Of a stretch of 64,000 bases of DNA, positions 1 through 64,000 are shown one piece after another. Positions within the stretch are counted from its first letter, which is position 1. Each line of letters starts with the position of its first letter. Position numbers and translations under genes: made by a program. The stretch lies in assembly GCA_019096195.1 (NCBI GenBank), contig JAGTXK010000126.1:62001-126000 (forward strand), given 5' to 3'. The notes under the pieces are model-generated. The model saw nothing but the letters and a program-made list of their open reading frames with translations. It did no database searches and was not told the origin of the DNA. This DNA comes from Boletus sp. NGJ (lineage: Eukaryota; Basidiomycota; Agaricomycetes; Boletales; Boletaceae).

Positions 1-980
<980 letters not shown>

Positions 981-1137
981 ACGACATGTCACTTTTTTTT
1001 TTTTACTTTTGTTGGCTTGCTATGTAGGGTGTATAATACCATACACACTTTTGTGCATTTCTTGACGTGGAATGAGTCAGTCAAGTTGAAATCAGGTCCA
1101 AGGAATGGACATTATTTGTGTTATTGGAATTGCTACA

Positions 1138-1850
1138 TTATGCTAATTCATCGTCCTTGAGGAGTTCCTTCCTCTCGTCGTCTGGGTCAGCTGCCTGGAA
1201 ATAATCAAGTGATTAGACAACATTAGTAATAAAAGTCAGTTATCTACCGTTGCTGAGCACCAAGTAGGAAAAATACAATATCGGCGACGTCCATGCATTT
1301 CGAATGTCGATGAGGTTTCTGCTTCCGCGCGGGTGTTTGCACGTCGTCTCGATGGCGTAAACATGGCTGTGCACCACTTGATCGAATCCCAGATGTCGTT
1401 AACAACGATCAAACCTGATTCTCTCTCTCTCCCGGCTGCGACTGCGGCTGTTATCGCATGGAGGTAAATAGCGTCCAGCATAAGGAGGTATCGATAGATT
1501 TTGACCTGACTAGCATGAGGCCTACATTGAGGCCCACAGAGCAGATGCCGGCGGGCGGGAGTAAGACATCCGCTGACATTTCCATTTTGACAACACGAAA
1601 ACCAACCAAAGTGATCTCCCAGTCGTGATAAGCGATGCGCCATGCGCTGACACAGTGGGCCAGCCGTTGGGCAGCACTGGACACGCCACCAATTAGAGTG
1701 ATGGCAGAAGTGGCAGCATGAATGGCAAGATAAAGTACGAATTGATGAGAGTGAAACTGTGTGCCGACACCGCTGAGAAGTGTGCTGAGAATGATGAGCA
1801 CGAGACTGTCAAACACAAGAATTGCAATGGAAGCCTCAGTAGAGAGAAAC
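1138..1850 (-). CDS. hypothetical multi-exon membrane-protein candidate
   Basis: I do not recognise this gene. The minus strand carries a hydrophobic reading frame at about 1451-1850 with two or three probable membrane segments (for example FVLYLAIHAATSAITLIGGV and a later LLPPAGICSVGLNVGLMLV). A further frame continues to about 1260. A plausible last intron (1195-1247, GTAGAT...TTCCAG with an internal CTAAT branch-like site) leads to a charged C-terminus, DPDDERKELLKDDEL, with a stop at 1138-1140. How the middle exons join is unresolved: two frames compete between 1250 and 1440, and no clear start is visible upstream. It could be a seven-helix-type fungal membrane protein or a decayed one. 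Confidence 0.35.
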
Positions 1851-2059
1851 AGTCAGTGGAACCGCATGGAATCTTCTCTGCGACGGTTGGTGTCGGCGGT
1901 GGTCACTGGCATTGGCAGGGACATGACGGGTTTGAGGATATAGGAAGAATTGCCCCTAAAACTCCGCCAATATGAGGAAGTAACGTGGAAATATATTTGT
2001 AAGATCCATTCATTCGCCAATATCATTGTCAACTTCTATCGAGCGTCATAGAACCGGTC

Positions 2060-3115
2060 ACCAGAACTGATACCCTGACAACAAAGCGAGCATTTGGAGC
2101 ATTAAAAATTCAGTGGGGAGTCTCAGACTCGTTGGCTCAGTTGTAGTCACCTACCTGGACCAAGCAGAGACTCGTACCTCTGGACGGCAATAATCGGTGA
2201 TGCAGTGTTGAAAGGCACCTGGGCCTTTCTGCAGCATCAAGACCCGATAGGACAGCCGATGAGTACCTGGAAGAGAACTAGAACTTGAAAACACTGTGTT
2301 GCCTGCATACATGAAAGCGTACATCATCAATCGGATCAAAAAGCTCGACCCTTGACCTGCCGTCTTTGTATATTTAACCTGCTCAATACATTTGGTCGAG
2401 CAAACAAGAGATCGTAGGGAGTATTTGTATCAGGCCTGCTCGCTAGTGTCAATGGACTGGCCGACGTCAGGAAGGGGGAGAGCGTACTGGCTACATGGTG
2501 CATAAATGTTTGCCAGCTCGAACAAGCCTTGGGCGTCGGATCGAAGTGCTATGACAGTTCGTGTACAGGGTTGAGGATTTTGCCTGTTCATCGGAGTATC
2601 GAAATACGGCGCTTCAATCCTGCCTTGGATGGTAGTAGAATGAACCCGTCAACTTTCCATACACCTCTTCACACCGTCTGGTCCCTGAAGTGTCAGCCCA
2701 AGTGAATCGGCTCCAGTATATGCTATTTCGCTAACTGTCAGATGTGGCAAAATGCAAATGTACCGACATAGGACAACAGGGCGGACAGATCTTTATGCGC
2801 GTTGAGCTGGAACGAGAATGTCGTGAATCTCAGACACACGATGCACGATGAGAATTTCTCCACTGGGTACTCTGTACATTGTTGTGGAACCAGTTCAATA
2901 CCGCGCCATTGTGGCGGTTGGTCGGGAAGAGAAGGTCCTTGCAGTAGGGTTGCATGTAGCTGCTGGGGCGCCAGCCCTGGACCAAGTGGAGACTCATATA
3001 TCAGCGACCCGGTATTGAAAGAGTGGTCCAGACCTTTCTACAACATCAAGCCTGATGGGACAACCAATGAGTATCCGTCAGAGAAGCTAGAAGAGATGGT
3101 TTATTCCCCACAACA
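2060..3115 (+). pseudogene. WD40-family relics and a diverged internal duplication
   Basis: At about 2073-2140 a frame reads DNKASIWSIKNS...LRLVG. This aligns with the blade containing ASIWSIETGKRLVRVGPLKH in the WD40 gene at 25-27 kb and with the homologous stretch near 3960-4010. Further right, two related segments lie about 830 bases apart: 2156-2276 (GPSRDSY...VLKGTWAF) and 2980-3105 (GPSGDSYISDPVLKEWSRPF). They share spacing and many bases, so they look like an old direct duplication. No continuous gene can be built across the region. I infer decayed remnants of the WD40-family locus that sits just downstream; what the GPSxDSY segment encodes is unknown. Confidence 0.4.
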
Positions 3116-3639
3116 GTGACAAATGCGAGGCGAAGTAAGGGAATCCGAGTGTATGAAGCGTCTTGAACTCCTTGGTGCACATCTTGACGAGGTGCAGGAA
3201 GACGCGACTTGCACGATGTGGAATGAATTCTAGGCGCCATCTTTTGTGCCTTTCTGGGCGGTATATCGTGAGTTGGACCAATACGCACTGTATCGTGATC
3301 AGAGTCCCGCGGCGTGGACACGACAAGCAATAACAAACTGCCTTTGAAAAACACGGAAGGTTTCACCGACGTTGACTGCTTACCTCACATTGCTGGGATC
3401 GAGCAAGAGTAAGCGCCAAAGATATGAGGCGGTGCGAGCAGACCATATTGAGAGAAAGTAAACGAGCAAATTTGCGTACCACGACTAGGGTGAAACTCCT
3501 TGTTTCTCCCACTCTTCAAAGTCAACCACTGTATACTATTGGTGAGAATGTCCTTGACGAATACCGGTGTGTAGCAGTTCCAAGCAGCGATTGAGCCACT
3601 CTGACCATTCAATAAGACCAAACGATAGTTCTTGACACC

Positions 3640-5620
3640 GGTAGCTCTGGATATGTCCTCACAGTCGCATTCCACCCCGACGGAAAGCAATTTTTGGGCG
3701 GAGGCAGTGATGCGATTCGACGATGGCGACTTGCAGACGGTGAACAGGTCGGAGAGCAAACGGGAATGAACTTTGTGTTGGCCATTTCTGTGTCGAAGGA
3801 TCTGAAATGGATAGTGTGTGGGACTGGGGACGGGGGGGCAAGGGTATGGGACAGTGAGATGCGTGAAAAGATCACTGAGGTGGAAGGCACAAACAGGGTG
3901 AATGCAGTTGATGTCTCCCCAGATTCAACCAGGTTTGCCACCGGAACTGGAGGGGTTGACAACAGAGCAAGCATTTGAAACATAACGACGGGGGTGCGAC
4001 TCGTTGGCCCACTCAAACATGACAATCATGTCACTACTACCTGTTTTGGGGCTCGATCCGCGTATTCGACAGTCACAACGGCGACGAGCTCATCACTATT
4101 GACACCACGACGCCCAAATTCATGCCAGCCGTATCCGCTTGCATGGTCAAGCGATGGTCAGCAAATCTTTGCCACATCTGAGGACAAGAAAATCAGGTGT
4201 TTTGACGTGTACACCGGGTCACAGCTCGCCGAACTGCAAATTCTCAATGATGACTACTATGTCCCCTCTCTCGCTCTAGCTCCCAATGGCAAATTCATTG
4301 CTACCTCCATGGACCATTTCGTTTCATTCCTGAACACATCGACACTGTCTCAGATGGGCCCTGTCATTGAGGAAGGCAAAAACATAAGGTCAATTGCCAT
4401 CTCCACGGACAGTAACTATCTTGCAACTGGCTGAGTTGACAGGAAAATCATCATATTCTCCCAGACTTATATGGCCCTTCCATGTAAGTATCTGTTCATT
4501 CCCAGTTGCAGTATGTCAGATAAGCCCCATTCTGCCCTGCATGTTGACAAATTACATAGGTAATGAACGAAGTGCGAGGAGACCTGCGGCCTTTGACATC
4601 GGGTGGGCCCCGACATTAAAGCACCTAACTCCTCCCCGGTACCATATTGTTATTCCGTCACCAAAAGAGTTACGCTGACTCCATTGCGTACGTACAACAG
4701 GAAGATCCTGTGAAATCTCGCCCACTCGATTCCGAGGGACACAAGAAAGACGGCAATGCTGATCTCCTGCCATGAGGTACTAGTTTGGTCGTTTCCCCAC
4801 GAAGCGAGTTCTCACGATAGTGCAGGTCGAGATGCCGTCGAGAACGCCTGCTCCTGAATTCGACTACGACAAGGTTGGTGATTTTTTTACTCTCTTTGTT
4901 CCCGTGTTGACGCTGCTGGAGCCACTGTCACCGGCATCCTCTGCCGATCCCCAGGAAGATGAGATATTGCGGGTTGGCTCATCCCGCGCCATATCACAAT
5001 CATCAAATGCCCTACCAGTGACCTCCCCACCAGGGGCACGTGAAGAAGAAAATGTCGACACTCCCGAGTCACCACAGCGCCGTTTGATATTGAAAAAGAT
5101 GGCTACAGAAGAGGCAGAGCAAGGACCCGGCGTCACACAAGCCCAATCGACTTTCCGGAAACAAGCGCAAACCTTCCAATCGTCGATCTCCTTCCCACGC
5201 ACCACCGAGAGTGGATGCTACAAATGAGGGACCTTCGAAGATGGCTGCAGGTCAGCGCAGAGCAGTGAGTGCTCTTTCTTCGTAGAGTATCGGATGTGGT
5301 AGGTCTACCATATCATTCTAGCGCACGGTCGCGACATCGTGGGGAAGACAAGAGGTTCGTTGTATCCCGAGTTTGTATACAGGGACCCATCACACGTCAC
5401 AGGATAAAACAGCTGCCAAGACTACTGTTCCTAAGCATCCAAACAAGGACCCCTCCGAGTCCCGCAGCGGACAAGGTTCTGCTGGCGCAAAGGAAACCGA
5501 CCCAGTGTGTTTTTCCTCTGGTGATGGTGGAACTCGTTACGAATGCTCACGCCGTATCAGGGTCAACAAGAGAATAATCCATCTCAACCTTCGGCCGCGA
5601 CGGTCCACGTAACGGTGCGC
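3640..5620 (+). pseudogene. broken WD40-repeat gene (copy A)
   Basis: Homologue of the WD40 gene at 25.2-27.2 kb, on the opposite strand. Blade sequences are clear: VAFHPDGKQFLGGGSDAIRR, then WRLADGEQVGEQTGMNF, KWIVCGTGDGGARVWDSEM, DVSPDSTRFATGTGG, PLAWSSDGQQIFATSEDKKI and SLALAPNGKFIAT. The Ser/Pro tail follows (4830-5270), then the Lys-rich last exon near 5373-5520. It is damaged. A TGA replaces the Trp codon after ASI (3976-3978), another TGA follows YLATG (4432-4434), and the blade at about 4040-4110 has lost sequence and shifts frame. It is one arm of an inverted segmental duplication whose other arm is at 23.5-27.2 kb. The function of this family in mushrooms is not established; WD40 propellers are usually interaction platforms. 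Confidence 0.8.
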
Positions 5621-5756
5621 GTGATTTTCTTAAACTTACATTGTTGGACTCATAGTGGACCAGCATCAGCCAGGATCACGCGATGCTACCATTTCACTCA
5701 GGCTGAGAATACCCGCATGGATTTTGTGTATTCGCTCTGATGGAGGTGACTCAATG

Positions 5757-6075
5757 CAGTACGACTATCCGCACCGTTGTTTGGCAAGTTGTTGGAACAT
5801 CATGTCGATGGTCGCCTCCTCTTTTGCGCGCATTGCGACAGCACGTTCATGGGTGGCCACCCCTGTCTTCGAAAGTTCTAGTCCCATGGCACGTTTCTCT
5901 TCGAAACGTTTCCAAGCAGCACAACTCCATCTTGTACACGTCAATGACAAATTTTTGGCAAGAAACAAACACATGACTGGTCCCCAGAAACTATCGCCGC
6001 CGCCGAGCAACGTCAACTCGACCGCTTCATGCCCATCGTCCCCTTTCTCGAAACGCACGATCGTTCTCTCACTGT
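5757..6075 (-). pseudogene. relic of the 3' end of an SCI1-like gene
   Basis: On the minus strand the sequence reads ERTIVRFEKGDDGHEAVELT, then LLGGGDSFWG, and later KRFEEKRAMGLELSK and MMFQQLAKQRCG. The intact gene at 23,491-24,620 has the matching AFREKGDDGYEADESTLLGG and MDMFQQLAKQRFG, including the intron between the two parts. Only the last two exons are recognisable here, and sequence upstream (right of about 6080) is unrelated, so the copy is truncated at its 5' side. It faces the broken WD40 copy A, the same convergent arrangement as at 23-27 kb. A run of T/A at about 6078-6090 marks the break. Confidence 0.75.
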
Positions 6076-6622
6076 ACTTTTTTTTTTTTTGACAGTTGTT
6101 TATTCGATTGGTAGGCTTGGACAGTAGTATCACAGTATGCTCGTAATGCCCATCCTGATACTAGTGCATCGAACCCTACCTTGTTCGAGACCCCAACACA
6201 CACATGGTCCCACTCGAGAAAAGGAAAAAAAAAAGACCGTTGCACCCAAAAAAAAATTTGATTGTATTATTTCGACGCATTCGAGACGTGCCAAAGGGAA
6301 AAAAAAAGGGAATCAATCATCTGTACCAAACTACTATGCCAAGATGGAAAGTCAATATGATGCGAGCCTGTGTGTATGACGAGGTGAGATGCTAAAAAAA
6401 AACCGGGAGGAAACCAAACCAGAATGAAGAACCGACGACGTGGAGTGATATGATACATACAAACACAGTGAGGATAAACAAGACGCTCCCAAGTCTGCGA
6501 ACAAGATAGCCGAGAACAGAATACAGGTGCACGAGTGCGTTGCGCATCGTAGATGTGATACACGACGACCGCGTTGTGAGATGGTGTTACATGGAGTAAA
6601 TCGCGAAAGGAGAGCGCGAGGA

Positions 6623-8501
6623 TTAGGCCATGATCCCACCGTTGTCATAGCCGTTATGGGTTGAGGAGGGTCCTTGGGCAAAGCACCACTGCGTGACAAA
6701 GGCTTCATAAAGTGAATTACTGCCGACGATGGGCAATCGCCCCGTTGGCGATGGGATATCGCGCCGTCGTTCCGGGGGGTCCGAGGTAGGTACAGGATCG
6801 GGGTGTTGACGAGCCAGCCCCTCCATCTGCAGTTTTCTGGGTGATGACCAATCCCAGTCTGGAATGTGTCCGGATGTGGTGGGGTCCACTTTCTCACATG
6901 AACGATGGGGTTGAACAGAGGTTGCGAATTGACCATTTATGATCACGCACGGGGCCATCGTAGGCGAAGCAGAGGGGGTTGGAAGGGCAGAGGAAGCGGG
7001 CGACGCAGCGTCTTCCTCAGACGTGGGCCGCAGCAAGGGTGGCAATTCTGAATTCGTCGTCGAGGGTGATGACCTTTGAGGGGAACTCACGGGACGAAAT
7101 GAGATGGATGATGTGACCACACGAACTGTTGGGGAAGCATAGTTGCACAGACTGAGTTTTCCAGCACGCGGCGTCGAGCGCCTATCGGATTCGTTCACGG
7201 ACTGAACCTCCCTGTTGTTGGGGACAGACGGGAGCATGTGGCCAAATACATGCTCCTTGAAAGTCGTTGCGGGTTGAGATTGGGTGCGCGGTGAAGGTAT
7301 CGGTGCTGGCGTCCACGAAATAAGTATCGCCTCTTGGACGATATAACTAGGAAATGACTGTACCAGAGATGGTTTCCCGTCGGGGTCTAGTTTGAGGAGA
7401 GGCGAGGGTGGGTCTGAAGCGGATACGGTAATTCCTGCCGCCGTTGTTATCCCACCATTCACCGCCTGGGCCGTACTGGGCGGAACCAGGTTCAGGGTAT
7501 GTCGAATCGATGCGATAGTGGGCAGCGAGCCATAAAGTGCGAGTTGTCAACGAGGGGGCATAGTCCTCGAGACGAATGGTGAAGGTGAAACGATCCCACC
7601 CTCTTTCCGTATGAGGACTAGGGTCGCCCGAAGTGAAAACCGGTATCGACAGAAGAATGTGGGACGGTAGAAGTGAGAGAGACCCGACGTAATGAGCACC
7701 GACCTCACTAACTGTTTGCCAGTCGTCGAGGGTAAAGCGGACTGCGACATGTTTTTCAAATGCTAAATTGCGGACAAGGATAGAGCCTGTGAGTAACGGT
7801 TTCGCGGCTAGGTCTTGGGACGATGGGGAGAGATTGAGGGAGTCGATGAGTAAATTTTGAGAAAGGGAAAACTCGGAAGGAACGGGAGATGACTTTGTTG
7901 GGTCGATCTCATAATTAAAAGCGGGGGAAAGGGGAGGGAAAGGAAAGCGTGTTGGGAGTGTGTCCTCGCCCTCTGTTTCTGTCTCGTCGCCACTGGGTTC
8001 GGCGGGACTGCTGAGCGCAGCAGGGCGAGCGGAGCGATTATAAATACGGACGGTGGCAAGAGCATATCCCTTTTCTGGAAAATGGACAGTTTTTGGGGTG
8101 GCGGCTGGTGTAGATGGTTCTGAACGGGCACGTAAATGCATATGCTGAGCCTGAGGGGGAGTCAATATGGCGGGTGATGAGGAGGATGTTTTGAGCGAAG
8201 ACTTGAGGGGTTTTCCATTCGAGAGCAAGATGGGGGCAGATGCGTCTCTGCGGAGGTGAGGGTGAGGAGAAGTATCCGAGGAGGAAGGAGGGGAGTTGCA
8301 GGAGGGTGGGGAGGCAGAGCGAGGGAAGGGGACGGAGGGAGAGGGCTCGTCACGTGAGCTGGAGTGGTCGTCGTCGTCGTCGTCGTGGGCAAGGTGAAAG
8401 ACGGGGGACGGTTTTCTCTTTGGGAGGATGCCGAGAGTGTGGAATGTGCCGGTGCCGCGTTCTTCAGAGAAAGTGCGACGGACGCGAGGGGAGAGGGACA
8501 T
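6623..8501 (-). CDS. PP1 regulatory subunit with CBM21 domain (glycogen-targeting)
   Basis: Predicted to bring protein phosphatase 1 to glycogen, where it activates glycogen synthase (yeast Gac1/Pig family). Exon 1 is 7364-8501 and exon 2 about 6623-7305, joined by a phase-1 intron that keeps frame; the product is about 606 residues. A Ser/Pro-rich N-terminus contains an Asp run (residues 40-45) and the PP1-docking RVxF-type motif KTVHF at 137-141. A CBM21 fold spans about 238-362, with SILVRNLAFEKHVAVRFTLD, then DDWQTVSEVGAHY and WDNNGGRNYRIRF typical of the family. The C-terminal half is low-complexity and probably disordered. The start at 8501 is the first Met of the frame. Phosphatase targeting is family knowledge; which substrate it serves here is inferred. 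Confidence 0.9.
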
Positions 8502-9154
8502 CTGCGAATGACGTCAGAGACGAGTCGACGCAACGCCGAGTTGCTCACTGCAAGACGTACGCAGAGACGGTGAAGAAGAAGAAGAAAAAAGTTTCAGTCG
8601 GTTTCGATGGTGTGCGTTTTGAAATGTCGTGTCCGACAGCCAATCTTTCCGAGATCTCGATCGCCGAATCGGCAAATAAGCGAATTCGTCTTTTACGGAA
8701 AGCTCCACTTTCGAATTGTCCAGATCGATTGCTGCGATCACATCCGTGCCTTGCGGTCACCTTATCGCGACACCGCCCTGTGTGGCTTTTTACTGCCTCC
8801 GTCGTGCGTATTCCGCGTCGGCCATCTTCAAAGCAGCGTCGCCCCCATTCCTTGTCCTAACCGGACCAAGGCCCCACTCCCCACTCGGGCGGTGCAATGG
8901 TAGTGTTCTGAAACCGTGACTCTCCTCACCCTGATCTCCATCATGCGTCTGCCATACATTGCTGATGCGAATGCGATCGGGTAATGTCGTCGTTACGGCC
9001 GACTAGCTCTGCGAGCCGGGACACAATGGGATCTTTCAAAGGCCAAATGCAGAATTAGACTCCTCTCAGATACTCTTATCTCTCTCCCATCGCTCACCTT
9101 CCTTTCTTGCCATCACCACACTCAAGAGTCACACGGACAACGCCGTTCCGCGAT
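8502..9154. other. intergenic stretch, no gene supported
   Basis: Upstream flank of the CBM21 gene. It contains an A/G-rich tract (about 8570-8590) and no frame with recognisable protein sequence; open frames here on the plus strand mirror the minus-strand gene or are short. I see nothing else I can name. Confidence 0.5.
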
Positions 9155-9532
9155 TCAATTAAATGATTGTTGCACAGACACCGACCCGTCCTCTATCGAG
9201 TCCGCCACATACCCATTCTCACTCGCGGTGAACATCTTCTTACACCCTCGAAATGGGGGGGAAGACAAGGTCCGTCTAGATACATCAAGCGGATCCACGT
9301 AAACATCCAGATCAGCTGATACACTTTGTCTGCGTCGGTGTCCCTCCGAAGGGGTATTGTATACATAGATCTGCATCGGTCGATGAACTGTGCATCTCCG
9401 TATTGTCGGGTCGTAAGTGCCATCCAGAAAACCGCAGTCACGGGTCCATCTTCGCGCGATGCAAACGCATCCCGGCAGGATCACCGTGAGCCATGAGGCC
9501 TGAGAATGGGATACGCTCAGCCACGTCGACAT
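9155..9532 (-). CDS. hypothetical 125-residue ORF
   Basis: Single-exon frame starting MSTWLSVSHSQASW and ending SIEDGSVSVQQSFN. I do not recognise it. The C-terminal half (PMQIYVYNTPSEGHRRRQ onwards) has a composition that could be real coding sequence, and the N-terminal 30 residues are mildly hydrophobic. There is no supporting homologue, repeat or intron pattern, and it sits alone in a gene-poor stretch. It may equally be a chance frame in GC-balanced DNA. Confidence 0.25.
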   Translation of the reverse strand: MSTWLSVSHSQASWLTVILPGCVCIARRWTRDCGFLDGTYDPTIRRCTVHRPMQIYVYNTPSEGHRRRQSVSADLDVYVDPLDVSRRTLSSPPFRGCKKMFTASENGYVADSIEDGSVSVQQSFN

Positions 9533-12500
9533 TCTGGCTCGTTACCGGCGCTCAGTCGCCTCTAGGTTACTCGATGGAATTAGCCAGGACTAACCATTTA
9601 GGCTTCGAATTTGAAAATCGACTTCTTTTGGCATGATGAGATGCGGCCAGGATGATCTCTGCGCCGAATTTGAGAGATAATGGCCAAAGGGGGTGTGTGT
9701 CGCGTCTCAGCTGACCATGTTTCCAGGCCAGGCTTGCAGAAATAACGACTCGAATTGAACAAACATGAGCACTTGAGTTGCTAGGTCATTTTCGGCGGAG
9801 ATAATCTATTCCAAACGACTCGGAGTCCAAAGTCCAGACAGTCACCGCAGTCGCCGTGATCTGTCCGTTCCTGTCCGTTCCTGTCCGTCCGCCATCTGAT
9901 TCCATTAAACTTATTATGCAACAAGTCTTAATCTTGTTGAGGTCGGTTCTAGTGTCCCATTGTTGGGAGATCTAGAGGAATCCACGCGGAACGAGAGAAT
10001 GGTGGTGGGAACCCGAAGCATGAGGGTTCCGTACCTAGTCCTGGCCCGCCGTGCTTATCACTGATAAGCCTCCACCCGCGTTCACCCGCGTTCACCCAAC
10101 TAGTAGCCGTCCTTTCGTTGCGTTGCGCCTATCACAGCTCCCATCTCGCAGATCCCTCTTCTGTTTTACCAACTGCCCAGATGGCGGTTCAATTAAGCAG
10201 CTCTAGATAGGTTCCGACAGCCCAGGTCGGCGTCCCCTCCTCGTACACCATGCGCTGCAAGCCTCGTGCTCCCAAGTCAGGTAGTGTATAGCGTTCTAGG
10301 TACACCCCAATTCCGCTTTCCCCCATAGAGACACAGCGTTGAGACACGGTCTAGAATCTCTTTGCGACAGTTGCCGAGGTCGAGGCGCTCGGAGGCGCTG
10401 CTGGCACCAAAAAGCGTTCCGATGCGTTCCGGACTCGACTCGGAACTCGAAAAAAGCAGCGCCACCGCATACCTTGACGCCAGGCCCCCAGGACACGTGT
10501 CGCCTAGAGTATGCACTGTACATTCAGTTCCAAGTAACCCCGACGTCTCATACGCCAATTTCTTTCCGCAGCACGGCGGATGAATAGTAGATATGGCCAG
10601 TCTGGTCTGGTCATGTTTGCCTTTGGGGTCTCGGGTAGGGTATCCTATACCTTGACGCAGACGATTACTCGTGTGCGTCGTCCGTATGGTGTAGAACGTA
10701 GAGTCTGAAAGATCCCGGACTCGGACTCGGCTTTGTAACCCGCAAGATTCAGATAGGTCCGACACAAACGCGCATTAGCAATCCTATCGATGGCATATAT
10801 ACCGCATACAGTAATTCTTGACGGACTCTGTCTGGTCACAGGTACGCCTTCTCAATCATGCCACACCCATATATATATATCACTTGCCGAGTGTTTCAGA
10901 GCAAGACTTGGTCTCGCGACGAATTTGTATTGCGATGAAGAAATGATACGTTGGCCCCAAAGTCTGGGAGGGATGCCCAGTGGCGTTTCCCTTTTCGACG
11001 CATTTTTGAGACACCGATTTCAAGCCTAGGTCGTCTCGGTCAAATTGTTTCCACTGACGTGTGCGGTCCAAGATGATCTAGGTCGCTCAGCGCTCAGCGC
11101 TCAGCCACCGCAGTGACAGGCCATCGCCAACGGCTTTTTCAAAATCGCCCATCGACGCCCATCGCCCCATCTCTCCAGGTGTCGAAACGTTTACCCCACA
11201 CTGGCATATGAATGATTTTTTAGCACTTCTGGCATCATTCAGCACCCCGCACAAGGCATGATCGACCTTCATTTTGAATGTTACCTGATCGAGCACAAGG
11301 CTTCCTATAACGGGTGCGGGGCGACGCATTCTGTCATGTATAGCTCAAGCTATACTTGGATTTTCGTTTCCTCCAAAAGGTTTGTTGGCTGGATTGCTAC
11401 AGAATTCGTTCAATAACTTGTCACGCTGGAGCATGAGGTAGCCTCATCACGTGACGTTGGATGGATATGTATGAAGCCCACCTCATGTGTCGATTCACAT
11501 CCGATTGCCCTCCAATCCACTCAAAGTGACATTTCATTCAAAACTGGATACGACCGCGAGCGAGATCATGTGCACGAGCGAACGTGGCCCTTTGCTTGTC
11601 GTTGCTGTACGCCGTTTGTCGCATCATCGTCCGTCACTCTCCTGGTGCACAGGCTCATCGTACGCAACATACCCGGTGACACAGTCGGAGTGTTGAGTGA
11701 CGGTAGCAATTCAAGTATATGACGCGGCGCGATCCGTGCGTCGCCATGTGTCCACTACATCCTGGTTGGCGATCCGAGCATATTGCGATAGACCCGAGTC
11801 CGGGCATCTTGGAACATGACACTGCTGGATGCGTGACGACAGATGCATACAATGCAAAACGTGAGCATTGCATTGACGCGTCTTCGATGAGTCATGAAGA
11901 GCGCCTTGGCCATATTTGCTGGTGTCAAACGTGTGAATCCATGTCGACGGTTACACGGTTTGGGGAGAGGGAAGCGCGATAATCGTCGGTCCAGAATAGA
12001 ACCGGAGATATGTCAATGACAACTATCTCGTAATTCGGCCGTCGGACACTGCAACCGGCACTGACAATACCACCAAGATTCGAATAAAGACAAAGGAAGT
12101 AGTAGAAAAGGCACGACATAAAAAAAAAAAAACACGTACATCACGACCACATCCCTGATATGATAGCCTCCATCATTTGTCAAATACACGATTAGATCCC
12201 TGACGTAAACAGGGAGGTGCTCTGGCTGTCAAGTGAGGTTCTAATGGGGAGAGATAAGGGAAGCGAGCGTTTGTATGGGTAGAAGAAACCAGCACGCGCA
12301 CGTTGAAGAGGCCTTATTCAACCGCCAACGTGGGACATTGAGATTGAACGTGCTTCTCCATGACTGGCGTATGCTATCTCGCGTCGCATCCAAGCGACGA
12401 TACCCCCGAGTGGCAGGGCAGCTCAGTCTGATGACGGTAAGACACTTGCCCTGGCAGGGGTAACATGTAAAAGCCGAGGCCCGGAAAAGGTGGAGACATC

Positions 12501-13378
12501 GCGTCTTCGAGCATTCGGTGCCCGCGTGTACGTCGTTTGACTCCATCGAGCGACAGAAAAGCTAGAAAGCCAATCACGGTCTCTACTGATAGCACGACAA
12601 AATGGCGTGATCGCGACCTACCTTGCTCCGCATAAACGCCTCTTTGACTTGAAGACGTGCTTGTCAACAAAACCTTGATCGGGTCTACCAATCAAGACTC
12701 CTGACGACTCCTGATGTATGGTAACATGCCGTAATGGACGATCTGCCAATATGAACGAACGAACGAGGTATGTGTGGCAGTGGGAGAGCATAGAGTACCA
12801 TGGAGCCTAACTGCACATTGCCCAGCATCCCATGTTGTTCTCTTCACAACAGGAACGGAGGTAGATTGCAGGGGGAAACAAAACGGTTCCAAGCCCATAA
12901 ACCATCGCTGGCTTCCAACCTCCGGGTGCTGAGAGCGTTCCTAGTGAACAACCCCAGTGGATCACGCATGAGTTGCGCCGGACATAGCGCCACTCCAAGG
13001 TAGGATACAACACGCTGGTCTGGCATGCAATCTCGGCGCTTTCATGAATAACGATAATACTTATCTTCTTGCCGGAGCGGAATGCAACTCCGGAGTGTTG
13101 TTCCAAAATTACCGGGACGCACTGGAAATACGCCAAGGGAACCCAATCGAGACTAACCAGAGTTCCAGGGTTGGCGCAAGCAAGGATAGACCATGCACTC
13201 CCAGCTAAAATAGGCGCTCCGCAATGTTTTGGATTAAGTGGTGAGTATACGACAATAGTTGTCCGAAAACTGCATCTACTACTCACGGACATGAATATCC
13301 ATCACATACACAAAAAAGAAGTGAGGAATCAAAAAACACTCACTCAACGCGTCCATCCATCCATCTAGCAGACGGCTT
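9533..13378. other. 3.8-kb gene-poor stretch
   Basis: Several open frames of 60-160 codons exist on both strands, for example minus-strand frames at 10,277-10,765 and 12,807-13,292. None shows a domain I recognise, and overlapping frames compete. Short direct repeats are visible: a TGTCCGTTCC-type decamer repeated near 9865-9893, GTTCACCCGC-type repeats near 10,075-10,097, and GCTCAGC repeats near 11,090-11,105. The frame at 12,807-13,292 is hydrophobic in places and could be an exon of an unrecognised membrane protein. Nothing here is firm. Confidence 0.4.
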
Positions 13379-13842
13379 TCATGAAGAATACATTTCTTCT
13401 TTTATCTCGATGCCTAAGTCCCAACGTCAGCGCCAATAATAATAAAAATGATCATTGACGTACCCAACTCTTCTCGAAGTGGCTTGAGCTCGTCCAAGTA
13501 TGCCTGGTACTGCTGCTTGTTCTCCACCTTTTCCTTGATACCCTCAAATACACGAACGGCAGTCGCGTAGTCGTTCACACGGCGTGCCGCGCGGACAGCA
13601 GCCTCGACGACATCAGGAGAGGGAACGAGATCGTGGGCAAAACAGTTGTTCAAGCCACGTTGTACCTCGAAGAGGTCCTCTGCGCCTTGGAAGAAGGCGA
13701 CATAGCGGTCCGAGAAGGCTTCAAAGGTCTCTTGGCTGTGGGCATCCGACGACGAGAAGCGGATCCTGGCGGGGAGAGCGGGAGTAGCGCGACGAAGAGC
13801 TGCGGTGGGGCGTGCACGGAGAACGGAGGACACGATGCGCAT
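13379..13842 (-). CDS. COX6: cytochrome c oxidase subunit VI (COX Va family)
   Basis: Nuclear-encoded subunit of mitochondrial complex IV on the matrix side of the inner membrane. Exon 1 (13,464-13,842) encodes MRIVSSVLRARPTAALRRA, an Arg-rich, acid-free mitochondrial presequence, and then ETFEAFSDRYVAFFQGAEDL, DLVPSPDVVEAAVRAARRVND, TAVRVFEGIKEKV and LDELKPLREELG, all characteristic of the family. A 50-base intron (13,414-13,463) separates a short last exon (13,379-13,413) that adds IEIKEEMYSS and the stop. Exon lengths 379 + 35 give 137 residues, close to the yeast protein's size. The next gene, a P450, ends about 200 bases upstream and is read in the same direction. Confidence 0.95.
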
Positions 13843-14038
13843 GTTGGTCGAGGAGTAAAGAATGGCAGAAACTTGGTAGAGAATGTGGGAAACTCAAAAC
13901 GATTCCGACTCCCTCCGTTGCGGGTGTGGCTGTGCTACAACCTATACTCTAGCACAAATTTATTCTACTGTAGGTACCAAGACTACAAGCAAAAAAATCG
14001 CATATGTGACAACCCGATACTAGAACATTCAATGATCT

Positions 14039-16109
14039 CTAGTGTCTCTTTCTGAACATGACCTTGGCATTTGGGTCGGCTGTGATCGATGTAGTGACGT
14101 GGATACTCTCTGGAATGGCCGTCTTCTCCTCCAACTTCACATCGTACGAAAGGACAATGTGTGCCAACATAGCTTTCATCTCGTGAGCGACAAAGAATCG
14201 GCCAGGACTAACCACCAGCTCCGCGTCAAGTATTTCCAAAGAGAAACGGAGAGCGAGTACGTACCATGCACCTCTACCATGTCCAAACGGCAGGTATTCC
14301 AGGCTGGTCGAAATGAACTGATGCTTCGTGCCCTCTCCTAGCACTTCCCGCATTCTAGCGAATCGGAATGGATCAAACAGAGCCGCATTTTCATATAATT
14401 CGTCGTCGAGGTGAAGACACCGAGAGGCTGCAGAGATCAATGTCCCCTTCGGTATAAACATTCCATCAGAGAAGGTAAAATCCTTCATCGCCTTGCGCGC
14501 AAGACTTTCTGATAGTCCGCAGTCAGTACATCCTACGCACGAACCCAAGATAACGTGCCTGATCCAGTTCCTTTCAAGCGCTGGTTCTCCTTTAGGAAGC
14601 TATCTATCTTGTGCATCTTGTCTAATGCTGCCTTTGACCAACCTTCCCGGTCAACGATAGGTTCCACCTCCTCGCGAAGGGGTTGTATGTATTGAGGGTT
14701 AGCCGCAAGGTAGAATAACGCGTGTGTGAAACTCTAGAATTGTCCATAAGACCTTGGCTCAGGCACACGACGTTGGACGTACCTGGGAGGTTACCTACAA
14801 CAAGGTGGAACTAGGCGTTAACTATCAATTGAGAATAACCGGAGCTTACATGAATAGAGGCAAAGTTAGAGCTCAACACACGAGCTGTTAATTGATTCAC
14901 TGTGCGGTCCTCACCCTCTGCTACATCCATCATCCACGAAAGAAAGTCGTTCTACCAGACTAACGGTCAGTCATGCTACAGTAACAAATAAGACCGCCGA
15001 ACAGGCTTGTCGACCCAGTCATTCCCGTACTTATCGAGACATCTCTGCCGTTCTTCAATGATTGGAGCAAGATATGTCATACCGCGCTCGATCGTTTGAG
15101 TCGCGTTCTTGATGAAAAAGGCGAAAATACTGTCAAGGATTCAGGATAAGTATTGGTGCAGAAACTGAGAAGAACTTGCGGTGACAAAAATGAGGGGAAA
15201 CGCTGAAGGAAAAGCCCTCCATTCATGACGTTTAGACCGTTTTGCATGTTGAAATCCATCCAATCAGGGTTACGGCCTAGATAAAACGTGAGAAACGAGG
15301 GGGGATTTGATTGAAGGACCTGCGGACACAAAGGAAGACCGACAAATACTCTGTTGCTCGTTCTGAAAGTGACCCTTTGAATGGTGTTCAAGGCCGGCAC
15401 GCTCTTCCATTCTGCATATCTCCACTCTTAGCAACCGATAAATACTGGTGAAGCAACAACTCCTCACCATCACGTTTCAGATCCAAAACCTCGTCAAACG
15501 CAGAGATAATCTCGTCTCTGATTTCAGAAGACAAGACTCCGATACTGCGAGTTAGTTGCGAACGAATAATTGGAATATGGTAAGGGTTAATATGAATATC
15601 TTTTCCCAGTGTGTAATCGGCAGAAATTCGCTGTTGATATAAATCGTCGTAAACATTCACAAGGAAAGAAAAAAAAGTCGCCACTTACATCCCTAACGGC
15701 GTCGCGGAAAGAAAACTGGTCTCCGGTAGCCCTATGCAGTTCTTCCATATGTTCGCGACCGCTTACGATCACTAACCAGCGGTACTGATCGGCAACCTTG
15801 AATACTTTGTGTTTGTACTAGCGTAATTGTCACACGAGGCGCCCGCAAATGCGACACGACAACCTTGCCTTTGCGTAGCCTTCTCGGATGACATCTACAC
15901 CATTCGTCTGAAACTTACAACCAGCCCACCATGATCCGAGCCAGCTACTCGACCCCACAGTCGGGATTGCATCGAACTAGCAAAAAAAAGGTTAGGAAGG
16001 GACGTCAAGATGTGCCCTCACGTACCGCCGACCGTCGGAATACCTTTGTGACGACGAGAATGGCAGCGATAATGCCTGCAATGAAATAAGTGACGTTTGT
16101 AGGGTTCAT
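14039..16109 (-). CDS. cytochrome P450 (copy 1 of tandem pair)
   Basis: Membrane-anchored haem-thiolate monooxygenase, probably in the ER. The N-terminus MNPTNVTYFIAGIIAAILVV is a signal-anchor helix. Many short introns separate exons carrying DAIPTVGSSSWLGSWWAG, then PYHIPIIRSQLTR, TSNRVFVGLPLC, the ExxR helix (ENQR in DSFLKENQRL) and the haem loop FGHGRGACPGRFF. In that loop the Cys codon is split by an intron near 14,200-14,265. The C-terminus is AKVMFRKRH. The family resembles basidiomycete P450s often labelled ent-kaurene oxidase-like; the substrate cannot be told from sequence. One intron, just before SLARKAMKDFTF (about 14,485-14,545), appears to use a GC donor. Copy 2, about 1 kb upstream, has the same exon layout, so this is a tandem duplication. 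No break was found in the exons checked. Confidence 0.9.
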
Positions 16110-17122
16110 GAGTAGGTTTAGTCCCGGGGAAGCTATCGGGAGAAGGGGGGGGATCGGATCTTGGCGTACAGTTCAATGGGCATATATAGCCCCCACATCG
16201 ACGGAGAACGAAATGCGCTATCGAAACGCACTTTCCCCGCCAAATCGGATGGTGGGTTTTAATTAATATGTCGAGATGACTATAACGCGCATCGCTGACT
16301 TTGATCTAGCCGCCTGAAAGGCAGGTTGGGATGTACCACGGTGAGGGAAACCTACCTCACCGAGCCTAGGTTTTGTTCACATACCAATACCAAATCACCC
16401 ATGCCTTCAAAGATTGACGTGATGCGTGCGGCCAGAGTGACGGATACTTGGGACCCGTTCGACGGGGAAAGAGTGCTTTTCGCGCGCTTCGATCGGGAAG
16501 GTGGCGACTAAAAGGTGTCATTTCCAGAGGCATTCCGGCCCGACATAGAGGCAGGCAATATATCCATGCATGGGAAGTAGAGCGGTATCTGACAATGATC
16601 TTATACAGACGCAAGATGTCAGCAATTGGTGGAATGTACGGATCGACAGGGACGATTTGAAAGGCGTTGCCGTACCACTGGGTGCCGTACCTGAACACGG
16701 ACATTGACCGGAAGTACTCGGATTGGCTGCTTTTCTTAGAGTACACGTTCTGGTTCATCCAATCATTGGGCTTCTTCGTCGAGTTCGAGCTGGCAGTGGA
16801 AGTTCATCATCAACAAGCGGGCATTACCCAAGTTTAGAAGATGGCAAGCCTTGGTTCGACTCAGACAAAATTGGTCAGCCCGAAACCATCTGCGCCGCGT
16901 GGTACAAATCACGCCCCTCAATGAGTGGCGATCTATCTCAATCATGATAGCGGCAATGGGAATGATAACAGTCAAACGATAAACCTCCGACTAACGTGTA
17001 CATTCAAGGAGCCTTAAAAACCTTGTTTCCTGTCCAATCGTGTGAAAAAGATGTAAGAAAAAGAAAGAAAAACCAACGAAGAATTGAGGCATGTAATACA
17101 AGTGAAGTGAAAATCATTTTAG
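16110..17122. other. spacer between the two P450 genes
   Basis: About 1 kb holding the promoter side of P450 copy 1 and the 3' side of copy 2. A plus-strand frame at about 16,660-16,830 reads PYLNTDIDRKYSDWLLFLEY and continues hydrophobic to a stop. It is only about 58 codons, has a stop immediately upstream and no recognisable family. A competing minus-strand frame overlaps it. It could be a relic of an inserted gene; I do not call one. Confidence 0.4.
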
Positions 17123-19242
17123 TCAACCCTCCTTCTGAACATGACCTTTGCACTCGGATTGACCACCAGTGCCGTCGCAAAACGCAGCGTTTTCGGGTGC
17201 GTCGCGTTGTCCGGCAGCTTGACATCAGACGTCAGCACAAGGTGGGCTAACATAGTTTTCAGCTCGCTTGCAGCAAAGAAACGGCCCGGGCTATCACACA
17301 GTCAATGATCTCTCATGGTTTCTGGAAGCTGCGAGAACGAAAGAGCGTACCACGCATGTCTACCATGTCCAAATGGCAAGTACTCGGTCGTCGTTGAGAC
17401 GAGTTGATGCTTCACACCCTCGCCGTCCTCTCCACGCAGGTCGGCAAATCGGAAGGGCTCGAATGCGTCGGGGTTTTCGTAGAACGTTTCATCGCGGTGT
17501 ATAGATCGAGCGGCTGCAGAGATAGTGGTGCCCTTTGGTACAAACGTGCCGTCCGAGAACGTGAAGTCCTTCATTGCCTTACGCGTCAGAGTCACTAATG
17601 GGTTGAATTATCAGAGTGGCTGACGCGTCAAATGGAGCTTACGACACCTACAGCCGTTAATGCCTTCGAGACGTTGACTTTCTTTGATGAAGCTGTCTAC
17701 TTTTCGCATCCTGCCCAGTGCAACTTTCGACCATCCTTCCTTCTCAACGATCGCTTCAACCTCCTCACGAAGAGGTTGGATATACTGGGGATTCGCTGCG
17801 AGGTAGAACAGCACATGAGTGAAGCTCTGCCATGTGATGTCAATAAGCGGGTTGGAGCTGCAACGAGATATTCGAAGCATACATGGGAAGCCGTCTAACA
17901 GCAAATCGAAAGATCTGAGCATTATCAGTATGCAAGGAAACGACATCAGGACTCACGTGGATAGCCGCAAAATTGAGGACCAATATGCGAGTTATCAAGG
18001 ACTTTACTGTCGACTCTGGACCCTCTGCCTCGTCCATCAACCATGATAGAAAGTCATTCTATAAAAAAACCGATAATGAGTACTGATCTCGTCTGCGAAC
18101 AAGGCTGACCAACAGGCTTGTCGACCCACCCATCCCCATACTCGTTTAGATATTTCTGTCGCTCCTCAATTATCGGACCAAGAAGCTTCTTTCCACGCTG
18201 GTTGCTTTGATTAACGTTCGTAAGGAACCAGGCAACCATTCTGTCACCACGTTGAAAGATTCGCCCCGGGTAGACAGCTCCAGGTGACTCACGGTTTCAG
18301 AAAGTCCGGGAACAGCCTGAGGATAGTCCCTTCTTTGATGACATTGATGGCATATTGGATGTTGAGATCTATCCAGTCAGGATCACGGCCTGGGGTAATT
18401 GAAGTAAGAACTAAAGGAACGGGAGACAATTGAAATGCTCACACAATGGGAGTCCGACAAACACTCTGTTGCTCGTTCTGCAGATCACCTTTTGCATGCT
18501 GCTGAGCGCCGGCAAACTCTTCCATTCTGATTGTTCCAGGCATTGATGAATAACGCAAACATATGAGAATAAGATGCTCACCGTTGCCTCTGAGATCCAG
18601 CACGTCATCGAAGGCCAATGTTATCTCATTTCTGATCTCTGGATACAAGACTCCGATGTTCCGAGTCAGTTGTGAGCGAACAATTGGAACATGATAGGGG
18701 TCATAGTGGATTTCGGGTGCCATTGTGTACTCGGTTTGAAGTTGCTGTCAATGATATTTAGTACAAGCGACTCTCACTTGATGAGAACAGTGGCTCACAT
18801 CATTTGCGGCTTCCTGGAAAGAGAGCGTATCGTCTGGTGCTGTCCGTAGTTCTTCCAAATGCTTGCGATTGCTGACGACGACGATCCAGCAATTGCGTGC
18901 TGCAACCTTGAATGGTGCTGACTGGTGCTGTAATATCGTGCGTGAGCGTGCATGAAATGTGTGTGAAGGACCAGACTTGCCTTCTCATACCCTTCTTGTA
19001 TCACGTCAAGCGCGTTGATGAGATACTTTAAACCAGCCCACCATGAGCCGGGAAAGCCACTGGTGCCAACTGTAGGTATAGCATCCAGCTGTGGGAACTA
19101 GCCAGGGTTGAGAAGAGCAAATATTTCGGGCAACTAAACTCACCTTAGAAGGCTGGAACAACTTTACGGCGACGATAAGGACAGAGGTAGCGACAACATA
19201 ACCAGAGATGTGCGCCGGTATTTCCAGGAGTCGAGAACCCAT
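17123..19242 (-). CDS. cytochrome P450 (copy 2 of tandem pair)
   Basis: Paralogue of the P450 at 14.0-16.1 kb, same strand. Starts MGSRLLEIPAHISGYVVATS with a membrane anchor. Exons then carry LDAIPTVGTSGFPGSWWAG, PYHVPIVRSQLTRNIGVLYP, TSNRVFVGLPLC, GPIIEERQKYLNEYGDGWVD, the I-helix region with NFAAIH, and the ExxR helix in KVDSFIKESQRLEG. The PERF-type region FEPFRFADLRGEDGEGVKHQ and the haem loop start FGHGRHA follow, with the Cys and PGRFF on the next exon. The end is AKVMFRRRVD before the TGA at 17,123-17,125. At the intron where copy 1 has a GC donor, this gene has an ordinary GT (after GIN-G). The same 'ent-kaurene oxidase-like' resemblance applies; substrate unknown. No obvious break. 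Confidence 0.9.
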
Positions 19243-19697
19243 TGGGAGAAGGCCGACTTACCAGAGCAACGTCTGCCAGTAGCTCGATATTAAAAGCTAT
19301 ACGTTCCGACGGACATCGCAGAATCTCAGATCCCGCCTTCCGGGATAGCTTCCAACGGACACTTAGTATGGCATTCAGTGCGTGTCGTACGATGTTGGTC
19401 AGGAAAGTGGTACTCGGGTGTTTATGCATGACATCGCTAATCGCAAAGATTACAAACGCCACTAGCAAATCGGTGTCAGAGTTGAAACCGTTGGAGCCCG
19501 CTTCCATTTCGCACGGTCGTGGGCTATACATGGCTGATGCGACGCATCTCCGAGGAGATAATCTATTAACCATCGGCGAAGTTGGTCCCCGGCAACTCCC
19601 GAGTTGCACTGTATTTGGCTGTATTTGGGTCGACTGTACAGTTGGAGTCAGCCACATTTGCTCATCGTCTAGCACAACCAGCACCCACCGCTACACG

Positions 19698-20581
19698 ATG
19701 TCGACCGATCTCCAGTGGCTCCTTCTCCGCGTCAGTGCCAGCGTTCACCCTCTAGATGAAATGTTGACGAGCCTTGACAGAACTACAACTCATTCCTCGT
19801 GAAGAAGGTCCCAGAGGGTCCTGTCTTCTCCACCGAACCCGTATGTGAGGCACTGTCGTTTTACGTTCCATCCACCCGACGTGTCATCACAACAGGGTAA
19901 CCTCCGCAATGTCCACTCACACAAGTACTCCGGTCTTGCCAACGCAAAGGCAAGGCTGCTCTTCGATATCGATTTCATAATGACATATTGATGCAATTAA
20001 TGATGTTTCGCAGACAATCGACATCAAGGACTCTCCCTCGGGCATCCAGGTTACCGTGAACAAGTCCAAGGCGACGCCTCATCAAGTCTGCGCCTCCCGG
20101 ACAACATTCACTATCCGTAACCGCTCCGGTGGACGTCGTGCATCGGGTGTTGTCGCCGGTCTCGCAAAGAAGGGTTACCGCCCGGATCTCCGAGCCGTGA
20201 GTACTTATTTTTTTCGAGACATCGTTTCCGTTTCCGTCCTCTGCCTTGCTTTGGAGATCAACCCAAACGCACTCTCGTTAGAACTCGCTGGAAAACACCT
20301 ACTGGTGTATGAAAGTTGAGCGTGGACACGTTTGCAATATCTATATAGTCCATCTTTTGGACAGTCCCCACATGCAATTTTCTTCCCCATATATTTTCTT
20401 TGCGGGGAGGCGCAATTGGCGACTACATTTTTCTCTGTCCTTGATCATCCTGGGGTGTATTCAACTAACAGGGTATCATGGACAGGCTGCCCTCGGTCGC
20501 ACCTCTGCCCTGATTGCCGCACAAAAGGAAAAGAAGCCTCGTCCACCAAAGAAGGCTCGGGGGAAGAAGGCCACTGCATGA
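19698..20581 (+). CDS. RPL28: 60S ribosomal protein L28 (eL28)
   Basis: Large-subunit cytosolic ribosomal protein. Five exons give 141 residues in frame: 19,698-19,730 (MSTDLQWLLLR), 19,781-19,840 (NYNSFLVKKVPEGPVFSTEP), 19,896-19,949 (GNLRNVHSHKYSGLANAK), 20,014-20,196 (TIDIKDSPSGIQVTVNKSKA to GYRPDLRA) and 20,486-20,581 (AALGRTSALIAAQKEKK and a basic tail). The length and the conserved HSHKYSGLAN block fit eL28. The third intron must use a GC donor (AAG|GCAAGG, from 19,950), because no GT is available before an in-frame stop. The fourth intron is unusually long for this window (about 290 bases). A P450 gene is divergent upstream. Confidence 0.95.
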
Positions 20582-20802
20582 CCGCTTCACTGTGTATCTC
20601 TAGTAGTCGCGTTTCCCTATGTACCTTCATAACAAAATAGGCACTGTTATGCCAGCTAGGCTTACGCTTATCGTTGGTTCATGCATATGTTTGGGCAGTT
20701 TCGGATCGACCGATACAAGGTAAAAATACATACAGGATCCAGCTATTGTGTACAACATTCGCCTCGCGAATTCAACGCCAATTATTCAGTCCATAATTGA
20801 TT

Positions 20803-21370
20803 TAAACAGCCAACACTTTGCCCATGGGCTGACCGATCCTGCCCCCCGCTCCGAAAGAGTTCTTCGAGCCCAAGTGATCCTTGGAAGGCGTCGTCGCATC
20901 GATCTTGCGATACACGCTCTCCTTGAGTCTGTTCTGGTCACGACCACCATGGCCATGCTTCTTCTCCTTCTTGGGAGCCTCTTCCTCGTTATACGGGGGA
21001 GGGTGCGTCTGTGTCTGTGCTTGTGCTTGTTCTTGTTCTTGTTCTTCGCCTTCCCCCTGTGTAGCGGGACGCGGATAGTCTGCGTTCTCGGCGGGGTGCG
21101 TGTTCGCGGGAGCGGAAGCACCGCTGTTTTTTTTTCGTGGCGTGTCGATGCCAGATGGGGGTACTGTTTGAGTGGGCTGTCAGGAAATCGTCGGTGTGTT
21201 GACTCACGGGACGTTGTGGGGTTTGGGACGTGCGCTGATAGAGAGACGACGACCGCCGACTCTCACTACCGCATGAGGGAAAGACCGTCAGTACGAGTCG
21301 TTCATGTGTCTCGTGCAGTGTCGTGATACTTACGGGCTGGGGAATGCTGGGCCGATAGAGTGTCAGACAT
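20803..21370 (-). CDS. hypothetical Ser/Pro/Gln-rich small protein
   Basis: I do not recognise a named family. Three exons keep one frame. MSDTLSAQHSPA starts at about 21,370. A second exon (around 21,195-21,255) ends before an intron GTGAGT...GACAG, and a long last exon starts PTQTVPPSGIDTPRKK. The last exon has a Gln/Glu-rich segment (GEGEEQEQEQAQAQTQT), a PPPY motif (a possible WW-domain ligand), then a Lys-rich part, KESVYRKIDATTPSKDHLGS and the end GGRISQPMGKVLAV. The basic, Gly-rich C-terminus looks like a conserved fungal stress-type protein, but that is an impression only. It is convergent with RPL28. Confidence 0.65.
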
Positions 21371-21661
21371 GGTACTGGCTGGGGTGGACGTCGAGAGAAG
21401 GGCAGCGGAGTTAAATCGACCTGGGTGGTTGCAGGTCGTGTGACTGTCCAAAATGCAATTCGAATTCGAGATATCCGCACGTTGCAAATGAGCCTATTTG
21501 GATCAGAGTTCATCGCAAGACACTCATCCGTCAAGAGGCGGAACATCAGACTGATACAGTCATGGCGTCGTTTGGCACATGTCCATAGCATGCAAGGACA
21601 TCGTGATGAGGAATGACATGCGCATAGAGCCTGGGATAAGTAGATGAACAAATGAAAACGT

Positions 21662-22466
21662 TTACTCTTCCTCCTCTTCGTCGCCGCCCTCCTCTCTCTT
21701 GGCAGCTGCAGCAGCCCGCTTGCGCTTGACGCGACCAGGGCGTCCGCCTCCGTATGGCGAAGTGAGCGCAAAGTCGATGTGCTTCTGCGAATCGAGTCGA
21801 ACAACAAATGATGGGACGTCAACAATTTGCTTTCCGACACTTGAAGGGATCACATGAGCATCCTGGTTATACAATTAGGAAATCTCGTCGTACCGAATGT
21901 GGCGTTGTTTGATGAGCGTACGAGCGTGGTGGATACTCTTGGCGAGGTTCGTCTTGAACACCTGCGTTTGCAGCCGGCGTTCCAAGAAATCCTCGACTTT
22001 CAGAGCCAGCACGTAATCGAGCCGCATGCGGGACTCGTCGAGCACACCAATGCGGACGAGACGACGGATGAGGGCGTTACCCTCGAAAAGACGCTTGGGG
22101 TCCTTGTCGTCGAGCTTGAGCAGCTCACGAGCAGCACGACGGATTTTTGAGAGAATGAGACCGATACGCCAGATCTCGCGTTTGTTGCGGAGGCCGTACT
22201 CGCCGGCAAGCTAGACCCATAAGATATTTCAATCTTCATCAACGCGATTGTGGTGGATAAGAGTACCTTCAACTCTGCATCGAGACGAGCTGAACCGTAT
22301 GCACGATGAGGGACCTTGTAACTGTAGTGTTATCAATTCTGTGGTGAGTACCCGAATTCCCGCATCGACCTCGAGACTCACGTCTTGCTATGGTTCCGTG
22401 GTGCCCTGCGGTGAAAGAATCAGCACGATGTGGGGGTTGTGCACAACGAAGACAGTACCTGGGCAT
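21662..22466 (-). CDS. RPS9: 40S ribosomal protein S9 (uS4)
   Basis: Small-subunit ribosomal protein of the uS4 family, an early rRNA-binding assembly protein. The start exon at 22,466 is tiny (MP plus part of a codon), then RAPRNHSKT, then [18 protein letters not shown]. After another intron come [40 protein letters not shown], the S4 RNA-binding core [33 protein letters not shown], and the last exon [17 protein letters not shown] ending in an acidic tail. The size and all blocks fit fungal RPS9. It is transcribed divergently from RPL21 with only about 220 bases between start codons. Confidence 0.95.
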
Positions 22467-22685
22467 TTTTCTTGAGGTCGGACGTGTGTCAGTCCACGGC
22501 CACACTGGATGGCTGGTGTGGTGTGCGCGCCACAACTGTACAGTTCCATCTCAAGCCACCGGAGATACCCGGGTCATCCACTCGACACCACCCTCAATAC
22601 CGACATCGACGACGCCGACACCGTAAGTCTACTAAAGACCTTCTTTCTCCTCGTCGCTACTAACAACAACTGCGCAGCATTCAAG
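22467..22685. promoter_or_regulatory. shared divergent promoter of RPS9 and RPL21, with RPL21 5'-UTR intron
   Basis: The start codons of two ribosomal protein genes on opposite strands are about 219 bases apart, so one region must drive both. On the RPL21 side, 22,623-22,677 has the form of a 5'-UTR intron: GTAAGT donor, a CTACTAAC branch site and a GCGCAG acceptor, eight bases before the ATG. No known factor site was identified with confidence. Confidence 0.7.
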
Positions 22686-23333
22686 ATGCCTCACTCATTC
22701 GGTTACCGAGCGCGTACGCGCGACATGTTCAAGCGGGGCTTCAAGGGTAAAGACCTAGCCCCGTCTCTGCGTAAACCTGGATCCTAACGAATGCATCAGA
22801 GCACGGCCCCATTAAATTGTCGACATACCTCATCAACTACCGCGTCGGTGATATCGTCGACATCAAGGCTAACGCCGCCCAACAAAAGGGTATGCCCCAC
22901 AAATACTACCACGGGTTCGTCCGTTTGTTTCAGACATGCTCGTGCTGGATTTTTGTCTGAGTGCTGAAATCGCAGACGAACTGGCATCGTCTACAACGTG
23001 ACGCAACACGCCGTTGGTGTCATCGTGTACAAGGTCGTTGGAAACCGGTATATCGAGAAGCGTGTCAACCTCCGCACCGAGCACATCAGACATTCCAAAT
23101 GTCGGCAAGAGTTCTTGGACCGAGTGAAGCGCAACCACGATGCACACGTCGCTGCCAAGGAAAAGGGTGGTAAGTATGCTGTGTGTGTTGGGAGCCATGC
23201 ATACTGATGGTGTACGCTAGAACGTGTCTCGCTGAAGCGCGTGCATGTACTTCCTCGGGAGGCCCACACTGTGTCGGTTGCTGAAAACGCACCGCAGACG
23301 ATGGTGCCTGTACCATACGAGACTACGATTTAA
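22686..23333 (+). CDS. RPL21: 60S ribosomal protein L21 (eL21)
   Basis: Large-subunit cytosolic ribosomal protein. Four exons, 22,686-22,746, 22,800-22,914, 22,976-23,169 and 23,221-23,333, add up to 160 residues, the usual eL21 length. The sequence begins [20 protein letters not shown] and continues [58 protein letters not shown], then [20 protein letters not shown] and the end [20 protein letters not shown]. All three introns are short GT-AG and keep frame. A probable 5'-UTR intron lies just upstream in the promoter shared with RPS9. Confidence 0.96.
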
Positions 23334-23490
23334 AACGGGATGTGCATTGTTAATTGTCGTACTTCTCTATGCTAGCTCCCTGCAATGATGATCACTTGCT
23401 ATGCCGCCGAGTTGACTGAGGGTCATGCCTATATTGGGGCAAAGGCCGTGGAGAAATAACATAGCCAAACAACCACCCCTCAACTCGACG

Positions 23491-24620
23491 ATGCCATCCA
23501 AGCGCGACCCAGACCGCTCACGATCCCCAGAACGAGACTCTTCCCTCCCAGATGACATCTCCCCCATCTCAGAATCCGACTACTTTCTCAAAAATACCGA
23601 ATTCAGAGTATGGCTCAAGGACGAAAAGGACAAGGTCTGTCGTGCGCACGCTGCCGTCAAACACGCTGAGCCCTCCCCTTGTATTTGCAAATGACAGTAC
23701 TTTGATGAACTCTCGAGCGAGAGAGCGCGCAGGTGTGCATGCGCCGATCCACCTGTTCCATGGCAATGCCATTGACTCGTAGTGATGACCTCAATACCAA
23801 ACCTTCACAGTTATTTTCGCAAGTTCGTTCGAGCGTGGAACAAAGGGAGACTCTCCAGTGCGTTTTGGACAAGATCACCCCCGTCCCTCCCTCGCGAATG
23901 TTCACTGACGTGTCGCATCACAATAGAAGGGTTGTATCACGACGCAGCAGCGATGGCCGGCTCGGCTGCCAACCAAACTGCTTACAAGTGGTCGTTTGCT
24001 GACAAGAGATCGAGTGCAGATACCAACGCACTCCGCATCGCACGCGAGGACGTAGATTCGGCGACGTATCACCCCTCGGGTGCCGGTGGCCATGCTCACA
24101 GGACTGCTGGCGGCGGAAATCGCGTCATCGGACCCACCCTCCCATCCGCATCAGACCTCGTCCTCGCGAGAGAGGCCACGTCAGAACACCGAGCCTCCGA
24201 ACGTGACCTCAAACGCAAACGGGATCGTGCAGAGGCGAAGGAACGTCTGGAAGACACGGTGGGACCGAAAGAAGTGGGACGAGAGGGGATGTTGGAGAAG
24301 AAGCGTGCGCGGAGAGAGAACGATCGTGCGTTTCGGGAAAAGGGCGATGATGGGTACGAAGCGGACGAATCGACGTTGCTCGGCGGTGGTGATAGTTTTA
24401 GAGACCAGTATGTGTTTCTGATTCTCGCCAAGTTTTTGTTGTTGACGTCCACGACAGCATAGCACGACGGGATGCTGCGCGGAGACGGTTCGAAGAGAAG
24501 CGTGCGACAGGGCGAGAAGACAAGGTGGCGACGGCGCGTGAACGTGCGGTCGCGATCCGCGAGAAGGACAAGGCGACCATGGACATGTTCCAACAGCTTG
24601 CTAAACAGCGGTTCGGATAG
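23491..24620 (+). CDS. SCI1-like (style cell-cycle inhibitor 1-like) nuclear protein
   Basis: Resembles the eukaryotic SCI1-like/UPF0653 group, small basic nuclear proteins of unclear role. The N-terminal exon starts MPSKRDPDRSRSPERDSSLP and contains the family core DYFLKNTEFRVWLKDEKDK, continued on short exons as YFDELSSERAR and YFRKFVRAWNKGRLS. A long exon (about 23,930-24,407) holds a coiled, charged region with HRASERDLKRKRDRAEAKER and LLGGGDSF. The last exon (about 24,462-24,620) ends RREDKVAT-like charged sequence and MDMFQQLAKQRFG. Five exons, all joined in frame. A truncated, inverted copy of the last two exons is at 5.76-6.08 kb. The gene converges on the WD40 gene downstream. The assignment rests on the core motif and is moderately sure. 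Confidence 0.75.
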
Positions 24621-25230
24621 TTTTGCACCCATCGTACATATTACCGTGAGCACACATGGATGCTATCATCATATGCTGGTGATACACGGCCCATCACCAA
24701 CATTGGTCCTTCTCTGTGCATCCGTCGTGCGGTGTCGGTGCGCATTCTTTGTGCCAGCTTTGCAAATAGACATGTCATCTACGTTCTCCCGAGACATGTG
24801 TAGTCCCGGCATCGCTCTGATACAGCGTGATGACGACGTGTCTCTCTGTAAACTTCCTGTACAAGAAAGAAATCAAACATTCAGACCTGACCAAAAGGTT
24901 GGGTTGTGCGATACCCTAACACACACGCTGGCATTAACCAATATTCTTTAGCTTCGTGATCAATCAGGTACTGTCCTCCGAGTATCTGCATGTATTACAT
25001 TGAAACACCTGGATCAATCCGTCTCATCGTGTGCACCTGAACGAATACATAACATCCACGCGGGTAACCTGACTGCAACGGTTGCGTCGTTTGATCCTCG
25101 CTGATGCTGATCCACTATAAGTCTAACAATGTAAACTCGGGGACATCGCACGCACCACTACATGGACCCTCGTAGGCGAAGGTTCAGGCAGATTATTCTC
25201 TCGTTGCACCTAATAAGACGTGAGCTGTCG
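24621..25230. other. convergent intergenic region; contains duplicated flank
   Basis: Between two convergent genes. The right part (about 24,985-25,230) is repeated at about 28,790-29,010 with high similarity, including a shared block around ATCCACGCGGGTAACCTGAC, so it belongs to the duplicated 3' flank of the WD40 copies. The left part shows no gene I can support. Confidence 0.6.
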
Positions 25231-27238
25231 TCATATCATCACCGGAGAAAAATATACTGGATCGGCTTCCTTTGCGCCTACAGAAGCTTGTCTGCCGCGC
25301 GACTTGGAGGCGTTCTTGTTCGGATGCTTCGTCTTGGCAGGTGCTTTGTCCTGTAACGTGTGATGAGTCCCTGCATACAAACTCGAGGCAAAACGAACCT
25401 TTGAGTTTCCCCACGATGTCGCGACCGTTCGCTAGCATGATATGTTAAACACACCACGTCCGATAGTCCATCAACGAAGAGCACTCACTGCCCTGCGTTG
25501 ACCTGCGGCCATCCTCGAAGGTCCCTGTTTTGTGGCATCCACTCTCGGTGGTGAGTGGGAAGGAGATCGACGAGCGGTATCCTCGCGCGACTTTCCGGAA
25601 AGTCGATCGGGCTTGTGTGAATTGTTATTCTTCCACAACCTCGTCTGTAACCACTTTTTGACCACGTTGCCCTTGGATGGCTCGAGAAATTCCTCTTGGA
25701 TCTCCGGAGGTGAGGTTACTGGCATGTCATCGGATGACTGTGATGTGACACGACACGACCCAACTGGCGGTATCTCGTCCTCGGCATCAGCAGAGGATGT
25801 TGATAACAGTGACTGTAGCAGTGTCAGCACAGAAGTAAGAGGAGAATAGAGTAATCACACCTCATCATAATCGAATGATTGAGGAGCTGGCGTGTTGGAC
25901 GGCACTTCGACCTACGTCATCGTTAGAACTCGTTTCGAGGGTGAGATGAACAAACTGGTACCTCAAGGAGATCACCGCCGCCATCTTCGTCGTGTCCTTC
26001 GGACTCGAGTGGGCTAGCTTTCCTAGGATTTTCCTGATGTACATACACAATGGAATCAGCGCAGCTCCTTTGGTGACGGAATGTCAATATTCTACCGGAG
26101 AAGAGTTAGGTCCATTGGCGTCGGAGCCGTCCGATGTCGAAGGTCGCTGGTCTTGTTGTGCTTCCTCGGGAGTGGATACCTATGTCATTTATCAACATGC
26201 GGGGGAGAATGGGGCTTATCTGAACATGCAGCAACTTACATGGAATGGACCATATGAATTAGGAAGAATCTTGCTGAGATCACGAACAACAATTTTCCCG
26301 TCCTGTCGTCCAGCTGCAAGGCAGCTATTGTCCGGGGATATGGAGATTGACCGTATGTTGTTGCTGTCCTCGATGGCCAGGTCAATGCGAGCTAATGTTG
26401 ATGTGTCGAGGAACGAGATTGAACTCGATGCAAAGGTAGCGATAAATTTGCTGTTTGGTGCCAGAGCGATAGAGGGGATATTGTTGTCGCCATTATGGAG
26501 AGTCTGTGATTCAGCAAGCTGAGACCCAGTGGATACGTTGAAGGCCCTGATCTTGTTGTCCTTTGAGGCAGCGAAAATTTGCTGAGCGTCGCCTGACCAT
26601 GCAAGCGGAGTGCACAACCAGGTGGGTATGTCAACCTTGATATTGATGGCGATGTGCTTGTCACCAGTACGACTATCGAAAATGCTGATAGATTTACCCC
26701 CCCAGCAAGCAGTGGCGATGAGCTCGCCAGACGGGGAGAATCGAAGTCCAGTGGGATAATCGTCGTGCTTGAGCGGGCCGACTCGAACGAGTCTCTTCCC
26801 AGTTTCGATGCTCCAAATACTCGCTTCATTTTTGGCAGTCCCAGTGGCAAGTCGGGTCGAATCTGGGGAGAGGTCCACTGCCCAAACGTCAACTGTTTCC
26901 TCCACATGGATGACCGTTTCATGCATCTCTTCGTCCCACACACTTGCCCCATTCTTAGTCCCACATGCTATCCACTTCTGATCCCTTGACACAGAAATGG
27001 CGCGCAAGTTCATTCCCAATTGCTTTCCGACTTCTTGACCATCTGTAAGTCGCCATCGTCGAATCCCACCTTCATTCCCGCCTAAAAGATGTTTTCCGTC
27101 AGGGTGGAACACGACTGCATATACATGGTCAGAGAAACAGGTGTCCAGGGTCATTGTATGGTCTAACTGAACTGTCAGCATTGCTCAATCACTCCTCAGA
27201 TCTCAGAACTGTCACTCACCTGTATTCGTTGACGACAT
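25231..27238 (-). CDS. WD40-repeat protein with Ser/Pro-rich tail (copy B, apparently intact)
   Basis: Starts MSSTNT on a tiny exon (ATG at 27,236-27,238), then a phase-1 intron and a long exon carrying at least six WD40 blades. These include VVFHPDGKHLLGGNEGGIRR, ISVSRDQKWIACGTKNGASV, VDLSPDSTRLATGTAKNEAS, LRFSPSGELIATACWGGKSI, LAWSGDAQQIFAASKDNKIR and ISISPDNSCLAAGRQDGKIV. Later exons form a disordered tail: STPEEAQQDQRPSTSDGSD, ENPRKASPLESEGHDEDGGG, a Ser-rich part, HKPDRLSGKSREDTARRSP, and a Lys-rich end ASVGAKEADPVYFSP. The WD40 part probably forms one propeller used as an interaction surface; no catalytic domain is seen. It is the best-preserved of the family members here. The last two splice choices are uncertain. 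Confidence 0.8.
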
Positions 27239-28789
27239 CCTCACCAATGGTACACAATTGTTGGTTTCCTAGCGTCGAAGAACAACGTGTTTCGGTTGAC
27301 TCGTGGTGCGCAAAGTTGCTGTATAAACACGTTTCCTTATTTTCTCCATAATATTTGGTCTGTTCACGCACTGCCTCACGTATTCAGCGCTTATTCTTAC
27401 TCGTATCCCAGCCACGCGACCTCGCTGCGACGACCAGGCAAGCAATCAGCATCGGCAAAGCTTTCCCTCCGAGTAGTTGCCGCATGTAGACCTACCCTGC
27501 AATTTGCGATTGCAGGACTCGATTCGAACGTACTTCGGCGCACCCACTTCAACTGTGTCACACTCACATATGTGCGCAGCCTGGGCGTTTTCGCCTCCTG
27601 TCTCTCCGGAGCTCCGATGGTTGCGCTCAGACACTGTCTTATGGGCTAGCAATGCACACTCAACGACAACTTCACTGTTCGCCACCGCTGACCTGTCCCA
27701 CAGAGATCTCTTATTGCCACAGACTCACCAGAGATTATTCCCCGAGGCTGGACAGGTGTTGGAAGCACATCCTACGAACACCGTATGCGCGTGAGTGTAA
27801 TCGATTGCACGACATTATTTGATGTGTTCCATCGCTATCCAAGGAACGCAGCGTCGTTTTTCGATCTTTCAATGAACAGCCAACGTCGCTATTCGTGGTC
27901 ACGAACTGTCCCAGTTCTTTAACCGACACCCAAGGCTTGCTTGAGCGGGTGGACATTTACGCACCATATAGCCAGTGTGCTTCTCCTGACGAGCTCCTCT
28001 TGTTCGCACTACAGAATTCATTCTACATCCTGCATGCGACAGGAACGGTATACATGGCCAGCGACCTCACGCTCTCAATCAAGTTTAGTGGGCAGATTAC
28101 CCATGCAAGGACCGGGGATCAAGACTTTGAGCTTCTGAACCGGACCGATGATGTACGTGTTTGTGTATGCATGGTCAGAGGTACGTTTTGTGGACGTCAT
28201 CAGCGCGGTGTTGGACGACCCGACGCAGGTAGCCGTATACAATAATGCAATATGCAATACAATACCGCGTCGGACATGCTTAGCTGTCTGCCAACTAGCG
28301 TCTCGATCTCCTTGACCAAGCGGAACGATTCATTAGGAGACAAGTCCCTTTCGATCCAGCGAACCACTGCGAACGGCGATGAACATGTCTAAAAGGAACG
28401 ACGCACGGAGCAGGGTTACACTATGCAAGCGCATTTCATAAACTGAGCTTGGTCGGTGGTGTGTTGCAACTTCGGAGGAGACCCATCGTGGTCTCGGTCG
28501 TTGAAGACGGGCTGTTTCTCGATGCATTCATGAGAGTTCACATCAACGTCAATGGTGCTATATAGCCGAGTCCGTTGAGAGCCGGGACCCGCAGCAAAAT
28601 GTCTGATCTTTCCTGCGCGTCGCCTCGATCGTAAAATGAGGGGAAAATATATTGCAGTGTTGCGTCGCTGCCGACCTTCCGGGTGCTAACGAATTTTTGA
28701 ATGTCTCGATTGGACATCGGCGACAAAAGAATGTTTCGAGGGACGGTTGGCAGGGTCATGTCTATTGTCCTCCGATCCTGGCCTAGCAT
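27239..28789. other. spacer between WD40 copies B and C
   Basis: No gene I can name. A plus-strand frame at 27,895-28,245 (LLERVDIYAPYSQCASPDEL onwards, about 116 codons) and a minus-strand frame at 28,538-28,789 (starting MLGQDRRTIDMTLPTVPRNI) have plausible protein composition but no recognised family and no clear exon partners. They may be exons of unknown genes or relics carried along with the WD40 duplication. Confidence 0.4.
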
Positions 28790-28949
28790 CTACAGGTATT
28801 ACATCGAACTACCCGTATCAATCCGTCTCATCGTGTGCACCTGAGCGAATACATAACATCCACGCGGGTAACCTGACCGCAACGGTAGCATCGCCTGATG
28901 CTAATCCACTATAAGTCTAACAATGTAAGCTTAAAAGGATATCTTGCGC

Positions 28950-30095
28950 ACAGTTATATGGACCCTCGTAGCCGAAGGTCGAGGCGGATTATTCTCTTGT
29001 TGCACCTAATAGCGCGTGAGCCCTCGGTACGAGTTCTACCGTCATGGAAGAAAAAAACGCACTGGGTCGGCTTCCTGTGCGCCTCCAGAACCATGCCCGC
29101 CGCGCGGCTCGGAGGCGTCCTTTTTCGGATGCTTTGAAGCAGTAGTCTTAGCAGCTGATTTATTTTGTAACGTATGATGAGACCCTGCATACAAACTCGA
29201 GGCACAACAAACTTTCTGCCTTCTGAATGATCTTGCAGCCACTCGCTAGAATAATATGTTAGACGCAATGCATCCGATCATCTATCCAGGAACAGCACTC
29301 ACCGGCGTAGGTTGAGCTGCAGCCATCCTCAAAGGTCCCTCGTGCCTGTCATGCACCCTCACTGGGGAATGGGGGGGAGACCGACGGTTGAGAAGCTTGC
29401 ACGACTTTCCGGAAAGTCGATCGGGCTTGTGCGACGCCGGGTCCTTGTTCTCCTTCCTCTGTAGCCACCTTTTCCATATTGAACGGCGCTGGGGTGACTC
29501 GGCGACAGCATCAAGATTCCCCTCTACACGTGCCTTTGGTGGGGAGGTCACTGGTAGGGGATTTGATGACTGTGATATAGCGTGGGATGGGCCAACTGGC
29601 GGTATCTCATCCTCCCGGGGATCGGCAGAGGATGTCGCTGACAGCTGCAGTAGCGTTAACGCGGGAACAGAGGTGAGTAAAGTGATCACTAACCTCGTCG
29701 TAGTCGAATTCAGGAGCGGGCGGCACCTCGACCTATGCTGTCGTGAGAACTCGCTTCGAGGAAGAAACAGATAAACTAGTACCTCGAGGAGACCACCATC
29801 ACGGCGTTCGTTGTGTCCCTCGGAATCGAGTGGACTCAGTTTCCCAAGATCTTCCTGGTGTACATACAGAATGGAGTCAACACAGCTATTTTTTGTGACG
29901 AAATGACAATATTCTACCGGGGAGTTAGGTGCTTTGGCGTCGGGGCCGCCCGATGTCGAAGGTCGCTGGTCTTGTTGTGCTTCCTCGGGAGTGGATACCT
30001 ATGTCATTTATCAACATGCGGGGGAGAATGGGGCTTATCTGACACGGCGCGACCATGAATGAATGAATACTTACATGGAACGGACCATTATGACG
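28950..30095 (-). pseudogene. truncated WD40-family gene (copy C, tail only)
   Basis: Minus-strand homologue of the 3' half of copy B. It has the GPFHV exon end near 30,080, then the STxPEEAQQDQRP-type tail region, the Ser-rich exon (SSADPREDEIPPVGPSHAIS), HKPDRLSGKSCKLLNRRSPP and the Lys-rich last exon with EPRGGHGSGGAQEADPVRFF. Its 3' flank also matches that of copy B. The entire WD40 propeller is missing: homology stops at about 30,095, where the sequence changes to AT-rich repeat DNA. The copy therefore cannot make a propeller protein and marks a breakpoint. Confidence 0.75.
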
Positions 30096-30114
30096 GTCAA
30101 ATTGCACAAATATT

Positions 30115-30262
30115 ACTTTTGCAGTCCGTTGTGAGAATTAGCCTGTGCTTAGTTGATTTAGCCCGGACAGCAACAGTTGGCATCACCCGGACAGTGTGGG
30201 AATTAGCCTGTGCACAAGCTGAATTAGCCCGGACACAATGAAATTTTTTTAACTAGCCCGGG
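30115..30262. repeat. short tandem repeat with AATTAGCC/TTAGCCCGGACA motifs
   Basis: Two diverged units of about 60-65 bases. Each has GAATTAGCCTGTGC followed about 15 bases later by a TTAGCCCGGACA motif, and a third partial copy ends with TAGCCCGGGCAG. They lie at the border between the gene-rich and AT-rich compartments. Confidence 0.6.
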
Positions 30263-30307
30263 CAGTGGAATACTAGATGTATTTACTAATGTCCTTAATC
30301 ATAACAG

Positions 30308-30380
30308 TTGCTGTATGGTGCAGTGGTATTGTCTTGCCTTCTGTGAATTCATGTTGGTGGACTTGAATTCATGAAGCCTT
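30308..30380 (+). repeat. tRNA-like (SINE-like) head with A- and B-box matches
   Basis: TGGTGCAGTGG at 30,316-30,326 matches a Pol III A box, and GGACTTGAATTC at 30,359-30,370 is a weak B-box match about 43 bases on, as in tRNA-derived SINEs. The 5' part resembles a tRNA-Gly (CAGTGGTA context). It is not a functional tRNA: no cloverleaf closes. It directly abuts the foldback element on its right. Confidence 0.35.
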
Positions 30381-30381
30381 T

Positions 30382-30740
30382 CATCAGCAAATCCATGATT
30401 TTGCCACAGTGCCATGGTGGCTACAGTGCTGTACAGTACTGTACAGTGGCTACAGTTGAGGTCAGGCACTAACAATATTTGTCCTATAGCAAAATTAATC
30501 ATTTTTAAACACTTTTGGTGACAGTGGGGACCTAACTGTACCACTGTAAATCACTATGCCACTGTACAGGCAGTACCAGTTAGGTCCCTACTGTATAGTC
30601 ACATCAAAAGTGCTTAAAAATGATTAATTTTGCTATAGGACAAATATTGTTAGTGCCTGACCTCAACTGTAGCCACTGTACAGTACTGTACAGCACTGTA
30701 GCCACCATGGCACTGTGGCAAAATCATGGATTTGCTGATG
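30382..30740. repeat. long inverted repeat (foldback) with about 160-base arms
   Basis: The left arm (30,382 to about 30,540) is the reverse complement of the right arm (about 30,577-30,740). The first 130 or so bases appear identical, including an inner GTACAGTACTGTACAG palindrome; the inner ends differ by a few changes and a small indel. The loop is about 35-40 bases. It looks like a foldback or MITE-type element; the DNA or its transcript would form a very stable hairpin. Confidence 0.9.
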
Positions 30741-32768
30741 TTAGTTCAATTCCCTTCTTGTGCATTTATCAATACAGATATTTCCAGCCCTGCAGCAGCC
30801 TAGTATTCATTCCTTGTCACTTTGCATTCCATATAAAATGTAGTTGTTTGGGTATTTTGCACAGTTTTGCAAATCTAGCTGACATTTCAATCTTTACATA
30901 TATTTTCATTCTCTTACTGGGAAGTTGTGTCACTGGCCAATATAGGAAACAAATAAATAAAAGTGGTAGTTGTAGAATGTATGTGACTTTGTAAGTTTTT
31001 GGTAGATGACATATAAAGAATATATAGTATATCACAAGAGTTAGAATCATTAAGTGGATATTGTTAAGAATGAATAGCTCCAATGTTAGAGGTTCAGAGG
31101 TTTGGGACTCAATGTGGTCAAACATCAAGTTGAGCAGAGATCAGAGTAAGTTGTTAAGACTTGAACAGAGGACAGGAGTGGTATTCGGAGTTAATATTTG
31201 AACTGACTATACAAGTGTTGTACTAAGGGTTTATATATGATCAGAATGATAGTATTAGTAACAGAGTTCATGATGTATAATGAGTAATGGGCTGAGTACC
31301 AGAACTGAGATAGTATCTCACTAGAGCAGTGTTCCTAAGTGGAAAAGACACTGGATCAGAGACAGCTGCAAGGCGGTGACTTCTATGTAGGTAAAAGCAA
31401 TGGAAACCCTTTTTCAAACAACAGGTTTCCCCAGACATTTGCTTTGCCTTCCATGATTAGAATACTATAAGCTAGGGGAATTTTTACCTCCTAGATGAAA
31501 CAATCTCTAGGTCTGCTAGGTTTGAGTCAGTTGAATACTTAGTGTAACTAAGTGCATGGGTTGTTTGTTAATTCTCAATAAATGCTGAAGAATTGGAATT
31601 GAAATGGTTTCAACTGTAGTCTGGTTAATAGTATAAACAACTGTAAACAACTGTAAACACATCTAAAGGTATGCTAGTCAATGCTACTAGATTACTAGAC
31701 TTTGGTTAGTAGGCTTTTTAAGAAGGTCAAATAAGTCAATTGCTATAAAAGGCAATGACTTTGTGGCTGGTAATCCATAGATATGCTGGATTGTCAAGAT
31801 GTTGAGATCTTCCAGGTAAGGCTGGAATAGATTCACACTACACTTAGATCACTCAGATAGATTATAATAACTCAATCTTATTATTTGCTAAGGAGAGTGC
31901 AATTCAGTGCTTATTTGACTGTACTGTCACTTATCCTCTTAGGTGGGTAGTCAGCAGAGTAGCAGGGATGTTTGGGGTCTAGTAGTATTAAACTGTTGGA
32001 GATTTATTTCCTTTTATTGCCCTATTTAGGGTTTTCTCCCAAAAGGTGTCCTATATTTCTTGTACACTATTGGCTATAAGAATTTACTCCTAACAATCTA
32101 ACTAGCTGTATAAACAATGGAGAATGTCCTCCTCAAGGTCCTTTGTGGGTTGCCTGTGAGTGGTACTCCAAGTAGGGGTGAGAATTGTTCTCCTTGAGAG
32201 AACTTCTCTGGTTGAGATGCCCTGTATAAGGGGTGATCTACTCTCTTTGTAGCCTGAATGGCTCTCCTTTTATAGATAAATACATGGGCTTGGCTAGCCA
32301 ATCAGAAGGGTTGGCTGCTTACTAATGCCAAGAGTTTTATTACAAATGCCAAGCTTTTGCTGACTAAAGCATAGAACTTCAAAGAATGCCATAGAACTCC
32401 ATGGAATACCATGGAAGGTCATGGAATGTTCAGTCAGGTGACACAAGGCTGTATAGCCCATGATCACATGATCATGTTCTCTCACTGGCACTTAGCTATA
32501 TACATATTATTTACAATTCTACTAGCTATGTACTTGTAGATAGTAACAGAGCTATATGTCGGAGAAAAACATTAATTTCTCCTTGGTTTCTTGATGGAAT
32601 ATTCTAAGAATTGTAGGGTTGCTAGATCATACTAAGGGTCATAGGGCCCTAGAGTATTGAAATATTCTGATTGCTGCAAGTGGTAGAATTAATTCCATTT
32701 AGGTTCTAGCTTCTGACTATGCATGAAATGAGTTTGATGCAGGTCAACATGAGAGAAACAAGAGCTGA
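30741..32768. other. AT-rich stretch, no gene supported
   Basis: Only short frames, very few CG dinucleotides, and no recognised element. A TG...CA-bounded segment at about 31,062-32,095 has LTR-like ends (TGTTA...TAACA) but lacks matching flanking duplications. Confidence 0.5.
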
Positions 32769-33960
32769 AAATAGGCATACAAGGAGGAATTGCACTTGTG
32801 GAAGGAGAAAAGAGCCCATGCAAAGGCCAAGAAGCATTGAGGGCAGTGGAACAGACCGAAGTGGGGGATGTTACGCCAGGTAACAATGTGACACGTTCCC
32901 GTATAACCCCTGTTGGATTATAGGACTAGCAGGACTTGAGGGGAATATACCTCCAGAGGCCCAAGGTTTCCTCTGACTGGGGACCAACTGCTAGCTTTAC
33001 ATAGAGTCCTCTCGTTACCTCTATGACCAATGGTGGAGTCTTGGATTTACCACGGTGGCGTGATCCTTCATGAAGGATAGGCAGACTGGATGCGAAGGCC
33101 AGAGACAGTTGCCTTCTGTCAGCTAGTTCTCTGGGCTTATATGGCCTAGTGCCAGTGGCGGAGTCCTGGGCTTTACAAGTTGCTGGTGGCGGAGTCCCAG
33201 ACTTGCTGGGTCAGTGGCAGAGTCCTGACTGATGGCAACCAATCTCTGTTGGTTATTGGAGTTGCCGAAGCTTTAGAAGCCTGTAACGGCAACAACAGTA
33301 CACAAGTGTGAAGTGATGAGTAAGATGATCACAAGCGCAAGGGCGATCACCTCCAGAACGCGGGAGAAGGCTTCTGAGATGAAGTGGAACCTTTAGTGGA
33401 AGAAGCAGGTAGATTATACGGGAAGGAGTGTAGATCTAGGTTAGAGTTACATGAAGGGCCTGCATCCCTATTTATAGGCCTTACCCATCTAGGGCAGGCT
33501 TCATAACGAATATAGTAATCGTTAGTTGCAGATGAAAGATTACTATAAACGGATCAAGGCATGAGTCAAAAGGGGAAGGTAGGAATACTAGGCTATGCAT
33601 GAGAGAGCACAGCCGAGGAGGCAATGTCTATGATCAGGTCAAGAAGGAAGAGAGCATACATCAGATGAAATAGGGAGGCGGTGTCTATACCAAATGGGTA
33701 GGTTCCTAAAACGGGGGTTACAAATAACTCCCTAGAAAGGAGGTTCCGGATGGGGCAATGCCTGCATTGGGGTTGCGGGGGAATCCCTGGTCCGAGTCGA
33801 AGAATAAGTTGTCCCATAGTCCTATGGGAGGTGAAGGAAGGGGAAAAGATGTACCCCCTTCGGTAACCGTAACAGGGGAAGTTGGAACCAGCAATCCCAA
33901 AACCAACTATAGCTGGGGAGGATGCAGATGCAGATGGAGGAAAGAACAATGATGGGGTTA
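32769..33960 (+). pseudogene. unidentified ORF remnant interrupted by a solo LTR
   Basis: Before the LTR (32,769-32,868) the plus strand reads LKIGIQGGIALVEGEKSPCK and GQEALRAVEQTEVG. After it (33,875-33,960) an open frame continues with GTSNPKTNYSWGGCRC. The family is unknown. The LTR sits exactly between the two pieces with its GGGGA duplication. The piece is too short and isolated to call a gene. Confidence 0.3.
32869..33874 (-). mobile_element. solo LTR, family S (copy 1)
   Basis: About 1,006 bases with TG...CA ends (TGTTACGGTTACC... start on the minus strand, ...TAACA end), flanked by the 5-base duplication GGGGA on both sides. It is related to the copies at 36,329-37,225 and 41,484-42,391. 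A TATTTATAGG promoter-like site is visible near 33,468-33,477. No internal retroelement parts accompany it. It is a fossil LTR, moderately old by its divergence from its relatives. Confidence 0.88.
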
Positions 33961-36328
33961 ATGAAGGAATGGCATTGGATGGTGGAAGCATGGTTGACTG
34001 ATTATTGATTATTGGTTGAACTTACTTACATAATGTGGAAGTGGCGATATCTGCGATATATTCAATTTAGAGTGACTCACTTGCTTATGGCCACAAGATA
34101 ATGCCTCATAGTTTGCATACTCTGCTACTGCACAACAATGCTCTTGATTCTGACAAAAAATAATTATGACCCTCAGAGACATTATTCTATTCCAGTACAT
34201 GACTCTGATCTGGCAAAAATTGTGTTGTTATGTAGTGGGAGACTTGAGAAGGTTCCATGACACATTTGGTGGTGGATGACTATAGTAGAAAGGCCAGATT
34301 CAGAGAGAAAAAGAATATTGGCTCTAGTAGAGGAGGAAATAGATTTCATGATGAAGTAGGGTTGACTGGATGGTATCTCTGCTCTTTATATCATTCAGAA
34401 TTATGTAAGTAACATAATCAGACAGGGTTGAAGCACAGCATCCATCAGAACCTTATGTTATTTACTAAATGATAGTTAATAATATCAGGGTCAAATAAGT
34501 GTCCCAATAACATATCATTTTAATATGGCTATATCTCAGTGCCATGACAACCAAATCACATGACTAAGGGCTCATCCTCAGGGCAAGGGTTAGGGCTAAC
34601 TATTGGAACACTTTTTTGAGCCACTGTATTCTATATTCTTCCAATCATATTCTACAGAACAGAGGTGTCTTCCTGTGCTATCATTATGGAACTCATAGCC
34701 TGATTTATCGTAAAGGGACAGATGGGGATTTGGAGCCTGGACTTTGGTTAACCAATTCACTATTATAGTCTTGAGGACTGAAGCATCATCTGCTCAAGCA
34801 TTATCTACACCATCTGTGAGCTTTAAAACTGTGATTAGCTACTTGATGGTCATTTGAAAAAAATAGTTATCTGCTTAATGACATTGTCCAGCATACTGGT
34901 GTTGCCTGTATCAGTGAGCCATTTTCCAAATGCAGGCAGAGTGGTGATCAAACATTTGTAGCACTTAAAAATCTTGTCTTTTCTAAAGTTCCAATGCATA
35001 ACTTCTAGATTTTGTATAAGGCTAGATGACTTACTTGGCTGAATGACTAGTATGCTCCACCCCCTCTATAGCACCTTGGTGATCTGCTTTATTGATCAGA
35101 TCCTGGATGTTGTCAGTGAGAGTTACAAGTCTCCTGATAGCTCTACTATGTTGATGCCAGATACCGGAGAACAAGTGCTATTGTGAGCTTCATACCCAGG
35201 TCTGGTCAAAAGGTGCTCTCACCAGGCAATTCAAGGATGACTTGTTGCATTCCACAATGTGTGGAGCAAGTGAACTTGTTGATCCAATGGCATTTGAGAC
35301 TGTGAGGACATGCCGAAAAGGACGACTTGGAGAAGGATAGTATTTACTGCCTTAATAAAATGTGGACTCAGGAAGCACACAGGATCCGACCCTGTTCTGT
35401 TACTGGTTAAGGACTCTTTTATTGGCCCATCCTTCAATGCCAGCAACAAAGAAAGAATTTCATATGTGGTACATAAATGTTTGCTTGTCAAAATTCTGTA
35501 GCCCATTTCCAAAGCCCATTTTTGTTTCCTGATCAGGTAAATCTGGGATGGGCTATGCCCACTTACATTCAAAGAACCTTTAAAGGACCCTTTCTCCTGA
35601 TATTGCCTCATCAGATGCTCCACCCTCTAAATTCCATGAAATCATATGTAAGTGCTTGTTCTGCACCTTTCAATTTAGTCGGCACTTAATATTATTTAGT
35701 TTCATGCCCCATAGAAGAGGAACTTGGTGGGGCATTCACCTAATGATCACCACCCTAGATACCAATGATAATAATGATTTCATCTCTTTTTCTCTAAAGA
35801 TTTGCCATTATTGCAATAGATCCTTGAGTGTCATCATGGCTATTCTGTCTGAGAATCCCATAATCCTTGCTAATCTCTTGATTGTCCTGGATCAGTTGCA
35901 AGGAACAGAGACATCAGCTAAGGCTATATGCAATATGGGAGTTGTAGTGATTCATCAGTCATGCTTGTTGTCCCAGTCAAGTGTGACACAGAAACAGCTG
36001 TGAACATGCTCAAGGCCTATCAAATAAAGTGCAAACCACTACTAGACACGAATTCTGCATCCCTGGAAATCAAGGCAATTAATGATCTCTATAGGCTGGA
36101 CAATATGAGGGAGCCATTTTATACTCCGATTAAATCTTCAAAATTTCCCTCATGCCCACATCTGTACTTGTACGTGAGTAATGTCAATGAGCTGGTGGCT
36201 TGCTGTTGGGCCTTCAGCCCAATAGAGGGGGGGGGGGGGGAGGGGTGAATCCTTGCTTTGGTGCCTTTGGCACTGCACTTGGATCAGTATTTGTGTTTTT
36301 TGGAGGGTAAATGTGAATCCTCACTTTA
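33961..36328. other. AT-rich stretch with unidentified coding-like fragments
   Basis: Frames at 35,231-35,623 (-), 35,656-36,003 (+) and 35,928-36,248 (+) have protein-like stretches, for example NMLKAYQIKCKPLLDTNSAS followed by AINDLYRLDNMREPFYTPIK, but no family I can name. They may be remnants of a mobile-element cargo gene. A poly-G run (about 36,228-36,245) interrupts the end. Just left of the LTR at 36,329 lies a 60-base segment that recurs on its right side. Confidence 0.4.
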
Positions 36329-37225
36329 TATTACAGCTGTGGAAGGGGATATACCTTTTTCTCTACCATCCCCTCCAACAGGCCTCTGGGATGACCTGTC
36401 CCTCGACTCTGGACTCTTCTTGGATTCCCCACGAACTCCCATCCAAGCATTGCCATATCCTGCTGCCTTTTAAGCAATGCTGTGATCATCACCACCACCT
36501 TGGCTATGGACCATAACCTCCTATTTCACTTCTTCTTCTATTTCGCCCTTTGATCTGAACAATGCCTCCATGGCTGTGTTCTCTCACACATAGCCTAGTA
36601 TTCCCAATCCACTATTTGACTGATGTTCCGTTTCTCTTTACGGTAATATTCGATCTGGATCTTATATTACCTTATACAATAGAAAGCCTGCCCTAGATAG
36701 GTAGAGTCTATTTATACAGGTGTTGCACTCCTTCATGTACTCTCTAACCTTGATCTACACAATTCAACCTGAGTGTATATCATCTCTGCCTCCCCATCAG
36801 CTTCTATTCCTAGAAGCTAAAGCTAGAAGCCCTGCTTCTCCTTGCACTACTGATTGTCATGGTCACTAGCTTCTTCATTTGCTTTGCATCCCGTTAGGGA
36901 CAGGGTGAAGTGGTACCTCTTGGTATTGGCCCAAGGTTATAAGAGGTGTCTGCTCTACCTCTATAGAGTAGATAGTAGAAATCTTGCAGAGCATAGATTG
37001 TAGATGGTTGCTGCTCTGAAATATGTTGGGAGCTGGGGACATCTTTGTTGCTCGCATATCAGTGTTAGAGGTGGTGATCCTCAACACATTCAAAGCCTTG
37101 CTACATTGTCCACCCATGTCGACTGGACCCTTGCCTATAGGAAGGGAGAGTAGCAGATTGTAGTATAACCCAGATCACCTTCAGTTTACTCAGGTCATGT
37201 GTTCCATTGTTATGAGGTCGTAACA
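36329..37225 (+). mobile_element. solo LTR, family S (copy 3)
   Basis: About 897 bases related along most of its length to the solo LTR at 41,484-42,391. The first bases are decayed (TATTACA rather than TGTTACA) and the end is GTAACA. The flanks CTTTA and CTTCA look like a 5-base duplication with one change. A TATTTATACAGG promoter-like site lies near 36,709-36,720. It is the most diverged of the three, so probably the oldest; a fossil. Confidence 0.78.
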
Positions 37226-38296
37226 CTTCATGCCTTCAGCACTGGGCTTGGATTCGATAATTGTGGTTTTTGGAGAATAGAGGTAGATGTGAATCCTGGA
37301 TTCAGTAGTTATAATGTTTTAGTTTCAAAGGAGTAAAGATTTCATTCCAGTACTTTTATTTCAAAACAATATACTCTGTTACATATCATACAATTATAGT
37401 ACAATTGAATCAAAGTTCCAAGTTTCTAAATACTTCATTCCAAACTACATTTGTAGTTTTGGTATTTTGTTGATCACCAGGAAAATGGACTTTAATGTTT
37501 CTGGGATGAGTACAATGTGATTTAGTCCAGTAAGCAGCACTTTATGCACATTGAGGTGATGTTGGAGGTGAAGCCCTGATATTGAATTGAAACATTGATA
37601 ACACTATATAGAATATAAACTACACATATTGCTTACATTGATCACAAAAATTAGTGAAATTCTTTCTTGAGATTTACTGATAATGTGAAAAAGATAGATC
37701 TGATATCAGGTGTTAGATCTAGACTTTGAGCAGGCCAATCCAGCCTTATAATTGTGCCAACTTACAAAAAGGTTCCCTTGACACTTTTCCTAGAAGGATA
37801 TCCAGTCAATACCCAATCTGAACTATCATTATCCTAACCAAAATATGTATATATGCTATACTGTATACAGTAGTTATGTAGTTTACATAGACTCAGCCTG
37901 GCAATGTGTGACCACAGTTGCTCCCAGTTGTCCCTCACAAACCAGGCACAACCCCAGCACAGACTAATCACCCTCAAGGGAGAGGACTATGAAAACACTA
38001 CTATAGTCAAAACATAATTCTACCCTTCCTAGCACAACACAAAAACCAATATTTAGAATAGGTTTAAATGTTGTGCAAAATGTGAAGACAGTAGTTGAAG
38101 TTTGGTTTGACAATTGTGCCATGGTAAAACTTAGAATTTACGTGGCATTTTGCATGCTGGTTAAAACTTCAAGTGCAGGCTGACATCCTCTCTCGTATTA
38201 AATATTGGATTAAATAACAAGTTTGAATACAAACTATACTAAATCAATAACTTTAAGTATATGATTCACACCCTTTCCTTGACAATACTTCAAATT
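37226..38296. other. AT-rich, CG-free stretch
   Basis: No gene. From 37,321 to 37,920 I find no CG dinucleotide at all. The first 75 bases resemble the sequence immediately left of the solo LTR at 36,329. Confidence 0.6.
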
Positions 38297-41200
38297 TTAT
38301 TGTGTGTAGCACGGTAGCCAGAACTTGAAATATAGACAAACAAAAGAACTAGGGGTATTTTTGAAGTTTAAACTGGGAACAAATGTGTTGGCAATATTTA
38401 AAGTTGTGGAAATGACAAAAACCCCTGCCTGATCATTGTCCGATGAGGACCCTCTCATGACCTGTTCATCTCCCATGTGGAGTGTGACCATCCCCTGCTC
38501 ATCGTTTCCAGTATCCCAATCGTGCCCCCGACCTGTGCAAATATACCCGATGTCAGGCATAAAAGCATCCTGGGTAAGTGTCAGCATCCCAACTATTGCC
38601 AGTGCATCAAATATGTACTCTCCAGGTTTCAGTACCCGACACCTGTATTCACCTTCGTGGAGGAGTGGAGGCAGAGGGGGTAGAGCACATTCTTGCTGGC
38701 TGTTCATTCTGATCTTTACCCACAGTAATAGTAGTTAGCAGTAGTTAGTTACATTGTTTCCATCAGTAGTCCGACTGAGGCGGACATTATCAACAAATCT
38801 TACATATGGTTCTGCCATATCACAAGACAAGCATTGTAAAAGATACACATTACCTGTAAGACAATCCAATGAAGTGGACATTATCAATGGGTCCTACATA
38901 CTGTATGTTCTGCCACATCACAAGACAAGCAAAGTGTACATGGATATCTATCAAGCAAATCCTACATATTGTTTTGCCATCTGCACAAAATAGTCTAATC
39001 CTAAGTGAAGTAAAAAATCAGCACAATTGCAACATGAAAGACAAGTTTCATACCTGATTTAACAAAAGAACTACCACAAAGTCTTCCTCAAGCACTCACT
39101 GTGCATAGTGGCCTGTGACCCATCCAATTTGGACACTTTCCAACACATCACAAAGGGCAGAGGAGTATATAGTAGTTTGGCTGGAAAATGAGGGTATGCA
39201 GCAAATACATCTGCACTGTTCCCATCAGCAGGCAGAGTGCACTGCCTTTGGATAGCAAACATCAGCACCCCTGTTGTCTCATATATGTACTTGATACTGC
39301 CTGGAACTGAAGATAATAAGTGATTGCCTAATGGGTAGAACAGAACAAGAGAGTTTCGGATATAAGCAGACGATTGTCTGTAAATCACACCAGTGAGTTT
39401 GATGTATGCACATAATGAAGTGCACCTGTTAACAAGCCATTGCAGATCAGATGGCACTACAACTGCTTTTTGCAACTCGGTGCTATCCAAAGAATTGGCA
39501 AAGCTATCATCACCAGGTGTGTTACGATAAGTGCAATCAAGTAGAACCTTGAATTCTTGAACCGCGGGAGGGCACTGTGGGTAAGATAGCCAGGAATGAA
39601 GCTTTGCACCTTTGAGGTATGATTGAAGCATTGTAAACTCATGTTCCCCTTCATGACGACAATTAGCAAAGGTTCTGATAAACCATTGAATACTGACTGG
39701 ATTTGTGGTTGTTGGAAAGACGCTGGAGGATCCCAATTAAACACTCAAAGGGGAAGGACCACCACAAGTGGACAGGACGAAAGAGAATGAGGTAGTCATA
39801 GATATAAAATAAAGCATGGTGATTAGGTCTAAATTGAATGTTGGGTAGATACGTTTGAGATTGCCCACATAGCTTGCAATAGATAGACGATACTTGGTGG
39901 CTTGTTCAGAGCTCATGGTCCAAGCACAAGCAATGTAGACAGCAGACACAAGGTCCATGGTATGATCAAGAATTGGCTTGAAGTCTGAGTTGCTTGTTCC
40001 CCAGAGGCTGATAAGGGTGATTGGAAGGTACATAGTGATGAGAGATCACCACTCATCTGCTTTAATTGTACCAGTGGAGACACTGCTGAAGTTGCTTGGT
40101 ACTGAGCCTAACCAAGATGGAGTTGAAGTATCACGGATGACCTCATGAAGATGCTGTAAGGTTTCTTCAGTACCAAATTTATGATGATCTTTGCTGACAC
40201 AGGAGAGAGGGTTTTCTTTGCACTGTGGGAGAGTTGAACACAGTATATGAACAAAGTCAACAACATACTCACCCATTGCACAAGTGCCTTTGCATAGTCA
40301 CCCTTGAAGAGCTTGGTTTTCTGTACAGACATGCACTGGAGACTCTGACAGATGAACCGCAGTGAGCATATGTTTTTATGGAGTAGGAAGTCTGTGAGCT
40401 TCTCCATATATGTGGAGAGTGTGTTGTCTTCAGTGGAAGGCACCTGAGCAACAAGGAGGGCATGGATTGATGAGACCTGTGCAATTTCCTTCGTTGTCAT
40501 AGACAATGCAGCCGCAGTGTCCAGGTCAATCTTCTGGAAGTCGTAATGGAAAGCGGGTGCCAAGGCTTGTGTTGTTGAAGATTTCTCAACAGTTAAGCGA
40601 AGAAGGTTTTGTACGTGGTACTGAACAAGTCCTTCAAGGATGCAATGGATGGAGTCGATGACAAGCTGAGAGGATGGGTCCCAGTACAGCAGCTGCCAGA
40701 GCTCTGAATACTGCACTCCATGTTCCTTGAAGAGTTTTTCACACTGAGCAGATGTGACAGCATCTCTCTATTGTTTCAGCATATTGGCAAAGCTTTAAAG
40801 CTTTGCCTTATCCCAAGGCATCCAGGCATTGTAGTCAACTCTACTGTACTGAGATTTGTGATAGCAATTGCATATACTGCAAAAGAAATGGCTACCAACA
40901 CTGGTGAATGCTCTGAGGTGTTGAGCAGCAGAGAGATCACAAATGACCAATGTGATGGCACTTCACATGGTGCGTCCATTGAGATAGTTTGCTGTTTTTG
41001 AAAACCAAATACCTCAGTCCCAGAAAGTCACCATGTTGTCGATCAGTGGGTGTATATAGTGGTTGAGATTCTTGAGCGATGGCTGTTTTGGACCAGGGAT
41101 TATACTGGCAAGGTACATGTTCTCAGGTCTATACCTGATGTCAAGCAGCAAGTTGAGACAAGCCATTGAAATGATTTCCGACAATATGCTTGCTCCTCGC

Positions 41201-43354
41201 AGATTCATCCCCTCTGGGTTAAAGAAGTCAATGTGTAATGCAAATGTGTAACAACCTTTGTCACCTTTGTTGATAAACAGCTTCCCAGGCTCTGGTCCTT
41301 GAAATTTACGTAGAAATTGTGCATCAAATGGATCATTGACGAAGCAAGGCAGAGGTGAAGAAAGAGATTCGGCAAGCTTGTCGCATGAGTCATCCATTGC
41401 CACCTTGATATCAGCTCTGGAAAGTAGATTGGCAAGGTAGTCATTGAACTCATGATAAGCAAACACTTTCTTCAGCTGACCATTGTTACAGTCACAGGAG
41501 GAGGTACATCTTTTCCTCTCCCTTCACCCCCCATGGGACTGTGGGACAACTTATTCTTCGACTCGGACCAGGGATTCCCCCACAACACCAACTCAGGCAT
41601 TGCCCCATCTAGAACTCCCTTTCTAGAAAGTTACCTGTTTGGTTTGGACACCACCTTCCTATTTTATTGATACATGCATTTCATTCTTTTGATCTGATCA
41701 TAGACATTGCCTCCTCAGCTGTGCTCTCTCATGCACAGCCTAGTATTCCAACTTACCATTTGACTGATGCCTTAATCTCTTATGGTAATCTTCTGTCTAC
41801 AACTTATGATTACCATATATGATATGAAGCCTGCCCTAGATGGGCAGGGCCTATATATAGGGACACTGGCCCTTCATGTAACTCTAACCTAGATCTACAC
41901 AACTTCCTGTGTAATCTATCCAGCTTCCCCAGCTTTTGGTTCCACATTATCTTAGAAGCTTGCTCTCACTCTGGAGGTGATTGCTCTAGTGCTCATAATC
42001 ATCTTCCTCATCACTGTGCACTTGTGTGGCCTCGTTACCATCTGTACCCGCTTCTAAAGCCTCAGCAACTCCAATGCCAACAGAGGTTGGCCTGTATAAG
42101 CCTGGGACTCTGCCACCGGCACTAGGCTGTGTAAGCCCAGGACACTTAGTCACTGGCCTCTGCATTCCAGTCTGCCCTTCCTTCTAGGAGGATTGTGCCA
42201 CTGTGGTAAATCCGAGACTTCACCATTGGTCATAGAGGCAACCAAGGACACTCTACATAAAGCTAGCAGTCGGTCCCCAGTCCGAGGAATCATTGGGCCT
42301 TGGGAGGTATTTCCCCCTCAAGTCCTGCTAGTCCAGTAATCAAACAGGGTTGATTACTCGGGAATGTGTCACATTGTTATCTGGTGTAACAACCATTGCC
42401 ATAGGGTTTCATGTCTAGAAATGGCTCTTCACACTCAAACTCTGGAGTTGGTCGGTGTGTGCAGAATTCAGGGTATTTTGGGATGGTGGAGGCTTCAGCA
42501 TAAGTCAGTTCATATGTACAGTGACAACTGCAGACTGCATACACAACAGTCTTGCAATGAAGTTGAAACCAGGGAAGCATGATCTTAACTGCTTTGCAAA
42601 GTTTAACCAAGTCTTTGTTGATGGAGGCAAAGGGTTCATTGGAAGGATCTAAAAGGAGATGACAACATTGCTGAATGTGAGAATCAATGTTAGACAATAT
42701 CTTCAGTGCCTCTGTTGTACATCGATGGCGATCTTTCTTGTCTACTAGCTGGACCGGTGGAGGTGACAGAGTGTGTAGTATTGGGGAATTGGTGACGACG
42801 GAGCCATTAAGAGCAGTATCCATCCAATGCACAAGATCTTCAGCAACAGCATTTCAAGAGGGTACATTTTGCAATACAAGGTGATTCATGCTTTCGGTGA
42901 TGTTGGGTATAGAGATTGGTTTGAGATTGCTGTTGATGACATTTCAACTAGGACCTGCAGCCTGAAAGCTGGCATAAGAATCCCACAGCTTGTTGACCTC
43001 AGGGTTCAAGTCTGGCCCATTGTTGGTGAATGTTAGTCTGAACAAATGGTTAGCCAGGTCATCTGTATCAGACGGAACATTTGCGCATGCCGGATTTGTA
43101 GTGGATTGTGGTAGCATGGATTTCACATGCTGCAAATGAGCAGGGATGTGTTGTGCTTCCATGAGCACTCCATTGGAGCTCCTTTTTACACACTCTTCAC
43201 AAGTACAACATTTGCAAACGATATAGGCAGGCATAAATCTGAAGAGGGTAAAGTAAGAAAAACTACCAGTGAGGCTGAACGAAAGGACCCACCAACAATG
43301 ACAACTTGTAAGACAGAGATTGGGTGGTAGAGGTGTGGGAGTGCACGCCGACAA
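38297..43354 (-). mobile_element. Plavaka-type (CACTA-class) DNA transposase, decayed
   Basis: DDE-class transposase family widespread in Agaricomycetes. In minus-strand order: an N-terminal zinc-binding segment (CKCCTCEECVKRSSNG, about 43,230), then CTHRPTPEFECEEPFLDMKP (about 42,400), a stretch with LRKFQGPEPGKLFINKGDKG, LHIDFFNPEGMNLRGASI and NLNHYIHPLIDNMVTFWD (41,014-41,466), and ELWQLLYWDPSSQLVIDSIH with CILEGLVQYH (about 40,640). ITLISLWGTSNSDFKPILDH, CAWTMSSEQATKYR and a C-terminal region to 38,297 follow. The likely catalytic acids are the Asp in HIDFF and the Glu in CILEG, with an Asp in PLIDN; this is inference from the family. Several stops and frameshifts, notably between 40,717 and 41,013, make it inactive. 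A solo LTR (41,484-42,391) sits inside the coding sequence. Confidence 0.85.
41484..42391 (+). mobile_element. solo LTR, family S (copy 2), inside the Plavaka transposase
   Basis: 908 bases, TGTTACAG...GTGTAACA ends, flanked on both sides by the 5-base duplication ACCAT. A CTATATATAGGG promoter-like box lies near 41,850-41,861. It splits the transposase between the DMKPYGNG and FAYHEFNDYL segments, so it inserted after the transposon was in place. A fossil LTR left by recombination; no internal parts. Confidence 0.9.
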
Positions 43355-43837
43355 TACAGAATTTAAAAGGACATCTCATTCAAGACAAGTGAATACAAGG
43401 TCGTCATCCCGGAAGACGGGCAGGTGAATAATGATTGTTCAGGAAATGGCTAAGTCAACAAATACATATGCCATTAGCAATGGTGTGACTAATGGATATG
43501 GATTTGGCATACCTGGGCCTTGCTACTGCCAAGGCTTGCATCACATTCATGATATGCAAGACTTATGATGGACTAGCATCTCTGGAATTAGTCTTTGTTG
43601 TTCCATATATAATAATAGATAAACTCACTTCATCATCACCTTATATTTTGACTAGTGACTGACAACTAGCGACTGACAACAAGCTGATAATCCTTTGTTT
43701 TTCTTCACAATTCTATCTACAGCCAGATTAACATTGGCATCTAATTCATAGGTCGTCTGGTCCTCATGTTGCTAGTAATCATACTAGGAAAGTAAATGGA
43801 GCAGAAAGAGTTGCGAAGTGGACAGTGATAGGCTTAA

Positions 43838-43985
43838 ATAGTGAACCAAACTCAGCTGGGAGAAGCCAACTTATATAAGTCCACATTGTCACCCAGAAGA
43901 AGCTAGCCACTCATGTGAGTGCCAAACTTGGTTCACTACATCAACCTGTCGATTTCTCAAGGTTGCCTTTCCCCTCTGGTCTGCA
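43838..43985. repeat. palindromic AGTGAACC module (copy X)
   Basis: Begins AATAGTGAACCAAACTCAGC and, about 80 bases on, has the near reverse complement GCCAAACTTGGTTCACTACA, then ATCAACCTGTCGATTTCTCA. The same module is at 57,225-57,385. It lies about 490 bases upstream of the Plavaka transposase's first frame. It may be a terminal repeat, a MITE or a divergent promoter. Confidence 0.7.
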
Positions 43986-44599
43986 TGTTCTTACTACTTG
44001 GGCGCAAGATGGAGCATGGCAAAAAATATCAGAGGTGCTAATCAGGCATTGTTGTTTGTATCCAATTACCTCCACCCACTGTTTATGTACAATATTATTT
44101 TACTGTTGCATAGCAATGAACAACAATAGAAACATAAATGGATGCCATTCTCAATGCTATAAATTGGATATTGAAGCCTATTAGTGATTCCAAATCAACA
44201 TCCTCAGTATGCCTGCAACTACTAAAATGACATCAGTTCTGGCATTCTACATTACTAGTAAACCTCTCTACACCATTCCTGTGCTGGTCTCCCAGATGGA
44301 GATGTTCCATCAGCCAACGGATCTCATAGTTGTATCTGCAACAACAGAGATGTGCATTACATTGAAACTCCATCCTCCACACAGCACACCCCTGCAGCTA
44401 CTGGGTGACCATGCTAGTACACTGGCATTACAGGCAACAAGCCTGTCCCAATGACAAAGAACCCAATTCCTGGAACTGCAGACTCAGCCATTTAAAACCA
44501 TAGCATTTTTAGAGCCTAGCAGATCTTGTGCTGCTTCTGAACAACTGGAAACTCCATTGCCACTGTTGTCACCATCACCATCAATGTGTAGTCTATCAT
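43986..44599. other. stretch between module X and the chromovirus
   Basis: Short frames only (for example 44,209-44,454 +), none recognised. The chromovirus insertion interrupts this stretch, which resumes at 51,433 (both sides share ATCAT). Confidence 0.4.
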
Positions 44600-45077
44600 T
44601 GTTATGATATGAATATTTTCAAACTTTTTATCTCATTCCTTACTTCTCACTTTTTAAACTGTTTTCCCAATCAAGTCATGTGACTGTGCATGTGACCATG
44701 GAAACAATCACATGATATGGTCTAGAACCTATAATGTCATATAATATCATATCTCATGTGATCCATGACTCTTTAATCTCTGTCTTTCCCACACAGCCCT
44801 ATTAATTTCCATCTTACCATATGTAGTAAATTATCACACGCACAGCATGGTCCGTGCATCATCCCTATACATATATAAAGTAGACACTTGACAACTGGAA
44901 TCCCCAGTCTAATCCATTTGTACTTTTCCTCCAACAACTCAGTGCCTTGACCACTCTGGTCATTGTAGGGTTGGGAATAGTGTGAACAACAACTCCCCAC
45001 CTTATTTGTTAAGCCAGGACTCATGTAGTATGCAAGCAGCCAAGCCTTGTGGTGTGTTCTGTGAATGGTTCATAACA
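44600..45077 (+). repeat. 5' LTR of the chromovirus
   Basis: 478 bases, TGTTATGATATG...TTCATAACA, with a TACATATATAAAG promoter-like box near 44,867-44,879. Pairs with 50,967-51,432. Confidence 0.92.
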
Positions 45078-48000
45078 CTTGGATTAGACTGTATACACAA
45101 CACTTGGACTCCAGAGCTAAGAAGACTTTCGTATATGCAGGCCCAGCATTAAGGGACATCTGCAGTCTTCACCGCTTGAAGGTGACGAGTATAGTACTCA
45201 GTGAAATACTAGCTATTTATGCTTGTCCAGTGTCAATAATACAGATAAAGTTACTGCTGGGCATAGTGCACTAGTCCCCTTTCTCGAGTGGGTGCTGACT
45301 CGAGTGTACATTGGTTTCTATGATAGTGGACCCAGGTTCTTGTGATCACCCGTAATGTCACAACTAACGAGGGTAGTATTCCCTTATGCCAAAGCCAAGT
45401 GGATCTGGCTCCTCCATCGTCATCATTTTTAATGACCTCTACTTTGATTCATATGTAGGCACCCCAGAATCTGATTGTGAGATACTGGGTAGTAAGGTGC
45501 TGAAAGAAGCCCAACCAAGGAAAATCTACAAGGCAAACCCTGATAAGCAGAGACTCCTATGACCTTCCTCTGCTTTCGCATTATATCACATTGCAATCCA
45601 TTGCCCTTATCTCTGACCAGTCTCTCTTCTTAAACCCGTAAACAAATATGTCTCACATGGACCTCGACGAATTAGTCGCAAAGCTCACAGACCTCACACT
45701 TGAGTGTGACAAGGACAATATTACAAAAAGGATCGCTAACCCTGGAAAATGGAATGGCAACCGCACCACCTTCCAGAGTTGGTGGGTCAAGTTGCATCTT
45801 TGGATTGATGCACAAAAATGGAAATCCAACAAATATTTGTGGTAGCTGTACTATCATACCTTGAAGGAAAAGCAGAAGGATTTGGCCAATTAATAATGGA
45901 ATACTACCTGGAACAGGAGGACTTCCAGAGGACAGACAAAAATGGCCATTTCCTCCCTGCTAAAGGTGACAGTGCATGGCCAATGTGGAAGAAAATGCAA
46001 GAAGGAATCTGCGCTCACTTCTGCATTGACATGTTGGCACATGAGTCATTAAAGAAGTTAGAAGTGCTAAAACAGAACAGGCATCCAATTGACCAGTTCT
46101 TACAAAAGCTTCGAAATATTGCACAAGGAATCCATGATCAATGATCATCACACCCTTGTCCTTATAACAAAGGCTGTAGACTTCAAGATCTATAAGAGAT
46201 CTTGCTTGAATAACCCTGTAAGAGACTATGAATATAAGGACATAGTGATATCATATAGAGTCATTGGAAGAGCATTCAAACAAATGCAAACAGAACATGG
46301 TCCTCCCCTCACTCCTTCATGCTTTACTCCCTGTTCACAATACCCTCCTCTGCATGGGCAGCCCCCACAGCATCAATTTACAGCAGTAGGCACTCAACCA
46401 GGCCAAGGTGCCTCAATGGATATCAATGTCCAGCAGGCTAGACCATTGAAAGACACAAGAACTTGTTTCCATTGTGGGAAGCCAGGGCATATAAAGCCCA
46501 ATTGCCCTACCAACCCCTATCATTGTACAAGCCACCCACCTCAACAAAGGCAAATGATTTGGGACTGGAACCAAGATGCTTACATGGCACAATCAGGAGA
46601 AGAAGAGTATCCCACATTTTTTAACCAGTCTCAAAATCGTCAACACTATACTGGACAACCACTTCCTACTCCTCCCGTCGCTGTGGCGGTACCAAATGCA
46701 GCACAAGGTAGAGCTTATGTTTTGGAAGAAGCGGAAGCATATTATAAAGACAAGTTTGAGGTGGAAGCCAAAGCAAGAGCAGCTGAGGCTTTAAATGGAC
46801 AACACCAATGAGTGTCAAGGAAACTCGGCAGCCTGAACAATTTATGAACAATTTCTTTTCTTCTTTGATAGACTACACAGAATCTGATTTTTCTATCTTC
46901 GACATGTCTTCAGTTTTATATAAATTATATCTGCAATCTGAAAGAGCGTCTCTATCAAGCGTGGCATCAGAATTAAGTGTGCTTAATTCCCTTATGAAAC
47001 AGCAGAAGATTTCTTCTATCTATAAGCCCACAAAGGTTACTTTAAACCAAGCATTGATCTTGTCATTCAGCAGAGAGTTTTCGCTCGAGATGGTCATAAC
47101 ATGCAAGGTTAACAACCAGTGGTCGCGTTACCAGTTCAAATCCCTCTTGGATTCAGGAGCATCACATATCTTTATTGATCAGGACTATGTCACACATCAT
47201 GGCATTCCTTTCTACATATGACATCACACAACCAATTAAGATACATAACACAGACAGTACAGAAGGAGCTATCGGACCTCATTCATCACACAGTAACCCT
47301 GATCACGGAAGTGCAAGGACATTATGAAGTCATAGATGCTTATATATCTAAACTGGGCGCTCATTGTATGATTATTGGGTATGACTGGCTTTACTGCCAT
47401 AATCCTGATGTTGATTGGGTTAACCAAACAATCTCTTTTCCCCATTGTACATCCTACTGTAAAGTTATGGAACTAGGACCTTCATCTTCATATATGGCAG
47501 TTAACCTATGTACTATCAAAGAAGGACTCAAAGAAAAAGTACCACTAACCTATCATGAGTCCCTAGACGTTTTCTCTGAACCAGAATACCCCTAAGGAAA
47601 CATTGAGATCATGCCATAGATCTCAAAGAAGACTTCATGCCAAAAAAGGGATGCATCATACCACTATCAGACGCAGAAATGGAAGAAAGAAGTCAAGAAG
47701 GGATATATCAAACCTTTGAAATCTCCACAAACATCTCCAGTTTTCTTTATTCCAAAAAAGGATGGTAAAAAACGAATGGTTATGGACTACCGGTATTTAA
47801 ACGAAGGAACTATCAAGAACTCCTATCCTCTCCCCTTAATTCCTCAGCTAATTGACAGGCTCAAGAATGCTGACATGTTTACAGCAATGGATCTCCGATG
47901 GGGATACAACAATGTCTGTATCAAGGAAGGAGACAAATGAAAAGCAGCATTTGTAATGCCTATTAGAGCATATGAACCAACAGTAATGTATTTTGGCTTA

Positions 48001-49893
48001 ATGAACTCTCCCCCCACCATTCAAACCATGATGAATGATATCTTTAATGACATGTATATGGTGGTAGTTATCTAGATTGATGATTGTATGATATTTACTT
48101 CTGGAAAGTCCAAAGAAGAACATGAGGAGGTTGTCAAGGAAGTTCTCCGTTGCTTGCATGAGAATAACCTACACGTAAAACCAGAAAAGTGTACCTTCTC
48201 CGCAGACAAAGTGGACTTCCTAGAAATGGTAGTATCTAAAAGGGGGGTAGAAATGCAATCGAAAAAGTGGCTGGGGTCATGGATTGGCCAATTTCCACTA
48301 GATTAAAGCAACTCCAAGGATTCCTTGGACTATGTAATTATTATAGGCATTTCATCAAAGGCTTCGCTGAAATCGCATGCCCTCTGAATGATCTTATCAA
48401 AAAAGATGTTCCATTCAAAGGAGACCTGATCAACAGAAGGCCTTTGAAACTCTAAAATGAAAATTCATGGAAGCGCCACTTCTCGCATATCTAAATTGAG
48501 ACCAAGAAGAGTGCGTGAAAACTGATGCTTCAGACATTGCCATGGGAGCTGTGCTCTCTACTTTATGCAAAGATGGTAACTGGCAACCTATTGCCTTTAT
48601 CTCTCATTCTTTTGATAGCACAGAGCGCAATTATCCTATTTATGACAAAAAATTACTTGCAGTGATTTGGGTGCTGGAAGAGTGGTGCCATTATCTTATT
48701 GGGTCGAGACAGATTTGAAATCTGGACTGACCACAAGAACCTCAAAGACTGGAAGAAGCCACAAACCCTTAGTGGTCGTCAAGTATGCTGGCACACGCTT
48801 CTTTAAGAATTTAACCATTTCTTTGTCTATAAACCAGGACTATCAAATGGTAGAGCTGATGCTTTATCTCGTTGACCTGATCACGGTGATGCTGTGGTTG
48901 ACCACAATCAAAATGTCACTGTTCTTCCTCCTTCTATCTTTATAAACAATATTTCTCTTTCTTCTGATTTCTTTTCTACTTTACAAAAAGAATCCAAAAA
49001 ACTAAATGTTGATGTCATTAATAACTTTCTCTTCTATTCTGATATGAATATTTTCGAAAATGAAAACAACAAAATCTTTGGTCCTGAATCACTACGTACA
49101 AAACTCTTAACTCTATGCCACAACTCTCCAATCACAGGTCATGGAGGACATTCCAAAACAATACATACACTCTCTTGTTATCTCTCATGGCCAGGAGTCA
49201 CAAAGGATGTAAAAACATATGTAGATCACTGCCAAGTATGCACCCTCACAAAGGGTAAGCAAAAGGCACCCACAGGTAAAATTATTCCACTTCCTGCAGT
49301 CAAAAAACCATGGGAAGACCTCTCAGTAGACTTTATCACTGGTTTACCACCTTCACATTCATTCATGGCTATCTGCATGTAATCGTTGATCGATTCTCCA
49401 AAGAAGTCATATTTATTCCCACTTACAATACATGTTCTTCTAAAGACTTAGCTATTTTATTCTAAGACCATGTCTGGTATACACACAGACTCCCTTCTAC
49501 CCTCATTTCAGATTGAGGACCCCATTTTGTCTCTGTGTTTACCCACGAACTTTGCAAGTTACTTGGTGTTAAACAAAAAATATCACCTGCAAACAGAATG
49601 AATGGGCAGAATGGTTGAAATTAACTGAATTCTCTCACAACAATACTATCACAACAGCCACTGGAGAGATACCCTTCAATATCACATGTAATTATGCACC
49701 ACGCATGGCATTCAAAGGAAATCTTGTTGGCTTTGTGGGAGAAGTCAGTCAAAATCACAAGGAAATAGAAGAAGCGCTTGAAGCATCATGTGAGAGGATG
49801 ATCACCTCTTTCAATAAAAAATGTTCAGAAGCTCTGGAATATTCTATTGGTCAGCAAGTCTGACTGTCTACCAATAAATTAAAACTTCCATCC

Positions 49894-50467
49894 TGTTACG
49901 ATTTGTCACTATATTCATCTTTTCTTTCATTCTCTTCGCTGTCTCCACTTATCGGATCATACATCAACCAGTCCAGGTCTTTATTGATGCTTCTACCAGT
50001 TCCCCTTGACCCTACTGATCAATTACTGTACTTTTATAACTCATACAGAATCCCTTTTATTTCCACCTTCACTTCCATGGGATTTCACTGGTTTCTATGT
50101 CTTACTTATCCATTCCCATTGCAGCTCATAGGCTCTCATGCCTTATGTATATAAATCCAACCCCAGATACAATGTCTGCTAAGTAGAATCTACTTGAATC
50201 TACTCTCACATTGTCTCCAGGATCTCTATGAGTCCTCATCCTACTCTTGACTGGACACTTGTCCTTTTAAACCATGTGAACTCAAGTAGCTACTCTAGCT
50301 ACTCACCCTTGTGAGGCTCTTCATAGTCCTCAACCTCTGCGAAGAAAGACCCTCTGCATCTATGTCTCCAGTGGTCCTCAACACTGCTCATCTTTTGTCG
50401 ACATCACCTAGTTGGTGTGTGTCATCCTTCAAGTCAATGACCACCTCTACCTGAGTCAGTCGTAACA
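49894..50467 (+). mobile_element. solo LTR of another family nested in the chromovirus
   Basis: About 574 bases, TGTTACGATTTG... to ...GTCGTAACA, with flanks CATCC and CATAC (a 5-base duplication with one change). A TATATAAATCC promoter-like site lies near 50,147-50,157. It differs in sequence from both the host LTR and family S, so a third LTR family is present. It inserted after the chromovirus did; fossil. Confidence 0.8.
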
Positions 50468-50966
50468 CATACACAGCAAAGAAATTGACACAAAAATGGA
50501 TAGGACCTTATAAAATCACTCAAGTCCTTCCAAATGTAGTAACACTCAAATTACCCAAATCTATTCACATACATCCAACTGTGAACATCTCTTGTGTCAA
50601 ACCTTACAGAGAAGTGCTGCCTGGACAGCCAAAATCTTGTCCAGATGTGATTGAGATTGATGAAGAGGATAAGGAGCAATTCAAAGTCAATTTCATAGCT
50701 GCTTCCAGAATGAAGAACAGAAAGTTAGAATATTTAGTGCATTGGAAAGGGTATAATGAAACAAATCATACATGAGAGTCTAGTGACATTATCAACACCA
50801 CACTAGATGCAGTTCAAAACTTCCATAAACAAAACCCTTCCACACCACAAAAACTCAGTGGACTTTCCACTGCTTCATTTGCTTCACTATTTATACCTTA
50901 TGAAAACCTCACCAAAACCATGTGAACTATGACTCACCTGGAATTCAAGTTCTAAAAAGGGGGTAG

Positions 50967-51432
50967 TGTTATGATATGAATATTTTCAAACTTTTAATCT
51001 CATTCCTTACTTCTCACTTTTCAATCTGTTTTCCCAATTAAGTCACATGACCATGGAAACAATCACATGATATGGTCTAGAACCTATATTGTCATATGAC
51101 ATCATACCTCATGTGATCCATGACTCTTTAATCTCTATCTTTCCCACACAGCCCTATTAATTTCTGTCTTATCATATGTAGTAAATTATCACATGCACAG
51201 CATGGTCTGTGCATCATCCCTGTACATATATAAAGTAGACACTTGACAACTGGAATCCCCAGTCTAATCCATTTGTACTTTTCCTCCAACAACTCAGTGC
51301 CTTGACCACTCTGGTCATTATAGGGTTGGAAACAGTGTGAACAACAACTCCCCACCTTATTTGTTAAGCCAGGACTCATGTAGCCTGCAAGCAGCTGAGC
51401 CTTGTGGTGTGTTCTGTAAATGATTCATAACA
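50967..51432 (+). repeat. 3' LTR of the chromovirus
   Basis: 466 bases, same ends as the 5' LTR, preceded by the purine tract AAAAAGGGGG near 50,954. One small gap (about 12 bases) and roughly 25 substitutions separate it from the 5' LTR. Confidence 0.92.
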
Positions 51433-52199
51433 ATCATCAATTGAATCTGATAGTGCAAAGATACCAAAACCAAGGGGTGAAGTTGAAAGGCCTGGACAAG
51501 ATGGCTATAATCTGAAAAATGAACTTGGATGGGACAAGGCAAGCTTCAAGACACTGTAGGTAAGACAGAGTCCCAGGGGTGGAGGTGGGTAACTCACCAC
51601 TTTATCCACAGAAGTTTGTCTATAGGGTAATTAGGAAATGCCTGGACAAAACAATATGTAGGAGCATGCAAAGTCACGACACAATAGAAAATATGAAAGC
51701 AACAGTGAGTGGAAAATAACTCATGACAAACAAAGATAACATGAAGTGCACAGGTCTTAAGCCACTATCTTAAACTCAAATATTTCCAAAATGCATGGCC
51801 AGTGTTTGATCTTATCCAACTTTGATTGAAGTATACATTATTGAGAGGTCGGTATAAGGAGAGAATTAGTGTGGGAATACTGAAGGAGCTGAAAGGGAGG
51901 GTGAGGAGGTCTGCAAAGTAGTACCTCCTATATCTATGGTCATCCGAATCAGCAAATAGTCAAACAGTGATCGCATTGCTAATAATTGCTTGCCTTGATT
52001 GCACACACCAATCCCTGTGAAACAGATCAATTGTGGGGTGGCATTTCTTCACCTTGTGCATTGAGAAATTAGCAATTGGAGACAGCAACTATACATGAAT
52101 ACAATTACAATGAATCCCATATCTTCAACTGTAATTGTACAACTCAGTGAATAATTACAATGGTTGGATCATCTCCTTCCACTCTCCAGGAATTGCATA
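51433..52199. other. AT-rich stretch right of the chromovirus
   Basis: Continuation of the sequence interrupted at 44,599. No frame I can support. Confidence 0.5.
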
Positions 52200-52740
52200 C
52201 ATTCATTTTGCTATGCCATGGTTAACACATCCATGTTCTCGGAGTCTGATGTAAACATGCACTGGTCAATGTAACCGGCTCGCAGGCACAAAGAATGGGA
52301 ATGGTGCCATCATCCACGCTGTCAAAGCCATGGAAAATAGCCTTTATGACCCGGTGAAGCACAGCCCACAGGGTAGCTGGAGGATTGGCCTATGATATGG
52401 ATGAAACACTGATTAGGAGTTCTGAGTCAAGAACTCACTGGTTGATTTGGATTTGGTGAAGGATAAATTGCAGGCACACTCAGACAAGGCATGATATCCA
52501 TGTCCACATCCACATCACTGCTACTCATACTCACTGTTGAATGATCCATGATGTCCTTCAACACTGGCTTCTTCTTTGTGCAGGTGGCCCAATGAACTAC
52601 CTTGCAGATGTCAGTTATGAGATGCTGGATATGTTCTTCAGCCAATGCTTCCTGAGAATTGGTTGCATTGTGGATGTCAGTTATTAGATGGCAGATTTAG
52701 TTCTTGGTCAATGCCTTGAGTTTGGTTGTGATGGTTTTCA
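52200..52740 (-). CDS. hypothetical protein fragment, unrecognised
   Basis: Minus-strand frames suggest two exons. About 52,427-52,645 contains ITDICKVVHWATCTKKKPVL and a Ser/Asp/Met-rich part. About 52,225-52,390 contains NPPATLWAVLHRVIKAIFHG and then DDGTIPILCACEPVTL. The composition looks coding, but there is no family match and the joining intron is a guess. It lies downstream of the SPT5-like gene on the same strand and may be a separate decayed gene or part of the same unit. Confidence 0.35.
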
Positions 52741-53093
52741 CAGTCTGAAAGAAGATAGCATGTTAGTTATGATAAAAGAAGGACAAGTCACTGCTTACAG
52801 AACAACAAGAATGAGGTCCTACTAGGTCATCAGACCCCATGGCTGGAGAGGGGTAAGAATATGATTTTGGATATCACTGATAAGGCAAGAATCAAGAAGG
52901 AAGGCTATTGTGTTGAGTGGATTGCACCTTCATGGTAATCAGGATAAGTTGGATTCCTACTAAGTAAGTTGAATGAGAGTGTGTAAATAGGGTAAGGGTA
53001 ACAATAGGTTTGAATTACATGACAACAGCATAACAACTGTTGGTCATCATAATAAATGCTGGGCAAAGATTGTGAATGGCTATTGTGAAAAAT

Positions 53094-56000
53094 TTAATCT
53101 AGACTACTACATGCTAAGCAGACATCGCCAGTAGCAATAACAATCCTGCTGTGCTCCACAGAATCTACAACTGTTATCTGTTCCTTCCTTTTCCATTGGA
53201 AAACACAATAATACTGGCATTGTAGCAGATCTTGGAGAACTAGAACTACTTCACCCTTTCTAGTCAGGTTGGCCGGAGTGAGAGATGATGCAGGAACATT
53301 GTGATATTGAATTTCACCTTCCGAATGATTGGGTGTCACAGCGAGGGAGACATGCCCAGCAGGTGTAGGTCCATTGGATCCACAGAAACAGTTTGGGCAT
53401 GTCATAAACATTACTCGCTTGCTGAAGCTACCTCTAGCATAGTGAGCATCAATGTTGAATGACAGGCTATGACGAGAAAAGTTGCAAAACTGGTCATCAA
53501 AAAGCCATCACATGCAGCCTGGATTACAGAATTTAAGAAAAAGAAGCAAACAAAACAAAAGAAATTACCCATGTTGATAACTAGCTGCATAGGTTGTACA
53601 AGCTGAGTAAGACCTTCACTTGTTATTTTCCATGCACTGTTGCCTCCACCGTTGTTCACACTGGACAAAGATGCCTTAGGTAAGAGAGGGGGGATTCCAC
53701 ATTGTGTGGTTTCGACAATGAAAGATCATTTCCTGAGGAGGTTGAACTGCTTCAGGAGATCGCCAAAGAGCATAGTCCCATCTAGTCATATTCCTAAACT
53801 ACAACACAGTTAGTTTTTATGAGTGAAAAAAAAAAACCTATTCTATGCACACATCATGAAGTTTCATTGAAATACCATGGTAGTCTGGTAAAGAGACCAC
53901 ACAGGAATTATAACATATTGACCACAGGGTGGCTCAAAAACCCTTTTTACTCCCCCCAATCACCCAGACATCATGACTGATTGAATTTGTGACCTTCAGA
54001 GGAGAGTATTCAATGATTTTCATGCAAAGCTGAATTGCAATGTTGATCTAAGCTGTGTGAGCAATTTCAACAATATGAATGAAGCACAGGAGCTTACTCA
54101 TTGGGCATCAATGTTAGACACCAACTCCACTGTACCATGTGGGAAATCCAACTGTCGAACAATACCAATGGTGCCACAATATTCACTCCTTACAACTTGC
54201 AATGTGTCTCCTAAGGTGACATTGTAACCCTTGTCGCTGAAAGAGGTCAATGCCTGCAAATGTCTCAAAGCCACAACCTCATCAGAATGGATGATCAACT
54301 TTTCCAATTTATCTCTAGGGTCTGGAATAGTGGAATTAATCCACATCCAGTCTTTATCAGGAAATATCCAATCAATTACTCCCTGACGCCCAGTATGTCA
54401 TCCTTTCACAATCGACACTGAGTCTCCCAACATTGGGATGTTGAAATCATTTTCAGAGGAGTGAGACTTCTTGATGTCCAGACCAGAGTGATGCAATGTT
54501 AGTGACACTACATGCCTGGACAAGTGGATTTCTAAGAATGTAGATGGGATGGGTATCTTTGAGGCAAGAACTTAGTGTAAATAATTTCAGAACTGGATAG
54601 ATTACTTATGATGTTCAGATCCTGTTTGACAAGTAATGTAACGATGTCCTTGGAGCTGCTGAGGACCATCTCAGCAGATCCATAATGGACACCAGCAAGT
54701 ACTTTCACTTCATCACCATATCTGAATACCCATTGAACATCTATGATTGGTATGTCATACACAGCTGGTGCCACATCAATATCTGCCAAGGCAATTTTTA
54801 TAGAACTGTGCTCAACATCGAGAGATATGATTGTTGTTCTTTTGCCCACAAAATCACCCATTTGGCATCAGACAAGATCACCTTCTTTCCAGAATTGGGC
54901 AGAAAACAAAAGGTGGGAATGGGTGATCAGATCGGAGTTTACCTGTGCTTCAACATGAAGGGCAATTTGGTCTGGATGGGGTATTGTAACACTCCTGAGG
55001 GAGCTCTTGGCAAATGAATGCCTGAGGAGGCCGCAATGATAGTACAGGCCCTTGCATCTGAAAATACTGTCCTGATGTCTGAAAGATAGTACTTTGTGAC
55101 CTGCATTTGAGGCAGAGGTCAGATTGAAAAGTCTCTGGTCCCTTCATTTTTCAGCTATTACCTGCAGGATGTCATCTTTGTCAATGACATCATAAGGATG
55201 CTCACATGGAACAACAAGCACATCTAAAGATGTGTCATCGCCACAGAGAACATATGCAATATCATTGTGATACAATCCTTGTTTGATACGAACCCACAAA
55301 TTGAAAGGAATGGCATTGACATTTGACAGTTATGTAGTGTATTCGTTGTTGGGAAGATGAACTATGTCTCAGATTGCTCACTTGTGGGACCGTGGGATAT
55401 GATGGTGGATATTGGTGGGGCTGACTGCTTCAACATAAATTTTGAGGCTCATGAAGAGCACCTTCTAAACTTGCAGCCCTTGATCCTTGAGATGCTTGTG
55501 CATGAAGTCCACCACACTGTCTAAGAAGGGCATAAGAGATATGAAAAATAAAAAAAAACATAGCACAACTTACTCATAAAAAAATCAACCACATAAACCT
55601 GATCACTCTGAGTTGGTGGAAATATATTTAAGTTGATCAGAAGGGTCGATGGGTCTGTGCTTAAGCCTACCAAACCATGGTGTTGACGATTTTCATAGCA
55701 CTCAATGATGCTGTCCAGATCTTTGGCATATGACACCTGCCCTATGGATCTGATTGTGGTCACATGAATGCTATTGAGCTCTGCATCATAGTCATCCTCT
55801 GAGCTATTGCTACCTTCAGAGGCCGCTATATTGACAAAAATGGAACTGATCTTATGCCACTTTGCAGAGCGTTGGTATTTCTCACTCAACAGGCAAGTGT
55901 GGCGTAAGTGAGGTGCTTGACGTCTGATTGGAAGCAACCAGAAACACAATGCAATGCTTGGCCATGGCATCTTCCAAGGCCTTGAGAGGCTTGGGCACCC

Positions 56001-56644
56001 CGCTGTCTACCACTAATAGGTCAATAGTGTCATCCTCTAGAGAGGATGCATTAGATAAGGTGTCATATGTGGCCTGCCATTTCTTGTAAACAAAATGTGC
56101 ACCGAAAGCCTCCATTTGTTGGGTCAACTCAACAAACTCGAAGCGACCTTCTGCCCAATTTCGGAGCAACTCCCATGCAGTAATATCCACAAGCAGAAAT
56201 GTTCCAGGGGCTAGAAACATGTCAATTTACCATTACTATGATATCACCCCAGAATCATACCTTGACCAGGCAGCATGATAGGTGACAATGAGTGAGCTGG
56301 GCGACTGGCTGATGAATCCTGATGCTGCAATGAGGGACCTGGAAATATTATTAAAGGTGCACCAGGGTGTTAATCAAACAGGGTTGGAAATAAAGATTAA
56401 CATGATACTTACTGGCAGCCAGGAACTCAGTATTTAAACGCTGCTTGAATTCCTCAAAGCCTGCTGTTTCCATAAAGGTGATAAATTCAATCATGTCCTC
56501 CCAGTGGCTTGCAACAAATTCTTGGCTGGTGCAAGCTACCTCTAGCTTGATTGTTGCCAGAATGGTGGTAGAGATGCATTTTTCATTAGCAAAGTTCTCT
56601 ACAGCAGCTAGTGCAGCTGGAACAGACATTGTGGAGGTGATCAT
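53094..56644 (-). CDS. SPT5-like protein with several KOW domains, probably decayed
   Basis: In minus-strand order: an N-terminal exon around 56,351-56,644, a segment with FLLVDITAWELLRNWAEGRF (56,100-56,220), an acidic segment (SEGSNSSEDDYDAE), then KOW-type elements. These are NLWVRIKQGLYHNDIAYVL (about 55,240-55,300), YGDEVKVLAGVHYGSAEMVL (about 54,660-54,725), GDTLQVVRSEYCGTIGIVRQ (about 54,150-54,210) and a C-terminal Ser/Pro segment with SSLTPANLTRKGEVVLVLQD (about 53,225-53,285). The WVRIK-G-Y-D-A and GD-V-G patterns are typical of SPT5 KOW domains, which bind RNA polymerase and nucleic acid. This is not the housekeeping SPT5: it is divergent, split into many exons and surrounded by transposons. 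In-frame stops near 55,335-55,345 suggest decay unless an intron removes them. The role is unknown. Confidence 0.55.
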
Positions 56645-57224
56645 GAGCTGAGAGATATCTGGCTGGTATATTGTGGCAGAGATGGGTAGTGCTTTGAAGT
56701 CGGTGGATGGTGGTCACAGCTGTTGTCAAGAACAGAACTTAGCATGTGAACACATGCAATGTGTGGAGTTATGTATGTTCCACAAATTGTGGGGATGCAA
56801 ACAATTGAGTATGTTATTGTCAGCACCACAGCATCTCACCTGCCTACATTTTGAGAGACAGCATTCTTGTGCGCGACAGGCTACTGCTACAGCTACTATG
56901 GTGACGGATGTAATGTATTTTCAAAACACAAAGTGTATTCCCCAACGGGTCGCTATGGAGTGGATGCAGGATGAGTAGCTTCGAATGAATTGATATTGCG
57001 AATCAAACTTACTGCAGGCAAGCCCAACATCACTAATCAGTTCCACACTTGTTGAGAAAATGACTAAGTAGATAAATACGCTGTCAGTGACAGCAGGGTC
57101 AACATATATCATAGAGAGTGTATACCATAGAGGGTGAAGACTTACTTTGTGAAGACACTGCCAGGAGTAAGCAGAATAATGTGGGAAGTGGGAAAGGGTA
57201 CAAAAAAGTGGTGAGCAGGTAGAT

Positions 57225-57385
57225 ATAGTGAACCGAACTCAGCCCGGGAGAAGCTGGCTCATGTGAGTCCACACAAGTCCACATTGTCACCCAGAAGAAG
57301 CTAGCCACTCACGTGAGTGCCAAACTCGGTTCACTATATCAACCCATTGATTTCTCATGGTCGCCTTTTCCCTCTTTCCGCTCTT
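57225..57385. repeat. palindromic AGTGAACC module (copy Y)
   Basis: TATAGTGAACCGAACTCAGC at the left and GCCAAACTCGGTTCACTATA at the right form an imperfect inverted pair about 115 bases overall, followed by ATCAACCCATTGATTTCTCA. It matches the module at 43,838-43,985, with an 11-base insertion. It lies between the minus-strand SPT5-like gene and the plus-strand gene at 57.8-59.9 kb. Confidence 0.75.
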
Positions 57386-57789
57386 CCACCACAATTAACC
57401 TTTACTGTAGTGGTTGGTTGTACCAGTTGTACCGTAAATCTAAATATTCATGCTGTATAGATGGTGAACGTGAACTCATTAATGTTGCGCACTGCACTGC
57501 CATCCACCTTGCCTACAGGAAAGTGACAGGTGTGTTGTCTTTTGGTTCTTTCTTGTACTCTTATCATGCAGTTACTAAGTTATGCTGTTGCTATTGTTAG
57601 ATACGCTGGGAGACTTTGTGCTGAGACAATTAGTAGGTACGTACTAGGAGTGTCTTTTTGCTCTATGTCATCTCATTTTTTGTTTCAGCTCATTTTTTTG
57701 TTCATCTTAAGTGGGTGCTATTGGGCACTATGCTGAATGTATATTACTGCACACCTGCAGAATCATTGATGATGTATAACAATGTCGTT

Positions 57790-59942
57790 CCATCCTCACC
57801 CCAACCCTGACCATGCAATGATGCCTGGCACATTGTCTACACTTCCCAATTCTGAAAATGTATAGACCGTTACTCTATTTGTGGACAACAATGCAGGTAC
57901 AATCTTAGATGCTAACTGTGATCACAAGATAACGCTTCAGCTAGACCCTGATCATGCAATGCCTGATGGATTGCCTACACATCCCATTTCTGAAAATGTA
58001 CAGAGAATTTCTGAAGATATTCTATTTGTGGATGACAATGCAGGTACATTATTAGATGCTAACCATGATCATTAGATAACACTTCAGCTAGACACTTCAG
58101 AAGTGGATCACCAACTCTTAGGTCTGGACAGCATTGAACAGAACCTCATGGTTGAGCATACTGAAAATGGCAAACATTGCAATAATGACAATGAACACTG
58201 TGACTGTACCATAAGTTCTTTTCTTTTCTAATAAAAGCTATGTTGAATCTTCATTAGGTCAACAACTGATCAGTGAAATGCTGCTATGAGGAAGTGGATT
58301 ATTCTCATAACCTCAGAAAGGAATTATATGGCATTATAAAGGAGACAGAGCAGGTAGTGCCCTGTTTGAGATCAAAGCTACGAGAGCAAGGAGTGGTATA
58401 TTGGATGTACACACATTTCTTGACCAGCAGATCTAAAATTTCACTCAGGCATATGTGAAACTTCAACATGAATCTTGCACCCAATATGAAATAGCCATAC
58501 AAGCTACCCAATGGCAAATGCACAAGACTTAGGAGTTAGTTCTTCAGAAGCAAAGGTTGGAGTTTGATGAGTTCTGAAAGCAACTTGAAGTAAGTGATTT
58601 AGTAAGTTAATCAATTGACTGTTCTTGACATGAGGATAGATATAAGTGGTTGAAGGACTTTTGGTGCTGTAAAACTCAATCATTGCTTAGGACAATAAAG
58701 CACTGCATGACAGAATGCCATCAGTACCAGAAGGCTCTTCTAATGAGGAACAAGAAAGGGCCAATATGACACTATTTGTCTCTGCCATGGTGGAAGCTGT
58801 TATCAAAGGAATAGAAGCAGCTATCTGCAATGCAATGGTGAACAGAAAGTCATTCACTAGCCCCAGTCCCAAGCATATCGACAGTGGAGGAGGGTCAAAA
58901 ATGAAGAACTACAGAATGAGAAATCAATGGAACCGAGAGAGCATCGTGATTTTATATTGGTAAATACAACTCTTCTTACAAACCTGATAATAATTGACAA
59001 TGACTCCAGGGTGTAGTTTGCAGCCTTTTGAAGGAGAAGTTTGACATCATACAGGACATTTATTTTATCAACCACAAGCAAGCTTCTGCAGCAGATGTAT
59101 GAGCGTATGAACAAGAAGACAGCCCTAGGCCTGATGCAAATGCCCTTGCCTTCGATCTCACCCAAAATCATTCTTTGTTATAAAATGGTAAAGTTCTGGA
59201 TATCTTACTTTGTGAGCTTCAAGCACAGTGTGAAGAGCAAAATTGGCCGGTGAAAAAGTCAGACAATCATATCCTCGATGTCTTGCATGGCTGTTACAAG
59301 CAGCTCTGTACAGTATGGAGGAATGCTCAGCCAAAACTGAGGACCTTGGGCAGTTTGGAATTATCTACTGAAGTTGAGGCACAACTACTGGGTCAGAAGT
59401 TACAGATTGTGAAAGAAAGTCGACAAGCCACTTGTTGCTGAAATGTAAGTTATTTGGGATTATTAGGTTCAGGTACTAGTTATCATACCCAGAAATTCCA
59501 CTGCAGGATGTCGATTCTTAATCACACTGTTATCCTGAAGACTACAGATAATGACGACAATGTTCTTGCATGAGAATGGCTTCAGCATCTCATCTCAATC
59601 CTAGGTAAACATGGGATGAGTTCCGAAGACAGTGATGTGGAAAATGAGGTGGAAAGTGTACTTCAAGTCAAGAATATGACATAGTGGCACTGTGTCAGCA
59701 CTGAATTGGACATTGTGGACTTCCAGTGGGCATTGGATGCTGATATATTTGCTCCACAGGGTTCAAAACCAGTCAAAAGGATACATGCATCCGCCAATCC
59801 GCTGAGCTGCAGGGATGTGGTTGAAGGCTTACTATTGGCTCTATATGATTCTGTTTGGCTGGAAGGCCTTACTCAGCATCAAACAGATTGCTTGGCCATA
59901 TTATATAGTGACTTCCCATGGATGAAATTTGCAGTAGCTTGA
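57790..59942 (+). CDS. multi-exon hypothetical protein with HGMSSEDSD motif, probably decayed
   Basis: Plus-strand exons with clear protein-like sequence. A tandem-repeated part at 57,804-58,095 has DNAGTILDAN and DDNAGTLLDAN. Then come SHNLRKELYGIIKETEQVVP (58,300), NMTLFVSAMVEAVIKGIEAA (58,765), KSDNHILDVLHGCYKQLC (59,257), GKHGMSSEDSDVENEVES (59,600), and the end with DADIFAPQGSKPVKRIHASA and NPLSCRDVVEGLLLALYDSV to 59,942. From memory, the (D/H)GMSS(D/E)(E/D)SD motif followed by a P-x-R and W-L-x-L C-terminus recurs in many Agaricomycete hypothetical proteins near transposons; no function is known. In-frame stops (for example at 58,072-58,074 and 58,456-58,458) may be intron or decay. Confidence 0.5.
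57804..58095 (+). repeat. two-unit tandem repeat of about 141 bases within a coding region
   Basis: Units 57,804-57,944 and 57,945-58,095 share ACCCTGA(C/T)CATGCAATG, TCTGAAAATGTA and GA(C/T)AA(C/T)GCAGGTACA blocks. Together they encode a duplicated acidic segment. Confidence 0.75.
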
Positions 59943-62640
59943 ATATAGGCCATTGTATTCATTTATGTAAATCTACACCAGCCATCAAGTGACTCATCAT
60001 GTACCAAATTCGGTTCACTATATTCACAAGGACATTTCTCACAAACACTTCTTCCACTCTGGTGGTACAAAGAATGCTCGTCATCAGATTTTTAGATTGA
60101 AGTACAATATCATGTCATTCAAGAAAACTGTCTATTGTCATCAGCTACAGATCAGCAGGGTACAATCCTTTATAACACTACCTAATCCCATTTCACCAGC
60201 TCCAGCCCAACCATTGCTCAGCTCCTCTGCATGGCCAAAACCCAGAGGTGCAGACACCCAATTGTTCTTCTTATGCCCCATCTCATTTATCAGCATACCT
60301 ACTCCATGCACTGTCTCTGAGTGCTGCTTGACTGGAACTTTGATCTGTCTCTTGCTTGTCTCCTATCTTTCTGGCTGGTGATGGTGCATCCACCTTGATG
60401 CTTGGAACATGTCAACCTCTATGCCCTTGTAATCAGGAGTTTCGAATTGTTTCTCTACATGAAAGGTGTTGTTGACTTCAATGCCCTTAGGAACTGGAGT
60501 TCTGAAATGTTTCTCGCTTTCCCCCTGTCATCCTATCTTGTGCTGCATCCACTCTAATGCTTGGGATGTGTTGTTGACTTACCGTTACGATATCCATGCT
60601 TGTTCCATATATTGAAGAGACTATGCACAGGTGAGCCCCATTGTTGATAATTCTTTATGATGTTAGATGATTCCATTGCTCAGATGAAACGACTCACCAG
60701 AGTTTGGGATGCAAGAAGCATCATGATCATTCTGATTGCTAACAGTTGAATCAAGACCTGCACAAGTGTTCTGAGGATGCCCCATCCAGTTTTGAGTTCA
60801 TTGTTGATTTCTCTAGTCGAATGTATGTGCTTCTTCCAAATGCTGATTTTAACATTACTCTCATTGCTAGAGGATGCTGCAACAACAAGGAAACAATGAT
60901 CACCTTCATGCACCTTTGACTCTGTTAGTGGTTGTATAGCTTCATACCATACTTGAAATGCTTACTAATATTGTTTGCACTCACCCAGTGTTCAAGTGAT
61001 GCAAGGTTTGAATCAACTCTCCACTTCCCTTGTTAAATATGAACACCTTTTCATTTTCCCCACTGCCCACAATCATGTCACACTACTCAGTGAAAACTAC
61101 CTGCTTAGAATACATCTTTGTAGGCTTTGTGTGGTACATTCAGATACATGTTCCATTGTCCAGATGATGTAGACTAAACCCAGTGACAGCATTGTCGAGA
61201 TAAAGTAAGTACAGGATTGGTCTACCACTGCTCCACCACTAATGATACTGTATACTATAAAATGCAAGCAAGTATATGGGCAACATAAATCATTCTATCT
61301 GTTGACTGTGTTGTGACGATAGAACCATTCCTACCCCTAAGGGTGTAGCTGATTGAGACTCGGATAAGTTTAAGCTTAGTTATTGTCTGAACTGGCTTAC
61401 ATTTCTCCATCATACATGCCAAAGACTATGACATCTCCACCATGAAAATACAATGTCCATGGAACCATAGAGGCAAGTTCAATACTGAAGATATAGGATA
61501 CTGGATAAATTATATTTGAAATCAATGGACTAGAGTTGAACATGCTTGTTGCGAGTAGCTATTAGGACATGGGGATTGGCTCTGATGGCTTCACAGGTAA
61601 GATGCATTATTTCCACCCTAGTGCTGATTCTTCTTGACTAAACTTCTGCAAACTCAGCAACTGCATCTCTACACTGTCCCCATATGATGACATAACCAAG
61701 TCCTATTCCTGCCAATAGGGTTTTCTAAACATCATCTCTCTGAGTCAGCCATGCTATGCATATAACAGGTCATGGGAATTTTGCATCTCATTGAGCTTCA
61801 GGGCTTGGATCCATTGCTGCAAATCCCATATTCATAAACCATCAATTCCTAAGTGTAGTTAGTTGTACAACATTTCCTTAGCAAGATTTTGCTCACCTCC
61901 ACTCGCCAGTAGATTTCCATCATGTGAAACAGCAAGGCACAATATGGCATCCTGATGACCTGTAAGCCTAGTGTCAAGCTTGTATTGATTGGGAGTAGAG
62001 AATTGAAAGAACATTGATGAAGTGTTGTTGATGAATGGAACATTGGCTTATAAGCATCAGGCTCACAATGGTGCTTGCAACACTTTCTCTTATTGTTTCT
62101 CTTATTTTTCTTATCCAATTGATAATGGTATGTTGCCAGGATGCTAACTCACAATACTGCCTCTTATTGTTTTCCTTAGCACTTACAATGAGCCTGCCTC
62201 CAATCAATAATGGTACATTGCCCTTGTAAATTATATTATTAGTGAAAGATTTAGGGAGGTTTATTGTTTGGCAATGGTGGGTTGTCCCAATTTGGCCTTT
62301 CCCAGCTGAGTTCAATTCACTATATTAATCTCACCTCAGCCAGAATGCAAACTCTTCCACCTACACAATAACAATGTATTAGGGGGGTTGGTGTTGTCTC
62401 TGTTAATGACCATAACAATAAGATCTATGCATGAAATGAAAGAAGACAATAATGCATATGATTGGTGATAAGAGTTAAGTAGGGTTAGTGTATGATGTCA
62501 TCTCTGTCTCTATTGATGACTTGTTAACAATAAGATCGATCAGGTACTTAACATGAACGGGTGGTCAATATTATGAAAAGACCTACTCACTTCTCTTCCC
62601 AGATCAGTATTCAGACATGAATCACAAATCTTCACTGGCT
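59943..62640. other. AT-rich stretch with half-copies of the AGTGAACC module
   Basis: 59,980-60,042 matches the right half of the module (CCAAATTCGGTTCACTATAT...CATTTCTCA). 62,294-62,330 matches the reverse complement of its left half (CCCAGCTGAGTTCAATTCAC). Between them are imperfect repeats at about 60,370-60,575 (TGCATCCAC...AATGCTTGG twice; TCAATGCCCTTAG-GAACTGG). No gene is supported; the frames are short. Confidence 0.5.
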
Positions 62641-62649
62641 GAAGTCTCT

Positions 62650-63360
62650 TTGCCATTTTCTCATTCATCTGTATGTGCCAGTTATGTCTTCTTCCAAGTA
62701 TTCATTAGGCCTCAGCCATGTAGATGGGAGGCTCTCATGTTGGATCTCCTCCCTTCTCCACAAAGCATACACAAAAGAAAAGCTCATTTGAGAGCCAAAG
62801 AGGAAGATCTGTCATTGGTTGCATCTCCAGCCAATAGATTTTCATTTTTATTATCCCTTTTACACGTATGTGTGCACCATGCTTTTGTCTGAATATGCTC
62901 CATATGATCCCAGCTGTATAGACCTGAAGTGATCAAAACAGACCCCCCTTCTCCAAAGAGCATTTGCAAAAGAAAGGCTGCATCTCCAGCCAAAAAAATT
63001 ACTTTACCATTTTCATTCTCCCCTTCACGCGTACATGCACACTATCCTTCCTCCTAAATATGCTCACTTCAGTTGCAGTCATGTAGACCTGATGCATTCA
63101 GAGGAGATCTCCTACTTTATCTGAAGAGCATGCGCAAGAGCAAGACTAATGCCAGAAGTGGCAACAATTCACCCACACCTTTGGCAAAGAAACTATATCA
63201 CTCAATCAAGCCAACAGATTCTCTGACTCTGACTAGCATGCACAAGAGGAAGGCTAACTTCAGAAGTGAGAAGGATTTACTGTCACCCAGTCCTTCGGCA
63301 AATAAATTATGTCGGTTATGTGTATATGCACTGCACACCATCTTTACTGTAGATGCTAAC
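62650..63360 (+). repeat. about four tandem units of roughly 190 bases encoding a KRKA motif
   Basis: Diverged units each carry an (AAGAGC/AAAGC)AT..GCA(A/C)AAGAGGAA-type core followed by TCNCCAGCCAA. Translated, the cores read SIHKRKAHLRAKEEDLSL, SICKRKAASPAKKITLPF, SMRKSKTNARSGNNSPT and SMHKRKANFRSEKDLLSPSP, each followed by P(S/L)A(N/K)(R/K). Linking blocks with ATGCTC(C/A)...ATGTAGACCTGA also recur. The frames shift between units, so this is either a decayed repetitive gene or several exons of one. Confidence 0.6.
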
Positions 63361-64000
63361 ATAAGATACAGCTGCTCCCCGAAGATGGTAGTCACTCAGT
63401 GAGCAGAAATGCACACAATGGGCTACATCTGCAAATGGTGAGCACTTCATCTGTTATATATACTGCCTTCACACCTTAATAACTTATAGGAGTGCATGCT
63501 TTGGTGTCTTCCCAACAAGCTGCTCCTTCAGATCTCAGAAGAACTCAGCAAGGAATCATCATGCAAGCTATTCCAGGTTTGCAAGCAGCTGCAGAAGATC
63601 GCAGCACTGCACTATTTCACTAAAGTGAACTTTTGAAGCCCTGACATAACTGGATGGCTAGAAGTGATGGAGAGAGGCCTCAAAGTGCTTTCTCTTTGAT
63701 GATGTACTAACACATTTGTAGTCCCAAGAGTCACCTGGTTCTCTATGTCAGGAGAGACAACTGACTGGGAATTATGTACCCTTGGGACATTCTTTGAATC
63801 CCTACAAGGTCTTGAGCCAATTCAATGTGTATATCTCTCTCTTTATTCAGCTCTATTTGGAGACTCCCCAGCACTTCAATTCCTATTGAAAAGCATCCAG
63901 GCATCAGGGTGTGAAGCACTGTTCTGTCATGGCACCCGATACATGATTGCCAAGGCATGCATCAATGACCATTGCTCTACCTCGACCTGCCCCAGCAACA
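63361..64000. other. AT-rich end of window, no gene supported
   Basis: A plus-strand stretch near 63,775-63,960 reads FESLQGLEPIQCVYLSLYSA and on, with a helical, amphipathic look. No family is recognised and the frame is cut by the window end. Confidence 0.35.

Follow-up and report, generated by a model that had tools for sequence, protein, structure and literature searches.

Known systems and the present element

In the usual description, a CACTA-type element consists of a transposase and few passenger genes. Fungal EnSpm (CACTA) elements of the CMCT clade have CAC..GTG termini and a 3-bp target duplication, and their transposases resemble Plavaka proteins (PMC12730594). In the passages covered of that paper, EnSpm families carry a TET/JBP gene, and its main text does not mention SPT5, F-box or WD40. 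The same passages give Plavaka termini as TGT..ACA or CATCA..TGATG, with a 3-bp duplication allowed for PlavakaB. In maize MuDR the terminal inverted repeats are the promoters of both element genes (PMC8224964, in part). In VANDAL elements the anti-silencing VANC proteins act on the family's own non-coding repeats (PMC10398659, in part).

The element described here spans 27.8 kb and carries at least six genes, including a transcription elongation factor relative, a WD40 gene and an F-box gene. A repeated cis-element, which we call the module, links them. A literature search, limited to the parts of the papers covered, found no such fungal multi-gene cassette. We suggest, at a probability of roughly 0.68, that the module is an internal bidirectional promoter/operator common to the genes of one multi-gene CACTA/EnSpm-like transposon family.

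Data and searches

The window is the whole stretch of DNA that was analysed, 64,000 nucleotides at C11:62001-126000 in a 32.8-Mb genome of 141 contigs (written as C and a number). All genome-wide counts come from this one genome. The gene models are rough and were used to locate exons, and the Pfam scans covered selected ORFs of the element. Features are listed in Table 1, in window numbering.

Table 1. Features of the element and its modules
Feature	Position	Strand	Remarks
3-bp target-site duplication TAG, left copy	38030-38032		right copy 65799-65801, outside the window
DNA transposon, CACTA/EnSpm-like, CMCT clade	38033-65798		27.8 kb, nested Ty3 included
Left terminal inverted repeat	38033-38935	+	partner 64902-65798, outside the window
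Plavaka/EnSpm-type transposase, several exons	39457-43375, outer limits rough	-	Transposase_21 (tnp2) match
Open pieces of the transposase	42944-43375, 42377-42853, 41014-41523, 40108-40767	-	ORFs
Repeat of ~0.9 kb interrupting the transposase gene	41484-42354		inverted related copy 32903-33874
Full palindromic module 1	43838-43977		between transposase (-) and gene Z (+)
Gene Z	44209-51873	+	MPAT... start at 44209; split by Ty3, resumes 51431-51556, 51745-51873
Nested Ty3-type LTR retrotransposon	44600-51432	+	~6.8 kb, LTRs
SPT5-like gene with KOW similarity, multi-exon	53097-57112	-	5' limit from rough gene model
Full palindromic module 2	57225-57375		between SPT5-like (-) and HGMSS (+)
HGMSSEDSD (HGMSS) gene	57400-59940	+	motif in ORF piece 59574-59681; exon structure uncertain; conserved with C133
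One-sided module arm, facing right	60001-60041	+	no clear gene start there
WD40-repeat gene	60683-62047	-	PF00400 in 61862-62047, E 1.4e-6, above cut-off
One-sided module arm	62306-62330	+	between WD40 (-) and F-box (+), faces F-box gene
F-box gene	62400-64000	+	start uncertain; conserved to ~64.8 kb, beyond the window end

Limits of the element

The right end of the element lies at C11:127798, 1798 bases beyond the window end. The termini are CACAACA..TGTTGTG, and the joints read CCTAG/CACAACA at 38033 and TGTTGTG/TAGGAG at 65798. The inverted ends are 88.9% identical over 912 alignment columns. Both flanks, 37533-38027 (84.2% over 499 bp) and 65800-66098 (73.8% over 328 bp), match C133, where they adjoin each other at 261219/261215 and thus mark an empty site, with AAG at the position corresponding to the TAG duplication. 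It should be noted that this site lies in a related repeat and is no allele. An independent deletion derivative on C40 (837989-842263) has kept both ends, CACAATG..CGTTGTG, and is flanked by TAT on each side; inside it, window position 62683 is joined to 39289. The limits are firmly placed. Because of the inverted ends, the 3-bp target-site duplication, the empty site and the C40 derivative, the transposase, Z, SPT5-like, HGMSS, WD40 and F-box genes and the modules of the window all lie within one mobile element.

The sequence-only reading had seen a CACTA-like terminus embedded in the module and had offered the modules as ends of CACTA-class elements. We reject this, as the ends were found at 38033 and 65798: GGTTCACTA is no end, CACAACA and TGTTGTG lie well outside the modules, and the modules are internal. 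The check for target-site duplications that it had proposed turned out positive, with TAG at the window element and TAT at the C40 derivative. The modules could also be the ends of several smaller elements lying side by side, each with one gene or gene pair, and a 15-kb block on C60 and C140 is indeed bounded by modules. We consider this highly improbable, since the C60/C140 similarity goes on beyond the outer modules, the ends, duplication and empty site of the window element are elsewhere, and the C40 derivative joins both ends.

Searching the genome with window 38028-38950 gave 26 matches, of which 17 are confined to the outermost 56-88 bases. These 17, together with 20 terminal motifs away from full-length ends (for example C114:278234 (+) with 278495 (-)), are spread over many contigs. 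Both sets are perhaps a family of small non-autonomous elements.

To the left of the element, a 359-bp palindromic element at 30382-30740 has 139-bp arms (99%), ends CATCA..TGATG and TT on each side. It is likely a MITE, and its ends fit the PlavakaB termini in the covered passages of PMC12730594. A long inverted similarity (74-91%) between 3700-6050 and 24300-30100 represents duplicated segments.

Gene content

Besides a Plavaka-type transposase, the element encodes at least five other genes. The transposase is provisionally called Plavaka from its motifs; the Pfam matches of the selected ORFs included no profile of that name. Its match to Transposase_21 (tnp2), E 1.9e-4, scores 21.1 bits and falls short of the 28.6 cut-off, and the spliced rough model gives E 0.0074. 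Transposase relatives are found at 12 places in the genome, the window's own included. Stretches similar to the 0.9-kb repeat in this gene lie at ~100.5-101.4 and 109.7-110.0 kb (window numbering), beyond the window end.

The N-terminus of Z aligns to a relative on C60 with a score of 81, the maximum of 5000 shuffles being 61, and its downstream pieces have matches on C40 and C60. The LTRs of the Ty3 element that splits Z are 92.5% identical over 400 bp, and Ty3 relatives are present on C133 and C23.

In the SPT5-like gene, ORF 54535-54867 matches the KOW region of yeast SPT5 (PDB 4ytl; E 6.2e-6). The Pfam scan of the SPT5-like ORFs gave no KOW profile match, and for an NGN domain, ORF 55524-56006 had no SPT5 match. 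Relatives occur at 9 places genome-wide, the window's own included, that on C109 being weak (E 3e-4) and containing stops. At other loci, SPT5-like genes are adjoined by WD40 relatives. The two matches run in the same direction, ~150-300 bp apart, on C81, C59 and C40, where they may form one fused gene; the genes are apart in the window and convergent on C60 and C140.

No Pfam family matched the HGMSS motif piece, and piece 59184-59438 of the same gene matched Cbl_N below the cut-off (E 0.031). The F-box lies at 63490-63633 (PF12937 F-box-like, E 6.7e-6, above cut-off). The part after it is conserved on C23 and C43 and matched no Pfam family. There was no TET profile among the Pfam matches of the selected element ORFs. 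Constraint by codon position was seen in 2 of 9 comparisons at an uncorrected p < 0.05.

Anatomy of the module

The two full modules share 91% identity across an ungapped core of 101 bp; with gaps allowed, the figure is 82% over 151 bp. A genome search with the first as query found the second at E = 9e-37 and one more on C133. The earlier observation that one module of about 150 bases occurs twice, upstream of the transposase (43838) and between the SPT5-like and HGMSS genes (57225), is therefore borne out. The same goes for the dissimilarity of the flanks, as the match is confined to the module in 601-bp stretches around both copies, and for the half-copies near 60,000 and 62,310, which are outward arms at 60004 and 62306. 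The first transposase ORF that was recognised lies 0.46 kb downstream of module 43838.

The left half of the module is GTGAACCRAACTCAGC and the right half is the sequence already dismissed as a terminus. Each full module has an inward-facing box, GTGAAYCRAACTCAG, with an inverted partner opposite. In the symmetric modules (C1, C27, C40, C43 and C81) the partner is the same box; the starts of the two are 46-113 bp apart, and C40 has one box more. The window's asymmetric modules retain, on the right-hand side, just the outer part of the box (GTGAACY or a close variant), which reads GTGAACC there. Outward of the boxes comes a TATATCAACC-like stretch or TTCACWATATCAACC, followed by pyrimidine-rich DNA.

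Aligned to their own inverse, the symmetric modules match over 196-311 bp, the window modules over 19 bp and those on C2/C35 over 21 bp; four end stretches on C60/C140 gave no self-inverted match. The long near-palindromes on several contigs might suggest that the modules are sources of hairpin or antisense RNA that triggers or blocks silencing. The window and C133 copies have also decayed with a bias to transitions, their 7750 aligned bases containing 902 transitions against 106 transversions (ts/tv 8.5). However, self-inversion is short or lacking in the window, C2/C35 and C60/C140 copies, and only 82 of the 902 transitions are in CpG context. Observed/expected CpG comes to 0.21 for the element, compared with 0.15 for the right flank and 0.80 for the left. 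Low CpG is thus common to the right flank though absent from the left, and CpG methylation specific to the element is therefore not established. We regard such an RNA source as very improbable.

The two arms of a module differ in type. Seven asymmetric modules have, on one side, a transposase or SPT5-like gene that runs away from them. In 7 of 7 it is the CTGAGTT-type arm that is turned to this gene, and the opposite, GATTTCTCA-type arm to the partner (window 43838 and 57225; C133 at 273 kb; C60 at 20.8 and 25.0 kb; C140 at 27.7 kb; C35 at 516.5 kb). This count was made by eye, includes several orthologues, and on C60, C140 and C35 uses approximate gene starts. Arm 62306 has the CTGAGTT type on the side of the F-box gene.

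Arm type also bears on another explanation, in which the modules serve as recombination or inversion sites within the element by which gene blocks are reshuffled, and lying at gene starts would be secondary. C40 and C81 have the SPT5-like/WD40 block in opposite orientations with respect to the transposase, the gene order on C60/C140 is unlike that of the window, and two C27 modules lie 0.56 kb apart with a joint in one. Such inversions are, however, possible at any inverted repeats, and arm type keeps to gene identity in all seven asymmetric modules. We find this explanation unlikely.

Module 57225 is 81-83% identical to the modules on C81 and C27 over 54-57 bp, the WD40 exon DNA there being ~65-75% identical. 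Sister modules within an element are 96% and 91% identical on C60 and 89% on C40. For module 57225 the C133 counterpart (85%) is a closer match than the sister (82%), and the C43 and C27 modules have their closest counterparts on other contigs. Homogenisation of modules within an element was considered as proof of co-regulation and rejected, the window, C43 and C27 being exceptions to any general rule.

An 830-bp stretch around a module is 99% identical between C2:23629-24458 and C35:516008-516832, with sharp borders and different surroundings. This points to a recent duplication or gene conversion.

Association of modules with genes across the genome

The looser search patterns were unspecific (64 matches against 45 in the control, and 10 against 2) and were replaced by two longer arm patterns, which gave 46 and 16 matches, each against 0 for the reversed control. 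One C133 arm is in both lists, so that the 62 matches are 61 distinct arms. These fall into 35 clusters.

The enrichment of modules around transposase and SPT5-like genes that had been proposed as a check is found, with WD40 included: 27 of the 35 clusters lie within 8 kb of a transposase, SPT5-like or WD40 match, and such zones make up 1.2% of the genome. Leaving out the window's contig, the figure is 23 of 31. The binomial p is 2.7e-45, which treats the clusters as independent, which they are not, and WD40 positions for the window and C133 are rough midpoints in this test. As to the other eight clusters, two on C133 and C109:620350 are in copies or fragments of the element, and those on C1 and at C23:1068 adjoin SPT5-like and F-box matches. 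Hence 32 of the 35 are at relatives of the element or its genes, the exceptions being C59:777 kb, C23:5.6 kb and C115. The association of module and genes is strong genome-wide.

This distribution decides against the view that the module came into this element family by repeated insertion of a stand-alone MITE or foldback element. The module is short and palindromic, and several copies are self-inverted over 196-311 bp, as would be expected of such an element. Against it stand the 32 clusters at relatives of the element (the 27 of the 8-kb test and five more) and the similarity between copies, which extends beyond the palindrome on one side and into the flanks. We reject the MITE as very improbable. 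Neither outcome named beforehand as refuting, scattered geneless matches or a stand-alone MITE, appeared.

Genes of the element also lie near one another: 7 of the 9 SPT5-like places have a transposase match within 16 kb (within 11 kb counting weak N-terminal matches, E up to 0.08), and 7 of the 9 have a WD40 match within 2 kb.

Position of modules relative to gene starts

In the window, divergent gene starts flank the modules at transposase/Z and at SPT5-like/HGMSS, and on C60 a module lies between the F-box and transposase gene starts. The 5' matches of transposases are 0.6-1.1 kb from modules on C43, C81, C140, C109 and C97 (the last three at E 0.03-0.05). The prediction that every transposase match has a module upstream failed on C40, C48 and C96, where none was found, at three of the four places read; the match on C97 has one, but this had already been found by the loose pattern. 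Some modules face the 3' sides of genes, namely WD40 on C81, C43 and C40, F-box on C43 and C23, Z at C60 20.8 kb, and transposase at C60 29.9 and C140 22.8 kb. The SPT5-like fragment on C1 runs in the direction of the module there. The gene order differs between C60/C140 and the window.

Proposed function

We infer that the boxes are bound by a factor and drive transcription. Since genes start outward on both sides of a module, one cis-element would switch a divergent pair, and the copies of the module would co-regulate the genes of the transposon. The sequence-only reading had proposed a family of mobile cassettes with a shared bidirectional promoter. Its anatomical part holds, with one element and a gene-module association that recurs, and promoter activity would be the natural reading of that anatomy. 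Several observations count against a promoter: the modules at 3' ends, the 60001 arm with no clear gene start, and the one-sided 62306 arm with CTGAGTT facing the F-box gene. The three of four transposase loci that have no module, the noisy loose patterns and the weak codon constraint (2/9) count against it as well.

Going further, we speculate that the transposon may have its own regulon, in which copies of one palindromic operator drive the divergent pairs. A putative factor encoded by the element, perhaps the SPT5-like protein, would read these copies and act in trans on members of the family, so that the host's silencing of the element is overcome. This extension is a tentative one and, in our judgement, rather doubtful. 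Should the module be a shared operator, one could test directly how several genes are coordinated by a transposon and how it perhaps counters silencing, and the module would serve as a specific DNA tag with which to look for such elements in related genomes.

Comparison with known systems

The SPT5-like gene resembles the SPT5 elongation factor in its KOW region (E 6.2e-6 to PDB SPT5 chains) and differs in being transposon-borne and dispersed. With maize MuDR, as far as PMC8224964 was covered, the element would have in common that one repeated sequence serves as promoter of the element genes, a role that is putative here. In MuDR this is the terminal inverted repeat, whereas here it is an internal module between divergent genes. 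VANDAL elements, in the covered part of PMC10398659, provide a model for an element protein acting on the repeats of its own family, the regulator being hypothetical in our case. They differ in being plant elements with tandem-repeat targets.

With Plavaka the element would have in common the transposase motifs and the 3-bp duplication, which PlavakaB allows. The termini CACAACA..TGTTGTG are of neither the PlavakaA nor the PlavakaB type. By the criteria in the covered passages of PMC12730594, these sequences fit fungal EnSpm better; the Plavaka label given at first is based on the transposase motifs. The window element and the C40 derivative both have the CAC..GTG termini and 3-bp target-site duplication of the EnSpm CMCT clade. 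The difference lies in the cargo, with TET/JBP in the EnSpm families of those passages and SPT5-like, F-box and WD40 genes in the window element. The element is thus of a known kind, a CACTA/EnSpm-like transposon, and its large multi-gene make-up and shared internal module make it a new variant.
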